A stretch of 64,000 nucleotides of DNA from Acholoe squamosa (Eukaryota; Annelida; Polychaeta; Phyllodocida; Polynoidae). Below the pieces are notes generated by a model. It saw only the letters and a program-made list of their open reading frames with translations, was not told where the DNA came from and made no database searches. Of this stretch, positions 1 to 64,000 are shown in pieces. The position numbers and the translations under genes were made by a program. The DNA is taken from positions 13,929,174-13,993,173 of the forward strand of contig OX439042.1 of assembly GCA_949317995.1 (NCBI GenBank), written 5' to 3'. Each line of letters opens with the position of its first letter. The first letter of the stretch is position 1.

Positions 1-260
1 CTACTTATCCAAACACATAGAACTATTTTATGGTTTAGTGGCCTTATGAGACCATAGAAAGGCATGCTCGGATTAATTTCAGAAACTTCTGCATTCTGTC
101 CCCGATTTGCCACCAGTGTGTCATTTCATACCTTTGCTGATTGTACAAAAAGAGTATTGTACAAAGTATTCAGATTTCAGATTTGAATGAAATCAGACTT
201 GTAATTAAAATTCTATAGCCCATCATATTGCACCGTCTAAAATGCTTCTAAGACAAAGCT
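1..260. other. intergenic, nothing recognised
   Basis: AT-rich sequence without a supported coding region or repeat boundary. Confidence 0.5.
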
Positions 261-682
261 ACACTGAAAACCCTCCAGATCTTTAAACTCGTCAGATTGA
301 GGACCTATGGTCATCAGAAGAGGTACAGAGAGGATGAGCACCTTACAGGGAGTGAAATCCCTCAGTCTACATCCCCCCAGGTATGTGCCACTCATGTTTG
401 ATGATTAGGCCTTCAGTTTTCAACTGAAGGTCTTCACCGCTGAGGACTGTAGGTGCTCAAGTTGACGATACCCAAATCTACAACTTTGGGCAGTCAGATT
501 GAGGACCCAAGGTAGTCAGCATCAAGGTTGTCACTCTAACAACATTATGTAATCAGTTTGACTACCTTGGATGAGTGTGTTGACCTAAACCCATCAGGTG
601 GACTATCCTGGGTGCTCAATCTGATGACCTTAGGTTGTAGATTTGGGTATCGTCAGTCTGACAACCTTGGGGCTTTCAGTGT
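261..682. mobile_element. foldback MITE, TA|CACTG type
   Basis: The ends are inverted (ACACTGAAAACCC at left, GGGGCTTTCAGTGT at right) and flanked by TA on both sides. Internal arms at about 464-503 and 618-657 are inverted copies of each other with a few mismatches. There is no coding capacity. The same terminal signature recurs at 6012, 50880, 52165 and 52706, so this belongs to a local class of non-autonomous DNA elements that use a TA target. The superfamily is not assigned. Confidence 0.7.
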
Positions 683-2137
683 ATCAATCAGTGCATTTTA
701 GTGATTTTGTCAATTTCACACATCTCATATTGTATAACTGCTGGGTAAATGGATGTCATAAAAGTTGAGCATTCCTCCATATATTAAAGATATCATGTAT
801 GAAATGATTTACACCTGACCTAAATATTCATCAAGTTGTATAGGCCTTAGAATGACATAATGGCTACCAACACAAGTTGTTAGTTTGGAATTATTGAATA
901 ATTTTACAGGTTTGGAGGTTTCCTGGTCACATTTCTATGCATGTGAATGTAGTCCAAATCAATTTCATTCTCGTACCCATATCATAGAGTATGAGTACAA
1001 TGTTTCCTGACATCCTGACATCATAATGTTTTTGCTGTATGAGCATCCTGAAAATGCTCCACTGGCTTTGAGCAAAAGGTGTCAATTTTAGGGAAAACCT
1101 GAAGTCACTCATGAAAACTGTCATCCTGTAAGAAATTCCCAATGGATCTTAACAGGACTTATACCATTAAACGTATCAGGCTTTCTAATTAATGGTGTTT
1201 CAACTACCTGTGTTAGGCTTTTGAAACATAGCTGGGGTACCTAATATTAAAAGTCAGGGTGGTAAACAGATCCACACCTGGAGTCTATATGATTAGTCTT
1301 ACTCATACTTAGCAGGTTGCCGAGGCCCTTCAGTAAAAACTGGTGTGCTATGGTAAATAAAAACAAGACGGAGAATAAAAAAAGGCAGTAGACGGTGATA
1401 ATCTGATAAGGAAAACAAAAAGGAGCAAAGACTTCCGAAGAGAAAGAAACCTGCTTGCATCTGACTTGGCGTCATGTGTTAATGTGTTGGAGACTAATGT
1501 GGGACACATGGTGGTATTTGTATCTACTCAGGGGGGTAATTCACAAGATTATGGTTGTCCTTGGTGACCATTCACAAGTTGCCGTGTAATTTCTAACAGG
1601 GCAGCACTGACAGTCCTGTAGGCCGGTTTTAGTGGCAGGGTCTCAAACACTTTTTGAACTAGGCACTGAAGGGGAGGGGGAGGTGTTCAATTAGTCTTAA
1701 GCAATTAACAAAAGAAAAGTATCTGATCGCAAAGGGCAAAACCATGCATTGATATTGGAATTGATAACTGCCGGGATAACAGGCAATTTTAGTTCTCTCA
1801 AGAGGAATAGTGTTACAAGATTTAGTTCATACTAGAGTGGGTGAGGTTGTCAATTAGTGTGGCCAAGTATAAACTTGTCAAATGTTTCAGCATGGACAAC
1901 CAGTATTACTCGTTATGTTGTATGTGACTGGCTCAAATGAAATATCAAGGTAGTCATCAAGAGTGTTGTCATGGCCCTGTACCTCGGTCATTCCTTTGTA
2001 TGCCTTATTAGTAGTTAATTGTAGCATCTTCTGCATTGTCCTCCTGGTTGGTCGGCTCCTACCCTACCACTTGAAGTAATGGTTCATGGTTACTCTTCCT
2101 GTTTATTTTCCCCGCCTTTCTTTCTCTCTCAGTAAAC

Positions 2138-2140
<3 letters not shown>
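683..2140. other. intergenic, nothing recognised
   Basis: No open frame with family signature and no clear repeat. Only short chance frames are present. Confidence 0.5.

Positions 2141-2211
<71 letters not shown>
2141..2211. repeat. (TA)n microsatellite
   Basis: About 35 uninterrupted TA units. Confidence 0.95.
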
Positions 2212-2212
<1 letters not shown>

Positions 2213-4499
2213 AACAATTAGGCTACTCCAAAGCTTAGATCACATATTACTGTAGTAAAGGTCTCTGTATCACAACGAGTGCAATATTGGTTAGGGCAGC
2301 AGTGTATGTGATATAACCATTTCATTAGTGGAGGCTCCATTATGCGAATTTTTGGAAGATTCTCATGAAATGTTACCCAGACAGTGTCTTAGGTGTCTAC
2401 AGGCTGTTGACAGTCCTAAACTTAAAATGGTAAACGTGAGATTGTAAACACAGGGAGTGTGTTTACCTGTAGTTCTGTTTACATATTCTCCAAACCTGGG
2501 GCTGAGACATCACACTGATCAAGTGGGGGTTGGTGACCCTGTTCTGCTGTTTAAACAATAGCACAGAATGATGTAAATAACAACACAGAAGTCTAACAAC
2601 AACCTGTCCTGTAAAATCAAACCTGTCTGATTTCAAGTTCCAGAGACTGCCCAATGTGAAAGTCTGCAAAATTTACATAACATCAACTTGATTTAATAAA
2701 CAAAAACACCTTTTTGACAACACAGCCATGCCTGAGATCACACACAATCACAGCCCCAGATGAACAGATAGCTCCCTCAACATACAATTTCTACCTTGCA
2801 ATGATAAAAAATATACACTCTTTAGTCTGTGTTTGTGTCCCATTCTGTGAGAATAGCTGCGATTCTCTGCAAATATCGCATAATGGAGCCTCATCTGTTT
2901 TTTTCATCTTTGGGGCTGTCTACGCTTGATATTTAGTTATACTCAGTTATTTTGTTTGTTTTACTGTGAAATAGAATTTTGATTATCAGACAAATGAAGA
3001 CAGGGCATATTTGCCATAGTAGGAAGATATTACGAAAAAGTGATAAATTACACAAGTTGCATGAATTTGAAATAACCCCCGGGGCAATATAAAGCAAGGG
3101 CTATATCACGAGTGAAGCTATATCCTATTTGCCATGCTGACGTTAAATCCACATGTATGTGTAGAGTGGATCATGGAGATTAATATATAGCAATTAGTAG
3201 ATTTTTTTGTTATGCTGAGAGAGTTAATTGTGCCTTTAATGGATATTGCCTCAGCAATTCTATTCGCCAGAATTGAGTAGTAACTCAGCACAATTCGATT
3301 ATGAAGGGAATGTGTTGAAATTTGATAATGCTGTAAATAATCACCATTATATGAAACAATATGGGGAGAGGCATGACGTTAAATCCGATACTGCAACATT
3401 ACATTTTTTTCTCAAAAAAATTGGCATGATATATATGTGGGTGGAAATTAAAATGAGTGGAAATTAAAATATAAGTACAGATAAAATTGCAATTCATGAA
3501 TTGATCCAGAATACTATAAAGGCAAGTGACATGTGACATAACCATTTCTTTCAGTTGACAAAGGACCCCGGGCATCCCTTTCCAGGGTGTCTTTAAACAG
3601 AGGGTGGGGTTATTTTCGGCTTCACTTGATGCAAAAGCCTTACCAGCAATATTAATCAGCCTCTCTCTCAAGGTGGCACTTAATTTGTCTTTGATGCCTT
3701 GTTTGTGTCCAATGAAAAGACTATTCTGAAATTGGCCATATATATTCATTGGAAGGTCGCCTCAAAACAAATATTCCACCAGACCTGATTTGGCCATTGG
3801 GGATGATCTACAAGCTACAAGCCCTAAAGTTATTTTGAGATTGTTTCATTTCTTAATTCTTCTCATTCCTGACCTGATGCAAACATTCGAAACAATTTGT
3901 TCCACTGGAATACTGGCTTGAAGCATATGTTCCACCAGAGCCGACTGAAAGTATCAGTACGATATAGATTAGAAAATTGTAATGTTTGAGGATGTGTTCC
4001 CAAAGGTTTCCGATGTGTTACAAAGAAATCTTTTTTCAAATTTATTGGAAAGCGTTAGGAGGGCTCTAGATTTGCTCCCAATTGCTCTCGATTCTGAATT
4101 GGGATCGAATTGGCTCTAGTGGAAGCCCTGCTTAAGACTTGTCAAGACATGGGCCGATGGTGATACAAGGGAGTCTGTACTATGTGTAGCTTCACATAAG
4201 CCCCATGATACACCTGCAGTAGGCTGCTGTACCACAGGCCTGCTATATTCATACACTACAGGAGGGGATGTCTCTGCACCCTCATGGTACTGGAGGAAGG
4301 AAGCAGTAGTACAACATAGCTCAGGCCGGACACCAGACTGCAGGGTGAGGGGTGCTGGAGGACGGCTGGAGGAGGGGGCAGGAGGAGGAGGGAGGACTAG
4401 GAGAGGCCGGGGACCAACTGCAGTTTATATACCTCAACAACCCAGAGCAACTCATGTAAGTATAGTGTTGACACACACACAGATCTATACATCCCTTGA
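2212..4499. other. intergenic, nothing recognised
   Basis: No coding region I can support. The frames at 3246-3467 (+) and 3399-3749 (-) overlap on opposite strands and resemble no family I know. Confidence 0.45.
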
Positions 4500-4830
4500 C
4501 CTCTCTCTCGTCACCCCAACTCCATTCACTCTCTGTCTGTATGTCTGTCTGTCTGTGTATTCCCGTCTCTGTCTGTGTGTCTGTCTGTGCCTCTGTCTGT
4601 CTGTCTGTGTGTGTGTGTGTGTCTCTCTCTCTCTCTCTCTCTGTCTGTGTTTGTCTCCCTCTCTATCTCTCTCTCTCTCTCTCTCTCTTTATCTCTCTGT
4701 TTGTCTGTCTGTCTCTCCCTCTCTCTCGCTCTCTCCCTCTGTCTACCATTCTCATCCCCTCTCTCTCTCTCTCTCTCTCTCAATCCTGTCTCCACATCTC
4801 TCTGAATTTTTCTGCCTCCCTCTCTCTTAG
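4500..4830. repeat. (CT)n/(TCTG)n low-complexity tract
   Basis: Pyrimidine-rich microsatellite mixing CT, CTGT and GT runs. It opens long Ser/Leu/Cys frames on + and Arg/Glu frames on -, none of which is a plausible protein. Confidence 0.95.
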
Positions 4831-5413
4831 ACACAGGGGTTTCTCTATACCTATTTATCCATGTATACATTTCTACTGACATACTGGTGCACACATATAT
4901 ACATTATCCTAATTAGTGTTTGACCCTGCATAGAGCCTTACCTATCTGTTTACATTCAGTGCTTATTGTGGCCTGTCAGTCTCTGTCACATTAAAGTTTC
5001 ACTGTAAATGTGTGCATACTTTTTGTCACTGTCGCCCACGCTACAATCAATGTGTCTCTGGTATGTTTGCCTTTTTAACGTGGGGCTCCTATTTAACAAA
5101 GTAGTATCAATGTACCAAAGGGTTTATCCGCGTGTTCCTAAGTCCACTTGGTTGGGGGAAAAAGTTTCTCTGTGCAATAGAATTATACATTTTTGAGTAA
5201 AAAGAAACCTTACCACAGGACACATCCATCGTAGGCATTCCTGGGGACATGCCCCATTCTTTGTATGCTAACAAAGAAAAACGATTGGCTACTTCAAGTT
5301 AGAGGAAGTTTAATACGTGAGTTGATCAAATACACTCTAATTCTTGAGATGTTATATCAAGTATTTATAGTAGTAGGAACAGCCACTAACCCAAAAGACA
5401 TTAAGTATGTCGA
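4831..5413. other. intergenic, nothing recognised
   Basis: No coding or repeat signal seen. Confidence 0.45.
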
Positions 5414-5497
5414 GTAACCATGACAACTAGTGATAATCAGTTTCAGTAACCATGACAACCAGATATAATGATTTGTAAGGTATCCATAGCGACAAGG

Positions 5498-5538
<41 letters not shown>

Positions 5539-5872
5539 GAAAGTAGGTCACCATAACCATGGCAACCGTTTTAGATGTTATATATAGATGTTATATGTAC
5601 ATAGTTACCATACATAGTAACCGTACACAAGTGTGTATATATGTGTGTACGAGGTAGTTTCTACTGGACACTAAAGCATAGTCTTACATTTTTATACAAG
5701 CCAAAGGGAGGGTGGATGGGGACCTGGTTTCGCGAATTTGATGCATTCGAGGGTGGTCTCCGAGAAATTTTGGAGTAGGGTGATTTCTCTTTTTATGGGT
5801 ATACTATGGGTGTGGGTGGTTACTATTGCGGAGGTAATTTTTCTTAAATATGTAAACTGTTGCCATGGTTAC
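5414..5872. promoter_or_regulatory. cluster of RFX X-box-like palindromes (tentative)
   Basis: Four 14-bp near-palindromes of the form GTTRYCATGGTTAC or its complement lie at 5414-5427, 5446-5459, 5553-5566 and 5859-5872. A weaker copy is near 5480. The RFX X-box consensus is GTTGCCATGGYAAC; each site keeps one good half site and the central CATGG/CCATG. A (TA)n run (about 5500-5535) splits the cluster. It lies 1.3-1.8 kb upstream of the first DEG/ENaC coding region. Function is inferred only; it may be a decayed minisatellite. Confidence 0.3.
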
Positions 5873-6011
5873 CATGTCAACAATTGTTCAGTTGTCGTAC
5901 CTACTTGCAGCACAGGTACAATTCTATTATCTAACTATCTATTGTATGTCCATTTCGTGCACCCACATACCCCCTATGTACACCCCTAATTTCACAGTTG
6001 TGCCATGCATA

Positions 6012-6912
6012 CACTGCAAAAATGGTGTTTAGATCCTAAACACAATTCTAAACATATTCTTGCAATGTTTTTGTAATCACATTAATTTCCTAAACATGTT
6101 TAGCCAAACAATGTGCTTAGCTCAAGTGTTTAGAAATGTAGGTGTTTAGGTTAAAACCTTTGTGTTTAGATATATGAATTTTTGTGTTTAGGTGTTTATC
6201 AATTTTTGTGTTTAGATGTTTAAATGATTTTATGGAGATTTAAGGTTTGCAGACGTGTATGCATTAAAAAATAGAGATATATTTTTTTTTTCTCGTTTAC
6301 TGGGGGGGGGGGACATCAGCAGGTATTTACTTGTCAAAGTCTCCAAAGATGTCAGCCACAGCTATATACGTGCACATATATTACACACTGCATCAGAATG
6401 AGAGACTTGAGAAAGTACAACAGCTTGGCAGGAAGGAAATTGCCTTATCTATTCCAGAATAACATCAAATAGGTGTCAGTCATGGAGTTTATTGATTATT
6501 TTATGGTAATGATGGTGGCATGAGGTGAATCTAGTCAATTTTCTATTGCCCTTTCTATTCACATGACATTTTATGAAATGAAACAATTATATACATGGGA
6601 TTTGGGGACATTTGTCACAACAACTGATTATAACTGTGTGCAGATAGTCCAGTCAAAGGTAGTGCTGCTACCTGGTGTGGATTCAACATCCAAGTATCTA
6701 AACATATTGATGTTTAAATCTAAACACCTATTATTCAACTGTCTCAACTCTAAACATCTAAACATGTTTAGCATAAATGTTTATGTAGTTAGAATAAAAG
6801 TGTTCATTTCCTAAATGTGTAGTCTATGAGACACCTAACTGACCTGTATGTTTAGGTTTTAAACGTGTTTAGACCTAAACATGTTTAAAATCTAAACACC
6901 ATTTTTGCAGTG
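6012..6912. mobile_element. foldback MITE, TA|CACTG type, rich in GTTTAG
   Basis: The left end CACTGCAAAAATGGTGTTTA is repeated inverted at the right end, and TA flanks both sides (6010-6011 and 6913-6914). Both inner flanks (about 6020-6240 and 6690-6900) are dense in GTTTAG/CTAAAC words in both orientations. The centre is unique sequence. No transposase is visible. It ends about 230 bp before the splice site of the first channel gene. Confidence 0.75.
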
Positions 6913-7185
6913 TAGGTACAGAGCTACAAGGGGAAACATCATGTCAACAATTGCCTGGGCAATTTTGTTTTTTACCTATTGAGTCAACTATTTAACATCA
7001 CAGGTCTTGCCCATGGTAAAAACACTGTGTTGGTGTATCAATGTGACAAATGGAGTGAAGACTTGTGGCATCTCCAAAAAGGCAACAGCAGTTAAACACT
7101 GTTTGGTGAGCCAAGTTGTTGTAATGTTCTTTTTTATTTTCCAGGTTTTCCCCTCCAAATTTGCACTGGTCTGCAAATTACTGAA

Positions 7186-8868
7186 ATGGCTACATGGCCT
7201 GATGAGGTGAAACAAGCTATGAGAGTGTCATCCCTTAAGGGGCTTCCTAGGATAATGGTGGCTCAGAATCACCTCGAGCGAACCATCTGGAGTGTAGCAG
7301 TTATCTCCTTTCTCTGTATCTGTGCAGTGACTGTGTATTCAAATCTCGCCGCATATCTTACCTATCCTAAAGTTGTTAATGTTGAAGAAAAACTTATACT
7401 GCCAAATGATCCAAATGGAACAGTGCCATTTCCGACCATCGCAGTGTGTAATACAAACCCCTTCAGCAGCAGTTCATCTGACTTTGAACAGAAAAACATT
7501 CCACTACCAAAGGATTACCATGACAAGGTTATAGAGATGACCTCGTGCCAAAACTGCACTAAAGAGAGAGCAAAATTTGCAATACATCTCCGGAAATTGC
7601 TTGTGACTAACAGAGGCTATTATCAGTATGCAGGAATGGAGGCAATGATCAAAATGAGTGATCCAGATTTGGTGTTGAAGTGTTTAGCTATTGGTATGAC
7701 AGGGTCATCTTACATGGCATATCCATGTGAGGAGTACACTAGGAACTACACATTTGTACATCCAGATATTGGCATATGTTATGCATATGAAGTAAAACCA
7801 CATGACGAGAACATCCAAATTGTCGGATATTCTTTCATGCTCCACTTAGACAATTCTGATGACAACTTAAATACAGAGTATGACCCAACCTTCATCACAC
7901 AACCTCTCTCAGGTGCCTTTGTTTTCACATATGACCCATATGTGATTCCTAGTGCATTGCAGTCAACATCAATGATAGCTCCTGGTATGGCAACTACACT
8001 CTACATTAAAGCTGTACGCACTGACAGACTCTCAACACCTTACTCAGATAGAGAATGCATAGAAGAAGCTGAAGAACATAAGGTCTTCTATGATGATAAA
8101 TACTACAAGTATACTTCATTGAATTGCCTGGGAGAATGCAATTTGCAGTACAGTATTGATCATTGTAACTGCACGGATCTATTTGTGCTTCAAAATCCTG
8201 AGCACAAGCAACCTGCTAGGGAATATTGTGCCTCCCTGAGACAGTCAGTGGATGATCTATTTAAAAATATGGAATGTGCTGAAAGAGTAAAAGTAATAAG
8301 TCAAGGAGAATGTATCAAAAAGTGTAAGGAACCCTGCAGTGAGATCAAATATATTTTACGATCAACTGTCGCTAAGTGGCCACTTCCATCTCAGCTGGGA
8401 TCTTTCTACAACAATGTTATTCTACCCCATGGTCATCTGCATAGACAATACAAGCAGTTTGAGGAGACAGCCAAGGCCATGGCAGCAGGCTTGAAAATCA
8501 CACCAATTGACAGATCACTCATATCAAAAGCAATTGAGGACAATTTTGGTCTTGTTCTCATTTACCTTTCTGATGCATATTACACTCACTATGAGTCAAA
8601 ACCAAAAATTACAATTGATGCTCTGGTTTCACAGCTAGGTGGTGCCCTGAATCTCTGGTCAGGAATAACAGTTATGATTTTAGTTGAAATTATTGACTTG
8701 ATGATAAAACTTTTGAGTCATTTAGGTGGAGGTCGAGGGCCATCATCTGCTGAACGTTATGAAATTGAAGTACAGTGCCCTGACCAGGCTAGAAATAAAA
8801 GTGAGGCTAATGAGATTAAAAGAGACAGTTTACAGTCGGAAAATTTACCAGCACATGCAGACATCTGA
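7186..8868 (+). CDS. DEG/ENaC-family sodium channel subunit, copy 1
   Basis: A 560-residue two-pass membrane protein, about the usual family length. TM1 is about residues 33-58 and is followed by the family's post-TM1 signature FPTIAVCNTNPF (82-93). A Cys-rich extracellular domain (about 60-480) includes CLGECNL, HCNCTD and CKEPCSEIKY, the last followed by the AKWP region, with N-glycosylation sequons at 77, 123, 187 and 328. TM2 (about 485-510) contains LGGALNLWSGIT. The family forms trimeric, usually amiloride-sensitive cation channels gated by acid, peptides or force. Two oddities: the N-terminal His-Gly gating motif reads SLKG (16-19), and the Gly-x-Ser filter reads GIT (493-495). The whole CDS lies in one exon; a polypyrimidine tract and CAG acceptor at 7143-7144 show a 5' UTR intron. 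The first ATG of that exon is used. Gene family is certain; ligand is unknown. Confidence 0.95.
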   Translation: MATWPDEVKQAMRVSSLKGLPRIMVAQNHLERTIWSVAVISFLCICAVTVYSNLAAYLTYPKVVNVEEKLILPNDPNGTVPFPTIAVCNTNPFSSSSSDFEQKNIPLPKDYHDKVIEMTSCQNCTKERAKFAIHLRKLLVTNRGYYQYAGMEAMIKMSDPDLVLKCLAIGMTGSSYMAYPCEEYTRNYTFVHPDIGICYAYEVKPHDENIQIVGYSFMLHLDNSDDNLNTEYDPTFITQPLSGAFVFTYDPYVIPSALQSTSMIAPGMATTLYIKAVRTDRLSTPYSDRECIEEAEEHKVFYDDKYYKYTSLNCLGECNLQYSIDHCNCTDLFVLQNPEHKQPAREYCASLRQSVDDLFKNMECAERVKVISQGECIKKCKEPCSEIKYILRSTVAKWPLPSQLGSFYNNVILPHGHLHRQYKQFEETAKAMAAGLKITPIDRSLISKAIEDNFGLVLIYLSDAYYTHYESKPKITIDALVSQLGGALNLWSGITVMILVEIIDLMIKLLSHLGGGRGPSSAERYEIEVQCPDQARNKSEANEIKRDSLQSENLPAHADI

Positions 8869-9694
8869 GGATCTCTGCCTCTCTGTCACAATTTCCATGC
8901 CATTTCTTTCCAATTATTCTGAACAAATCATGCAAACTATACAATTTCAACTGTGTTTGTTCTCCTTTTTTAATATCATGAGTAAATGATACTTATCATG
9001 TATACAATCAACAGGCCATGATTGCCCAGCAGCTACAAAGGAAAAGAAATCAATACTAAGTTTGATCCTTTTCTCTCCTAGGGTTAAATTGTTAACCATT
9101 TAAAGGAAAAGACCAATCTATATTCGAGTGGCTCCATTTGGTAGACAAAAAAAAGATTCCACATACTTACCAGGACATCTGCTACTGTAAGGGGGTAGAA
9201 AAAGCTTCTCGGATGCAGTCTATGATGTCACAATAGACCAAATGCACCCACTGGTGACTGCATAGTACTGATTTTCCACAAACAAATACTTAAAAGGACT
9301 GTCCCTTGACAGTGTATGCATTTTGCCTTTGATTATCAGCACTAAATAGGGTAGGTTAACCTAAGGACAGCCGTTCCTGTACAAGTTTACAATAGGAGTA
9401 ATACATAACTCTTAGACTAATAGTTCCTTCTGCTTCCCCAAGGTACTGGGTGAAAGATAATTATTTGAAGATTTGTACCTGTTACATGTCTAAAATCCAT
9501 CTACTTATTTTATTTCCGGTTCCCCACCATTTTGAGAGCATTCTAATTGGTTTATTTTCACCTTGAGACGCCCACTTTGCTTTTTGAGCCATCAACTTAG
9601 TATTGACCCTTCTATTAAAACCCTTTTAATTAAATTACCAATTAAAAAATGAACAATTGTTTTCCATGAATATGCACTAAAGCGTCATTGTTAA
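8869..9694. other. 3' flank of channel copy 1 and intergenic DNA
   Basis: The first about 100 bases resemble the stretch after pseudogene copy psi1 (about 25490-25570), so they are probably 3' UTR. Nothing else is recognised. Confidence 0.5.
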
Positions 9695-10741
9695 AACTAC
9701 TACATCATAATGAAAATGTTGGCTTGTAATGGCTGAATTAGAATGGAAATCTTACACCAATGAATATTATAATTCTTATCAAAATATAGCTGGCAAAACT
9801 ATTCCTGCATTTATCATCACGCTTTCAGTATCAAATAGTTCCTCTGCATATCAATTAGAATAGGATTACAGTAAAGGTTGAAATATATATATCGGAGAAT
9901 TATCCTGTGAGATTTTCTATCCAAAACTCTTCAGGCCATGAATCTTGTGATGAAATTCCACATAATCAATGGTTTCGATCCAATTAAATGCATAGATATG
10001 ATCCAATTAAATGCATAGATATGTGTGTAAGGAGTGATTGACTCAAGGTGAAATTGTGATTGTCTCATGGTGAAATTAGTAGGTCCTAAAAGATATATCC
10101 TACACTGAAAGTATCAAACATTTCTGTACTCTTCTTATGCTATCATCTAGCTATGTTATCCATCTACACCTGTGGTCAATATGAGGTACAGGTTTTCAAT
10201 TTTAATGTTCAAAATATGCAACCAATGTTCCGATGATGAAATGGCCAGTTTGCCATGATAAAAACGCAAACATTAGTGCATCATTACACAATGATAATTA
10301 GGTAATATATCCCAATAGATCAGATATTGTAAAATAACACCTCTATTTCAATAATAGCAGGGTCCCAAGCCCAGGGACTACATGAAAATATGAGAAAAAT
10401 TTATAGCTCACAGGTGGACGACTCAAGGTATGTGGTCGTCTTTAGGTAATTAACCCTAGTTCATGTAGTTATCCTGCATGATAAGTGATTCGTATTTCAG
10501 GGGGAATAAAGTCCCTTTCCCAGCACAGGTCACAAATGATGATGGTGTACACTGTGCATTTACAATTACAAACATGTTTTGAAACAGGCAATGCAGCATA
10601 TCATGCATTTGGTCAATTTGGACAGCATAATCATACTGCATCAGAGAGACCTGCGTGATTCTCCTATCACTACAGGGGAAGCATAAGCCCCTTGACCCCT
10701 TTGTGACAGCCGTAATGCATGCAGAACTGACAGACTGGCAG
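9695..10741. repeat. tandem duplication, unit A (holds the empty site)
   Basis: This 1.05-kb block is repeated head to tail as 10742-10930 plus 21999-22820, with the 11-kb transposon lying inside the second copy. The copies differ by scattered substitutions and small indels. The block encodes nothing. At 9881-9892 it carries a short TA tract at the exact position where the second copy has the transposon. Microhomology (gcagaact) lies at the junction. Confidence 0.85.
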
Positions 10742-10930
10742 AACTACTATATCATAAGGAAAATGTTGGCTTGTAATGGCTGAATTAGAATGGAAATTTT
10801 ACACCAATGAATATTATAATTCTCATCAAAATATAGCTGGCAATACTATTCCTGCATTTATCACCATGCTTTCAGTATCAAATAGTTCCTCTGCATATTA
10901 ATTAGAGTAGGATTACAGTAAAGGTTGAAA
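10742..10930. repeat. tandem duplication, unit B, left part
   Basis: Matches 9695-9880 closely. It is cut off at the TA tract by the 11-kb transposon and resumes at 21999. Confidence 0.85.
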
Positions 10931-10955
10931 TATATATATATATATATATATATAT
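10931..10955. repeat. TA microsatellite at left end of the transposon
   Basis: About 12 TA units directly abutting the left terminal inverted repeat. A matching tract of about 19 units lies at 21961-21998. Because the target is TA repeats, the exact target-site duplication cannot be read. Confidence 0.9.
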
Positions 10956-10982
10956 GGGTCATTCCAGGTTTTACTGGTCAGG

Positions 10983-11508
10983 GGGGGGCCTGGATCAAGA
11001 ATCTACAAACTCAGTATTTCTTAATAACATTATATTTTATTGATAGCCCTATATCTTGGCTTATTAAAAAGTTTCATTCAAGGATCCAACTCCTAGGGGG
11101 TCAGTTTTTATCGCAGATGCCGTAAAACCTTCTAAAAAGGGGGTACGTTAATGATCGTAATCAAACAAACATGAATAACACCACTAATAAGAGGCCTGGA
11201 AACACCAAATATTGTGGCCAGACTGGTACAATACATGACTTTATGTATACCAAAAAGCTAAAGTGAGGCCCGAAAACTCTTGAAGTTACGCATAGGTGGA
11301 AAATAGGAAAATGTGAAAATTTGTGAATTTATTTTACCATTTTTTAACTTTAGCCTAGCTGATTCAAAATCCTTCATACAATGACTATATTAACTGTCCA
11401 TTGTCTCTAGTAGACCTACTGTACATAATAATAAGAATTGGCCTGATATATCATACCTATACTTCATACTTGGTGCTTGCGTAGAGGCCATTATATTACA
11501 CATATTAT
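10983..11508. other. left subterminal DNA of the transposon
   Basis: Non-coding. Apart from the 18-bp motif at 11140 no repeat unit is obvious. It does not match the right subterminal region beyond the TIR. Confidence 0.5.
11140..11157 (+). other. outermost left copy of the 18-bp motif
   Basis: GGGGTACGTTAATGATCG, starting 184 bp inside the left end of the transposon. The mirror copy at 21762-21775 starts 185 bp from the right end. It is likely a subterminal transposase-binding site, by position and repetition; this is inference. Confidence 0.55.
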
Positions 11509-13790
11509 CATTAACGTACCCTATTTGTTAACCTCTCACAGAATGGCCACAGCTCATCTATACATCATCATATGCCATTTTTATCACATACACCATCACA
11601 AGAGAGGTTGTACTACCTATCTAGAGTCATTTAACCCTGCATAAGGCCCATCTTGGGTGTTTAATATCACTTTGAAAATTAAAAATCACAAAATTTCTAC
11701 ACTTCTCGCAAAGCATGCATGCCATGGGGTGCTAAAATGCATCTTTATATACACCAAATAGTATTTTCTCATAAGCCAAACATGTCTATGATTGAATACA
11801 AATAATAGAAACACCATACAAGATGATAGGCTGGCACTATAACAATAGAACTTTAACCATCTCAAAATCCTCCTACCGGTCATTAACGTACCCCATTTGC
11901 TAATCTATCAAAGAATGGCCACAGCTCACCTATACATCATCATATGCCATTTTTATCACATACACCATCACAAGAGAGGTTGTACTACCTATCTAGAGTC
12001 ATTTAACCCTGCATAAGGCCCATCTTGGGTGTTTAATATCACTTTGAAAATTAAAAATCACAAAATTTCTACACTTCTCGCAAAGCATGCATGCCATGGG
12101 GTGCTAAAATGCATCTTTATATACACCAAATAGTATTTTCTCATAAGCCAAACATGTCTATGATTGAATACAAATAATAGAAACACCATACAAGATGATA
12201 GGCTGGCACTATAACAATAGAACTTTAACCATCTCAAAATCCTCCTACCGGTCATTAACGTACCCCATTTGCTAATCTATCAAAGAATGGCCACAGCTCA
12301 CCTATACACTATCATATACCATTGGCATCACACACATAATGAGTAAAGAGGTTGTACTACCTATCTAGAGTCATTTAAACATACATAAGGCCCATCTTGG
12401 GTGTTCAATATCACTTTGAAAATTAAAATCACAACTTTTTCAACACTTCTCGCGGCCTTCGCTTGCAGCAAAGTACAAAAAATATACACTTATATACCTT
12501 AAATACTCTTTCCTGAGGGTAAATGAGATCATAATACATATATACAGTCATTTAACCATTGATAAGGGCCATCTTGGGTGTTTAATATCACTTTGGAAAT
12601 TAAAAAATCACAAAATTTCTACACTTCTCGCAACATCGGCATGTCATGGAGTGCTAAAATGTATCTTTATATACACCAAATAGTATTTTTTGATAAGTCA
12701 CACACCTCTACTATTGAATAGAAATGTTAGAAACACCATACCATGTCATAGGTTGACAATATCGAATTTTAACTTTGTTAATGTCAAAATTGCTCGTACC
12801 GATCATTAACGTACCCCAGTCGTTAACCTATCAAAGAATGGCCACAGCTCAACTCTACACCATCATATGCCATTGTTATCACATACACCATCACAAGAGA
12901 GGTTGTACTACCTATCTAGAGTCATTTAAACATGCATAAGGCCCATCTTGGGTGTCCAATATCACTTTTAGAATTAAAAATCACAAAATTTCTACACTTC
13001 TCGCAACATCGGCATGTCATGGAGTGCTAAAATGTATCTTTATATACACCAAATAGTATTTTTTGATTAGTCACACACCTCTACTATTGAATAGAATTGT
13101 TAGAAACACCATACCATGTCATAGGTTGACAATATCGAATTTTAACTTTGTTAATGTCAAAATTGCTCGTACTGATCATTAACGTACCCCAGTCGTTAAC
13201 CTATCAAAGAATGGCCACAGCTCAACTCTACACCATCATATACCATTGGCATTGCACACACATTGACAAATGAGATTGTACTACCTATCTAGAGTCATTT
13301 AAACCAGCATAAGGCCCATCTTGGGTGTCCAATATCACTTTAAGAATTAAATATCACAAGTCACACACCTCTACTATTGAATAGAAATGTTAGAAACACC
13401 ATACCATGTCATAGGTTGACAATATCGAATTTTAACTTTGTTAATGTCAAAATTGCTCGTACCGATCATTAACGTACCTCAGTCGTTAACCTATCAAAGA
13501 ATGGCCACAGCTCAACTCTACACCATCATATGCCATTGTTATCACATACACCATCACAAGAGAGGTTGTACTACCTATCTAGAGTCATTTAAACATACAT
13601 AAGGCCCATCTTGGGTGTTCAATATCACTTTGAAAATTAAATATCACAACTTTTTCAACACTTCTCGCGGCCTTCGCTTGCAGCACAGTACAAAAATATA
13701 CACTTATATACCTTAAATACTCTTTCCTGAGGGGAAATGAGATCATAATACATATATACAGTCATTTAACCATTGATCCTAAAAACTCGC
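11509..13790. repeat. left tandem array of about 373-bp units
   Basis: Unit starts are marked by CATTAACGTACCCC or a close variant at 11509, 11881, 12253, 12804, 13177 and 13467. The spacing is 372, 372, 551, 373 and 290 bp, so two intervals contain partial or rearranged units. The units from 11509 and 11881 share long identical stretches (both open an identical 65-codon chance frame). Each unit carries CTTTATATACACC, which is a TATATAAAG box on the minus strand. The array lies 3' of the transposase gene and is inverted relative to the array at 16850-18355. Confidence 0.9.
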
Positions 13791-13844
13791 TAAAACTCCA
13801 GCAACTGAGATGTAACACTTATGTGAAACAAACAGAACCATTTA

Positions 13845-14120
13845 GCAACTATTGGCAAGTCTGTTGTCTTCCTCCTTACGGTGCTTTATTAGTTTCATGT
13901 TGGCCATTTTGACTGTGTTATCATGGAGGATGTGGCCCCAGACGGTGGAGTTCCCATACTGCTTCTTGTTCACATAGCCAAGGATGGTATTATGGTATAT
14001 AAACTGGACATTGGGCTTGGTTGGGAACTTGTGGCAAGTGAGGTTTTTCGCCGGATGAATGAGGAACATGACCTCATACATGTCACTCTCACTGTCCACA
14101 GCTAAGACCTTGCCCATGTG
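13845..14120 (-). CDS. in-frame C-terminal extension beyond the transposase stop codon
   Basis: After the TGA at 14121-14123 the same frame stays open for 92 codons, to a TAA at 13842-13844. It begins His-Met-Gly-Lys and contains VGK-like text followed by SESDMYEVMFLIHP, of the kind I associate with C-terminal ends of related transposases. The stop could be a CGA to TGA decay in a CpG, true readthrough, or the real end. If translation restarted at the ATG 14115-14117 it would make a 91-residue peptide, which seems unlikely. Confidence 0.45.
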
Positions 14121-16374
14121 TCATGCGTCCTTGGTGGAGTCTGACTCATGCAGGAATGCGCAGGCGACAAACTGTCCCTCTTGGTACTCATCCTGCACGA
14201 ATACAGCCGTATCCTCAATGTCCATTGTCGATCCGCCCTCAAAAACGGGAGGTGAGGTTGGTCCGTCCTGTCGCATGTGCTTTGTGACGGGGGCCTCAAC
14301 TGCACGCTCCGCAGCACGCTTTCGTGCGGCACACGGAGGCACATTTTCTTTGTTAGCCGTGGCTGGGGCAGGAACCATGTTCTTGCGGGTGCGCTTGCCA
14401 GCCACGACGGGTGAGGGACCCCCTTGGCGCTTGCAGGCAGAGGTGCTAGCGACAGGAGCGGGGAGAGTGTTCCGTACCGAAGTACCTTGAGTCTGCTTTG
14501 GCGGGGGTACATCATCGCCGTCCACCTCAGCAGGGACAGTCCTCTGTCGCGTCTGCCGTGGTGGGGGAGGAGCCTTCTTGTTGTTGAATTTCATTGGGTG
14601 TGTGATCCAGTCTGGACACCCATGAATGGACCTAAAGTCGGCCCAGCAGCACTCGCTGAAGCATGATTTGTGGCGTACAGCGAGGGACTTCCCGGGTTCG
14701 GCGGGCACAGCAGCATGAACTTTCTGGGTGCCCTTGATGGACTCGTCCGCTGCTACTTTGCCGACTGTGAGACGGGCGGTGGCGATATCCGCAACCGGAA
14801 CGCAGCTGTACTTGACGCGGCCTTCGAGTAGGTTGCCTTCAGCCGCGAAGCGCTCTGCATTCTGGATTAGCGTTCCCCTGTTGACGAGGTTGTCTGCGTT
14901 GCGTTTTGCTGCAGCTCCAACGCCGTCACAGGGGCCCTTTCCGTGTCCCGCCTCGAAGTAGGTCCATGTCGCTTGTAGACCACTGACAAGTTCTGCGTGG
15001 CGCACCAGTATGGAAAAGATGGAGATGTTCCGATACTGGCTCGATGGGGAGTCTGATGCATAGTGCACCCACGCGACCTGGGGCAGGTTCTCTTGCAGGA
15101 ACGCTGCCAGAACTTGAATGAATGCCAGGATCGCAACGGTGTCATGCTTTCTGTCGTCGGTGACGAGGGCCACAGAGTGGTGTCTGATCTCCCCAGTTGG
15201 TCCGTGCCGGTAGTGAAGGACTGCTGGGTGGAGCGTAACCGGGTCTTTGGCGTAATAGACACTCTGTGGCCCATCAGGATACGAGACAAGCCAATTCTCG
15301 GCGAAGTCCATCTGGATGACTGTCTCGTACACTGACAAGGAACTCCTCAGTTCACGCACGATCCGGTGTTGGCTACGGGCCCGATCGACGTGGTCGGCCA
15401 TGGACATGAACTCGTCCTTGACCAACGTGATGAACTCCTTTTTGGATTTATCGGTTACCCAAGTGGGCCGGAGCTTCATCACCATCTTCTTCTCCTCGGG
15501 CTTGCCGTAGATAACCGGAACGTACTTCCACGTCAGGTAGTCTACATGGTCCGTCTTCACCGACTGGGTCAGCTGTTGCTCGAACACGTCCGCAGTGGTG
15601 TTCTGGACCAGGGTGTCCACTGAAGTCTTGATGTTAGCTGCCTTCAGCATGAGAGCGAAATTTTGATGTTTCTGGCAGAGGCAGATTTTCTCATTCTGCA
15701 GCTCTACCGGAATTAGATAACTATGTTTACTCCTGATGTTGTAGAAGGTGGTGGACTCCACAGGCCAGGCAGGGTTGGTGTCAAGGTAGCGCTTGTGGAG
15801 GACATACACAAACTCCACCAGGTTCCTTTTCTGTTCTCTGACCTTGACACCATCCAAGTTAACAATGATGGAGTCACCTTTGCCTGGCATCATGGTGGAG
15901 TTTTCCGGTAGGCACAGGAACTCAACGACTGCTGCCTCGCGTGCCTTTGCATTGACAGTGCTTTTATGGGGCTGATCTGAAGGGGGTGACGCCAGAGACT
16001 TGCGGTTGACCTTAATGTCCTTAGCCATCTGGGTGGTGAGACCCTTTGCTTGAAGGTTGGTTTCAGGGAAGGCCTTCCGCATGAAGTCTAGTGTGTCTTT
16101 GCTGTTGAGAGCCGCCACCCCATCGTAGATAAGATCTTTACACTGTTGCTGCTTCTGTGGTGTAGCAGCTGGACCGGCCGCCTGTGCCAAATCCGATTGT
16201 AGACGCGCCTGCATAGAGGACAGCGACTCTCGCGTTGCAGCCAGTGTCCTCTCGAGGTACTTGATGCGGTTAGTTTTAGGTGTTGTGGTCTTCCTTGTCT
16301 GGTTCGGTGTCGTTGTCGGGGGTCGGTTTGCAGGGGTCGTCATCATTTTCGTCTGACCGGTAGGCGGGGAGGTG
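14121..16374 (-). CDS. transposase exon 4: catalytic DDE domain
   Basis: The last and largest exon, about 750 codons. The acceptor is tttccaatttacag just 5' of 16374; the first base completes a Val codon begun in exon 3, so the phase matches. Numbering from the upstream Met at 16430: zinc-like CLCQKH (250-255), MDFAENW with Asp375, ASDSPSSQYRN with Asp460, and FEAGHGKGPCDG with Glu493/Asp502 are the candidate catalytic core of an RNase H-fold transposase. A Cys/His group follows at about 590-606 (CFSECC, HGC). Then comes a Pro/Ala/Lys-rich disordered tail. The exon is much more GC-rich than the flanks. Long antisense frames (14059-14490, 15063-15623) are shadows. Superfamily not assigned; DDE assignment is by motif recognition only. 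Confidence 0.8.
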
Positions 16375-18446
16375 CTGTAAATTGGAAATGAGAAAGCATT
16401 AACAAATTGGTATTTAGAAATTTGAGGCATTAGTCAGCAAAGCGAATATTATGTCACTACATGAGCTAATTTCACTACATGAGCTAAATTAAATTGTTAA
16501 TCATTTATGCTTTACTTGTGATATTATGTCATGGTGATAATATTAACCAGTAATTGTAATAACAATACGATGTCATGTACATGAGCTAATTCTAAAAAGG
16601 TGGCAATACAAGTATAGTCAAATAAGCAGCAACAACTAACATTAAACAAGCAACATCTCAACATGCAACACAACTAGTCTATTCTAATATAGCATTCTAC
16701 TGTATAATTACATTATGCTACTCCTGCTCAACGGAGCGCTTCAAGGTAGCACTGGAAAATGAATGGCAATTATAAGAATTATCTGGACTAATAAATAGGT
16801 TAGGCTAATAAACCACCAGGTTAAAAATTTGTGATTGTGGACCTTATGTATGTTTAAATGACTCTAGATAGGTAGTACAATCTCTTTTGTCAATGTGTGT
16901 GCAATGCAAATGGTATATGATGGTGTAGAGTTGAGCTGTGGCCATTCTTTGATAGGTTAACGACTGGGGTACGTTAATGATCGGTACGAGCAATTTTGAC
17001 ATTAACAAAGTTAAAATTCTATATTTTCAACCTATCACTTGGTCTGGTATTTCTAACATTTCTATTCAATAGTAGAGGTGTGTGGTTTGTCAAAAAATAC
17101 TATTTGGTGTATATAAAGATACATTTTAGCACTCCATGACATGCCGATGTTGCGAGAAGTGTAGAAATTTTGTGATTTTTTAATTTTCAAAGCCACAGTG
17201 GCCAGACAAGATGGACCTTATGCATGTTTAAATGACTCTAGATAGGTAGTACAATCTCTTTTGTCAATGTGTGTGCAATGCCAATGGTATATGATGGTGT
17301 AGAGTTGAGCTGTGGCCATTCTTTGATAGGTTAACGACTGGGGTACGTTAATGATCGGTACGAGCAATTTTGACATTAACAAAGTTAAAATTCGATATTG
17401 TCAACCTATGACATGGTATGGTGTTTCTAACATTTCTATTCAATAGTAGAGGTGTGTGGTTTGTCAAAAAATACTATTTGGTGTATATAAAGATACATTT
17501 TAGCACTCCATGACATGCCGATGTTGCGAGAAGTGTAGAAATTTTGTGATTTTTTAATTTTCAAAGCCACAGTGGCCAGACAAGATGGACCTTATGCATG
17601 TTTAAATGACTCTAGATAGGTAGTACAATCTCTTTTGTCAATGTGTGTGCAATGCCAATGGTATATGATGGTGTAGAGTTGAGCTGTGGCCATTCTTTGA
17701 TAGGTTAACGACTGGGGTACGTTAATGATCGGTACGAGCAATTTTGACATTAACAAAGTTAAAATTCGATATTGTCAACCTATGACATGGTATGGTGTTC
17801 CTAACATTTCTATTCAATAGTAGAGGTGTGTGGTTTGTCAAAAAATACTATTTGGTGTATATAAAGATACATTTTAGCACTCCATGACATGCCGATGTTG
17901 CGAGAAGTGTAGATATTTTGTGATTTTTTAATTTTCAAAGCCACAGTGGCCAGACAAGATGGACCTTATGCATGTTTAAATGACTCTAGATAGGTAGTAC
18001 AATCTCTTTTGTCAATGTGTGTGCAATGCCAATGGTATATGATGGTGTAGAGTTGAGCTGTGGCCATTCTTTGATAGGTTAACGACTGGGGTACGTTAAT
18101 GATCGGTACGAGCAATTTTGACATTAACAAAGTTAAAATTCTATATTTTCAACCTATCACTTGGTCTGGTATTTCTAACATTTCTATTCAATAGTAGAGG
18201 TGTGTGGTTTGTCAAAAAATACTATTTGGTGTATATAAAGATACATTTTAGCACTCCATGACATGCCGATGTTGCGAGAAGTGCAGAAATTTTGTGATTT
18301 TTTAATTTTCAAAGCCACAGTGGCCAGACAAGATGGACCTTATGCATGGTAAAAACGACAATTCTACTAACATAGGGTGGATCCACAGAAAACACAATAT
18401 CTGCACACAAGTGATTTGATACCTTTAAAGTGATCATAATACTTAC
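16375..18446 (-). other. transposase intron 3, filled by the right satellite array
   Basis: Bounded by a GTAAGT donor at 18446-18441 and a TTACAG acceptor at 16380-16375, read on the minus strand. Most of the intron is the tandem array at 16850-18355. The remainder (16431-16850) is AT-rich and without features. Confidence 0.75.
16850..18355. repeat. right tandem array of 374-bp units
   Basis: Four units with GGGGTACGTTAATGATCG starting at 16966, 17340, 17714 and 18088, an exact 374-bp period. Units 1 and 4 share one variant of the segment after the motif (CTATATTTTCAACC) and units 2 and 3 share another (CGATATTGTCAACC), an A-B-B-A order. Each unit holds TATATAAAG on the + strand. The array is the reverse complement of the left array, so the two could pair as a long inverted repeat around the catalytic exon. 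Confidence 0.9.
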
Positions 18447-18886
18447 ACATAATCCTCCGCGAGGGCCAGGTTGCCCGGTGGTGGCGGCGAAGAGTCGGCC
18501 GGCCTCGATCCGGTCGAACGCTGGCTGCGCCTCCTCTTGGGGGAGTCTTTCTGCGCAGCCTGACGGACCGGTCGAGTCGTCCGGCTCTCCTCTGCCACCT
18601 CCGGGGCAACCTGTCCTCGCCCCCCCGCCTCCGTGGTCGCTGCCCTCGGTGCCTCCTCCACGGGCGGTGCTGGTGAGGCCGTCGCGGCGCTGGACTTTGC
18701 CCTGCCAGCTCTGCCTCCTGCCTTGCCCTTCCCGGGTGGTGCTGTGGGTGGTGCTGCCGAGGGTAGTGGTGGTGGTGCCGTGGCCACGACGGGCTCTGGG
18801 GAGGAGCACCCGGCCAGGCTTTCATCCCCCGACGAGATGAGGATGGCTGTGGCAGGGTCCACTCCAGCCACAGGCGCATGAGTCTC
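18447..18886 (-). CDS. transposase exon 3: Ala/Pro-rich linker
   Basis: 440 bases, 146 codons plus two bases. The acceptor is CTCTACATTCAAG and the donor GT|GTAAGT. It encodes an Ala/Pro/Ser-rich, probably disordered stretch with an acidic ISSGDES and a basic PKRRRSQR that could be a nuclear localisation signal. The two leftover bases GT join the C of exon 4 to give Val, keeping the frame open. GC-rich. The other two open frames over this region are shadows. Confidence 0.7.
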
Positions 18887-19131
18887 CTTGAATGTAGAGC
18901 AAGGGGCAAAACCATTAGTATTTAGTATTGTGGCCATTCTTTGACAGGTTAACGACTGGGGTACGTTAATGACCGGTACGAGCAATTTTGACATTAACAA
19001 AGTAAAAATTCGATATTGTCAACAAATCACTTGGTAAGGTATTTCTAACATTCTATTCAATATTAGAGATGTGTGGCTTACTATAAAAGAGTATCTGAAT
19101 GCTATAGTGACATTATAAACTATCCACCTAC
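18887..19131 (-). other. transposase intron 2 with one copy of the 18-bp motif
   Basis: A GTAGGT donor at 19131 and a CATTCAAG acceptor bound this intron. It contains a partial array unit with the motif variant GGGGTACGTTAATGACCG at 18958. Confidence 0.65.
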
Positions 19132-19452
19132 CTCCTCACTCCCGTCGGGGGACGAGAAGAACACCCGCTGGTACCTGGGGCGAGGGGCGAAGGGGAGGCG
19201 AACGGTCAGCTTCCCGAGCCCCTTGCCCCGGCCCCCTGCGGGTGTCCCTCTTCCCGCTGCCGCAGGTGCCGGTGCGGAGGCTGCAGCCGGAAGTGGAGCC
19301 GCCTGCTCCGCTGCAGCCCCGGGAGCCGCCTGCTCTGGCACCAACACCGCAGCAGCGGTCGCAGCTGGGGTGCCCCTCCCAGTGCCTGCCTTGGCCTTCG
19401 GTCTCCCTGTTGGTGTGGGTGGGAGCGGCGGGAGGCCCAGCTTCTTCCGTCT
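19132..19452 (-). CDS. transposase exon 2: basic/Ala-Pro linker
   Basis: 321 bases, 107 codons, phase 0 at both ends. It follows a TTCTGAATTCAG acceptor and ends GAG|GTAGGT. It starts RRKKLGLPPLPPTPTGRPKA and continues Ala/Pro/Gly-rich, ending FFSSPDGSEE. Probably disordered. Splicing is inferred from consensus sites and frame continuity. Confidence 0.7.
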
Positions 19453-19661
19453 CTGAATTCAGAAAGGGAAAGACACATTAAGTAAACTGTCACACTGGCG
19501 AGTTACTCGCAGCAGTGTTTTGACTTAGCATTTACAGTATCTGTCCCTTGAAATTTGTATACTTATTAACATTCTTAATCTCATATCACAATAAAATGTT
19601 ACCACCAGAGTAGCAGATTTTGAGGCACCACAGAGACTGAGAGGACGGAAAATTATCAAAC

Positions 19662-20009
19662 CTTGTTCTCTTTCAGTCTCTCCCGGTAAGCCTTCTTCCG
19701 GGCATGGAGCATCTCGCGCCGCCGCTGCTCCTCAGCAGGGTCTCCCGCCAGTCTCTCCCTGTCCTTTTTTCGCTGGCGACGCGAGATCTCCGCCCGGTGG
19801 GCATCATAGGCGGCAGCCCCCATCTCCTGCCGCAGCCTGGTCTCGTACCGGGCCGAAGCTGCGGCATGGAGACGGGCCGCCTTCTCCCGGTCCTCCCGGT
19901 CCTCCTGCTCCTCCAGGTCTGGAGCATCAGCGGGAGCGTGCTCCCGCACACACCTCTTAGGGCGATGGGGGGGGTCGCCACCACCGCCACTGGGGGCTAC
20001 GTCAGCCAT
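19662..20009 (-). CDS. transposase exon 1: Met and basic coiled region
   Basis: 116 codons from ATG 20009-20007 to a donor AAG|GTTTGA at 19662/19661. It starts MADVAPSGGGG, then runs into a charged helix rich in Arg, Lys and Glu (ISRRQRKKDRERL, RKKAYRERLKENK). Basic RERLK-type N-termini are common in this class of transposases. A 3' splice site (TTTTTGCAG) lies immediately before the ATG, so a 5' UTR exon, or a further coding exon, probably exists upstream. Joined to exons 2-4 it gives about 1120 residues, placing the candidate Asp residues at about 726, 811 and 853. Confidence 0.65.
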
Positions 20010-21933
20010 CTGCAAAAATGAGAAGAAATACATTAAATAAAAAGGTAAATAGTGATTAAACAAGTTCCTATATGCTGACAAAGGATGTACAACAAAGCCA
20101 AAGATTTTATCAGAGGTTTTTATGCTGATATGGTAATTCATAGTGAGGAAATCAGTAGATTTTAAGATAATAAGGAATTTGTTAGTGTTTGAATACTGAT
20201 AAGATATACATAAATAAATAGGAAAAAAATATTCATCATGTTCCTATATGCTTACAAATGATGTACAGTAACCCCGGAAGTTCAATCAGCTGATTAATTG
20301 CTAATATGGAAATTTATACTGACAAAATATAAGGAAAATGCTGAAATATACCCACCACAAAAATTCTTTGGAAAAAAAGTATTCAGTATCTAACTAATGA
20401 CACTTGTGTGAGTTAGAGGTACCATAGGGGCATGTCATGGTGAAATATGATGGAGCTATGTGCACTGGAAGTGCCACTTGTGTGGAAAATACAGAATAAG
20501 AAGGGGGGGTATGTTAATGATCGCAAAGGTTTATAACCACTCAGCAGTGGTGGCTTTGTGCAAGGGTGAGCTTACCTGGTCAACACAACAGAGGGGGGAC
20601 ATGTCTAACATACCCACCATAAAACATCCCCCTGAATCCAAGATTGCGACCAGTAGGCAGGCATCTTGCCACCAGGGTACGTTAATGACCGACGAACACT
20701 ATCTTCCTAAATTTGGCCACTATGGCTATGCTTTCGATCCCACAGGAGGATTAACACACCAAAATGCCCAAATAGAGGTAGGAGAAGGAATATAACCCCA
20801 AAAAACCATGGGATAAGCACAATTTTGGCTGTGAGGGGGCCTAAAAGTTCACGACTAGGCAGAAATTTGGCCATTCAAGCCCAAATTGGGGTGGGGGGTC
20901 ATCTCAAAACACCCAAACATGGACCAAAATGCATCTTACACACGTAGGGGGTCCTATTCTAAAGGATTATCAACAATTTAGACCCAAGGGTACATCATCT
21001 CGGCCAGGAGAGGCCAAATTCTGCTTGCCGAGCGAAAAATCATTAACGTACCCCAATTTTGAAAATACAGCCCGGGGTGGCCAAAGCTTCACCCTGGGGC
21101 CCCGGGCTGCATCGCAGGCCTCCCCCGGCAACACATTTTACCCCCTAGCATCCAAAATGCATCGTTCCGGTACACAAAAATTGATCTACGGCCCCCCACA
21201 GACATCTGCAACAATATTTCATCGCAATATCATGGAATTTCGTGGAATTTCCTTACCTTTTTCACGAATTTGGCGTTCCTTTTGCAGGGGAACTCTGCTT
21301 AGGGGTAGCTATAAACAAGCTGTGACCTCCTCTGAGCTGAAACACGGTACCCGGATGCAGGCCACTTCCGCCGGGCAACAGGAAGTCGTTTTTCTCTTCC
21401 CGCGCTGTTTTTCCCGCCGCCGATCATTAACGTACCCCGCTTACGAAGAGACCCCACATACAGCCAAACCAGACTGTATTTGGCCACAATTCTTGTTCAG
21501 GCATGATGTATTTACTCTAAAAGTGACCATAGACTGTGGGAATTGTATGTATTTGGTTTATTTTATTCTATTTAGAGGCAAAAGCCCGGGGTACGTTAAT
21601 GATTGCGGTGTGCATTGAAAATCACTTATATGTGCCTGCCAAGGGTAATTCCCGGAGTACATGAAAAATTTTTTCATGGAAGACTCCCCCCTAGGGTACC
21701 TCTTAATTGCATATAATAAGAACACTGATTATATTCCCTAACCAGGTTAGATAGGCTCTATCATTAACGTACCCCACATGAAAATTTATAATTAAATGCA
21801 TATAGAAGATAAATTATGCCCCAAGACCCACCCAAACCATATGGAAATCTTAGCTGTGACCCCCCACTAAGGAATAAAAATATTATTGGTGGTGTAGAAG
21901 TGTTTCCCTTGTTATTATATGCCCAAGAAGCCA
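20010..21933. other. right subterminal DNA of the transposon
   Basis: Contains the putative 5' part of the transposase gene and seven further copies or variants of the 18-bp motif, at 20506, 20675, 21041(-), 21421(-), 21588 and 21762(-) plus partials. A GC-rich patch at 21050-21130 includes CCCCGGGCTGC. A 229-codon + strand frame (20929-21618) runs across several of these motifs and resembles no family, so I do not call it a gene. Confidence 0.5.
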
Positions 21934-21958
21934 CCTGACCAGTAAAACCTGGAATGAC

Positions 21959-21960
<2 letters not shown>

Positions 21961-21998
<38 letters not shown>
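21961..21998. repeat. TA microsatellite at right end of the transposon
   Basis: About 19 TA units between the right TIR and the resumed unit B of the tandem duplication. Confidence 0.9.
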
Positions 21999-22000
<2 letters not shown>

Positions 22001-22820
22001 GAGCATGATCCTGTGAGATTTTCTATCCGAAACTATTCAGGCCATGTATCCTGTGATGAAATCCAACATAATCAATGGTTTCGATTCAATTAAATGCATA
22101 GATATGTATGTAAGGAGTGGTTTACTCAAGATGAAATAGTGATTGTCTCATAGTGAAATTGGTAGATCCTAAAAGATATATCCTACACTGAAAGTATCAA
22201 ACATTTCTGTACTTTTCTTATGTTATTATCTAGTTATGTTATCCATCTACCCCTGTAGTCAATATGAGGTACAGGTTTTCAATTTTAATGTTCAAAATAT
22301 GCACCCAATGTTCCGATGATGAAATGGCCAGTTTGCCATGATAAAAATAACTCAAACATTAGTGCATCATTACACAATGATAATTAGGTAATGTATCCCA
22401 GTAGATCAGTTATTGTACAACAACACCTCTATTTCAATAATAGCAGGGTCCCAAGCCCAGGGACTACATGAAAATATGAGAAAAATAAACTCACAGGTGG
22501 ACGACTCAAGGTATGTGGTCGTCTTTAGGTAATCTACCCTAGGTTCATGTAGTTATCCTGCATGATAAGCGATATGTATTTCAGGGGGAATAAAGTCCCT
22601 TTCCCAGCACAGGTCACAAATGATGATTGTGTACACTGTGCATTTACAATTACAAACACGTTTTGAAACAGGCAATGCAGCATCTTATGCATTTGGTCTA
22701 TTTGGACAGCATAATCATACTGCATCACAGAGACCTACGCGATTCTCCTGTCAGTACAGGGGAAGCATAAGGCCCTTGAGCCCTTTGTTGCAGCCGTAAT
22801 GCATGCAGAACTGACAGACT
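21999..22820. repeat. tandem duplication, unit B, right part
   Basis: Continues the match to 9893-10741 after the transposon insertion, with scattered mismatches. Non-coding. Confidence 0.85.
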
Positions 22821-23200
22821 TCCTTGGTTAATACATTGGGATCTTTTTAGGAAGTTGGTAGTTTCATGGCCTAGATGACTCTGGGTGGTCACTCAATTGT
22901 CAACTTTGTATACAAAACAAAATAAACTGACCACCGTCACTGATGGATGACTTATGGAGAGAATACCAGCTTAGAGTCTGTTATCTTAGTCCTAATTCAG
23001 CCCAAATCATTTAAATTTAATCATTGCTGCACACCTGCGGCTAATGGGCTGCCGCCATCACTGCATGTGACGTCATGCCACCTTGACCTTATTCATGGTC
23101 AAGTGACATTTCTGACTCGTCTAGGCCACCAACTTACTGATTAATCCCATAGTGTTAACCAAGGAATTTCATCAGTTCTGCAAGCATTACGGCTGTGACA
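22788..23200. repeat. inverted repeat with 48-bp arms
   Basis: Arms at 22788-22835 and 23153-23200 are reverse complements with few mismatches (core GCAGCCGTAATGC / GCATTACGGCTGTG). The spacer of about 317 bp encodes nothing I recognise. The left arm overlaps the right end of duplication unit B. Confidence 0.7.
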
Positions 23201-24245
23201 ACTGTTAAATGGGCTGGCCCCATGAAGGGCTGTGTTCATGCATCCTGACAACCACAAGCCATAGAGCACCAAGAACTAAATGTCATGTGTTACTGCCATG
23301 TGTTACTGACTATGGATTTTATATAAATGTTATTAATGACAATGTAATTTGTGGAGTGAAAGGCTCACACACAGTCAATGCGAACACTCGTCAGACATCG
23401 GATTTTGCCAACAAAATCACTGCCAGGCCAACGGGAGTTATCATACTGCCGCACTGAATGTCTGAGTGTAATCTCAGGATCTTGGGCTACATTTTGGCCT
23501 CCATGGCTTCCAAATCAAACAATTATTGAGGTTTTTACAGCCTAAAACAAAAGGTGTTACTTTTTGTTAAATTCTGAAGAAATGAATGAATAAAACAGCG
23601 AGTTAATTCTTGTTTTTCATCAATTCTTTCCTGACAATGATAATCCTGAGGTATTCGAACCTGCGGAAATCAATCCAGGCCTGCAGAATGATAAAATTTG
23701 CAGGACCGCATGGCCTACGAGTGGAAAAACCTTTCATATAGACTGCACATATATTATGATAACAGTGGCATGACTAGATGGCATTTCGCTTAGCACAGCT
23801 ACCTAGGGCCTGAGTGGTGTGAGGAAAATAACCACCTATAAAATCCATTAGGACTTTGTTACCAAACTGTCTGAACAAAATGGGTAGGGAAAATATATCG
23901 TCCCGTGTAGACATCACATTTGTAGTATTATCTTTTATAATTTCAATGCACTACATCTGCTCTGTACGGTCAGCACAGAAATGTAGCAGTCTCATAGGAT
24001 TTTTGGTAGGGCAGTCAAAACAAAGTTTTATCAACATAGAAATACAAACGATGAATCACCACTGATGGTGAGAGGTTTAATCACATATGCATTTGACATT
24101 GTTGTGTCAGCTTCCAAATTCAAACAAATTTCAACCCTGAATCAGCTATTTATATGCAATCATTGCAAATGCTGATTCAACACAGAATCAATGTTAGTGG
24201 ATAAAATGTAGGCCTGTGATAGCATTTAGATTGAGAGCTCCTGCC
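23201..24245. repeat. dispersed repeats left of psi1
   Basis: About 23448-23590 is repeated at 24238-24380. About 23745-23900 resembles 27831-27960. About 23980-24245 matches 30090-30275, with about 70 bp extra here. No coding region. The segments look like parts of one older non-coding repeat scattered by local duplication. Confidence 0.6.
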
Positions 24246-24380
24246 GCACTGAATGTCTGACTGTGATCTCAAGATCTTGGGCTACATTTTGGCCTCCATG
24301 GCTTCCAAATCAGACAATTATTGAGGATTTTACTGCCTAAAACAAAAGGTGTTACTTTTTGTTAAATTCTGAAGAAATGA
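24246..24380. repeat. 135-bp direct repeat ending at psi1
   Basis: Nearly identical to 23456-23590. Its last bases (ctgaagaa) are also present in channel copy 1, where psi1 homology starts, which suggests a microhomology junction. Confidence 0.75.
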
Positions 24381-25496
24381 GGTCTTCTATGGTGATAGAT
24401 ATTACAAATATAATTCACTGAGTTGCCTGGGAGAATGCAATTTGCAATACATCATTGATCATTGTAACTGCACGGATCTATTTGTGCTTCAAATCATGAG
24501 TACCAGCCACCTGCTGGGGAATACTGTGCCTCACTAAGACAGTCAGTTGATGACCTATTTAAAAATATGAAATGTGTGGAAAGATCAAAAGCAGTAAGCC
24601 GAGCAGAAAATATCGAGAAGTGTAAAGAACCCTGCAGTGAGATCAATTATGTCTATTCGACTATTGCTAAGTGGCCACTTCCATCTCAGCTAGGATCTTT
24701 TTACAACAATGTGATTTTGAAACATAGTCATCTTTATAGGCAATACAAGCAGTTAGAAGAAACAGCCAAGGCCATGGAAGCAGGTTCTAAAAACCCCAAT
24801 CAACAGGTCACTCATATCAAAAGCAATTAAAGACAATTTTGGTCTTGTTTTCATTTACCTTCCTGATGCATATATATTACACTCACTATGAGGCCAAATA
24901 AAAAAAAAGGTTTGTTTCCAGTAACACGACCGACCCTAGCAAAACAGGGGCAAAAAAAACTTTTTATTTTGAAGAATTTTGTCTAATTTTTTCATATTTT
25001 ACTTTTTGAGGATTTTTCCTGTATCCTTTTTGTGTTCTTCCCCTCACTCAGAGTTCTCATTTTCCCATCATTATCTTACAATGAAATCAAAGAATTTGAT
25101 ACGTCCATTGATATATGCCTTAACATTTCCTATATAAATGTAAAAAAAAAACAAAAAAAAAACCTACCGACCTTAGCTCTTTGAGCTTTGTTACTGGAAA
25201 CACACCTTTTATTTTTCTTGGCCCGAGTCTAAACCAAAAATTACAATTGATGCTCTGGTGTCACAGCTAGGTGGTACCCTGAATCTCTGGTCAGGAATAA
25301 CAGTTATGACTTTAGTTGAAATTATTGACTTGATGATAAAACTTTGAGTCATTTAGGAGGACGACGGCCATCACCAGCTGGAGTTTCTGGAAAAGAAATT
25401 CAGATTCCTGGCCAGGCTAGAAATAATAGTGAGGTAAACAAGATTAAGAGAGACAGTTTACAATCACAACATATACCAGCCCATGCAGAATTGTGA
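24371..25496 (+). pseudogene. psi1: 3' half of a DEG/ENaC channel gene, MITE-split
   Basis: Homologous to copy 1 from about residue 296 to the end: CLGECNLQY, HCNCTD, CKEPCSEI, AKWPLPSQLGSF and LGGTLNLWSGIT are all readable. The 5' half is absent. A one-base deletion after DLFVLQ shifts the frame, the Cys of copy 1's GECIKKC is lost (ENIEKC), a further shift follows the GSKNPNQQ region, and an in-frame stop follows the TM2 segment. A MITE at 24893-25224 splits it just before SKPKITIDAL. It is closest to copy 1 (7186-8868), including the 3' flank, so it is a decayed duplicate of that gene. It is not expected to give a channel. Confidence 0.9.
24893..25224. mobile_element. MITE with GGCCAA ends inside psi1
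   Basis: Ends are inverted: GCCAAATAAA... at left and the complement of GGGCCAAGAAAAATAAAAGG at right, then a second shared block GTTTCCAGTAAC. It is flanked by GAG on both sides (24890-24892, 25225-25227), a 3-bp duplication. Inside are A-runs and no ORF. End bases and 3-bp duplication recall the 2.1-kb element at 35119, so a Harbinger-type origin is possible. Confidence 0.65.
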
Positions 25497-26064
25497 AGGT
25501 TGTTTATATATCTCACAATTTGCATGCCATTTCTTTCCAACTATTCTGTATTTTATGAACATGGACGATAATTACAACTTGTCTTCATCCATCTGGTTTT
25601 GGTCTCCATTTTCATCATCATGTCCAGATAATATAAATGCATCCTACTATTCAAATAAATGCAAACTCCCATTTCCATGGAAGTCGCAGACATTTTATAC
25701 TCTCTTTTTGGAAAGGTTCACCACCCTACCTAAGAATACTTGAAAATGTTAACTTCATCAAAAATCGTTCATTTAAATCTCAGCTATTCCATAAAATACC
25801 AAGTATGAATTTCTATTAATGTCTTTCTGTCGTTCAGCTTAAAGATTACTCTAAACCTTAAGACTATTGTTTCAATTATGTGCATGATATACTAGCAATT
25901 TCGTTACCTAGATTCATTTATTGTTACCACCCATCTCATATCCATGTGCATGTATAATCCCCCTGTTTTGTGTTAATGTAATTTCTTAACTTGGCGTTTA
26001 TCATACAAGTCTAAGGCAAAGTTGGTCATAATATTCTGTTGAATATAATCAATTGATATTGCAG
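25497..26064. other. intergenic, nothing certain
   Basis: Starts with sequence like the 3' flank of channel copy 1. The frame around 25690-25815 faintly recalls a LINE C-terminus (NRSFKSQLFHKI), too weak to call. Confidence 0.35.
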
Positions 26065-26212
26065 GGGCACATGAAGCAAATCTTTATTGGGGAGGCCCAA
26101 GGATCTCGGTTGGGGGAGCTGCTATATTTTTATATATGCTTATATAGGGAACCTCCTCATTATTGGGGGGGCAGCCCCCCCTGCCCCCCCCCCTTTTCCT
26201 ACGCCCCTGTAT
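26065..26212. mobile_element. short hAT-like MITE (tentative)
   Basis: Begins CAGGGGCACATG and ends CTACGCCCCTG, so both ends read CAGGGGC inward, as in many hAT elements. TATTG flanks both sides. G/C runs lie near the right end. No coding capacity. Confidence 0.5.
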
Positions 26213-27820
26213 TGAATATATTATCAAGTGCTATTAACATATGTACATAATGTATTGTAATATGTCGTAATACTATATGATCCTATCAGTAGCATGATAA
26301 TTATCGTTGCTGGTGTAGAATTTTTAATAATATTCTGACATGTTACTGCCTTGTGCTAATGAGTATGAATGTTATACAAATGTATCTATTAGTAACAACT
26401 ATTGGGCTATAGAAGAATGGAGGGTTTCAAGATGTTTTGTGTAGTATGGATTAAGCTGTTATATAAAGATCTCCACTGTAACTTAAGAAATAGGTAATAA
26501 CCTCGAATTATCCACTATACTTCAACTACTTTAAAGGATTATATGGGGAATTCACTAGTGTCAAGTGGTCAAGACTTGTGTCTTAATCTCAAAGCCCAAT
26601 ACGAAAAGAAGACACAATGGCTAAAGTCAGCTGTGAAGTTTTATTGACACTCGCAGGTATATGTTCAAAGATAATCCTGGTCATTTCATTTCAATTCCAT
26701 TGCTTGAATTCATCATAACTCCATCTGGCATATGTATACAATTCATTCACAGATCTTAAATTATTATCAATTCTCCAGATTCTGTGATTTTTTTTAGCAA
26801 TTTCTCATTAATGTCTAACTTCTCAAAAAAAGTCATAAACTGAATTTTCAATCATCAACAAGGTCTTTCATAAACTTTCGTTGGATAATCCAAATGATAA
26901 ACTTCTAATGTATCCCTGATGGAGTGAGGAAGAGCAATCCTTAACATCCAATGTGATGTATGTATTTATATTTCAATCACGATGGTATTGGTTAGGTAGA
27001 GGATAAGTAGATCTATTTAATTCCTATTGAATCCTTAAGTGCCCAGAGACCACCTTAAATCACAGCACTCAGCTTAATAGTTTTCTTACCAAAATATATA
27101 ATTTCTCCTTGTCAGCTAATGACTATACAATGTTCCCCTTTGATTCCAGGATGAACTGTGTTTCCTGCTACTCCCTGACAATTCATACCCTTCCTGGCCC
27201 TGCACCTGCCTTATATACTCGTCTAACACCGGCTACTTTCACCCGACACCTCTTGGACTTTACTCCCCCAATGATATGGGATACCTTATAGGAGTGTGTT
27301 CTGCTGTACATAACTGATCACCCTATAGGGGTAAACATCTGACTGAACTTTGGACTCCACCCTAGAACATAGTCTTATTTATATATGTTGGCTCGTTATG
27401 AGTCACCCATGGACTCTGATCCCCTAGTTCCTAAATGTTATTTCTTACTTGTTTTTGATTACTTTTCGGTCCCTTCTACTGATTCTAGTTAGAGCCGAAT
27501 CCTTACATGCAAATATCACTCCCCCATGTTTATGCCACTATGTCAATGTTATTTCCATACTTTCAATACGACCTGCTTTCTTAAATAAAACATCTTTACT
27601 ATGATCTCGCCTTACATTTCATATCTTTTTATCTCCCCAATATCCATTTTCCCGAAACCCCCACTAACTCACTATGTCATTTCTTATATCATTTTAACCA
27701 TTGTATAGTAAACTATGATATCATTGATATCAATACTATGGTCAGAATGTGGCAAGGGGGCTAACTTAAAATGATAAAAACAATTAAGCAGCAGTTTTTT
27801 TAACCATCTTTGATAAAGGA
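26213..27820. other. intergenic, nothing recognised
   Basis: AT-rich; only short frames. No repeat boundary could be found. Confidence 0.45.
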
Positions 27821-29120
27821 TCACATATATTATGATAACAATGGCATGAATAGATGGTGTTTCCTTTAGCAGTTCTACCTAGGGTCTGGGTGGTGTGAGA
27901 AAGATACCCGGCTGCATCCAGACTTTGCCAAACTGCCTGAACAAAACAATATATGGGAGGTGTTACAGGGTGTAATCAGACTTACAAAACCACCTGCCCT
28001 ATGCCATGAGGGGTAGTAGGGGTATCTAAGTAGGCGAGATCTAATGACTCCTCCGGAATAACAACTGCACACATTTTCCTGATACTAAAGGAGTAATCAT
28101 TTCTTTCAACATGGATTCGGACATTGAAAGCTGCCAACCCCTCCTTTACCTTTCACTCATAGTAGCACACAGGCATTCTACCTGAAAGGGAGCAAAATTT
28201 GTAGCTCCCATCACCACAAGAGATGTGAGGCCTTTTGATGTTTCCAGCCCTACTACAGGACTCAAAATTCCATCTCCAGTACTCTTAATAATAAATAGCC
28301 CCTACAAACATCACAGTGCCCATTTGTTTAAGAAGGCCCATTCTGATGGATAAGGGACTGATAAAAACTGCTCAATTTCAATGCATTACATTATTTAGAT
28401 AGCATACTTCAGTGTGCAAATATTTACCTGGGTCTACACATCCCTACCCTGCTGTGCCCATTCAGTGTCCCACTTATCCAGAAGCCATTTATTGAACCTG
28501 AAAATACAGCTGCTCTTTCTACCTGGTCTCAGTTCAGGCAGTGCCAGCGGACATGATGGAAGGTACAGGACTAGAGAATTTGAAGGTAAACCCGTGTTTT
28601 TATAGCTTAAATCTACTGCTGCATTTCGCCTTATTTCATTATAAGGTGACTCAGCAGGTCTTACTAGAACAGCTACTACGATTTATGGGCCTATTGTAAT
28701 ACCACAGTTGGCATGGAGAACAATGGATTTTACACCATTTTGTATATTGCCTACAGCCCTGGTAAGAGGTAGATAAACACCGAGTTTGGTCACTGTATTC
28801 ACTATATAGACAACAGGCTGTCATGCAGCCTGTTGTCTATATACTGGCTACACTGCCCAATAATGTGTTTATCTCACTTATGCCACACTTGTCACCCACT
28901 AAAACCATTCACAAACTGGGCAATGAGGCAGGGGGTAAGTGCCCAGTGGACTGCATTAACTTACAACAGCTATAAGTGATATATTACCTGTGCTTTACCA
29001 TTGTCTATCCACCCAAGTGTGGTATAATGCTGCTTATCTAACTTGGGCAGGGCTGAAAAGGGGTGTATAACACACATGGAGCCTATAAGCCTTCCGGTGT
29101 TGTATATTCCTTACAACTCT
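27821..29120. other. intergenic with dispersed repeat and hairpin
   Basis: 27831-27960 resembles 23745-23900. A perfect hairpin lies at 28803-28843. Otherwise nothing recognised. Confidence 0.45.
28803..28843. repeat. perfect hairpin, 18-bp arms
   Basis: TATATAGACAACAGGCTG, a 5-base loop (tcatg), then its exact reverse complement. No associated coding region. Confidence 0.85.
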
Positions 29121-29335
29121 GTGCTTAGCTTGTAAAATAACCTGCGATCTTCGTAAGACTGAACATTGAACCACCATAATTGTTGTGTAGTGACCTAGTG
29201 TAACTTTTACAAGAAGTTACACTAGGTGGCAGTACAGTAGTATAAGGAATCTCTGTGAAAATGGCAATCGGTCCCTGGAAACTTTGGAACAAGGATTCGG
29301 CCATTATTCTGACTAAATGTTTTACAGTGTCCTAA
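29120..29335. mobile_element. decayed relative of the 52165 MITE
   Basis: TGTAAAATAACCTGC and the following ACTGAAC.TTGAACCAC match the start of the element at 52165, and it ends TTTTACAGTG. The left terminal CACTG is eroded. Confidence 0.4.
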
Positions 29336-29712
29336 TAACTAGAGTATAACATTTGTTAACAAACTTTAACTTTCTGAAAAAAAAAGCAGAGCTAAAACCC
29401 ATTGCATTTATGTAATTTGACCTGGGGAATTCAAAAATAATATCCGTATTTTTGTTGGTGGCTCTCAGTTTTGAGATGCCCATACTACCCTAGATTTGCG
29501 AATTTTAGTCCTTGGTAGCCAAAATCATATTAGTGCAAGCTATGGAAACACCAGATTTTACATCAAATATGATTCATTTATCTTTGAATATGATTTCCAA
29601 ACCCATATCGAATATTTTGTTCACCAATGGATCATTTTGAAGAAAAGAAATATTGTGAAATTATAAAAGATAATACTACAAATGTAATGTCTACACAGGA
29701 TCAATATTGCTT

Positions 29713-29890
29713 TACAGAACAGCTATAGTGACGAGTTTAGGTAGCCAGTTACGAGCTAAAGTCGTCATCTGTGACTACCCCATGACGACCTAAGTTTGTA
29801 GAGGGGTTGTAGATTTAAGTATTATCCATCTCAGGACCGTAAGTCACCGGTATTGGTGAATTCTGGTCCCCGTAGGTTCTGAGTGTACAC
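29713..29890. mobile_element. decayed relative of the 261 MITE
   Basis: GTTGTAGATTTAAGTATTAT near 29807 matches the inner arm of the element at 261-682 (GTTGTAGATTTGGGTATCGT), and it ends in GAGTGTA. Left boundary uncertain. Confidence 0.4.
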
Positions 29891-30089
29891 TATATAGGAG
29901 AGCATAGTGATTTTCAGCATATATGACGCCCTATGGACATATCAAAACTGAGAGCCAATTGGCAGTTTTAACCTTTTTTTTCAGATTCAGCAGCCTCAAA
30001 ATAGGTATAATTGGTATGCTTGGTGTCCTTTTTGGCCGCTGCACAGTGTAATGCACTACACATAAATATACTCTGCACATAAATATAAC

Positions 30090-30275
30090 AGTCCCATGAG
30101 GTTTGGTAGGGCAGTCAAAACAAAGTTGAATCAACATAGAAACACAAACTATGAATCAGCACTGATGGTGAGATGTTCAATCACATGTTGATTTAATATC
30201 GTTGTGTCAGCCGTCAATCTCAAACAAATTTCAACCCTGAATCATCTATTTAGATTGAGAGCTCCTGCCATAATT
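30090..30275. repeat. dispersed repeat copy (partner at 23980-24245)
   Basis: Long matches such as GGTAGGGCAGTCAAAACAAA and ATTTCAACCCTGAATCA shared with 23980-24245. Non-coding. Confidence 0.75.
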
Positions 30276-30298
30276 TAAACTACGGCAAGTATATTGAA

Positions 30299-30420
30299 CA
30301 AGTAACCAATGGATAATTCATGACAAGTGTGTGTTAGTGAAGGATAATGACACGAGGCCGTAGGCCGAGTGTTAATAGCCTTTGCTAACACACACGAGTC
30401 ATGAATTATCCATTGACTAC
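30299..30420. mobile_element. small foldback element
   Basis: Arms CAATGGATAATTCATGAC and its complement near 30307-30325 and 30394-30412, with GTGTGTGTTAG and its complement just inside. About 120 bp, non-coding. Confidence 0.65.
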
Positions 30421-30540
30421 TTATTTTATACCACGAAACCAATAAATAATCAATAGAATACCAATAAATTCAAGTTGAAAACAAAAATTATTCCCCCTCC
30501 CCGGGACTCAAAGCGAGCTATAGTGTGTGTACACAGGTAC

Positions 30541-30965
30541 ATACACCTCCTCGCCCGGCAGCAGACAGCGCCCGTCTCGGCTAGCCTTGGCAGCGGCACA
30601 CGGCAAAAAATAGTGTACATACACCTCGTCGCCCGGCAGCGGACAGCTAAAGCTTTGAATGCGTCTCGCGGTTATGTTTGTGTAAAATTCACCTCCTCGC
30701 CCGGCAGCGGACAGTGACAGCACCCATCTCAGCTAGCCTTGGCAGCGGCACACGCCGAAAAATAGTGTACATACACCTTGTCGCCCGGCAGCGGACAGCT
30801 AAAGCTTTGAATGCGTCTCGTGGTTATGTTTGTGTAGAATACACCTTCTTGCCCGGCAGCGGACAGCGACAGCGCACACAGCAAAAAAAATATGCGTCTC
30901 GCTGTTATGTTTGTGTATAATACACCTCCTCGCCCAGCAGCGGACAGCGACAGCGCACACGGCGA
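30541..30965. repeat. GC-rich minisatellite, two-subunit period
   Basis: CGCCCGGCAGCGGACAG recurs with its ATACACCT leader starting near 30541, 30619, 30687, 30771, 30839 and 30920. Intervals alternate (78, 68, 84, 68, 81), giving a higher-order unit of about 150 bp. No protein-like frame. Confidence 0.85.
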
Positions 30966-30971
30966 AAAATA

Positions 30972-31050
30972 GATGCACCTAGACCAGGATGCAATCCGCC
31001 TACCTCTGACGGCTGAGCGCAATGCGCTAACCACTAGACCACCGCGTCTA
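30972..31050 (-). other. tRNA-like pseudogene
   Basis: On the minus strand GGTGGTCTAGTGGTTAGCGC is a good A-box/D-arm text, but the B-box region (GGATTGCATCC) departs from GGTTCGANNCC and the acceptor stem does not pair cleanly. It caps the minisatellite, so it is probably a SINE head rather than a working tRNA. Confidence 0.5.
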
Positions 31051-31181
31051 CTCCTCCAGCGGCCGTCTCGGCTTGGCTATGTTTGAATGCGTCCCACGGT
31101 TATGGTAGCGGTCAGCCCGCAGTTGTTGCCTGCCCGGCCTTTGTATCATATCCAGACCTGGTTATAGCCAGCCCCTACTTG

Positions 31182-31477
31182 TCAGTCCCTGTGGCGCAAT
31201 GCATAGGGAGTTGGATTAGGGATCTGAGACTGCAGGTTCAAGCCCTGCCCTGGCCATGAAATTTCGTGGGTTTTAACATGTAACATATGACATGTAGGGA
31301 CATGTAAGGTATGCAGGTTATCCATGGATAATGGCACCGGGTGCCTGTTATCCTTGGATAACCGCACACCTTACAAAAGTCATGCTACAGCATTCATGCT
31401 GTGCAATATTGACAGGTATGTGCATGGGAATATCCAGCAAAAAGCACTGTGCAACCCAGAAATCGTGGTATAATAAG
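31182..31477 (+). mobile_element. tRNA-derived SINE
   Basis: A tRNA-like head with A box TGGCGCAATGC (31192) and B box GGTTCAAGCCC (31235-31245) is followed by an unrelated body and the tail GAAATCGTGGTATAAT. The same tail closes the SINE-like element at 40893-41150. Pol III promoter boxes are intact in sequence. Confidence 0.65.
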
Positions 31478-31638
31478 AAATGTTGAATATGCGCTGCATG
31501 AGCTCTGAAGGGACGAGAGATGTTACAGTGACAAATTAACAGAAAGGCATTCTCTAAGGAGTATTACATCTGTATAAACATACAGTGTACAGAGTTAATG
31601 TCAAGTAGACCACTTACTATGAAGACAGAGAGAGAGGA

Positions 31639-33015
31639 AAGAACGATTTGGTTCGAGGAGATGCATCATTGTTTGACGTAATCCTTGCTGTTAATGGTAT
31701 AGGGGAACGCCTAGCTAGCCTTGACACAACGATAGGAGACCTCGAAACTAAGGTTGGCGGCATAAATGACTCCATCACCACCATACATGGAACTCTGTAT
31801 GGGTTCAAGGATAGAAAGAAAAAGACTGAAGACATGTTGGAGGGCTTAAACAAAACACTGTCAGAAGCTGCCACCACCATGAAGTCATATAGTGACACCG
31901 CCCAAGCTCAGACGCAACTTTTGCTGAATCATTCCAGACGATTTGAAAAAATGGACATGGTGCAAAAAAAGAAAATTCTCATAATGAAAGCCCTAAAAGA
32001 AATTAACAATGAGAATCTCACTGAGAGAATGGAACAATACTTCCGGGATATTAAAATTAATTTCGGTAGTGAAACCATCGAAAGTGTGAGTCGCAAGTGA
32101 CCTGCCCTAACTCTAACCCAAGATGGTGGTGCCCATGATGACAACAAACCCGGCCAGCAAACACGACTTTTCTTCACTAAAAGTCACTGCAAAGGTACTT
32201 TAATGAAGAACCTAAAGAATCTAAAGGGTAAATTGGCTTATGACAAGGTGTCGGTCGGTGATGAGTTAAATGAGGTTGAACAGCGACAGTTTACAGAGCT
32301 GAGATCGATGTATTACCGGCCGAAATCCAATGGCCACAACGTGGAACTGAGACAGTGGGCTATTATTTTGGAGAAGACAGACACTTACAACAAGTTGAAT
32401 GCCCTATCATACCCATATCTGACCCTTGAAAATGCCATGCAAGCGACTACTCCTGATGGTTTAATGTTCAAGAGCAGACATCACCACCTCTCCAACCTAT
32501 ACAAGACCCCTATAGTGTAGAAAGGGTTTACATACCACTCAACTGAGCAGGCGTTCCAGGTAGTGAAGGCCGAGACCTGCAGCTACAAGGATTTCTCAGC
32601 CAAACTTCTCAAGATGGACGATCCTTTTGAGATCCTGCTGGAGGCGAAACAAGTTAAACCAAACCAAGAATGGGCGAGGAGTGCTGAGTCTGTTATGTTT
32701 GATGTCAATATGTGCAAGTTTTCTAAACCTGAACTCAAGGACTACCTCACTTTAATTCAAGGCCAATTATATGAGGCGAGTTTTCACCCCACCAGGGGGT
32801 CTGGATACCATTTTGGTCAGTCAAAGCAATGCACACGAGACAATGTCAAAGCAGAAAATATGATCGGGTTCATCCTAGCACAAGTGAGGGAAAAACTGCA
32901 AAATCTACCAGACCAGAATGAGAACAAGGATGATAGACAATCTCACACCTCTATGCCCGGTCTAGAAGGCGATGAAGAAGAAACCAAAGGTCAACAGGAA
33001 AAAAAAAACTACTGA
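31639..33015 (+). pseudogene. LINE copy 1 ORF1: coiled coil + RRM-like + NADAR domain
   Basis: One reading frame of about 459 codons broken by TGA (32098-32100) and TAG (32518-32520). First third: heptad-like helix (NGIGERLASLDTTIGDLETK), as in nucleic-acid chaperone ORF1 proteins. Middle: RRM-like KKILIMKALKEI then FRDIKINF. Last part, about 32450-32900, is a NADAR (DUF1768/YbiA-like) domain: HHLSNLY, STEQAFQVVKA, KMDDPFEI, EWARSAESVMF, KF, LYEASFHP, then NMIGFILAQVREKL. NADAR proteins act on ADP-ribose-linked or ribosyl substrates; the family's usual Trp-Gly is replaced here (HPTRGSG). Start codon not resolved. Domain call is by motif order, without an HMM search. Confidence 0.8.
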
Positions 33016-33612
33016 TGCTGGTGGCGTTACCAATGGATAATGGAATTTCAGAGATAATTATTATTGGTATATGATATCTTGACTGACCCTTATAAAAGCC
33101 GACAGTTATGAACTTGAACGCTGAACATGTGCAAATGCCCTGGAATGTAGGGTTGTATACTGTGTCCTGAGGCTATGCTAGTTTGGAGGCTAATTACTTT
33201 CCTAGACTTACTACCAGTACTCAGCATGTTTGAACAATATTTGACATGATTATCTCTCATGAAGTATGATTTATGTAATAACTTTATTGTACTTCTTATT
33301 ATACAAGGAAGCAAATATTTAAGCATGTTATGTGCTACGGTACAAATTCTCAAGTAATGAATCTCTCCCAAAGGTTGCAAAGGGTAACACGTGTATACAC
33401 CTAGATAGAAGTGTGCATGGGGAGCCATAAGAGCTGTAAGCCCGTGTCATTGGGAGGGGAAGGGAATTTTGTTATTACTATGGTGGTTAATCATAAATCA
33501 CTACCGGTACCCACAACCATACTATATATATACTTGTTATCATATACTTAGACATGTGACATAGGCTGTAGACAGGAGCTATATTGGTTCATATGGACAT
33601 ATCCCTACATTT

Positions 33613-34400
33613 ATGACTGGTGAGTTACCTGAAATTAAAAGGGGCTTCTCAGTAGTGCATCTAAATGCCAGAAGTATTCGCAAAAAAAAAATGACTAATC
33701 TAAAGAAGGAATTATGTAATAATCATATTGATATTATATTATTTTCAGAAACCTGGTTAAATGAGATGGACAATAGTTTGTTATATTCTTTTCCAAGATA
33801 TAACTTATTTAGATTGGACAGAATAAGCCTATTTAGAGGTGGTGGCCTCTGCGAGCATGTAGATGAAAAGTTAGCATGTACAATAGAAAAAAATAAACAT
33901 CTAAATCGAGACAATGAAGACATTGAGATTCAGTGGTTATTCTCTCCCATGGCGGAAGGTGAAAAAAATATATAGTTATAAATGTATACAGGCCTCCTGA
34001 TGGGTCTCTTCAAAACCTTTGTGATACCAGACGAGCCTTATTTATACAAGTTGATCCATTTGATGCTTATGATGTATTTGTGTTAGGATTTATATTTTTG
34101 TTAGACTTTAATGTAAATTGCCTAAACAATAGCAATGAAAAAAAAAATAGATTGTATGAAGTATTTGATGAATTTAATTCGGTAAAGTTGTTAAATGAAA
34201 TTACAACAACATCTGGTACTAATACTTGTATAGATTTAATTTTTACAAATTGTGATAATATTGTCTCTTGCGGACCATTGAATATACACCTGAGTGATAA
34301 TCTTCCAAATCACTTGGTACGTAGAAGAATGTCAACCCCACATATAGAACCTTTATGGGCAGATCCTATCGTAATGTTGATCTTCAAAAATATTTGAATG
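33613..34400 (+). pseudogene. LINE copy 1 ORF2: endonuclease part
   Basis: Apurinic-like endonuclease of the EEP fold: HLNARSIR carries the metal/substrate Asn, and ILFSETWLN the catalytic Glu. A second piece at 34080-34397 has FNVNCLNN and TTSGTNTCIDLIFTN, the expected downstream motifs (family form TSLID.IFTN). Frameshifts near 33975 and 34400 break it. Confidence 0.75.
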
Positions 34401-35118
34401 ATTTGAGTCACCACAATTGGACCCTTTTTGACAACTCAAATGATCCTTTTTGACAACTCAAATGATCCTTCCCAGTGTTTGGAAATTATGGAAAATGTCT
34501 TAAAAAGATACTTGGATACACAATGCCCGGTAAAAAGGTTTAAGGTTAAGGAAATTCCTAACCCATGGATGACAAATGAACTCTTGGAAAAAATGAATGA
34601 CAGAAATGCATTTTACTTGAGGCAAGGACGGACGTCAGTGTCATTACCTGGTATAGAGCTAGAGTCTGTCGTAATAATGTTAATGCACAAATACAAAAAG
34701 CAAAAGAGACATATTATGATGAATTGTCTGATTCCCTTGCAAAGGATTCTAAAAAGTTCTGGACCTGCCACAAAGATATTTTACCATCTAGTAAGTCAAA
34801 TACAAAAACCATTAATCTGGTGGATGAAACGGGCAAAGAAATTACTCTTGGGAATACTTCCCAATATATTAATGATTTTTTTACGCAAATTGGACCGCGC
34901 CTAGCACAGTTACATAACACCGACTTTACTTTTAAGGGGAAAAGGTGTGCCGTTGACATGCCTGACATTGAATTTACAGATGAAGAAATTATAAATTGTA
35001 TAAAGGAAATTGATGTCTCCAAATCCTCAACTATTGAATACTTGTCTTCTAATGTATTTAAACAAGCTATGTTACACATGCCACAACATCTTATAAGATT
35101 AATAGGACTATGTATTAA
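34401..35118 (+). pseudogene. LINE copy 1 ORF2: linker between endonuclease and RT
   Basis: Two overlapping frames contain NPWMTNELLEKMNDRNAFYL and, later, KKFWTCHKDILPS with a NDFFTQIGP segment, which are standard linker texts of CR1/Jockey-type ORF2. It reads into the site of the 35119 insertion (LCIN at the junction). Confidence 0.7.
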
Positions 35119-37250
35119 ATGGGCCAAATTTTTGAATGTGGCACATTTGGCCCTGATAAATCAAAAACAGTGAAATTCAAAATAAGTTACACTTTATTAC
35201 ATTCAAAGAGCAATGTCTTGGCTGCATAAAAACACCTGACATACGCAGCAACTCCTAGCGGGTCCGTTTTTATAAGCGTTCAAAGATAATCTGTTGTAAT
35301 TTGTGTTACTCCCTGCTCGAAATTCAGAGACCAACTAGATATACCTCTTAACTATATCCTAGTGACTCCTAAATTCATTTACAACATCTACTAGTAAGTA
35401 TGTATCATGATTCAAAAAATAAATATGTTTCTTCAAATACTTTCAGAGATATCGGATATTAAACTTTTGTCATTGACTGATTTTTCTGAGAATTTTTTTC
35501 TAAAACCCCAATTTTCATCTCACTTTGTTAAAAGGTGTCAAATAACCACCAACTTTCATCTACATTAACTTCAATATGCATACTTTAATATGCAACTACC
35601 ATCTGTTCCATATCTAGCAGTAGTTTGTGATAGAACTGGTCACAAGTTGGACCACAATTTGGTTTTTTTTAGCAGGGAGTAACATGTTACTCCCTGCCCA
35701 AATTTAATTTCACCCCCCAAATAGCACAAAGTGCAAATTATGTACACAAATCTACATAAATAGATTAGGGGGACTCCATAACAAGCAAATCAAACAGTAG
35801 TAGGTGGAGTTTGATGGATATTCCTCAAAAAAATTACAACATTTTCCTATCAAGTGTTACTCTCTGCTCAAATTTCAAATTCCACCATTGATTGGGTTAG
35901 TGGGGCAAAATAACTGCAGGTGGGTAACATATAACACATTTTTCTGAATAAGTGACAAGTGCATCTATCATAAAAGCCACAAAAAACAGTAATCTTTACA
36001 ATATTAGGGACATGAGATGTGAAACAGACACTTAACGTATTGGGATCATAACCAAATACTCCAGGAAGATACAGGAGTGTATAATCTATCATCAGGATAT
36101 CATATATACACATTTTGATAACTGAGGGAAAGGAGAGTGAGCTTTAGCGGCAGAATCTATTTTGAGCAGGGAGTAACACACATAGGGCACGGGCAGGCAA
36201 CATGCTTCAACCCCATATAACGCCCAGTCATTTAGAAATAGTGGTAAAATGTCACCACTTACCAATGGACAACATTGGTTTTTGTCAAAATAAAAGCATT
36301 TGGACCCCAAGAAAGTACATCAATGTGTGCCCTAGACCTTCATACATGTTATTAAGGTGAATTTTTGGCTGATCCCTTACCCTTTTTTGCTGTAGGAATA
36401 ACAATTGTCTGTAAAATTGGACAAAAAGAGGATCAAACGATAGCTGGAAGTGTCCTTGTTGTGATTAAAAAAGAACTTAGAATTATGAGCAGAGAGTAAC
36501 ATCCGATCATATTTTATGGTCTACAAATGGCACAAGGAGTCAATATTCGACCAATTTTTGTTCATGATTAATTAGGGGGTGCCAATACACTATGCAAAGG
36601 AAAAATTTACTGTAAAGAAGCAGTAGAATTTGATTCATTAACCAAAATGTTAAATGTTACTCCCTGCTCAAAAATGTGTATGCTAATACACTTTAGGGCA
36701 AGGACTAAAAGATAATGGGTGTGGCCGCAACTTTTTTATACCATATAAACCCTTCAAATGTCCCTCAAAATTAAGTGCAGCATGGATGGTAGAAACAGAA
36801 TATTTCATTGGTATTTTTAGGAGGTTTATTTTTGAGCAGGGAGTAACATAATGCTACCTTTATTTAGTATGAAGGGGGAGAAAAAAAATCTACCATGTAC
36901 ACCAGGTTAAAACTCTTTGGATCTCAGAGTTAACATATGTATTGAATTCCAAAAGTGATTTTCAGTGGTTTTGTACAGTATAAGCAGCATGTGGGGGGTG
37001 TGAAAAATTGTATTTTCTAGGGAAATACACACTTTTTGGTCTTTTTTCAATTCTGTAGACCCATAATTCAAAATGATTATGGTCCAATTTGCTCAAGTTT
37101 ACACTCATTTGAAAGCTTAGGATGTTTTCTCTAGGATGATACCATAAAACACCAGGCTAGTGCATAGGTTTTGACCCTATTGGTAGGTAAAGCTTAAAAT
37201 TAAAAACCCTGTAAAATGCTAAAAGTACCATTTTCAAAAATTTGGCCCAT
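35119..37250. mobile_element. 2.1-kb non-autonomous DNA transposon, Harbinger-like, inside the LINE
   Basis: Inverted ends ATGGGCCAAATTTTTGAA, flanked by TAA on both sides (35116-35118, 37251-37253). Removing element plus one TAA restores an open LINE frame (tgt att aat atg agt). The TAA duplication fits PIF/Harbinger. It has no transposase frame. The motif TGAGCAGGGAGTAACA occurs eight times: + at 35671, 36163, 36486, 36833; - at 35304, 35685, 35855, 36655. The copies at 35671 and 35685 abut as a 26-bp palindrome. Degenerate longer units surround some copies (compare 35770-35870 with 36575-36670). Confidence 0.85.
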
Positions 37251-38538
37251 TAATATGAGTTGTATACCTGACGGCTGGAAAATAGCAACAGTGACACGGC
37301 TGCCTAAGGGGGGGGGGGCACTTGAATGTATCAAACTATAGACCAATAAGTGTTTTACCTATTCCAGGAAAATTTATTGAGCGCTTGATCCACACAAAAC
37401 TTAGTGAGCATTTAGAAAATTATGATATATTATCAAAAAAACCAGGGAGGCTACCAGAAGGGTAAATCAACTTTAGATTCTATTAATGTTTTCGTAAACC
37501 ACATTCTAAAAAACAGAAATTCAGGAAATATAACTTTAGCAGTCTTTATTGATATCAAAAAGGCTTTTGATTCAGTAAATCACTTAAAACTTCTGAACAA
37601 ATTACAACAATATGGCATACGCAACAGGACTTTGACCCTAGTCGAAAACTATTTATCTCAGCATCAACAGTGCGCAATAGCTAGCCATGTCAGATCTGCA
37701 ACCAATTATCTAAGGTCCCTTGTTTTTTCTCTTGTATATTAATGACTGTATTTCTAAACTTGATACCCATCATCAGATCATACTGTTTTATATGCCGATG
37801 ACTCAGTTTTGTTTGTAACCGGTAGAAATATAAATATTTTGAGTGAGCAATTACAAATAGCATTGCAAAATTTTTCTCATTGGGCTACATCAAATAAACT
37901 GACCACGAATTCAAACTAAAATAATGACGTGTGCATCCTCAAAAAGGTTTTAACAAATTACAAAAACCTAAGATTGTGGTTGATGGTAAAACCATCATGA
38001 ATGTAGTTTAGACCAAGAGCTTTACTTTACCATGTATGCACGTTCAGTTATTAAGAGCATACGGTATAAGTTATTATTATTGTACAAAGTGAGGAAATTC
38101 ATGTCTAATAGAGTGAGATTACATATCTACAAAGCTCATATACTGCCCACCTTCGACTATTGTGACATATTGTATCATAGTGCTAAGGTTGAGAATCTTA
38201 ATGAAATGCAACGCTTACAGAAGAAATGTTTAAAATCACGTATGGATCTCCATGTCTTAACTCTGACAGATTATATTCATAGAATTACCAAAATATCATT
38301 GTTGGAGAATAGACGGGAATGCCATGCTAAGATTCATGCACATAAAAGGTCATTAAACCCTGAATTTTGTAAAGTGAATGTAAGAGAAACTAGACTTAGC
38401 ACTGCTCCAGTTTTACAGTATGACATTATTAAATACAAAGTATATGAGAAAAGTCCTGAAGTAATATCTGCCGAGTTGTGGAATGCTCTTCCAACATCAC
38501 TCAGAATTGTTAAAGACCATGATAGTTCAAGTCTGTAG
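37251..38538 (+). pseudogene. LINE copy 1 ORF2: reverse transcriptase and C-terminus
   Basis: Starts CIPDGWKIATVTRLPK, then a shift, then [24 protein letters not shown], then LYADDSVLF (catalytic YADD, about 37776-37802). The C-terminal part 38032-38538 has LPTFDYCDILYHSA and AELWNALPTSLR. The sequence is broken into at least three frames, and the GVPQGSILGPLLF block is eroded. Relatives: CR1/Jockey group, not resolved further. Confidence 0.8.
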
Positions 38539-38640
38539 TCAAAACTGAAATTATAATATCCCAGATTAATCTGTGCAGTATTACACTGTAAGCCTTGGGT
38601 ACCGGCACAAGAACATGGTGATATAAAAAAAAGGGGGGGG

Positions 38641-39330
38641 GGTGAGTGCGTTATTTTACATGTATTAAGGTAAATTCTGCTGCTGCCGTTCCTAATAAGA
38701 ATATATCTCTTTACCTAATATGATAATTCCTTTCATGATGTAATCTTTGAAGGTAACATTAATATGGATCCCCAACACAACAGCTTCACTGACAGGTGGA
38801 TACCATTAGCTTTTACCCAATTTAGAGAAATCTGGTTATGGTTATGGATTGATGTACATGAATTAAATTGTGGCTAATAAAGATTAAAGTATTTAAAAAA
38901 ATAAAGGAGTTACAGATAGTAGACTCTGTACATTCCAGTACAAAAATACTGCCCAGGAGGCTATTCCAAAATGGTGGTACTTTACGAATGTGTTGGATTA
39001 TAAATCCTCTGGGCCGCATGAAAATGCCTAGGTATTTCCAAACCATGTACTAGCAGTTAAGTGTCAACAATTTATGAGGGTAGCATTGCGTTTTAACATA
39101 TTATGTGCCTTCTTGTTTTCCCGATACATAAAGGTAAAATATCTAGATAGCTTTTGACAGTGTTGGATCTATGGTTTAAGCCATCCCTACAGGTCTTGCC
39201 TTGTACTAATGCTAAAATCTGTGTGTTACTGTATGGAGGAAAAGGCTTCTAGTGCCAATGTAGAAGTTGCCTTATATTTCTTTAAAGCACAATATATCCA
39301 AGATATATCCAAACCTTTTTTTTCTTTTTA
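38641..39330. other. intergenic, nothing recognised
   Basis: Starts after the LINE tail and a G-run. Two opposite short frames at 38822-39053 are shadows of each other. Confidence 0.45.
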
Positions 39331-39338
39331 TTTTCTAG

Positions 39339-39683
39339 GTTTTCCTTCTCACGATGCACTGATGTGCATAGTACTGAAATAACTACATGCACTGATGAGG
39401 TGAAACAAGCTATGAGCGCGTCATCCCTTGAAGGGCTTCCTAGGATAACGGTGGCCCGCAACAACCTCGATTGTAGCAGTTATCTCCTTCCTCTGTATTT
39501 GTGCAGTGACTGTATATTCTAATCTTGCTCCATATCTTAGCAATCCTCAAGTTGTTAATGTTGAGGAAAAACTTATAGTCCCAAAGGATCCAAATAGGAT
39601 GGTACCATTTCCAACTGCTGCGGTATGTAATACAAATCCCTTCAGCAGCAGTCCATTTGACTTTGAAAAGAAAAACATCGCCA
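39339..39683 (+). pseudogene. psi2: 5' end of a DEG/ENaC channel gene
   Basis: Homologous to copy 1 from its 5' UTR splice acceptor (TTTTATTTTCTAG at 39326-39338) to about residue 104 (KKNI). The start codon reads ATA, SLKG reads SLEG, and a net 14-base deletion removes RTIWS-equivalent codons and shifts the frame before TM1. After that VNVEEKLI, DPN and AVCNTNPFSSS are readable. Homology stops abruptly at 39683. Presence of the intron acceptor shows DNA-level duplication, not retroposition. Confidence 0.9.
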
Positions 39684-40172
39684 TATCATTATGTACTTTT
39701 TGTGAAAAAGGCTTATTTATTGTGTTTTCAGACATTATTATGGTTTATAATGTATTTACAGCTTAATCATTGATTTCAAATATGAATAACGACCTATGTT
39801 CAAATAGGGATTCTGACATGACTACTAGGAATATTTAACACAATGATATCTCATTTTAAAGATCTTGAGATGAACTTTGATAATGAATTTCCCTGCAGAG
39901 GGGTGTTTTTGCTTGCCTGGTCACATATATAGCAATCTAAATTACCTATCATTATGTCCAATTGTATTTGAGTGTTGAAATCCGTATGAATAAATACTCA
40001 AACCAAAAACACACATTTATAACTGGTTTAATTGGATTGGTTTCCCTTACCAGGTCTACTCAACGCTTGGGTACGACAATCCATTGCAAAAGTAATAAGG
40101 TTCACTTGGCAAGACTACAAAGGATTGGCATGAATATCTGGGGTTTCCCTTCGCATGTCTACCTAGATATAC
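39684..40172. other. intergenic, ends in a minisatellite-like unit
   Basis: The last about 60 bases (GGCATGAATATCTGGGGTTT, GTCTACCTAGATATACAT) match the repeat at 41151-41600. Nothing coding. Confidence 0.5.
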
Positions 40173-40187
40173 ATTAAGCTAATAGAT

Positions 40188-40252
40188 GATGGATATCGGG
40201 GCCCTAGGGCTGTATATACAGCATATACAGCCCGTGGGCCCCGATATTCATC
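40188..40252. repeat. 65-bp hairpin, 30-bp arms
   Basis: Arms 40188-40217 and 40223-40252 are reverse complements with about three mismatches (core ATATCGGGGCCC). The loop is acagc. Confidence 0.85.
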
Positions 40253-40429
40253 ACCTAATAGGTTTATACCACCATTTCCTCCATTTTGTATTAATTTCTT
40301 ACCTGATATCCACAGAATATTGCCAGGAGAAGATATTTTGTAAAAGCATGCGATCCGGCCCGGGTCACCGCTCTGCGCGAAGCCATTGTTTTTGTTTCTT
40401 GCTGAGAGATGAACCGCCGTGTTCACACT

Positions 40430-40825
40430 CACTTTTCATATGGAATCCAACCATGGCATGTTATAATATTGAAATCCCAAGAAGTTTTCGATCCATAGAC
40501 GAGGAATGCGTGCTAATTTTCTCCATTTTCTTCGATATAAATAAGAATCCATTGATTTTCCAAACCGGTCCGAAATTTCCGGCGTCTTCCTCGTACGACG
40601 AGCAGATGACCTATATTTACATCCGGGCCACTGACACACTTTCGCCAGACAAGGAGGCGGGTGGGAATGGCCGGACCGCGACTCGCGTACGTTAGGAAAA
40701 TCAATGGATTCTTATTTATATCGAAAATGGAGAAAATTAGCACGCATTCCTTGTCTATGGATCGAAAACGTCTTGGGATTTCAATATTATAACATGCCAT
40801 GGTTGGATTCCATACGAAAACTGAC
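40430..40825. repeat. large palindrome, about 131-bp arms
   Basis: Arms 40430-40561 and 40695-40825 are inverted copies with few differences (for instance CCATGGCATGTTATAATATT near 40450 and its complement near 40785). The spacer (40562-40694) is more GC-rich. It encodes mirror frames that are not real proteins. It may be a foldback element or an inverted duplication. Confidence 0.85.
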
Positions 40826-40892
40826 TGGAAACGTAGCACTAGGACCTCAGGTTAGAATTTATTTACTTTCGCATTGGATTTCATCACCGTTC

Positions 40893-41150
40893 AGTGTGGC
40901 GCTATGGCTAAGGCCTTCGCCTACCACCACTGCGGCCGGGGTTCAATCCTCATACGAGTTGGCACGATTTTTCACAATGGAAAATGGCTAGATTAACTTT
41001 GTATAGCTGCCATAATTTCCAAAAGTTCAACTTGACCCCGAAAAAGTATATACCAAAAATTTCAAAAATGCACATGTGTGGTATATGCAGAATAATGCAC
41101 GGCTAAACTGCATATAAACCCACCGGAAGTCCCGAAATCGTGGTATAATG
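40893..41150 (+). mobile_element. tRNA-derived SINE, second type
   Basis: Head with A box TGGCGCTATGGCTAAGG (40896) and B box GGTTCAATCC (40939-40948), then a body ending CCCGAAATCGTGGTATAAT. The tail matches the SINE at 31182-31477, while the heads differ. Confidence 0.6.
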
Positions 41151-41610
41151 GTATATATGAATAGAGGGGATTGATAATATTGGCATGAGTAGATGGGTCC
41201 CCTTTGCATATCTTCCTTGACAACAGGGGTTTCCCTTCGCACGTCTACCTAGATATACATTGGTATATATGAATAGAGGGGATTGATAATAATGGCATGA
41301 GTAGATGGGTCCCCTTTGCATATCTTCCTTGACAACAGTGATTATATGAATACATAGGTTTCTCTTGGCACGTCTTCCTAGATAGCAGTGGTGTAAATCT
41401 AGTATGGGTTCCACTTGGCACATCTACCTAGAATGAATGGCCATGATTAGCTGGGTTCCCCTTTGCATGTCTAACATAATACAAGTGGTGATATGAATAT
41501 AGATGCCTTCCTTGGGCAGGGCTACCCAGATAACAGTGGTATGAAGAGATGGGTTTACCTTGGGCAGGTCTAGTATGATAACAGTGGTGTGAAATACCAG
41601 TTGTCAGTAG
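41151..41610. repeat. degenerate about 50-bp minisatellite
   Basis: Units of the form GATAACAGTGG.ATGA.TAGATGGGTTTCCCTT.GCA.GTCTACCTA repeat with drift. A near-identical block recurs at 41150-41228 and 41261-41338 (111-bp period). Single units also appear at 23745, 27831 and 40120. Confidence 0.75.
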
Positions 41611-42749
41611 CCAGGTAGGGGGGATGTAGACAGCAGTGGGTGATATACAGCTGCCCTGTAGGGTGTTTCAGAAGGAAATAATGTCTACAACCAGTTGTAG
41701 GGAGATATTATTGCAGTTTTAATAGTGATCGTAGGCTTAAGACAGGTGTTTCTAAACGCTGTTTATTATGTTACCTATTTCATGACTTAAAATTAGTGCT
41801 ATAGCTAATGTTGTTGTGAAACAGACAGCAGTTGTAGGTTGCCACCTATGACTGAACCAGTTGTAGACTGTAACATCATTTATAACTCTGGTTGTAAGTT
41901 ATAGTTTCAATTGCAGACAGAATGTCATAGTTGAGAGGGAAATCCATCTGAGTCACATGACATATACCTTCTTGACTACACATGGTCTATCTCAGCAAAC
42001 AACCTGGGGAGAGAGGGCTACTTGAAGTTGAGCTTTATGTGTCTGAGAAGAGGTCAACCCAAGGGTTATTATTATTTCGACCCCCCCCCCATCAAAGGGG
42101 TAAAATATATTCAAGCCCCAAGTCAAGGGGTCGAAAAAATTCTAGCCCCTCTCCATACCCACCCCACCCCCACCTGCTGTTAATAAAAATTATCACTGCC
42201 TTACATTGTGGCATGTTATTGATGACTAGTAGGCCTTATATTAGATATTCTGAGCATTTGGATTTGAATACATCTACAATAGATCTAGTAACTTGCCAAA
42301 CTGGACAGCTGGATTGTTCCCCATTGACTTTTAGTCTTTGAAGTTTTTCCTAGGTCTTTAGTGGCTACTGCCTCCCCCCCCCCCACCCCCAACCATTCAA
42401 TCAATCAAAAGTAAAATGTGACCTACTACTGTAACATTAGCAATAGCCCACACTACATAGCCTACTATAGTTACCTACTGTAGTAATCTCACTATAGTGT
42501 AGACCTGTTGTACACTGTAAAGTTATGACTGTTTTAAGAGTGATCTTAACCAAACCATAGCACAAGGAAACTCTTTTCCTTGATTTGAAGGTCTGAAAGA
42601 AGATATTAACTAATAAGAAAAGAGGTATGATATATTCTCAACATGCAGAACCCATAGGAGTTTTTCTCCCTCCTCAAAACCTAATATTTCCTGTTTGATG
42701 TGGATGAAATAGGTCCACATAAATAGGCCTCTAGAAACACCCACCACTG
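41611..42749. other. intergenic with one eroded GGGTGTTTCAGAAG MITE
   Basis: About 41660-41930 begins GGGTGTTTCAGAAGG and follows the element at 42750 for over 100 bases, with no right end found. C-runs at 42080 and 42375. Nothing coding. Confidence 0.5.
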
Positions 42750-42989
42750 TGGGGTGTTTCAGAAGCAGGTAATGTTTACAACTGGTCATAGGAGATATGA
42801 TAGCAGTTTTAATAGTGATTGTAGGCTTAAAACTGCATGTTTTTCTAAAGCATTGCCATTATCTTACTGTGTCTATAACTATATGACTGGCGAGAGATGA
42901 TAATGGTTGCAGTTGTAAGTTTAGAATCTAACAGTTTTAGAAACAGATATTTAATGTTCATTATCATGTCCGGCTTCTGAAACACCCCA
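42750..42989. mobile_element. 240-bp MITE with TGGGGTGTTTCAGAAGC ends
   Basis: 17-bp inverted ends, CTG flanking both sides (a possible 3-bp duplication). Non-coding. Related pieces lie at 41660-41930 and 43624-43793. Confidence 0.75.
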
Positions 42990-43623
42990 CTGGGGTAGCT
43001 GTTGATGTGCGGTTAAGGGAATAGTGAGGGATGTGAACTCTCTCCCCCCCCCCCCCCACTGGCCACAGTAGTGCCCAAAGAAGGATTGAGTATGGGGAAT
43101 CTGATGAGGAGAGGGGTTTCATGGAATTTTTCGAAGCAGGAGGCTATTTTTACCTGTCCTAACTTATGTAAAGTAATCAATCATACTATTCATTTGCTTT
43201 AGAATTTGATATCAATCACGACCACAACGACCTCTAATGGGGATCTCAAGTGGAAGAGGGCAGCAGAAGGTCTCTGATTTCTTGAACAATGGGAGGGGGT
43301 GGCTGTGAAAATTAGGACGCTTTATAACATGCTGTCAAATGCTAAAGAGGAAAGAGGGAGGGGCCCGGGGAGGGGCCACAGTTTTGTAGTTGGTACCTCA
43401 ATAGAGAGGTCCGTTCCCCTTTCCCATTGGCTGGTGAGTGTCTTAGGTCAAGGAACTAAATCCATTTCCTCTTTGTTTCTATATAGCAAAACACACAAAA
43501 ACAGCCGCCTAAAATGTTTGTTGGTAAAAGTTTCAACCATAGCAGGAATCACTCATCCCTCATACACAATGTGACAGAATGTTGGATAAGCTTAACCCTG
43601 AAAATCTTAAATAAGTATTTATA
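42990..43623. other. intergenic, nothing recognised
   Basis: A C-run at 43044 and a G-rich patch near 43350. No supported gene. Confidence 0.45.
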
Positions 43624-43793
43624 ACTATAGCTATAACTTTAGTTGTATCTTGTTCTGAAACAGCTAAAGTTATAGTTTACAACTGAGATATAACTGGTGA
43701 GAGATAAGAATGGTTGTAGTTGTAAGTTTAGAGGCTAACCGTTTTAGAAACAGATTAATGTTCATTATCATGTCCAGCTTCTGAAACACCCCA
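43624..43793. mobile_element. right part of a second TGGGGTGTTTC MITE
   Basis: Matches the right two thirds of 42750-42989 and ends GCTTCTGAAACACCCCA. The left terminal repeat is missing. Confidence 0.65.
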
Positions 43794-44881
43794 CAGGCCA
43801 GGTAAACACAGGAGGAGGAGGATGTGGGAGGGCTACTGGAGGAGGAGGCCTGTTCACCCCCTATATTAGTGTTGTCCACGGCAGTAGGAACACCTATATC
43901 TGTATACCCTATCGACCTGGAGACTATGTGATAGCCATCTGTTGGTGAACTCGCTGATCTCACGGGGAGGATTACCACTTTTTTTTAACTCAAGGTAAGT
44001 ACAATTTGATAGACAATGTCAGTGCATATGTTTTTTTGGCGGCAGGGTGAGGGGATGGGTGGGGTTGTGAACATGTGCTGTTGTATTCTAGCAATATCAG
44101 GCCCACATGGACGTTTCTTGAAACCAACAGGTGGCATTATAAATCCCACTAACAAGGGTTAGAATTAGAGAGTTACAGATGGCCTGACATTTTCTACAGA
44201 TTGACAGATGACATTTGTTTAGGACCCCAGCCACAACCCCCCCCCCCTCACCCTAAACGTCGAATCACACTTATTGGCAAATTATTACAGTTATTTTTTT
44301 ACTGGAACTGAGCAATACATTGAAGCCTATACAGAAAGTGGAATTGTATACTTTTATGTACAATGGGACAGCATTATTTTATATAAGAGTAAAGTTGGTG
44401 TTTCTAAAAAATGTCTATACATCAAGCATCTGAAGGTTTACTATGCCTCTGCATTTTCCTCCTTTTAGTTCAAATGTAGTGAGAAAGTCCTAGACAATTC
44501 ATTCACTTATAGAGTCCTTATAGGTTAGACCTCGTAGTCTGAATACAGAACCAATAGCAAGATAACGTACAACCCTCGTGTGAAGCCTGCAGTCAGACAC
44601 TGTCTATATTTATCCCAACCCACGTGGCTCTGATACAACTCACCAGCGGTTTCTCACTGCCGCCATTTGTTGACAAATTCATACACTACCCTGAAAATTG
44701 GAATCCATAACTTTAACATACTAGCCTACTAGTACTAGGCCCACATCATGGCTTGTCATAACACTCATGGCATTTTTCTATAATTCAGGTAGTTGTAGCT
44801 AGATATAAAGGATGTTTCGGTTGCTGCAACATATTGTAGCTGCAATAAGTTTCTACATTGATACCTTTGCCCTTCAGGTTT

Positions 44882-44885
<4 letters not shown>
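43794..44885. other. intergenic, nothing recognised
   Basis: No coding region or repeat seen apart from short C-runs. Confidence 0.45.

Positions 44886-44955
<70 letters not shown>
44886..44955. repeat. (TA)n microsatellite
   Basis: About 34 TA units. Confidence 0.95.
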
Positions 44956-44960
<5 letters not shown>

Positions 44961-46037
44961 TAACTTTCTCTGCTCATACTACCTCATAGTACTTTGTGAC
45001 TCAAAGGCTAAAAGTATGAATATCATTTTATCCAGATGAAAAATTGATTACCATAATAAAAATAATATATCTGTGATTATTCTTCTCCATGGAAATGCAC
45101 ACCATTACATTTTGTAAGATATAAATATGAAACACTACTAATCCAATAACGCATGCCGCAATGGCCCGTTTAAGCACAAGGATAGTACCAGTCTCAAATA
45201 GCCATTGGGGTAATGGGGTATTGAACTAAAAAAATATCCAATTTGATATGCATCGGTCTCAAACAATGGTCAAGGCTACAGGAGTATTGAAATTTAGCAT
45301 GCCCAGGCATTTGAATGGGCCACTACAGTACCAAGGATGCCGCTGGTGTCGCATGGTGGAGCTCCGGCATATGGTTTGAGGCAATGCCAATTGACTCCAC
45401 TACATGTGGACAACTACAAGTGTGGGCATATCCGTGTTGGTATCATAAAAGGTAGCATTTATATTGTGAAGTCTTTATCATGGTGTGGAATGTTACAAGT
45501 CTTTATTCCTGATGGGAATATCTCACAAAAACCATGGTATAAAACGGTAATAATGTTAATCTCAAGCTTGCAGAGCCTCATGCTAGGGAGAGGCCAATAT
45601 TAGTCGTTGGTGATGTTATCTATATAATATGTCCTTCAAAACTAGTTACCAGTTTTAGTCAACCGATCGAAGGTACATTTGGGACAGATATTTGCCATTT
45701 CCTGCCCAATATCACAGTATAGAACTGGGAAATACAATAAGCCCCTACTACTTACCATTCGCAATGTGCTTTTATATTTACTTTTACCCCCAGCCTCCGT
45801 GCTTGTTCCCGCTGGGAATAGTTTATGAAACAGTAATTTGGACAATTATAACTTATTTAACTAAACAATATCTACTCAACCCGAGAAACATATTCATAGT
45901 TGTCATCATTAAAGACCTGCCCAAAGAATAGCAGTCCACAACTGTCTTTCAAATATTAGGGATATAAGGAAAAACAAGGGATGAAAGAGTTTCAGTGATT
46001 GTGTTGTTTAGGTGTGGCTCCTGCTTATTATGTAATA
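44956..46037. other. intergenic, nothing recognised
   Basis: Only short open frames, none with family signature. Confidence 0.45.
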
Positions 46038-46235
46038 CCAGTGAGTGAGTAAGTGAGTGAGTAATAGATGTTTAACGCCATTTCGACAACTAAGGTCATA
46101 TTCACGGCGAGAACAATATTACACATTTTCACAGAGGAATGTGTGGGTGCCCACCGATATGTGCACCACACACATCATGAGAGAATAGGAAAGAGGAGAA
46201 ATAGACCCTTTTTAGGGGGCTAGGAAAGCCCATGA
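46038..46235 (+). repeat. short interspersed repeat, copy 1
   Basis: GTGAGTGAGTAA, then TTTAACGCCATTTCGACA and GGAATGTGTGGGTGCCCAC, matched by an inverted copy at 56868-57045. SINE-like in size, but no tRNA boxes were identified. Confidence 0.75.
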
Positions 46236-48985
46236 AATACCAGAAATGTTAGTATCAGGGGTTGACTGCATGAAAGGTTCTTATGTATATCATAATGATA
46301 TAGGGTTAGGGAGAGCTGTTGTAGCGGTGTAAGTACTGATCTACACCTGCAGTGGCAAATGAAGTGACTCTCACTATGATAACAGGAGGTCCCACTTCAA
46401 TATCGTGTGCAATGCTTTCTGGATGGCTCTCGGGCCAAAATGAGCTTGTATGATGTTTGGGTGCCAATTTTGAATAATGAATCTGGCAATGCCTTTTTGA
46501 TTGCCATGTCGATGAAGCCCAAATCAATTCACCAGACACCTTTATCGCCCAGCTTAGCAAATCTATATGAGGACATATATATAGTTGGGCAGTGATAATC
46601 ATATGGGGGAGGTGGCCAACATGAACTAGAGCCTCTGTATATTGTGCTACCCCCAGGTGTTGGAATGCTGTACTACTTCCAGTACATGTCCTATTATGTG
46701 CTGCTGTATATGATGTATGATTCTGAAGCTATGCTGGAGGACCCAGATATAAATCTAGCAAAATTATTCCTGTTCCCCAGACATATATAGCAATACAAAA
46801 GGCATTGTTATATTAACTATGCAGCATTGGCACTCATCTATCTCATGGGCTGACAGCCTTCATTTAGATTGGATCTTTTGAAAAGATGTCATAATAACAA
46901 TATAAACATGTGCGATGTGCATTAAATGCTAAATCACTGTCTATACAATAATCAATGTTGAGCATTTATGATTTATATCTTTTGTGAGGATATAGTGCCA
47001 TTTTTTCGGGGAATTTGGTGGGAATATGGTGTCATCAATTTAACCTCAACTTTAACATAATCGGCGATGTAAACATTTGCATGTTTGGGACATAATTCAT
47101 CTGTAATTGTATGAATGAACTCCTTCATCATTCAATTCGATAACCCTCTGTGAAAAGTCTCTGTCCATCATCTGATATTGGATATATAACTTTGCTACGC
47201 TATAATGTAATTTGTGTGTTCTATCCGGGTTTGATGAAATGGACCAGAGACAACCACTTTGTAAAGTTTATCAATGCAATGCTCTAGCGTATTGCTCATC
47301 ATGCAATCTATTTTGAGACATTTTTATCCTAAATATGCCATAAGTTAAATATTAGGTGCTGAATTTCTTGTAAAGAGGTTGCCGTTTGAGAGCTTGTAAA
47401 TGGAATAATGTATGAAAGTGTTAGAGTCATGCTTTTTTACATGACTGCTGTTTCTTCAATAACACTAAACTGCTCAATTAAATATATTGATGTAGCAGAA
47501 TTCTGTTGCATTTTGTTGCAGGTATTTCTTACTTTTTACATGTGTATACATTCATATCATTGCTACATATACATCGGGATCCTGTATTAAAGAATATGGT
47601 ATCAATTCTGTATAATACGTTATGCACCTGTCACTTCTGAAGATAATGTGATGTTTGAAATTGTTTATTCTTTATTCTGATAATAAAACCTCTGAGTATA
47701 CATGCTAGATCTTTATCTGAATTCATCGAAAAACAAACATGGTACACGACATTTCCGCAAAGTATACTTTCTATTATAATAGAAAGTATTGAGGTATCAT
47801 TGAAATGGATGAGGAAGTCTGGACTACAAAACCCAGCATATCATTGATTATTGGTTTTGGTCTATCTTTGGGCTTGATGTGAAGAAATGAAATGAATTTT
47901 CAGAGTAGAGTTGAGAGGTACATGCTTATTTCAATGAAATTCCCCACCCAAGGAAAGAGATGGTAAAAAAATGATGATGATTTTCCATTGGCATTTCACA
48001 GCCATACAAACCCATACAAAAGGAATGGATACAAATGAAAGGGACACACAATTTTAAAATGCTCTTTGGTCTTGAGTTATCAAGTGAGTACTTCACAAGG
48101 CTAGGGCTGCATCAATACATCATGCCGACCATGTACAAGGCCCATTCATTTTTCATATGGTTGATATAGGTAATGAAATGAAAAACAGATTCACCCCCTG
48201 TGGTAATGCATGAGTGAATCTGTATTTCATGGCAAATTTGTGGAAGGTAACCTCAATGTATATGGGCGTTTTTATGTTAATCTACCCTACAGGTATATTC
48301 AGTTTACCTACAGGTGCTGTAATGGCACATTTTGATCACAGAGGAACATGAACCTGGGTGAGGTCCTGTAACACCTTTAAAAGTTCAGTCCACATGCACT
48401 GACAGCTAGACTAAGCAAAGTTTGTTTGGGGTCCGAGACCAAACTCCTTGAACCAAAGTCAGAAAATTCAGATAAAATGGTTCAAAGAGTTTCTAAGTAG
48501 TAAGGAACCATTATTTCAATTCTAGATGCTACATCCATCACTGTCTACTGTATTCTATCTCTTTAATTTATATAATTCCTTTTTAAACTACACTGTAAAA
48601 AGATGTCGAAATAGTGGTGCATTCCTCGTCCCAAAGTTGCAAGAGCCTGGGGCTTCTTGTAAAAACGACACTGGTGCAATGCTTTGCAATTATGGTGGTC
48701 CACTGTTCAGTTTTACGAGGATCCGTGGTATATTCAACAGTTATTATTTACAGTTCATCCTAAGGTGCGCAAACCCAGATGACTATTGGAAATAGATTGT
48801 AAAAGCCCTATTTTGGGACCCGTGTCTACATTTTTAGGTCTAGCTATATTTTACTTGCGTCTAAACCTTGAATGTATCATTGCAAACTAAGCACAAAACT
48901 AAGTTTCAATAAAAGGGATTTTTTTCAGACGTACTATACTTGAACTCTATCAGTACAAGTATCCATATCTAATGACATTTTCTTC
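46236..48985. other. intergenic, nothing recognised
   Basis: No gene supported. A CACTGTAAAAAG at 48591 (after TA) looks like the left end of a CACTG MITE whose right end I cannot find. AATAAAA at 47683 could be a polyadenylation signal of nothing visible. Confidence 0.4.
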
Positions 48986-49041
48986 TTTTGTTTTACAGAA
49001 CATATGTGAGGCAACTTTCGGCGAGTCATTTTCTCACCATC

Positions 49042-50682
49042 ATGGATGCTTGTGTGGAGGTGGCAAAACAAGCAATGAGGGCTTCGTCCCTCAAAGGAGT
49101 ATCACGAATAATGTCTGCTCGTACAGGTCTTCACAGGGCAGTATGGAGCACTGCAGTAATCTGCTTTCTCGGAGTATGCATGTTAACAGTATCGCTAAAC
49201 ATTTTAGCCTTTTTGGAATATCCAAAGGTTGTGAATGTTGAAGAGAAGCCAATAGATTTCAAAGACCCAAATGGGACTGTGCCATACCCTACAATAACTG
49301 TGTGTAATCTAAATCAAATTAGTAGTAACCTATCTGCATTTGAGCATAATGGCATTCCTCTGCCAAAAGACTACTTTAAGAAGGTTCATGAAGTATTATC
49401 TTGCAAGAACTGCTCAAAAAAAAGGAGAGAAACAGTTGAAATGGCTAAAACCTATCTCCTGACATCTAGAGGATACTACCAGCATCTAGGAATGGATGCA
49501 ATGAGAAAAGTTGGAAACCCGCACCTTGTTCTAAACTGTAAAGTCTATACGATGTATGGGACAGCGGGCAAGGTATCCACCTGTGAGGAACAATCAATAA
49601 TAAAGTCTTATATAAACCCTGATGCAGGCATATGCTATACGTACAGCAACAAGGTATCAAATAAAGAAAGGATTGTTGGTTTTAGTTTCATCTTATATCT
49701 TGACAGTGGGAAGGACAATTTATTTAATGAATTTCAACCTGATTTCATCCCTCCAGCCACCTCTGGGGTTGCAATATATGCCTCTGATCCAAATACAGTC
49801 CCAAATATTCTAGGGACTTTAGCTCTTGCTTCACCCGGCATGTCAACTTCGATATACATAAAAGCCACTCGAATAGATAGGCTCCCAAAGCCATATTCAC
49901 AAAATGACTGCATTGATGTTGATAAACATGATAAGGTGCCATACCTTGATAAAATGTTTAATTATGATTCAAATACTTGTTTTGGTGATTGCACTGTGCA
50001 GTATGTGATAGAAAAATGTAACTGTACAGATCTGTGGCTGGTGCAAAACCCTGAGATAAAACCTCCTACGTATGATTACTGCAGCTCTCTTAGACTCCCA
50101 CGAGACAAGCTATGTGACAATCTGGCATGTTCTGAGAAGCAAAAATCACATGCATATAATCACTGCAGGGAGAAGTGCAAGGAACCTTGCAGTGAAATCA
50201 AATATGGGTTTAGACATACAACCGCTAAATGGCCACTTCCCGCTCAGATTGGATCATTTTATGCAAATGTTATACAGAAAAATGTTCATCTTCGGAATAA
50301 ATTTGGCCATCTTGAGAAAATAGCAAAGGCAATTGAAATTGGAGACCCCTCAGTCACAGATTGGGACAGGACGCGTCTATCAAAGGCAATAGATGAGAAC
50401 TTTGCCATGGGATCATTCTATCTGTTAGATCATTATTACACACATTTTGAATCAAAACCCAAATTTACAGCTGATGCCCTAATTTCTCAACTTGGGGGTG
50501 CCTTTAACCTTTGGTCAGGGATAACAGTCGTCATTATAGTTGAATTAATTGATTACATTATCACAGTTTACAATCTGCTCAATCAAAAGGACAAAAAGCA
50601 GGAATCTGTACCATTGCAATCAGGCCCTAATACTAACCCAAACCATAATACAGACAGCAAGGATTCTATCAATTCTGAGTGA
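49042..50682 (+). CDS. DEG/ENaC-family sodium channel subunit, copy 2
   Basis: 546 residues from the ATG at 49042 (context catcATGG). An in-frame ATG at 48988 lies within or before the 3' splice site (TTTTGTTTTACAG, AG at 48997-48998), so it is intronic and rejected. Layout as in copy 1: SSLKG at 15-19, TM1 about 33-58, post-TM1 YPTITVCNLN (82-91), Cys-rich ectodomain with CFGDCTVQY, KCNCTD and KCKEPCSEIKY, TM2 with LGGAFNLWSGIT. The C-tail is short and polar (VPLQSGPNTNPNH). Again Lys-Gly replaces His-Gly and GIT replaces Gly-x-Ser. It is clearly paralogous to copies 1 and 3, and old enough that UTRs do not align by eye. Confidence 0.95.
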   Translation: MDACVEVAKQAMRASSLKGVSRIMSARTGLHRAVWSTAVICFLGVCMLTVSLNILAFLEYPKVVNVEEKPIDFKDPNGTVPYPTITVCNLNQISSNLSAFEHNGIPLPKDYFKKVHEVLSCKNCSKKRRETVEMAKTYLLTSRGYYQHLGMDAMRKVGNPHLVLNCKVYTMYGTAGKVSTCEEQSIIKSYINPDAGICYTYSNKVSNKERIVGFSFILYLDSGKDNLFNEFQPDFIPPATSGVAIYASDPNTVPNILGTLALASPGMSTSIYIKATRIDRLPKPYSQNDCIDVDKHDKVPYLDKMFNYDSNTCFGDCTVQYVIEKCNCTDLWLVQNPEIKPPTYDYCSSLRLPRDKLCDNLACSEKQKSHAYNHCREKCKEPCSEIKYGFRHTTAKWPLPAQIGSFYANVIQKNVHLRNKFGHLEKIAKAIEIGDPSVTDWDRTRLSKAIDENFAMGSFYLLDHYYTHFESKPKFTADALISQLGGAFNLWSGITVVIIVELIDYIITVYNLLNQKDKKQESVPLQSGPNTNPNHNTDSKDSINSE

Positions 50683-50879
50683 TACAAGTACAAATGCATT
50701 CCAATGACAATGACTGTGTAAGGGAAGGGATTTTGCATTGCTTCACAGGTTGACCATCGGGGCGGTCACACCACTGCAGATGGCATTGGCGGCGTTGCAT
50801 TGGCCATATCAATATGAAACCTGTGTTATAGAGTCCAAACTAGCCCAGCAGCTTGCTCCACCAAAAGCTAACAGTGTTA
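50683..50879. other. 3' flank of channel copy 2
   Basis: Presumed 3' UTR and intergenic; nothing specific seen. Confidence 0.4.
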
Positions 50880-51139
50880 CACTGAAAAAAAATATTCTTA
50901 CTCAATTGAGTCTGGTTCTAGACTCAGGCAATGTCGCCAAAGTGAGTATCATTTGACACTTAGCCTGATCCTGGGTTGATACTCAGGCAGAGCCAGAGTA
51001 TATAACCCCAGGATCATTAGGCATCAGGATGTGCCAGAGTGTCACTCCAGGATCAGGCTGAGTCTCAAAACATACTCATTTTTGCGACATTGCCTGAGTC
51101 TGTATCCAGACTCCAGTGAGTGAGAATATTTTTTCAGTG
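50880..51139. mobile_element. foldback MITE, TA|CACTG type
   Basis: CACTGAAAAAAAATATTCTT at left, the inverted AGAATATTTTTTCAGTG at right, TA on both sides. Inner arms AGACTCAGGCAATGTCGC and its complement make it almost fully palindromic. Closely related in sequence to 52706-52898 (GATCCTGGG, CCTGATCC core). Confidence 0.85.
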
Positions 51140-52164
51140 TAGCTTTCCTGTTGCAAGCAGCTGCGGCCAGTGAAATACGGCAGAAGCCGCCAGCGTAACC
51201 GCAGCTTTATTCACACAGTAAGGTGAAATACGACAACACAATTTCTGTCTCTTTTTGTGACTATAGCTGTGAGAGTGGTGAGTTGTATCTTGTTGGTCTA
51301 AATCAAGTAATTTGGAGAAATCATCAACCAGCAGGGGAATCTGAATTTTTTCCAACCCCGGTTTTGGGCCAAAGACTTTTCAATTCAATCTAGGTCGGCT
51401 ACTATTGGAGTTATGTGTATGGTTGCTTATTGTAGTATAATCTTTGGATATACTATTTCTCTCTTGTGATTCTAATAACAGGGTCCTTTGTGATTCTGAA
51501 TCACTGATATGCCAATATGAAGGAGTCATTCCATTTTGTGTACTGTGACACACATAAGCTACCTGCACAACTGTATTTATTTGCTGATTGCTCAACCCCC
51601 TCCCCCTTTTAATGTGCCACAATATAACCATTGAATGCAGCATAATGATAGCTAGATTTTGTAAAGTGCTACATGTACTATGTGAATGTACTGAAAGTTG
51701 CTCTCTCATTACATAGGTCTATAAGCTAAATGATAACCTACACAATCATAATACATTATGTACCCCCCAAACATATGATACCTATACTTGCACTCCAATA
51801 CATATTTCAGAGTTCAGCTGGAATCTCACATTAAAATTGCCTTTGCATTACATTGTTTCCAGAGGTGTATTGATAAGCTTATACTTAAGAGACGATATGA
51901 TGCTTATCTATAGATGTGTCCCAAACAGATAAATCATACTGTGTTTGGTTTTTCTTTTTGTTTCTTTTCTACAAAAACAAAAGCTGAAACTCTTGCCATT
52001 TCTAATAACTTACCTTGACAAGTCATTTTAATTCCCTGCCCATCTGTAACATTTAACAACTTCTGATTTTGATTCTTCCACTTTCTGTGACTCACAAGTT
52101 CGATCCTCACTTAACCATTGATTTCTCCTTGATTTACAAAGACCCAATACATCCCTGAGGCCTA
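51140..52164. other. intergenic, nothing recognised
   Basis: No supported gene. Confidence 0.45.
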
Positions 52165-52486
52165 CACTGTAAAAAATAACTGCTTAATCTACCAGGCATC
52201 CTTGTAAAACTGAACAGTGAACCACTGTATTTATATAGTAGGGGTCAGTGTAGTATTTACAGTGTAGTATTTACAGTGTAGTATTTACCGTGTAGTATTT
52301 ACAGTGTAGTATTTACAGTGTAGTATTTACAGTGTAGTTTTTACCGTGTAGTATTTACAGTGTATTATTTACAGTGTAGTATTTACAGTGTAGTATTTAC
52401 AAGAAGCCCCAAGTGAAAAGAACGACAGATCTCTGTCAACTTTGGGAAGAGTATTCTTTAGTTATTTTGACTTTTTTTTTACAGTG
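52165..52486. mobile_element. MITE, TA|CACTG type, with expanded 14-bp repeat
   Basis: CACTGTAAAAAATAAC at left, TTTTTTACAGTG at right, TA on both sides. It contains the 11-copy 14-bp array at 52247-52400. Confidence 0.8.
52247..52400. repeat. 11 x 14-bp tandem repeat
   Basis: Unit AGTGTAGTATTTAC, 11 copies, four or so with single changes. Across unit joins it reads TTTACAGTGTA, the tip of the host MITE's own terminal repeat plus its TA target. Confidence 0.95.
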
Positions 52487-52705
52487 TACAGACCTGTGCT
52501 CAAAATGAGCGATTGTATCAGCTTTGCCAATATTAGCCATTCATCCAGCTCAATGCATATCCTCACATATTGTGTCAATGGATTAATAAAGGCCAGTGAA
52601 ATAAATTTGTAACAGCAGTCTGCCTTCTTTGCTTTAGACATATTATGTGAAGTGATCAAACCAACAGTCGCCACAGAATTCAGTTTACCTGTCCTTAAAG
52701 CCCCA

Positions 52706-52898
52706 CACTGAAAGGAATTTCTTACTCATGTGAGGCTGGATCCAGACTCAAACAATGTCACAAAAATGAGTATGATTTGAGACTCAGCCTGATCCTGGGA
52801 TTATAGTCTAGCAGACCCATAGTATCACCCCAAGATCAGCCTCAGGATCTGCTGAGTCTGGATCCAGCCTCACATGAGTAAGATGTTTTTTTTCAGTG
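52706..52898. mobile_element. foldback MITE, CACTG type
   Basis: CACTGAAAGGAATTTCTTAC and inverted right end TTTTTTTCAGTG, flanked by CA on both sides, probably a mutated TA. Inner arms GAGGCTGGATCCAGACTC and its complement. Same family as 50880-51139. Confidence 0.8.
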
Positions 52899-54575
52899 CA
52901 GGGTAGTTTTAACAATGTGATATCTACAGTAGTATATCCTTTTTTCTGCACATCTTTTGATATATATATTCAATATATTCTCGACAGGTGTGCAGCTTAT
53001 AGATGGGTATTTAGTACTATAGAGCAGTATACTTAAACTTACCAGGCCCAATTGGGCCCCAGATATGGTTTTTAGCCTTCTCCCAAAATGAGAGTATGGA
53101 TAATATGTGGGCGACTGATACACAGGGATTTATGGTAGTTCCTATACTCATTTAAGCCCTCATTCCCTTGACCCTAACGGATGCATTAATGTAAAGATAT
53201 GCAAAAATATGATAAAACCGAATCCAAACACCTCATAAGATTTTTTACAACACAGGGTTCAAACTTGTAGCCTTAAATTGCCATGCACATCTGACTGGCA
53301 TAAGTGAAAAGACATTCAATAACCCCACCTGATACCGTATTGAATCAGCCAAAGTAAATACTCCCTCCTGTCGTAATTAATACTATGTAAATTTGTGTGC
53401 AGTTACTAATCAATGAAATGTAATGCCTTCAATTGTTTCCACGACAAACATTATTTATTATTCCCATAGCAACTAATGCACATATTTCGTACAGAGCTGT
53501 TAACCTTTACCCCTTTAAAGGTCAATTGAACATTAGTGCATCATGTGCCTTGGTTGTCATGATACTACACCCTTGGTGCATCATTACGCCACTAGGAGGC
53601 TGTGTCGACCCACATGGTCAGTTAAAGGGCTATATATAAAGTTTCCCATGAAATAAGTCCTATTTTCATGAATGCAGCTAGTTACTCAACAAAGCTCCAT
53701 TTAGTCAGAGTGGTAAACTAACCTAATAGGCTAATTGTAAAGGGTAAAGTGGCTCAGTGTGTATCCCATAAATCAGCCTCTGTGTTTACTTAGGAAATGA
53801 CATAACACACTGTCTCACACCCTGTCTATTACCATGTGTGATAGTTACTGGTGAGTAATGGAGTAGCCATTCATCATCAGCAGGGGGTAGGGTAACAGAG
53901 AGGTGGAAAAAATATTTGACCCCTGGAGGGGGAAATTATCCATGAAAAGTTTCCATGGCCTAAAAAGCAGATTGGGGAAAGCAAATCATTGACTAAAAAC
54001 AGGGTTATCGTTCACTCATCTCCACTCCTGCCCCCTTGATAAATGATGATCACTCCCCAATACACACAGTTAATTTAGTTGCAGGGTTGAGTACACTAAG
54101 GAAGGTCTTTGATTCACCTTCCATTTAGCAAAGAGTTTGGACACGACTAGCCTCCCTCAATTGCAAAATAAGAAACAGGAGGTGATAAACCCAGTGGGGA
54201 ATCCAGGATTTGAAAAAGAGAAGTATGTTCCTTCTATGATTTTTTTTTAAATAGGCATATTCTTTACTAAAGGACAAAAGAACTTTGGTAAAGGTTCATT
54301 ATGCATAGACTTTAAAGTACATGTGTTCGGTAGAATCTATACTGAGATCTATACTTTTTTCAAGTTTGAACATTTCTATATTGACTGAATGTGTCATAAC
54401 AATGAGCGTTTTATGAACAGCCAATTATATATAGATGAACAAAATGAATGTGTAAATATAAGAATAAATATTATATAAATAATCTTAACATTGACCAATT
54501 TGAAGTTTTGTGCATCACCTTTTGTCTTATAAAACAATATGTATGTATATTCCTAATTATTTTTACCTACTTCAG
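52899..54575. other. intergenic and 5' UTR intron of channel copy 3
   Basis: No supported gene. The 3' end is a splice acceptor TTTACCTACTTCAG (AG at 54574-54575). Confidence 0.5.
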
Positions 54576-54587
54576 GAAGAAAAAAAT

Positions 54588-56240
54588 ATGGATAAATACA
54601 GAGAGGAACTAACACGTGCTATGAAGGTTTCCAGCTTAAAGGGTGTAAATAGGATCCTTTCAGCAACCAATTCATTCCGCAGGGGTATTTGGATAGTAAC
54701 TGTGCTATCATCTTTTGCCATGTGTCTGTTCAATGTATCCTTAAACATTCAGACCTATCTAAAATACCCAACAATACTGAATGTGGATAAAAAGGTGATA
54801 GATTTTAATGATCCAAATGGTACTATCCCAATTCCAACCGTGGCTGTGTGCAGCCTGAACCCGCTTGGCAGTAATTTGTCTGTGTTTAAACAGACTAGAG
54901 TACCCCTACCTAAGGACTACCAGAAAAGGGTACATGAATTAACATCATGTAACAACTGTTCTACACAACAGAAAAGGCTTGCAGGTGGATTGAGGTCAAT
55001 GCTGCTGACTAACAGGGGCTACTACATGTATGTTGGCATGGAGGCTATGGCAGCAGTGGCAAGCAAAGACCTCATACGCAAATGTCATGTTTATACCTAC
55101 ATTGGTTCATCATTGATAGCATTTCAATGCAAAATGTTCACCACAAGTTACTCCTTTATTCACCCTGACACAGGTATTTGTTATGTCTATGAAGCTCTGC
55201 CAATGTCAGAAAACCTTTTGTCATCCCCTGTTGTAGGCTACAGTTGGACAGTTCACTTGGATAATCCTGTCTCCAACCCAAACAATCAATACATGCCAAG
55301 TCACACCCCAGCAGCAGCATCAGGTGTTAAAGTTGCAGTTTTTAATCCTTTAGTCGTCCCAAACATATTTGCTTCAGAAGCAATTGCTGGTGCAGGTAAA
55401 TTAACAAATATCCAGCTGGAAATCACCCGAGTTGATAGACTATCACCACCATACTCTGAGAGAACTTGTTATGATGTTGATGAGGTTGACAGGATTTCAT
55501 ATTTTGAGAGGGAGTATCTTTATGATCCAATCAGCTGTTACACAAACTGTTCAATAGAAACCATGATTGAACTTTGCAACTGCACGGATATTTCCTGGTT
55601 AAAGAACCCTGAGAGTGAGGTACCAACATTTGAGTATTGTATATCTGCACACCAATCTATCGACCAGATACATAGAAATTTCAAATGCAGAATTAATTCT
55701 AGGGACAGAGTCATATCCAAATGTGATGAAAGATGTAAGGAACCTTGTAAAGAGATTAGATACTCGCTTTCCTCAGCTTCAGCTAAGTGGCCACTTCCAT
55801 CCCAGGTCGGGTCATTCTATGAGAACGTTATTAATGAGGATGCAGTTCTTAGGGAGAAATACCACAAGTATATTGACATAGGAAAGGACATGGCAACTGG
55901 GAGTAGCAATGTCTCAGATATGGAAGCAGTACTGGCATCAAGAGTGATTGAAGATAACTTTGCTGAGGTAACATTACAGCTGTCCGATATCTACTACACC
56001 CATTATGAATCTAAACCACAAATGAGAATATGTGACCTTATTTCGCAGCTGGGAGGAACACTGAATCTGTGGTCAGGTATAACATTTATGGTCTGCATTG
56101 AAATCTTTGAGGTGCTCATCAGCATGCTTGGTCTGTTGCGGAATGGAAACGGTGTGATCCATGCTAGCCACAAGGAGAAGAATTCCAAGACATTTCTGCA
56201 TAAAATTAAAGTGGGTTCAAAATCAACTGGACACCATTAG
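54588..56240 (+). CDS. DEG/ENaC-family sodium channel subunit, copy 3
   Basis: 550 residues from the ATG at 54588, 12 bases into the exon; the ATG at 54510 lies upstream of the splice acceptor and is rejected. SSLKG at 15-19, TM1 about 33-58, IPTVAVCSLNPLG after TM1, a Cys-rich ectodomain with CYTNCSIE, LCNCTD and RCKEPCKEIRY, TM2 with LGGTLNLWSGITFMVCIEIF. It has a longer insertion after the ICYVYE segment (PMSENLLSSPVVGYSW) than copy 1 or 2. The tail is basic (HKEKNSKTFLHKIKVGSK). Carries the same KG and GIT replacements. Lies 3.9 kb from copy 2, same strand: a tandem pair. Confidence 0.95.
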   Translation: MDKYREELTRAMKVSSLKGVNRILSATNSFRRGIWIVTVLSSFAMCLFNVSLNIQTYLKYPTILNVDKKVIDFNDPNGTIPIPTVAVCSLNPLGSNLSVFKQTRVPLPKDYQKRVHELTSCNNCSTQQKRLAGGLRSMLLTNRGYYMYVGMEAMAAVASKDLIRKCHVYTYIGSSLIAFQCKMFTTSYSFIHPDTGICYVYEALPMSENLLSSPVVGYSWTVHLDNPVSNPNNQYMPSHTPAAASGVKVAVFNPLVVPNIFASEAIAGAGKLTNIQLEITRVDRLSPPYSERTCYDVDEVDRISYFEREYLYDPISCYTNCSIETMIELCNCTDISWLKNPESEVPTFEYCISAHQSIDQIHRNFKCRINSRDRVISKCDERCKEPCKEIRYSLSSASAKWPLPSQVGSFYENVINEDAVLREKYHKYIDIGKDMATGSSNVSDMEAVLASRVIEDNFAEVTLQLSDIYYTHYESKPQMRICDLISQLGGTLNLWSGITFMVCIEIFEVLISMLGLLRNGNGVIHASHKEKNSKTFLHKIKVGSKSTGHH

Positions 56241-56460
56241 ATATATTTAAATGCCTGATAGGGTCACCTCTGTAAGGTAATTCTGCAAAGGGGTGTTCAA
56301 TAGAAGATGGGGAGCATAGATTTATTTGGCTGTTGGGGAACGGAATTAAACAGCATAGATGCCAGCCAGAAGGAGAAGCATTCTAAAAGTGTGGTGAACA
56401 TTTAGATATAACTAAATATCTAAAAGGATCAGCTAGGTAAATCATTTCTAAAAATGTGGA
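56241..56460 (+). repeat. degenerate duplication of the copy 3 gene end
   Basis: About 56355-56460 (GATGCCAGCCAGAAGGAGAA, then ATATAACTAAATATCTAAAAGG) resembles the last coding bases and 3' flank at 56158-56275 (CATGCTAGCCACAAGGAGAA, then ATATATTTAAATGCCTGATA). The offset is near 195 bp, with heavy divergence. Non-coding. Confidence 0.5.
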
Positions 56461-56867
56461 ATACGTCGGGTGGAGGAGAAAACTTCTCTTTGTTGAGTCT
56501 TTTACATTTGGCACGATTAGCCCACATATCCTGACAATCCAGCCCTTTAAACTCCTAGACTCTCACACCACATCTTTTCCATTCCTATATATATGGATTG
56601 TAAACTGGTACACTTTTGCAAGGAGAGGTAGGGAGAAACTAGAGTCTTGTGAGTAATTTGAAAGGAAATCCACAAGAAACATACGAGGGATGTACATGGT
56701 CTATTACGTGGATAACATATTTTACATTTACTGACCATGTATTTATATCATTTATCACAGGGGACGAGCTGCCTAGGGTAGAAGCAACATTTTTACTGAT
56801 GCTTCTGTACATACAGGAGGTGACCGGATTTGGTAATATAGTCTTGAACCTAGAAGTACTCAGCATG
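56461..56867. other. intergenic, nothing recognised
   Basis: A 171-codon frame from 56649 runs into the repeat at 56868-57045 and is not credible as a gene. Confidence 0.45.
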
Positions 56868-57045
56868 GGGCGGGCTTCCCTAGCCCACTTAAAAGGGTCT
56901 ATTTCTCCTCTTTCCTATCTCCTCGGATGTGTGTGGTGCACATATGCGTGGGCACCGGCACATTCCTCTGTGAAATTGTGTAATGTCGTTGTCGCCATGA
57001 ATATGACCTTAGCTGTCGAAATGGCGTTACTCACTCACTCAGCAT
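56868..57045 (-). repeat. short interspersed repeat, copy 2 (inverted)
   Basis: Reverse complement matches 46038-46235 over nearly its full length, with scattered mismatches. Confidence 0.8.
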
Positions 57046-57729
57046 GGGGACATCTAGTTGGGAAAAGTGGAACTAGAGAAAACAAGTGTCATACACCTGT
57101 GAGCCCAACATTACCCAGTATTCTACACCACACTGCTTTGTTCCTATATACATGTGCATATTGATCCGGTTTTGTGATTATAATGAATAGTGTTGGCTCT
57201 ATCTACCTGATATATCCCCCGTCTTGAACCTTAACAATTCTATTTTGCCTTGCTGTAATGGACATGATACTTGATCCTTTATAGTTATATTTATTGATAG
57301 TCACTCACATATTAACTATCAAACTGTACATATTTTGACTTCAAGAGATCAAATTGCACCTAAAGTCGGACACCTCAGACGAGGAATGGCCCTACAGTCA
57401 GACACCTTGTTATGGTGAATATCTCCATATAAAATATGCTGTAATTGCACATAGGATACCTTCAAAACTCCAATCTACAATTTTGATATCCAATGCATTA
57501 TACAATGCATCAGATAGGCCTGGTTCCTGCCCTTATAACAGCAGATGTGTCCAAGCCATTTATTTGAAGAAGCAGCGCTGCAAAGTGTTATAAAAAATAT
57601 TTAGATCACCAGAGTGTGGCCTATATACATTACATATAATACATTTCTTACTTGTGCCCTTTATTGATAGCAACCATTGAACGTCAATATGATTATTACT
57701 CCGATTTAGGTGGTTGAACATATTATTAG
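57046..57729. other. intergenic, nothing recognised
   Basis: No supported gene or repeat. Confidence 0.45.
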
Positions 57730-57959
57730 TACAAGATACACCTTCATCTACATGGGCACATAGACCTCCTCTACCTCAGGTAGACAGATGATCTCTTCCT
57801 CGGGTAGACAAAGTTTGCCTTCTGTACCCCAAGTGCATAAGAGATCTCTACCTCAGATGGACTATGAATTGCTCGTCTACCTGAGGTAGTGCAGGAACTG
57901 CTTATCTACATCCGGTAGACAACTGCTTATCCACCTCAGGTAGACTTTGACCTGCCTTA
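57730..57959. repeat. CTACCTCAGGTAGAC minisatellite, left part
   Basis: At least six copies of a palindromic core CTACCTGAGGTAG, spaced about 25-50 bp. It continues at 61518-61775 beyond the inserted LINE. Confidence 0.8.
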
Positions 57960-58286
57960 TTTTTTTTAAAAAGTTTTAACTTTATTTAGCCATAAATTAT
58001 GAATTCAGTACATCAATGAACAAATTTCAAATGTATGTAACAGTTTTAACATGGCGACTCTATGAACCTCAAGTAAAGACAAAAAAAAAAATCAATTACC
58101 AAGATGTCATAAAGAATTTGGTTGTTTCAATCCACCAATTATACTGATACCTAGGTCTAGAGTTACTAGGCATAAACTCCTTATATGGCTAATAAGTTAA
58201 TGAACGGTCGTCATTCTAAGAATGTTGTCTTAATCGTATCATATAAAGGATATTATTACCACATATTAATTATAAGGCATAGTGAC

Positions 58287-59617
58287 TTATACAAGTTCTT
58301 TCAATAGCAGCATCATTTCTACTTTAGATTCTTTTAATTTTCTAACCCCCATCCCCAGACTGGCACTGTAACCACAACTAGTCATGGCTTTATATTTATA
58401 AGTTTTGCAATTATATTTCTGGGATGAGGGAGTCAAGCTCCTTCTTACAAATGAGCTTGAATTCCTCCCGGCTGCGTACATTCCATAAAGTAACAGGTAA
58501 ATTATTCCAAACCTGTGCACATTTGACCTCAGGTGATTTTTGGTAGCTGTACAATTTATTTTGTTATATTTTAGAACTGGGGCAGCAGAAAATCTAGTCA
58601 CCCTTACTTTTTGTTCCAGGAAATCCTCATTACATTTTTATGGGCGATCAACTTAATATGATAATTTCTATGTGAGTCTAACTTGGGTACCACAGCTTTA
58701 CTATGTACATAATCTGTAGGGGTCAATAAATGCATATCAAAACACGTTTTCAAACATTTGTTCTGAAGTCTTTGTAACTCCTCTAAATAATCTGTCTTTG
58801 CCTCACTATATAGAATGTCACAATTATCAATAATTGGCAAAACATGCATTTTGTACATTAGAAGTCTAGCTTCGTGAGACAAATATTTCCTTGTTTTATA
58901 TAATAGTAAAGATTTGAATCTTACATTATTAACAACAGACCTCAAATACATGTTGAAGCTTAGTTCAGGATCAAGTGTGACCCCTAAATATTTATAGCTG
59001 GCCATATTCATCGGTTGCTTGCCATTGACCATTATTTTTGGTTTTTGAATTTTCTTTAACTTAATCGAAGAAGCAATAGTCATAATCTTTGTTTTAGATT
59101 CATTCATGGTTAATTTGTTTCTAGAGGCCCAAATTGAGAAATTTTGTAAGGTAATTTATTTGATAGTGTTCCTAAATCCTTACCCGAGACATACAAAACA
59201 GAGTCATTAGCATACAACAGAGTTTCATGAAGATCAGTAGAGGATATACAATCATCAACATACAATAAAAAGAAGAGAGGACCCAAAATTGACCCCTGTG
59301 GTACTCCACAACATAAAGCTCTACACATCTTACATGGTTCGCTATGGAACATTGTTGTCTCCTGGAAAGGTAATTTTAAGTGTTAGATTTCTATTTCGTA
59401 CCCCATATTGTTCTAGCTTTTTTAATAGGATTAAGTGATTTACAGAATCAAAAGCTTTCTTTATATCAATGAAAGCTGCCAACGTGATATTGTTATGATT
59501 TCTATTACAAAGTATATCATCAACTAACATAGAAATTGTATCTAATGTGGATTTCTTTTCCTGGTAACCGCCCTGTTTTTTTGTCAAATTGTTATATTTT
59601 AATAAATGAGCAGTCAA
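58287..59617 (-). pseudogene. LINE copy 2 ORF2: reverse transcriptase remainder
   Basis: Contains [40 protein letters not shown], then GVPQGSILGPLFFLLYVDD, then LLYANDSVLY where the catalytic YADD reads YAND. Next come YKYLGVTLDPELSF and LPIIDNCDILYSEAKT, typical of the thumb and C-terminus. Two or more frameshifts. The Asp to Asn change alone would kill the enzyme. Confidence 0.85.
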
Positions 59618-60035
59618 TTTGTAATGATATTACAATTTGCTAGCTCCTCTTTAATTTTTGTAATTTTATTTCTCATACTTCTGGCATTTAAATGAACCGA
59701 GAAACCTTTCTTAAACTTGTTTTTAAGATTCATGTAATATAGTGGTCAGACAAAATACCACCATTTATTTCAACGCAAGGTTTATACGGTACCGGTACAT
59801 CTCCATATCCTACCAGACTCCTTCAACACAACATGCCCGCTTCCAGAGCTTTATATTAAAATAACCCATGAAAACCCAGAAACCGACCCACCACAGGCTT
59901 ACAGCTCTTATGGCTACCCGTGGGATCATTTAGTTTGGTTATATCTATGATCCCCTTGATTTGCACTCTATCACCTTCAAATCATGAAACCAAAAAAAAA
60001 GAAGCATATTATGGTCAGCAATCACATACCGTAGC

Positions 60036-61376
60036 ATTTGTTATATGGAAAATTTTACATTTTGAAGCACACAAAAAATTAATAGATACATCAGTCATTT
60101 TCTGGCTCAAAGGTTGGGTTCTAGTGGAGTTTTCCCCCTTAATATTGTCCCTAGTGCATTGTTGGGCTTGACCAAAGTGATACTTTACCCCCCCCCCCAT
60201 ACAGGATGAAAACTAGCCTCATAGAATACCTGATTCTTATTGGTCAACATATAGGTTTTCATACAGTCAAGTTTAAACTTGGATTTCGTTCTGGAGTTGG
60301 TGTAATCTTCTTCCTTCATACATTATCTCTACCGGGTCCTCCATGTTCATCATTTTTGCTGCGACCTCATTCTGCCCACAGGCTTGTGCCTTCGCCACCT
60401 GGTATGCATGCTCTGCACTGTTGTAGTCAAAACCTTTGGGATTAAATTCACATCTATATAAGTTAGACAGACGGTGGTGCTTTGATTTAAACATTAGACT
60501 ATTAGGGGTCTTAGCTTCCATGGCACTTTGCATATTCAAGTCAGGATATGGCATTTGGAGTAGTTGCGAATGATAAATTGTTTTTTCTCAAGAATTGAAA
60601 GCGCTGTCGAAGTTGTACATTGTAGCCTTTGCGCTTGGCCAGATAGTACATGGCCCTTAATTCAATAAATTCCTTCTGTTCTTTTTCATCCAGCTCGTCA
60701 CCCACTGAGACATACTTGTATAAAAGCTTACCCTTGAGGTTTTTGAGCAGCTTCATAATTTTCCCTTTTGTTTGAGCATTTTTGAAGACAATTTTAATCT
60801 GGCGATGTCTTTGTATACCACCTCCATGGGTGCCGCCATCTTGGATCAGTGTACTTCTGTCTCCCACGCGACTGCAACTTTCAATGCTATTGAATCAACA
60901 TTCAATTTAATATCCCGTAGGAATTGAGCAATTTTCACAGTAAGGTCTTCATCCTCACCTTCCTCTAGTCCTTTAATTATTAGGATTTTTTTTTTTGAGT
61001 TCTAAATCCATTTTTCAAACCGCCATGTATGTTGTAGCAAAAGATCGGTCTGGGCTTTAGCGCTGTCTAACTGGATTTTAATGGTGTCACTAGCTTCGCA
61101 TACAGATTTTGACACTGTATCCATCGACCCTTCTGTGGTGGTAAGTCTGTTTTGTATACTATCCAATGTCAAATTCATGGCCTCTGTGGAATCTTTAAGC
61201 CCTAGGATAGATTGTCTAAAGCCAACAATGCTTGTTTGGAAATCAGTCTGTGTGTCTTCAACTGCTGAAACTCTTCTGTCAATCTGGTTGACAGCTGCGA
61301 TGATATCCTTCAAGTTAGCATCTGGAAGAACTAGGTCTTTTACCCTCCTTGGCCTTGATTTATCTCTATTTGAAGA
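60036..61376 (-). pseudogene. LINE copy 2 ORF1: coiled coil + RRM-like + NADAR domain
   Basis: Start Met at 61376 (MSSNRDKSRPRRVKDLVLPD), then a helical segment (VNQIDRRVSAVEDTQTDFQT). A frameshift at about 61000 leads to ILIIKGLEEGEDEDLTVKIA, the RRM-like part, then KNLKGKLLYKYVSVGDELDE as in copy 1. NADAR motifs: LMFKSKHHRLSNLY, YNSAEHAYQVAKAQA, MEDPVEIMYEGRR, and after another shift YEASFHPVWGGG with YHFGQAQQCTRDNIKGEN. The family's Trp-Gly is present here. Domain order equals copy 1. Confidence 0.8.
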
Positions 61377-61497
61377 CATTTTGCAGGTAAAGTGTACTTT
61401 CATACGATAAAACACCAAAATACAGCTTTGTAGGTTGTGATTAACTTAGTCAATTTGGTGATAGAGCGCTCTGTCTTGGTTCACGTCGACCTAACCG

Positions 61498-61512
61498 GAT
61501 GCCGCCATGTTC
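61498..61512 (-). promoter_or_regulatory. YY1-like site at the 5' end of LINE copy 2
   Basis: On the minus strand GAACATGGCGGCATC matches the YY1 core AAnATGGCGGC. YY1 sites are known near the start of mammalian L1. Here it marks the first bases of the element. Confidence 0.4.
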
Positions 61513-61517
61513 TATGG

Positions 61518-61775
61518 TCAATCTGCTTATCTACCTCAGGTAGATAACTGCTTATCTCTCTCATGTAGACTGTGAGCTGCTTGTCTCCCTCAGGTAGACT
61601 AGGAACTGAATATCTAAAATTCGTCAAATCCAAATCTCATGAGTTTATTTGGGGCTATATAGAATAAAGCAAGCCCTAGAATTAGTGTAAGTGATGCAGT
61701 GTTTGATGTTGAGCTGTGATTGACTGACTCTACCTGAGGTAGGCCACTAATGAGCGTCTGCTTGTCTACCTGGAG
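61518..61775. repeat. CTACCTCAGGTAGAC minisatellite, right part
   Basis: Five further units, including ATCTACCTCAGGTAGATAAC and TCTACCTGAGGTAGGCC. Continuous with 57730-57959 if the LINE is removed. Confidence 0.75.
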
Positions 61776-62159
61776 TGATGTCTCAATCGCAAGATCCGAG
61801 GAAATGAGCGTGAATAGAGTCTGTAATACAAATTTACATGAAACATACATAGCCATTTAATAAATATCTGGGCGATAGTAATCATAGAACCACAAAATAT
61901 GTTAGTCAAAGAGATCAATTTTTCTTTTGTCTTTCATTAGCAGTAAAATGTCATCATCTCAATTTTCATGAGCCCTACAACACATACATTACTCATTTGG
62001 GAGAAACTCAAATATCTTTTGTTCAAGTAATATCATTGGAGATACAAGTTTCTGTGCGAAATAGATATGAAATGTTTTTTTCTTTCGTTTTTCAAATCCT
62101 ATTTAAATGTGTTCCATACACTGTATGAGCATATATGTGATGTACATTGACCGGCTGTT
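61776..62159. other. intergenic, nothing recognised
   Basis: No supported gene. Confidence 0.45.
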
Positions 62160-62535
62160 GGTATTCCCAGGTTCCAGTCTCTCCGGAATCACTGTTGGCG
62201 GGCGTGTGAGAAAATATGAGACCCCAGAGGTGTGGATATTGATGATCTGCATCGTCGAAATAAGGTGACAAAACTACAAGTTACCAGAGACCTTCAGCTG
62301 CTACGCCTCACGTATAAACCATCCCAGGAGCCCCAGATGGTGATCACCCCAGTCAGAGCACTAAGAAACAATGCAAAAGTCCAGTTGAAATAAACAAGAA
62401 TTAAAAAGAACATTTTTGATAAAAGTCCACAACGACATGGAATGATGCTCTGGGATAACCTTAGTCCTGACCTTCAGCGTCAAGGATCAGTGAAAGAATT
62501 CCAAGTGGCACGGAAAGCCACTCAAGTGCATTAGA
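62160..62535 (+). pseudogene. 3' fragment of another LINE ORF2
   Basis: A broken frame ends DKSPQRHGMMLWDNLSPDLQ, then GSVKEFQVARK and a stop at 62532-62534, the usual C-terminal pattern (xSPxxRGxxLWNxLPxxL) of CR1/Jockey-like ORF2. One in-frame stop precedes it. No catalytic motifs are included. Confidence 0.55.
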
Positions 62536-62869
62536 CACTGACACTAGCTTGAATATCTAGATTAAATTCAGGATTCATGAACTATACCATTATGGTCATC
62601 TATATTTAGTCAAATATTGATTGACTAAAGTTATAATAGTAAAAGACTATGACTTGAACTTTACGAGAGACAATTTGGAATTGATAAGATATTTCTGATA
62701 TGGCATATCAATGAAAATTGCCTCTCGATGTGATTTTTTATCGCCAATAAACATGATTAACTATTCCTACATGGAAGCTTGGAAAGGGGGTCCCATGGAC
62801 CTACCCATAGCCATTTTATAGTGTATTTCTGATGGATGTACTTATGGTGTGAACTCCAAATGGAGACGG
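62536..62869. other. intergenic, nothing recognised
   Basis: AT-rich; presumed flank of the neighbouring LINE pieces. Confidence 0.4.
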
Positions 62870-64000
62870 GTGCTATGGCCGCCGCCGTGTGAGTCGCATT
62901 GTTGCGGAGCGCTGCACAATTTCTTGGATTATACCAGCTATATCCAAGGAGTATTGCCAAATAATTGAACACTGCTGGATTATAAAGATACTGAGACACC
63001 ATGGGACTTACTAAGGCTCAGAAAGACAGGAAGAAGAAGGAGCAGGAGAGGTTAGAAGCAGAGGAGAGGGTGAAAATAGGGGCAGTTGGTGGCACACTGT
63101 CACTGGCAGGTCACTCTACAGAGGAGGAGGAAGGAGGTCAACTTGACACTACAGTGAGTCCTGATGATTTCTTGAATCATTTACGTAATGTCACTGTTGA
63201 AAATGCCATGATGATGAGTGGGAAAAATATATGGAAAGTGAGAAGAGCACTAACATTGAAAAAGGCTTCTGGAAAAGATTAGGTGCTATTACAACCGGGC
63301 TTGAATTTATTGCTTCAACACTTGGTTCTGTCAGTGCTCGCTCTTCTAAACTATTTGACACCACTGAAAATCTCAATGCAAAATTCAAAGATTTTGAAGG
63401 GGTCCATGATAGAATTAGAACATTGGAGGATAGGATTGAGGCCCTAGAAATTAAGAATGCCATGAATCAGACCTACATAAACTAGCTACAGGAAAAGGTA
63501 CAGCTTTTAGAGGTCAATAAGAGGAAACAGAACATTATTATTAGAGGTGCCTGTGAAACCAAATACCCCAGGCCCAAAGATCTTTTCACTAAACTATTCA
63601 CTGACATTGGGATTACGTACACCACTGCAGATTGTGATGCTATTTTCAGGCTAGGCACGCCAAGAAAACAAGTACCCGGTAAGAGAGATCCCCTCCCTCG
63701 CCCTATTCTTGTACAATTAGCACCTAATAAGCAAAAAGGGGAAGTGTATTCTAACCTGAAAAAACTGAAGGACAACCAGGACTGGAAGAGCATTAGCATA
63801 CAGACGACCTGACACCCGCTGAATTGTCTGCCCAACGAGCCTTGAGAATTGAAGCAGCCCATGCTAGGTCACTCGGCAAGGAGGTAGATCTAAAATGACG
63901 CTCAGTTACTATTGACAATACAACATACAATCAGTACAATCTTGAGTTACTGCCACCGGAGCTATCATTAGAGGCAGCCAAAACAATCAAGGTTAAGGAG
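62870..64000 (+). mobile_element. LINE copy 3, 5' part, cut by the window end
   Basis: A GC-rich 5' UTR (GCCGCCGCCGTG at 62880) leads to an ORF1 starting at 63001. Only ORF1 is inside the window. It differs from copies 1 and 2 but has the same coil plus RRM-like layout. Confidence 0.65.
63001..64000 (+). pseudogene. LINE copy 3 ORF1, partial
   Basis: ATG at 63001, basic start MGLTKAQKDRKKKEQERLEA. A shift at about 63240 continues into FWKRLGAITTGLEFIASTLG, then a coiled coil (RIRTLEDRIEALEIKNAMNQ). After an in-frame TAG comes the RRM-like KRKQNIIIRGACE with IFRLGTP and PRPILVQL. Another stop at about 63810 and a shift precede TTYNQYNLELLPPELSLEAA at the window end, which parallels the linker just before the NADAR domain in copy 1 (TYNKLNAL, LTLENAMQ). 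Non-functional as it stands. Confidence 0.7.

Follow-up and report, generated by a model that had tools for sequence, protein, structure and literature searches.

NADAR proteins reverse the ADP-ribosylation of guanine, an activity reported for enzymes that include E. coli YbiA and a phage NADAR (PMC11543638, PMC11125620), and their role in animals is described as unclear (PMC11125620). Among retrotransposons, the closest described systems come from a 2025 report (PMC12477816): several Tx1 LINE families of the oyster Crassostrea gigas, which like the elements studied here carry a NADAR in the ORF1 of an invertebrate LINE, and Gypsy elements of the brown alga Ectocarpus, which also carry a YbiA-type NADAR but differ in being LTR elements with the domain in Pol. 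The text of that report that we compared presents the oyster domain without an analysis of selection or of the active site. A comparable pairing of an RNA parasite with a predicted ADP-ribose remover is described for animal positive-strand RNA viruses, whose NADAR and macro domains, in the account of PMC9503650, differ in belonging to a virus and in lying within a replicase polyprotein. Modular ORF1s that swap domains (PHD, esterase, RRM) are likewise described for the CR1/L2/Jockey elements as ORF1 types I-V, and in the CR1 and L2 groups, it has been suggested, LINE lineages exchange their ORF1s (PMC4120745); the terms NADAR, YbiA and ADP-ribos are absent from the main text of that article. 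No further report of a NADAR retrotransposon appeared among the matches listed in our literature search, with subscription journals, bioRxiv and Repbase outside its scope. The preliminary description of the present locus knew of no standard LINE class defined by an ORF1-NADAR fusion, a statement that the oyster Tx1 elements overtake in part. As far as the searched literature goes, NADAR ORF1s in LINEs outside the L1/Tx1 group, the family of this locus included, are new, as are the presence of several such families in one genome and the evidence on selection and active-site conservation presented below.

The window analyzed here, a stretch of 64,000 nucleotides from the annelid Acholoe squamosa, contains a LINE (copy 1) whose ORF1 occupies 31598..33015 of the plus strand. 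A single ORF1 frame runs from 31639 to 33015 and is broken by two in-frame stops, a TGA at 32098-32100 and a TAG at 32518-32520. Comparison with the relative L040, which has an open ORF1 beginning MSSKPSRKK..., suggests that translation probably began at position 31598, with an ATG that lies in a different frame (MSSRPL...), which would place a frameshift near 31600-31640. The preliminary description had read 31639..33015 as an ORF1 ending in a NADAR domain and had named Pfam PF08719 as the check on that reading; the profile gives a significant match to 32476..32901, with 56.9 bits (E 4.1e-15; cut-off 35.1) when the stop is read as X and 51.5 bits (E 1.8e-13) when only the part that follows the TAG is used. 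The motif order noted at the outset also holds (SNLY, TEQAFQVVKA, DP, W..VM, KF, LYEAS, IGFILAQVREKL), and we regard the identity of the domain as NADAR as practically certain. PHROG 1017, a family of unknown function, matches the same part (3e-13); a plain phmmer search with the copy 1 domain recovered no NADAR from the PDB, and none of the viral contigs searched held a close relative.

A fold model of the copy 1 NADAR (170 residues, with the TAG read as Gln, built on an alignment of 32 phage and bacterial NADARs plus a piece of a second copy in the window) reached a pTM of 0.78 and a mean pLDDT of 82. Only two PDB folds matched it at E<=0.001, both at E 7.3e-06: the ADP-ribose-bound Phytophthora structure 8bau (TM 0.71, 22% identity) and YbiA itself, 2b3w (TM 0.68, 18% identity). 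Since true NADARs in the alignment steered the model, we take this match as a consistency check only. Residues E43 and K50 of 8bau align with the Glu and Lys of TEQAFQVVKA, two of the four columns that are invariant among 34 sequences, and E125 aligns with the Glu of LYEAS, so that copy 1 has the last-strand Glu of the YbiA subfamily rather than Asp or His. Arg replaces the Trp of the D-x-x-W-G motif in copy 1.

The remainder of copy 1 has the order of a LINE, with fragments of an ORF2 encoding an APE-type endonuclease and a reverse transcriptase (RT) after ORF1. A frameshifted endonuclease part lies at 33619..34673 (+) (tblastn with L037, L041 and L100, 38-74% identity), followed by the linker and the start of the RT domain at 34331..35119 (+) (L100 and L099, 53-55%). 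The ORF2 match breaks off at 35116-35119 and resumes at 37249, on either side of a 2,130-bp insert (35120..37249, +) that has 17-bp terminal inverted repeats (TGGGCCAAATTTTTGAA) and TTAA at either side, with one extra A on the left. This insert looks like a non-autonomous DNA transposon, and none of the listed ORFs of at least 100 aa lies wholly within it. The rest of ORF2, again frameshifted, covers the RT and C-terminal domains (37249..38520, +), with an RVT_1 match at 37422-37742 (E 1.5e-10) and 61-72% identity to L100 in the longer tblastn pieces; L100 itself matches RVT_1 at 1.1e-35 and Exo_endo_phos_2 at 5.7e-10. A 3' end of 32 bp (GCTAATAAAG...TTTAAAAAAATA; 38872..38903, +) is 90.6% identical to the tail of L100. 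Given the two in-frame stops, the ORF2 frameshifts and the 2.1-kb insert, copy 1 is dead. Just upstream, at 30920-31481, lies a separate repeat that resembles, in antisense orientation, the far side of L038 (77% identity across 574 bp); tRNA-like A and B box patterns were seen in it by eye, and ARAGORN found no tRNA gene within the window.

A second LINE copy runs on the minus strand from 61379 to about 57960, and its NADAR is also broken. Its ORF1 (60276..61379, -) retains an ATG, is spread over several frames and matches the ORF1 of copy 1 at 38-46% identity (tblastn, best E 5e-39). The N-terminal half of the NADAR (60276-60587, -) is recognized by PF08719 as half a domain, below the cut-off (30.8 bits, E 4.3e-07), and the frameshifted C-terminal half (FYEASFHPVWGGG, KYHFGQAQQCTRDNIKGEN; 60130..60298, -) was recovered by six-frame translation and tblastn; its 37-aa piece alone has no Pfam match. 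ORF2 of this copy (58426..59727, -) comprises a short start of the endonuclease, most of which is absent, together with the RT and C-terminal domains (tblastn with L099, L100 and L041, 41-88% identity), and its RT fragment is 73-82% identical to the RTs of copy 1 and two relatives. Copies 1 and 2 are decayed members of one large LINE family, here called E. Two further pieces were seen nearby, a family E endonuclease piece at 57563-57793 (-, tblastn) and a distant ORF2 C-terminal piece at 62040-62477 (+, 26% identity).

Searches of the source genome (1.48 Gb in 63 contigs) indicate how widely this architecture occurs. With PF08719, all 150 scored places exceeded the cut-off, the lowest at 85.9 bits (3224 first-look candidates); with the copy 1 NADAR, the 150 places scored of 2140 candidates comprised the window itself and 149 others, which are 38-64% identical to copy 1 and many of which lie in open frames of 456-474 aa. 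The two lists share at least 13 places, picked by eye, and thus hold at most 287 distinct scored places. Two of the matches, L001 (6e-54) and L002 (2.5e-49), resemble stand-alone NADAR genes. From 44 loci and the window we drew families that we letter A to H: A (L025, L111), B (L011, L114), C (L006, L008), D (L004, L013, L104, L112), E (the window copy, L037, L040-L042, L079-L098), F (L014, L106, L107), G (L028, L105, L108, L113) and H (L109, L110), with L115 standing singly; other loci belong to A, B, D or E as additional copies. Twelve related ORF1s match the Pfam NADAR at E 1.3e-24 to 4.9e-29. The fusion of ORF1 and NADAR next to an RT, as proposed for this locus, recurs in the source genome: a LINE RT lies downstream in all nine NADAR loci that were read onward for up to about 5 kb (L031 of family A, L032 of B, L101 and L103 of C, L034 of D, L099 and L100 of E, L035 of F, L102 of G), identified by Pfam RVT_1 in 6/6 scanned and by the YADD motif and alignment in L099, L101 and L103. 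We infer that family H and L115 are likewise parts of LINEs.

The RTs of these elements fall into three very different groups. Those of families C, D, E, F and G are 33-66% identical to one another, with two E copies at 74%, and those of A and B are each only 21-27% identical to all other full-length rows. Against L1 ORF2p, family B (L011/L032) scores 233 bits over about 460 aa, A scores 95 and F 63, and E scores 57 bits over about 250 aa, a value that is somewhat low because the frame stops with the RT domain. On these scores, family B is placed in the L1/Tx1 group and may be the counterpart of the oyster Tx1 NADAR LINEs, and family E, compared with L1 as the one reference of that group, does not appear close to it. 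Family E differs from the oyster elements as far as this comparison goes, its RT being also only 23% identical to that of family B. By the patterns of the endonuclease and the C-terminal domain, E, C, D, F and G resemble the CR1/L2/Jockey group and are putatively assigned to it.

In families C, D and F, one or two additional ORFs that contain a motif of the GGFNDLC type separate the NADAR ORF1 from ORF2, and in family A a similar stretch is fused C-terminal to the NADAR. These ORFs (L033:470-2117, L034:1-1071, on the minus strand in L103 and in L035, and the C-terminus of L025) look like SGNH hydrolases by their motifs; their Pfam matches fall below the cut-off (Lipase_GDSL_2 at E 0.0021 for one ORF, SASA at E 0.072 for a family A ORF1), and a comparison of them with the PDB gave no match. 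NADAR and SGNH-like modules may travel together.

Ahead of the NADAR, the copy 1 ORF1 has two further parts. In the N-terminal part (31663..31956, +), where the preliminary description had placed a coiled coil, hydrophobic residues recur with a heptad periodicity that none of 1000 shuffles attained, an indirect test whose outcome is in keeping with a coiled coil, which an L1-type (type II) ORF1 combines with an RRM and a CTD; in five ORF1s given this test, 0, 0, 0, 2 and 12 of 1000 shuffles were as high. The middle domain (31957..32460, +) shares homology with its counterpart in the other NADAR ORF1s (C, D, F, B and H; hhalign probability 99.6 for family E against these). Profile searches with it found no Pfam match and no PDB match. 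An RRM-like nature is plausible for this domain, whose sequence pattern makes it putatively RRM/CTD-like.

The predicted active site is conserved across the families. Among 45 element NADARs, Glu43 and Glu125 are present in every one, and position 50 is Lys in 42 and Arg in three; within D-x-x-W-G, the Asp gives way to His or Asn in all 25 members of E and to Cys in both members of H, and the Trp is kept in 33/45 and the Gly in 32/45. According to PMC11543638, studied NADARs cannot hydrolyse efficiently unless they have the K50 equivalent, and they need the residue at the E125 position; Arg can replace the Lys in vitro, and changing the E43 equivalent to Ala has a minor effect in vitro; neither that change nor Lys-to-Arg gave rescue in cells. 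The LINE NADARs have the fold and the Glu-Lys-Glu set in common with the NADAR hydrolases (Phytophthora 8bau, E. coli YbiA, the DarT1-linked and phage enzymes), from which they differ in being fused to a coiled coil and an RNA-binding-like domain and, in family E, in lacking the Asp of D-x-x-W-G. It could be argued that the domain now serves a structural purpose or binds nucleic acid, having replaced the C-terminal portion of an ORF1 of L1 type, and that its catalysis is irrelevant, as its position at the C-terminus of ORF1 and the changes to the flanking D-x-x-W-G in several families would allow. We find this improbable, because the Glu, the Lys or Arg, and the second Glu are kept in all 45 domains, which come from several deep clades; binding alone would not require these residues, although a module that binds ADP-ribose might retain them.

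NADAR codons in these LINEs are under purifying selection. The dN/dS set comprised 23 ORF1 rows: the window, L040, L041 and 20 others chosen because their open frames are long, a choice that biases against stops and not against amino-acid change. From 253 pairs, the 48 with dS between 0.05 and 1 were used; the remaining 205, which include those that involve the window, were excluded because they lie too close together or are saturated, so that for the window copy, with its own dS saturated, the case for selection rests on its relatives. In the 48 pairs the median dN/dS of NADAR codons is 0.078 and the maximum 0.132; medians for the whole ORF1, the coiled coil (46 pairs) and the middle domain are 0.085, 0.065 and 0.075. 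The coiled-coil maximum of 0.669 and the high values of pairs with L083 are attributable to the frameshifted N-terminus of L083. In family A the pooled pN/pS is 0.18 across 14 copies, whose low divergence (pS 0.03) suggests recent activity; the value for family B is 0.35 (5/6 copies, L029 being filtered out), and those for D (0.38), F (0.23) and C (0.34) come with saturated pS.

In a NADAR tree of 65 rows, support is 97-100 for each of E, G, A, B, H and C+D+F, 15 of the 62 inner branches are starred, and the deep order is unresolved. The stand-alone L001 and L002 join bacterial NADARs (support 94), within a wider set of bacterial and phage sequences (support 92); both of these branches are unstarred. 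AU tests rejected neither a single clade of all element NADARs (p 0.743) nor a grouping of B with E (p 0.668) or with the pair of stand-alone genes (p 0.639), and each constrained tree outscored the quick tree, so the tree search was not exhaustive. It is possible that NADAR was acquired more than once, or that it passed between LINE groups by ORF1 exchange, a route made conceivable by the homologous middle domains and by the exchange proposed for CR1 and L2. A different origin would be a host NADAR exon that a single dead copy acquired by chance insertion or by capture; a chance insertion had been raised at the outset. The window copy is indeed dead; a second, diverged copy lies in the same window, 149 other places in the genome match the window domain, related LINEs with open copies keep a NADAR at a dN/dS of about 0.08, and L001 and L002 group with bacterial and phage NADARs and not with family E (92, not starred). 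The related open copies already refute a chance insertion, and we give that origin almost no credence.

What the domain does for the element can be proposed from predicted features. The family E ORF1 protein would consist of a coiled coil, an RNA-binding-like middle domain and a YbiA-type NADAR; as an oligomer it could coat the LINE RNA and so bring an eraser to that RNA or to cDNA, where the NADAR would hydrolyse ADP-ribose off guanine, or cleave some other ADP-ribose bond, whether on RNA of the element, on cDNA at the target or on RNP proteins, and tagging by host ADP-ribosyltransferases would be undone. Enzyme activity, substrate and counter-defence role are all predictions from sequence, and the notion that NADAR undoes host ADP-ribosylation of the element has, in our estimate, a little less than an even chance of being right; the explanation as a whole, taking the family E ORF1 architecture together with counter-defence, we judge evenly poised. 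More tentative is the broader proposal that LINEs whose RTs fall into three deeply divergent groups carry, in many copies, an ORF1-linked guanine ADP-ribose eraser against writers of the PARP/CARP type, acquired repeatedly or by ORF1 exchange and paralleled in RNA viruses by their NADAR and macro domains; this may hold, and we would lean against it in its full extent.

Possible writers exist in the host. The genome search found 37 PARP-domain stretches among 54 candidates, which are fragments of fewer genes, and no match to a DarT-like writer (one candidate scored). ZAP is PARP13, which is without ADP-ribosyltransferase activity. ZAP restricts human retrotransposition (PMC4441479), and clam CARP-1 attaches ADP-ribose to guanine N2, a bond that NADARs cut, the role of NADAR as eraser of CARP-1 marks being assumed and not tested according to the source (PMC11543638). 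Against counter-defence stands the altered D-x-x-W-G of family E, and the enzyme might instead act on a small molecule or on the end of an RNA. In one alternative, the NADAR acts on NAD- or ADP-ribose-derived ends of the element's own RNA or on repair intermediates, apart from any host defence; this would account for the same conserved residues, and it accords with the role in processing RNA intermediates suggested in PMC12477816 and with the link of NADAR to RNA repair and animal RNA virus polyproteins drawn in PMC9503650. Yet the Pfam matches of the scanned ORFs include no RNA-ligase or KptA-like domain, and we consider this alternative unlikely, if less so than the binding module. Should erasure of host marks be the correct reading, with the LINE NADAR stripping guanine ADP-ribose from RNA or cDNA, host nucleic-acid ADP-ribosylation would be an anti-retrotransposon defence in this lineage, and the guanine-modifying CARP-1 of shellfish would gain a possible natural target. 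A NADAR kept by selection in replicating LINEs gives animal NADARs a testable job.

For comparison, a LINE endonuclease search of the genome (150 of 2754 candidates scored, 12 loci fetched) yielded a distant LINE type with a NADAR within 1.5 kb upstream in 0/12 loci, positive controls being found in 5/5; this NADAR-less comparison covers one distant LINE type only and says nothing of close relatives. Eleven of the 12 fetched loci share one endonuclease motif. These LINEs (L196-L207) have ORF2 frames of 1233-1263 aa and, in 5/12, a CCHC motif upstream in an ORF1. Many of the matches are concentrated in a small number of contig regions (for example C10 at ~76 Mb and C8 at ~11.4 and ~26.2 Mb), as those of a site-specific element might be.

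Elsewhere in the window, a 769-aa ORF without a Pfam match lies in GC-rich DNA (about 55%) at 14121-16430 (minus), near a charged 161-aa ORF at 19656-20141 (minus); the two may be genes of an unnamed mobile element. The larger ORF is flanked by two tandem arrays of opposite orientation (11507-13668 and 16838-18354), with a unit of about 374 bp, that are 81-92% alike. The window also holds three ENaC/FaNaC-type channel genes in single open frames, at 7186-8868, 48988-50682 and 54510-56240, with identities of 49% and 45% between the first and the remaining two. One ENaC-type channel gene was searched, and its top two matches are FMRFamide-gated channels, presumably one from an annelid and one from a mollusc. 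Channel fragments at 24373-25493 and 39379-39679 are up to 87% identical to the first channel gene.
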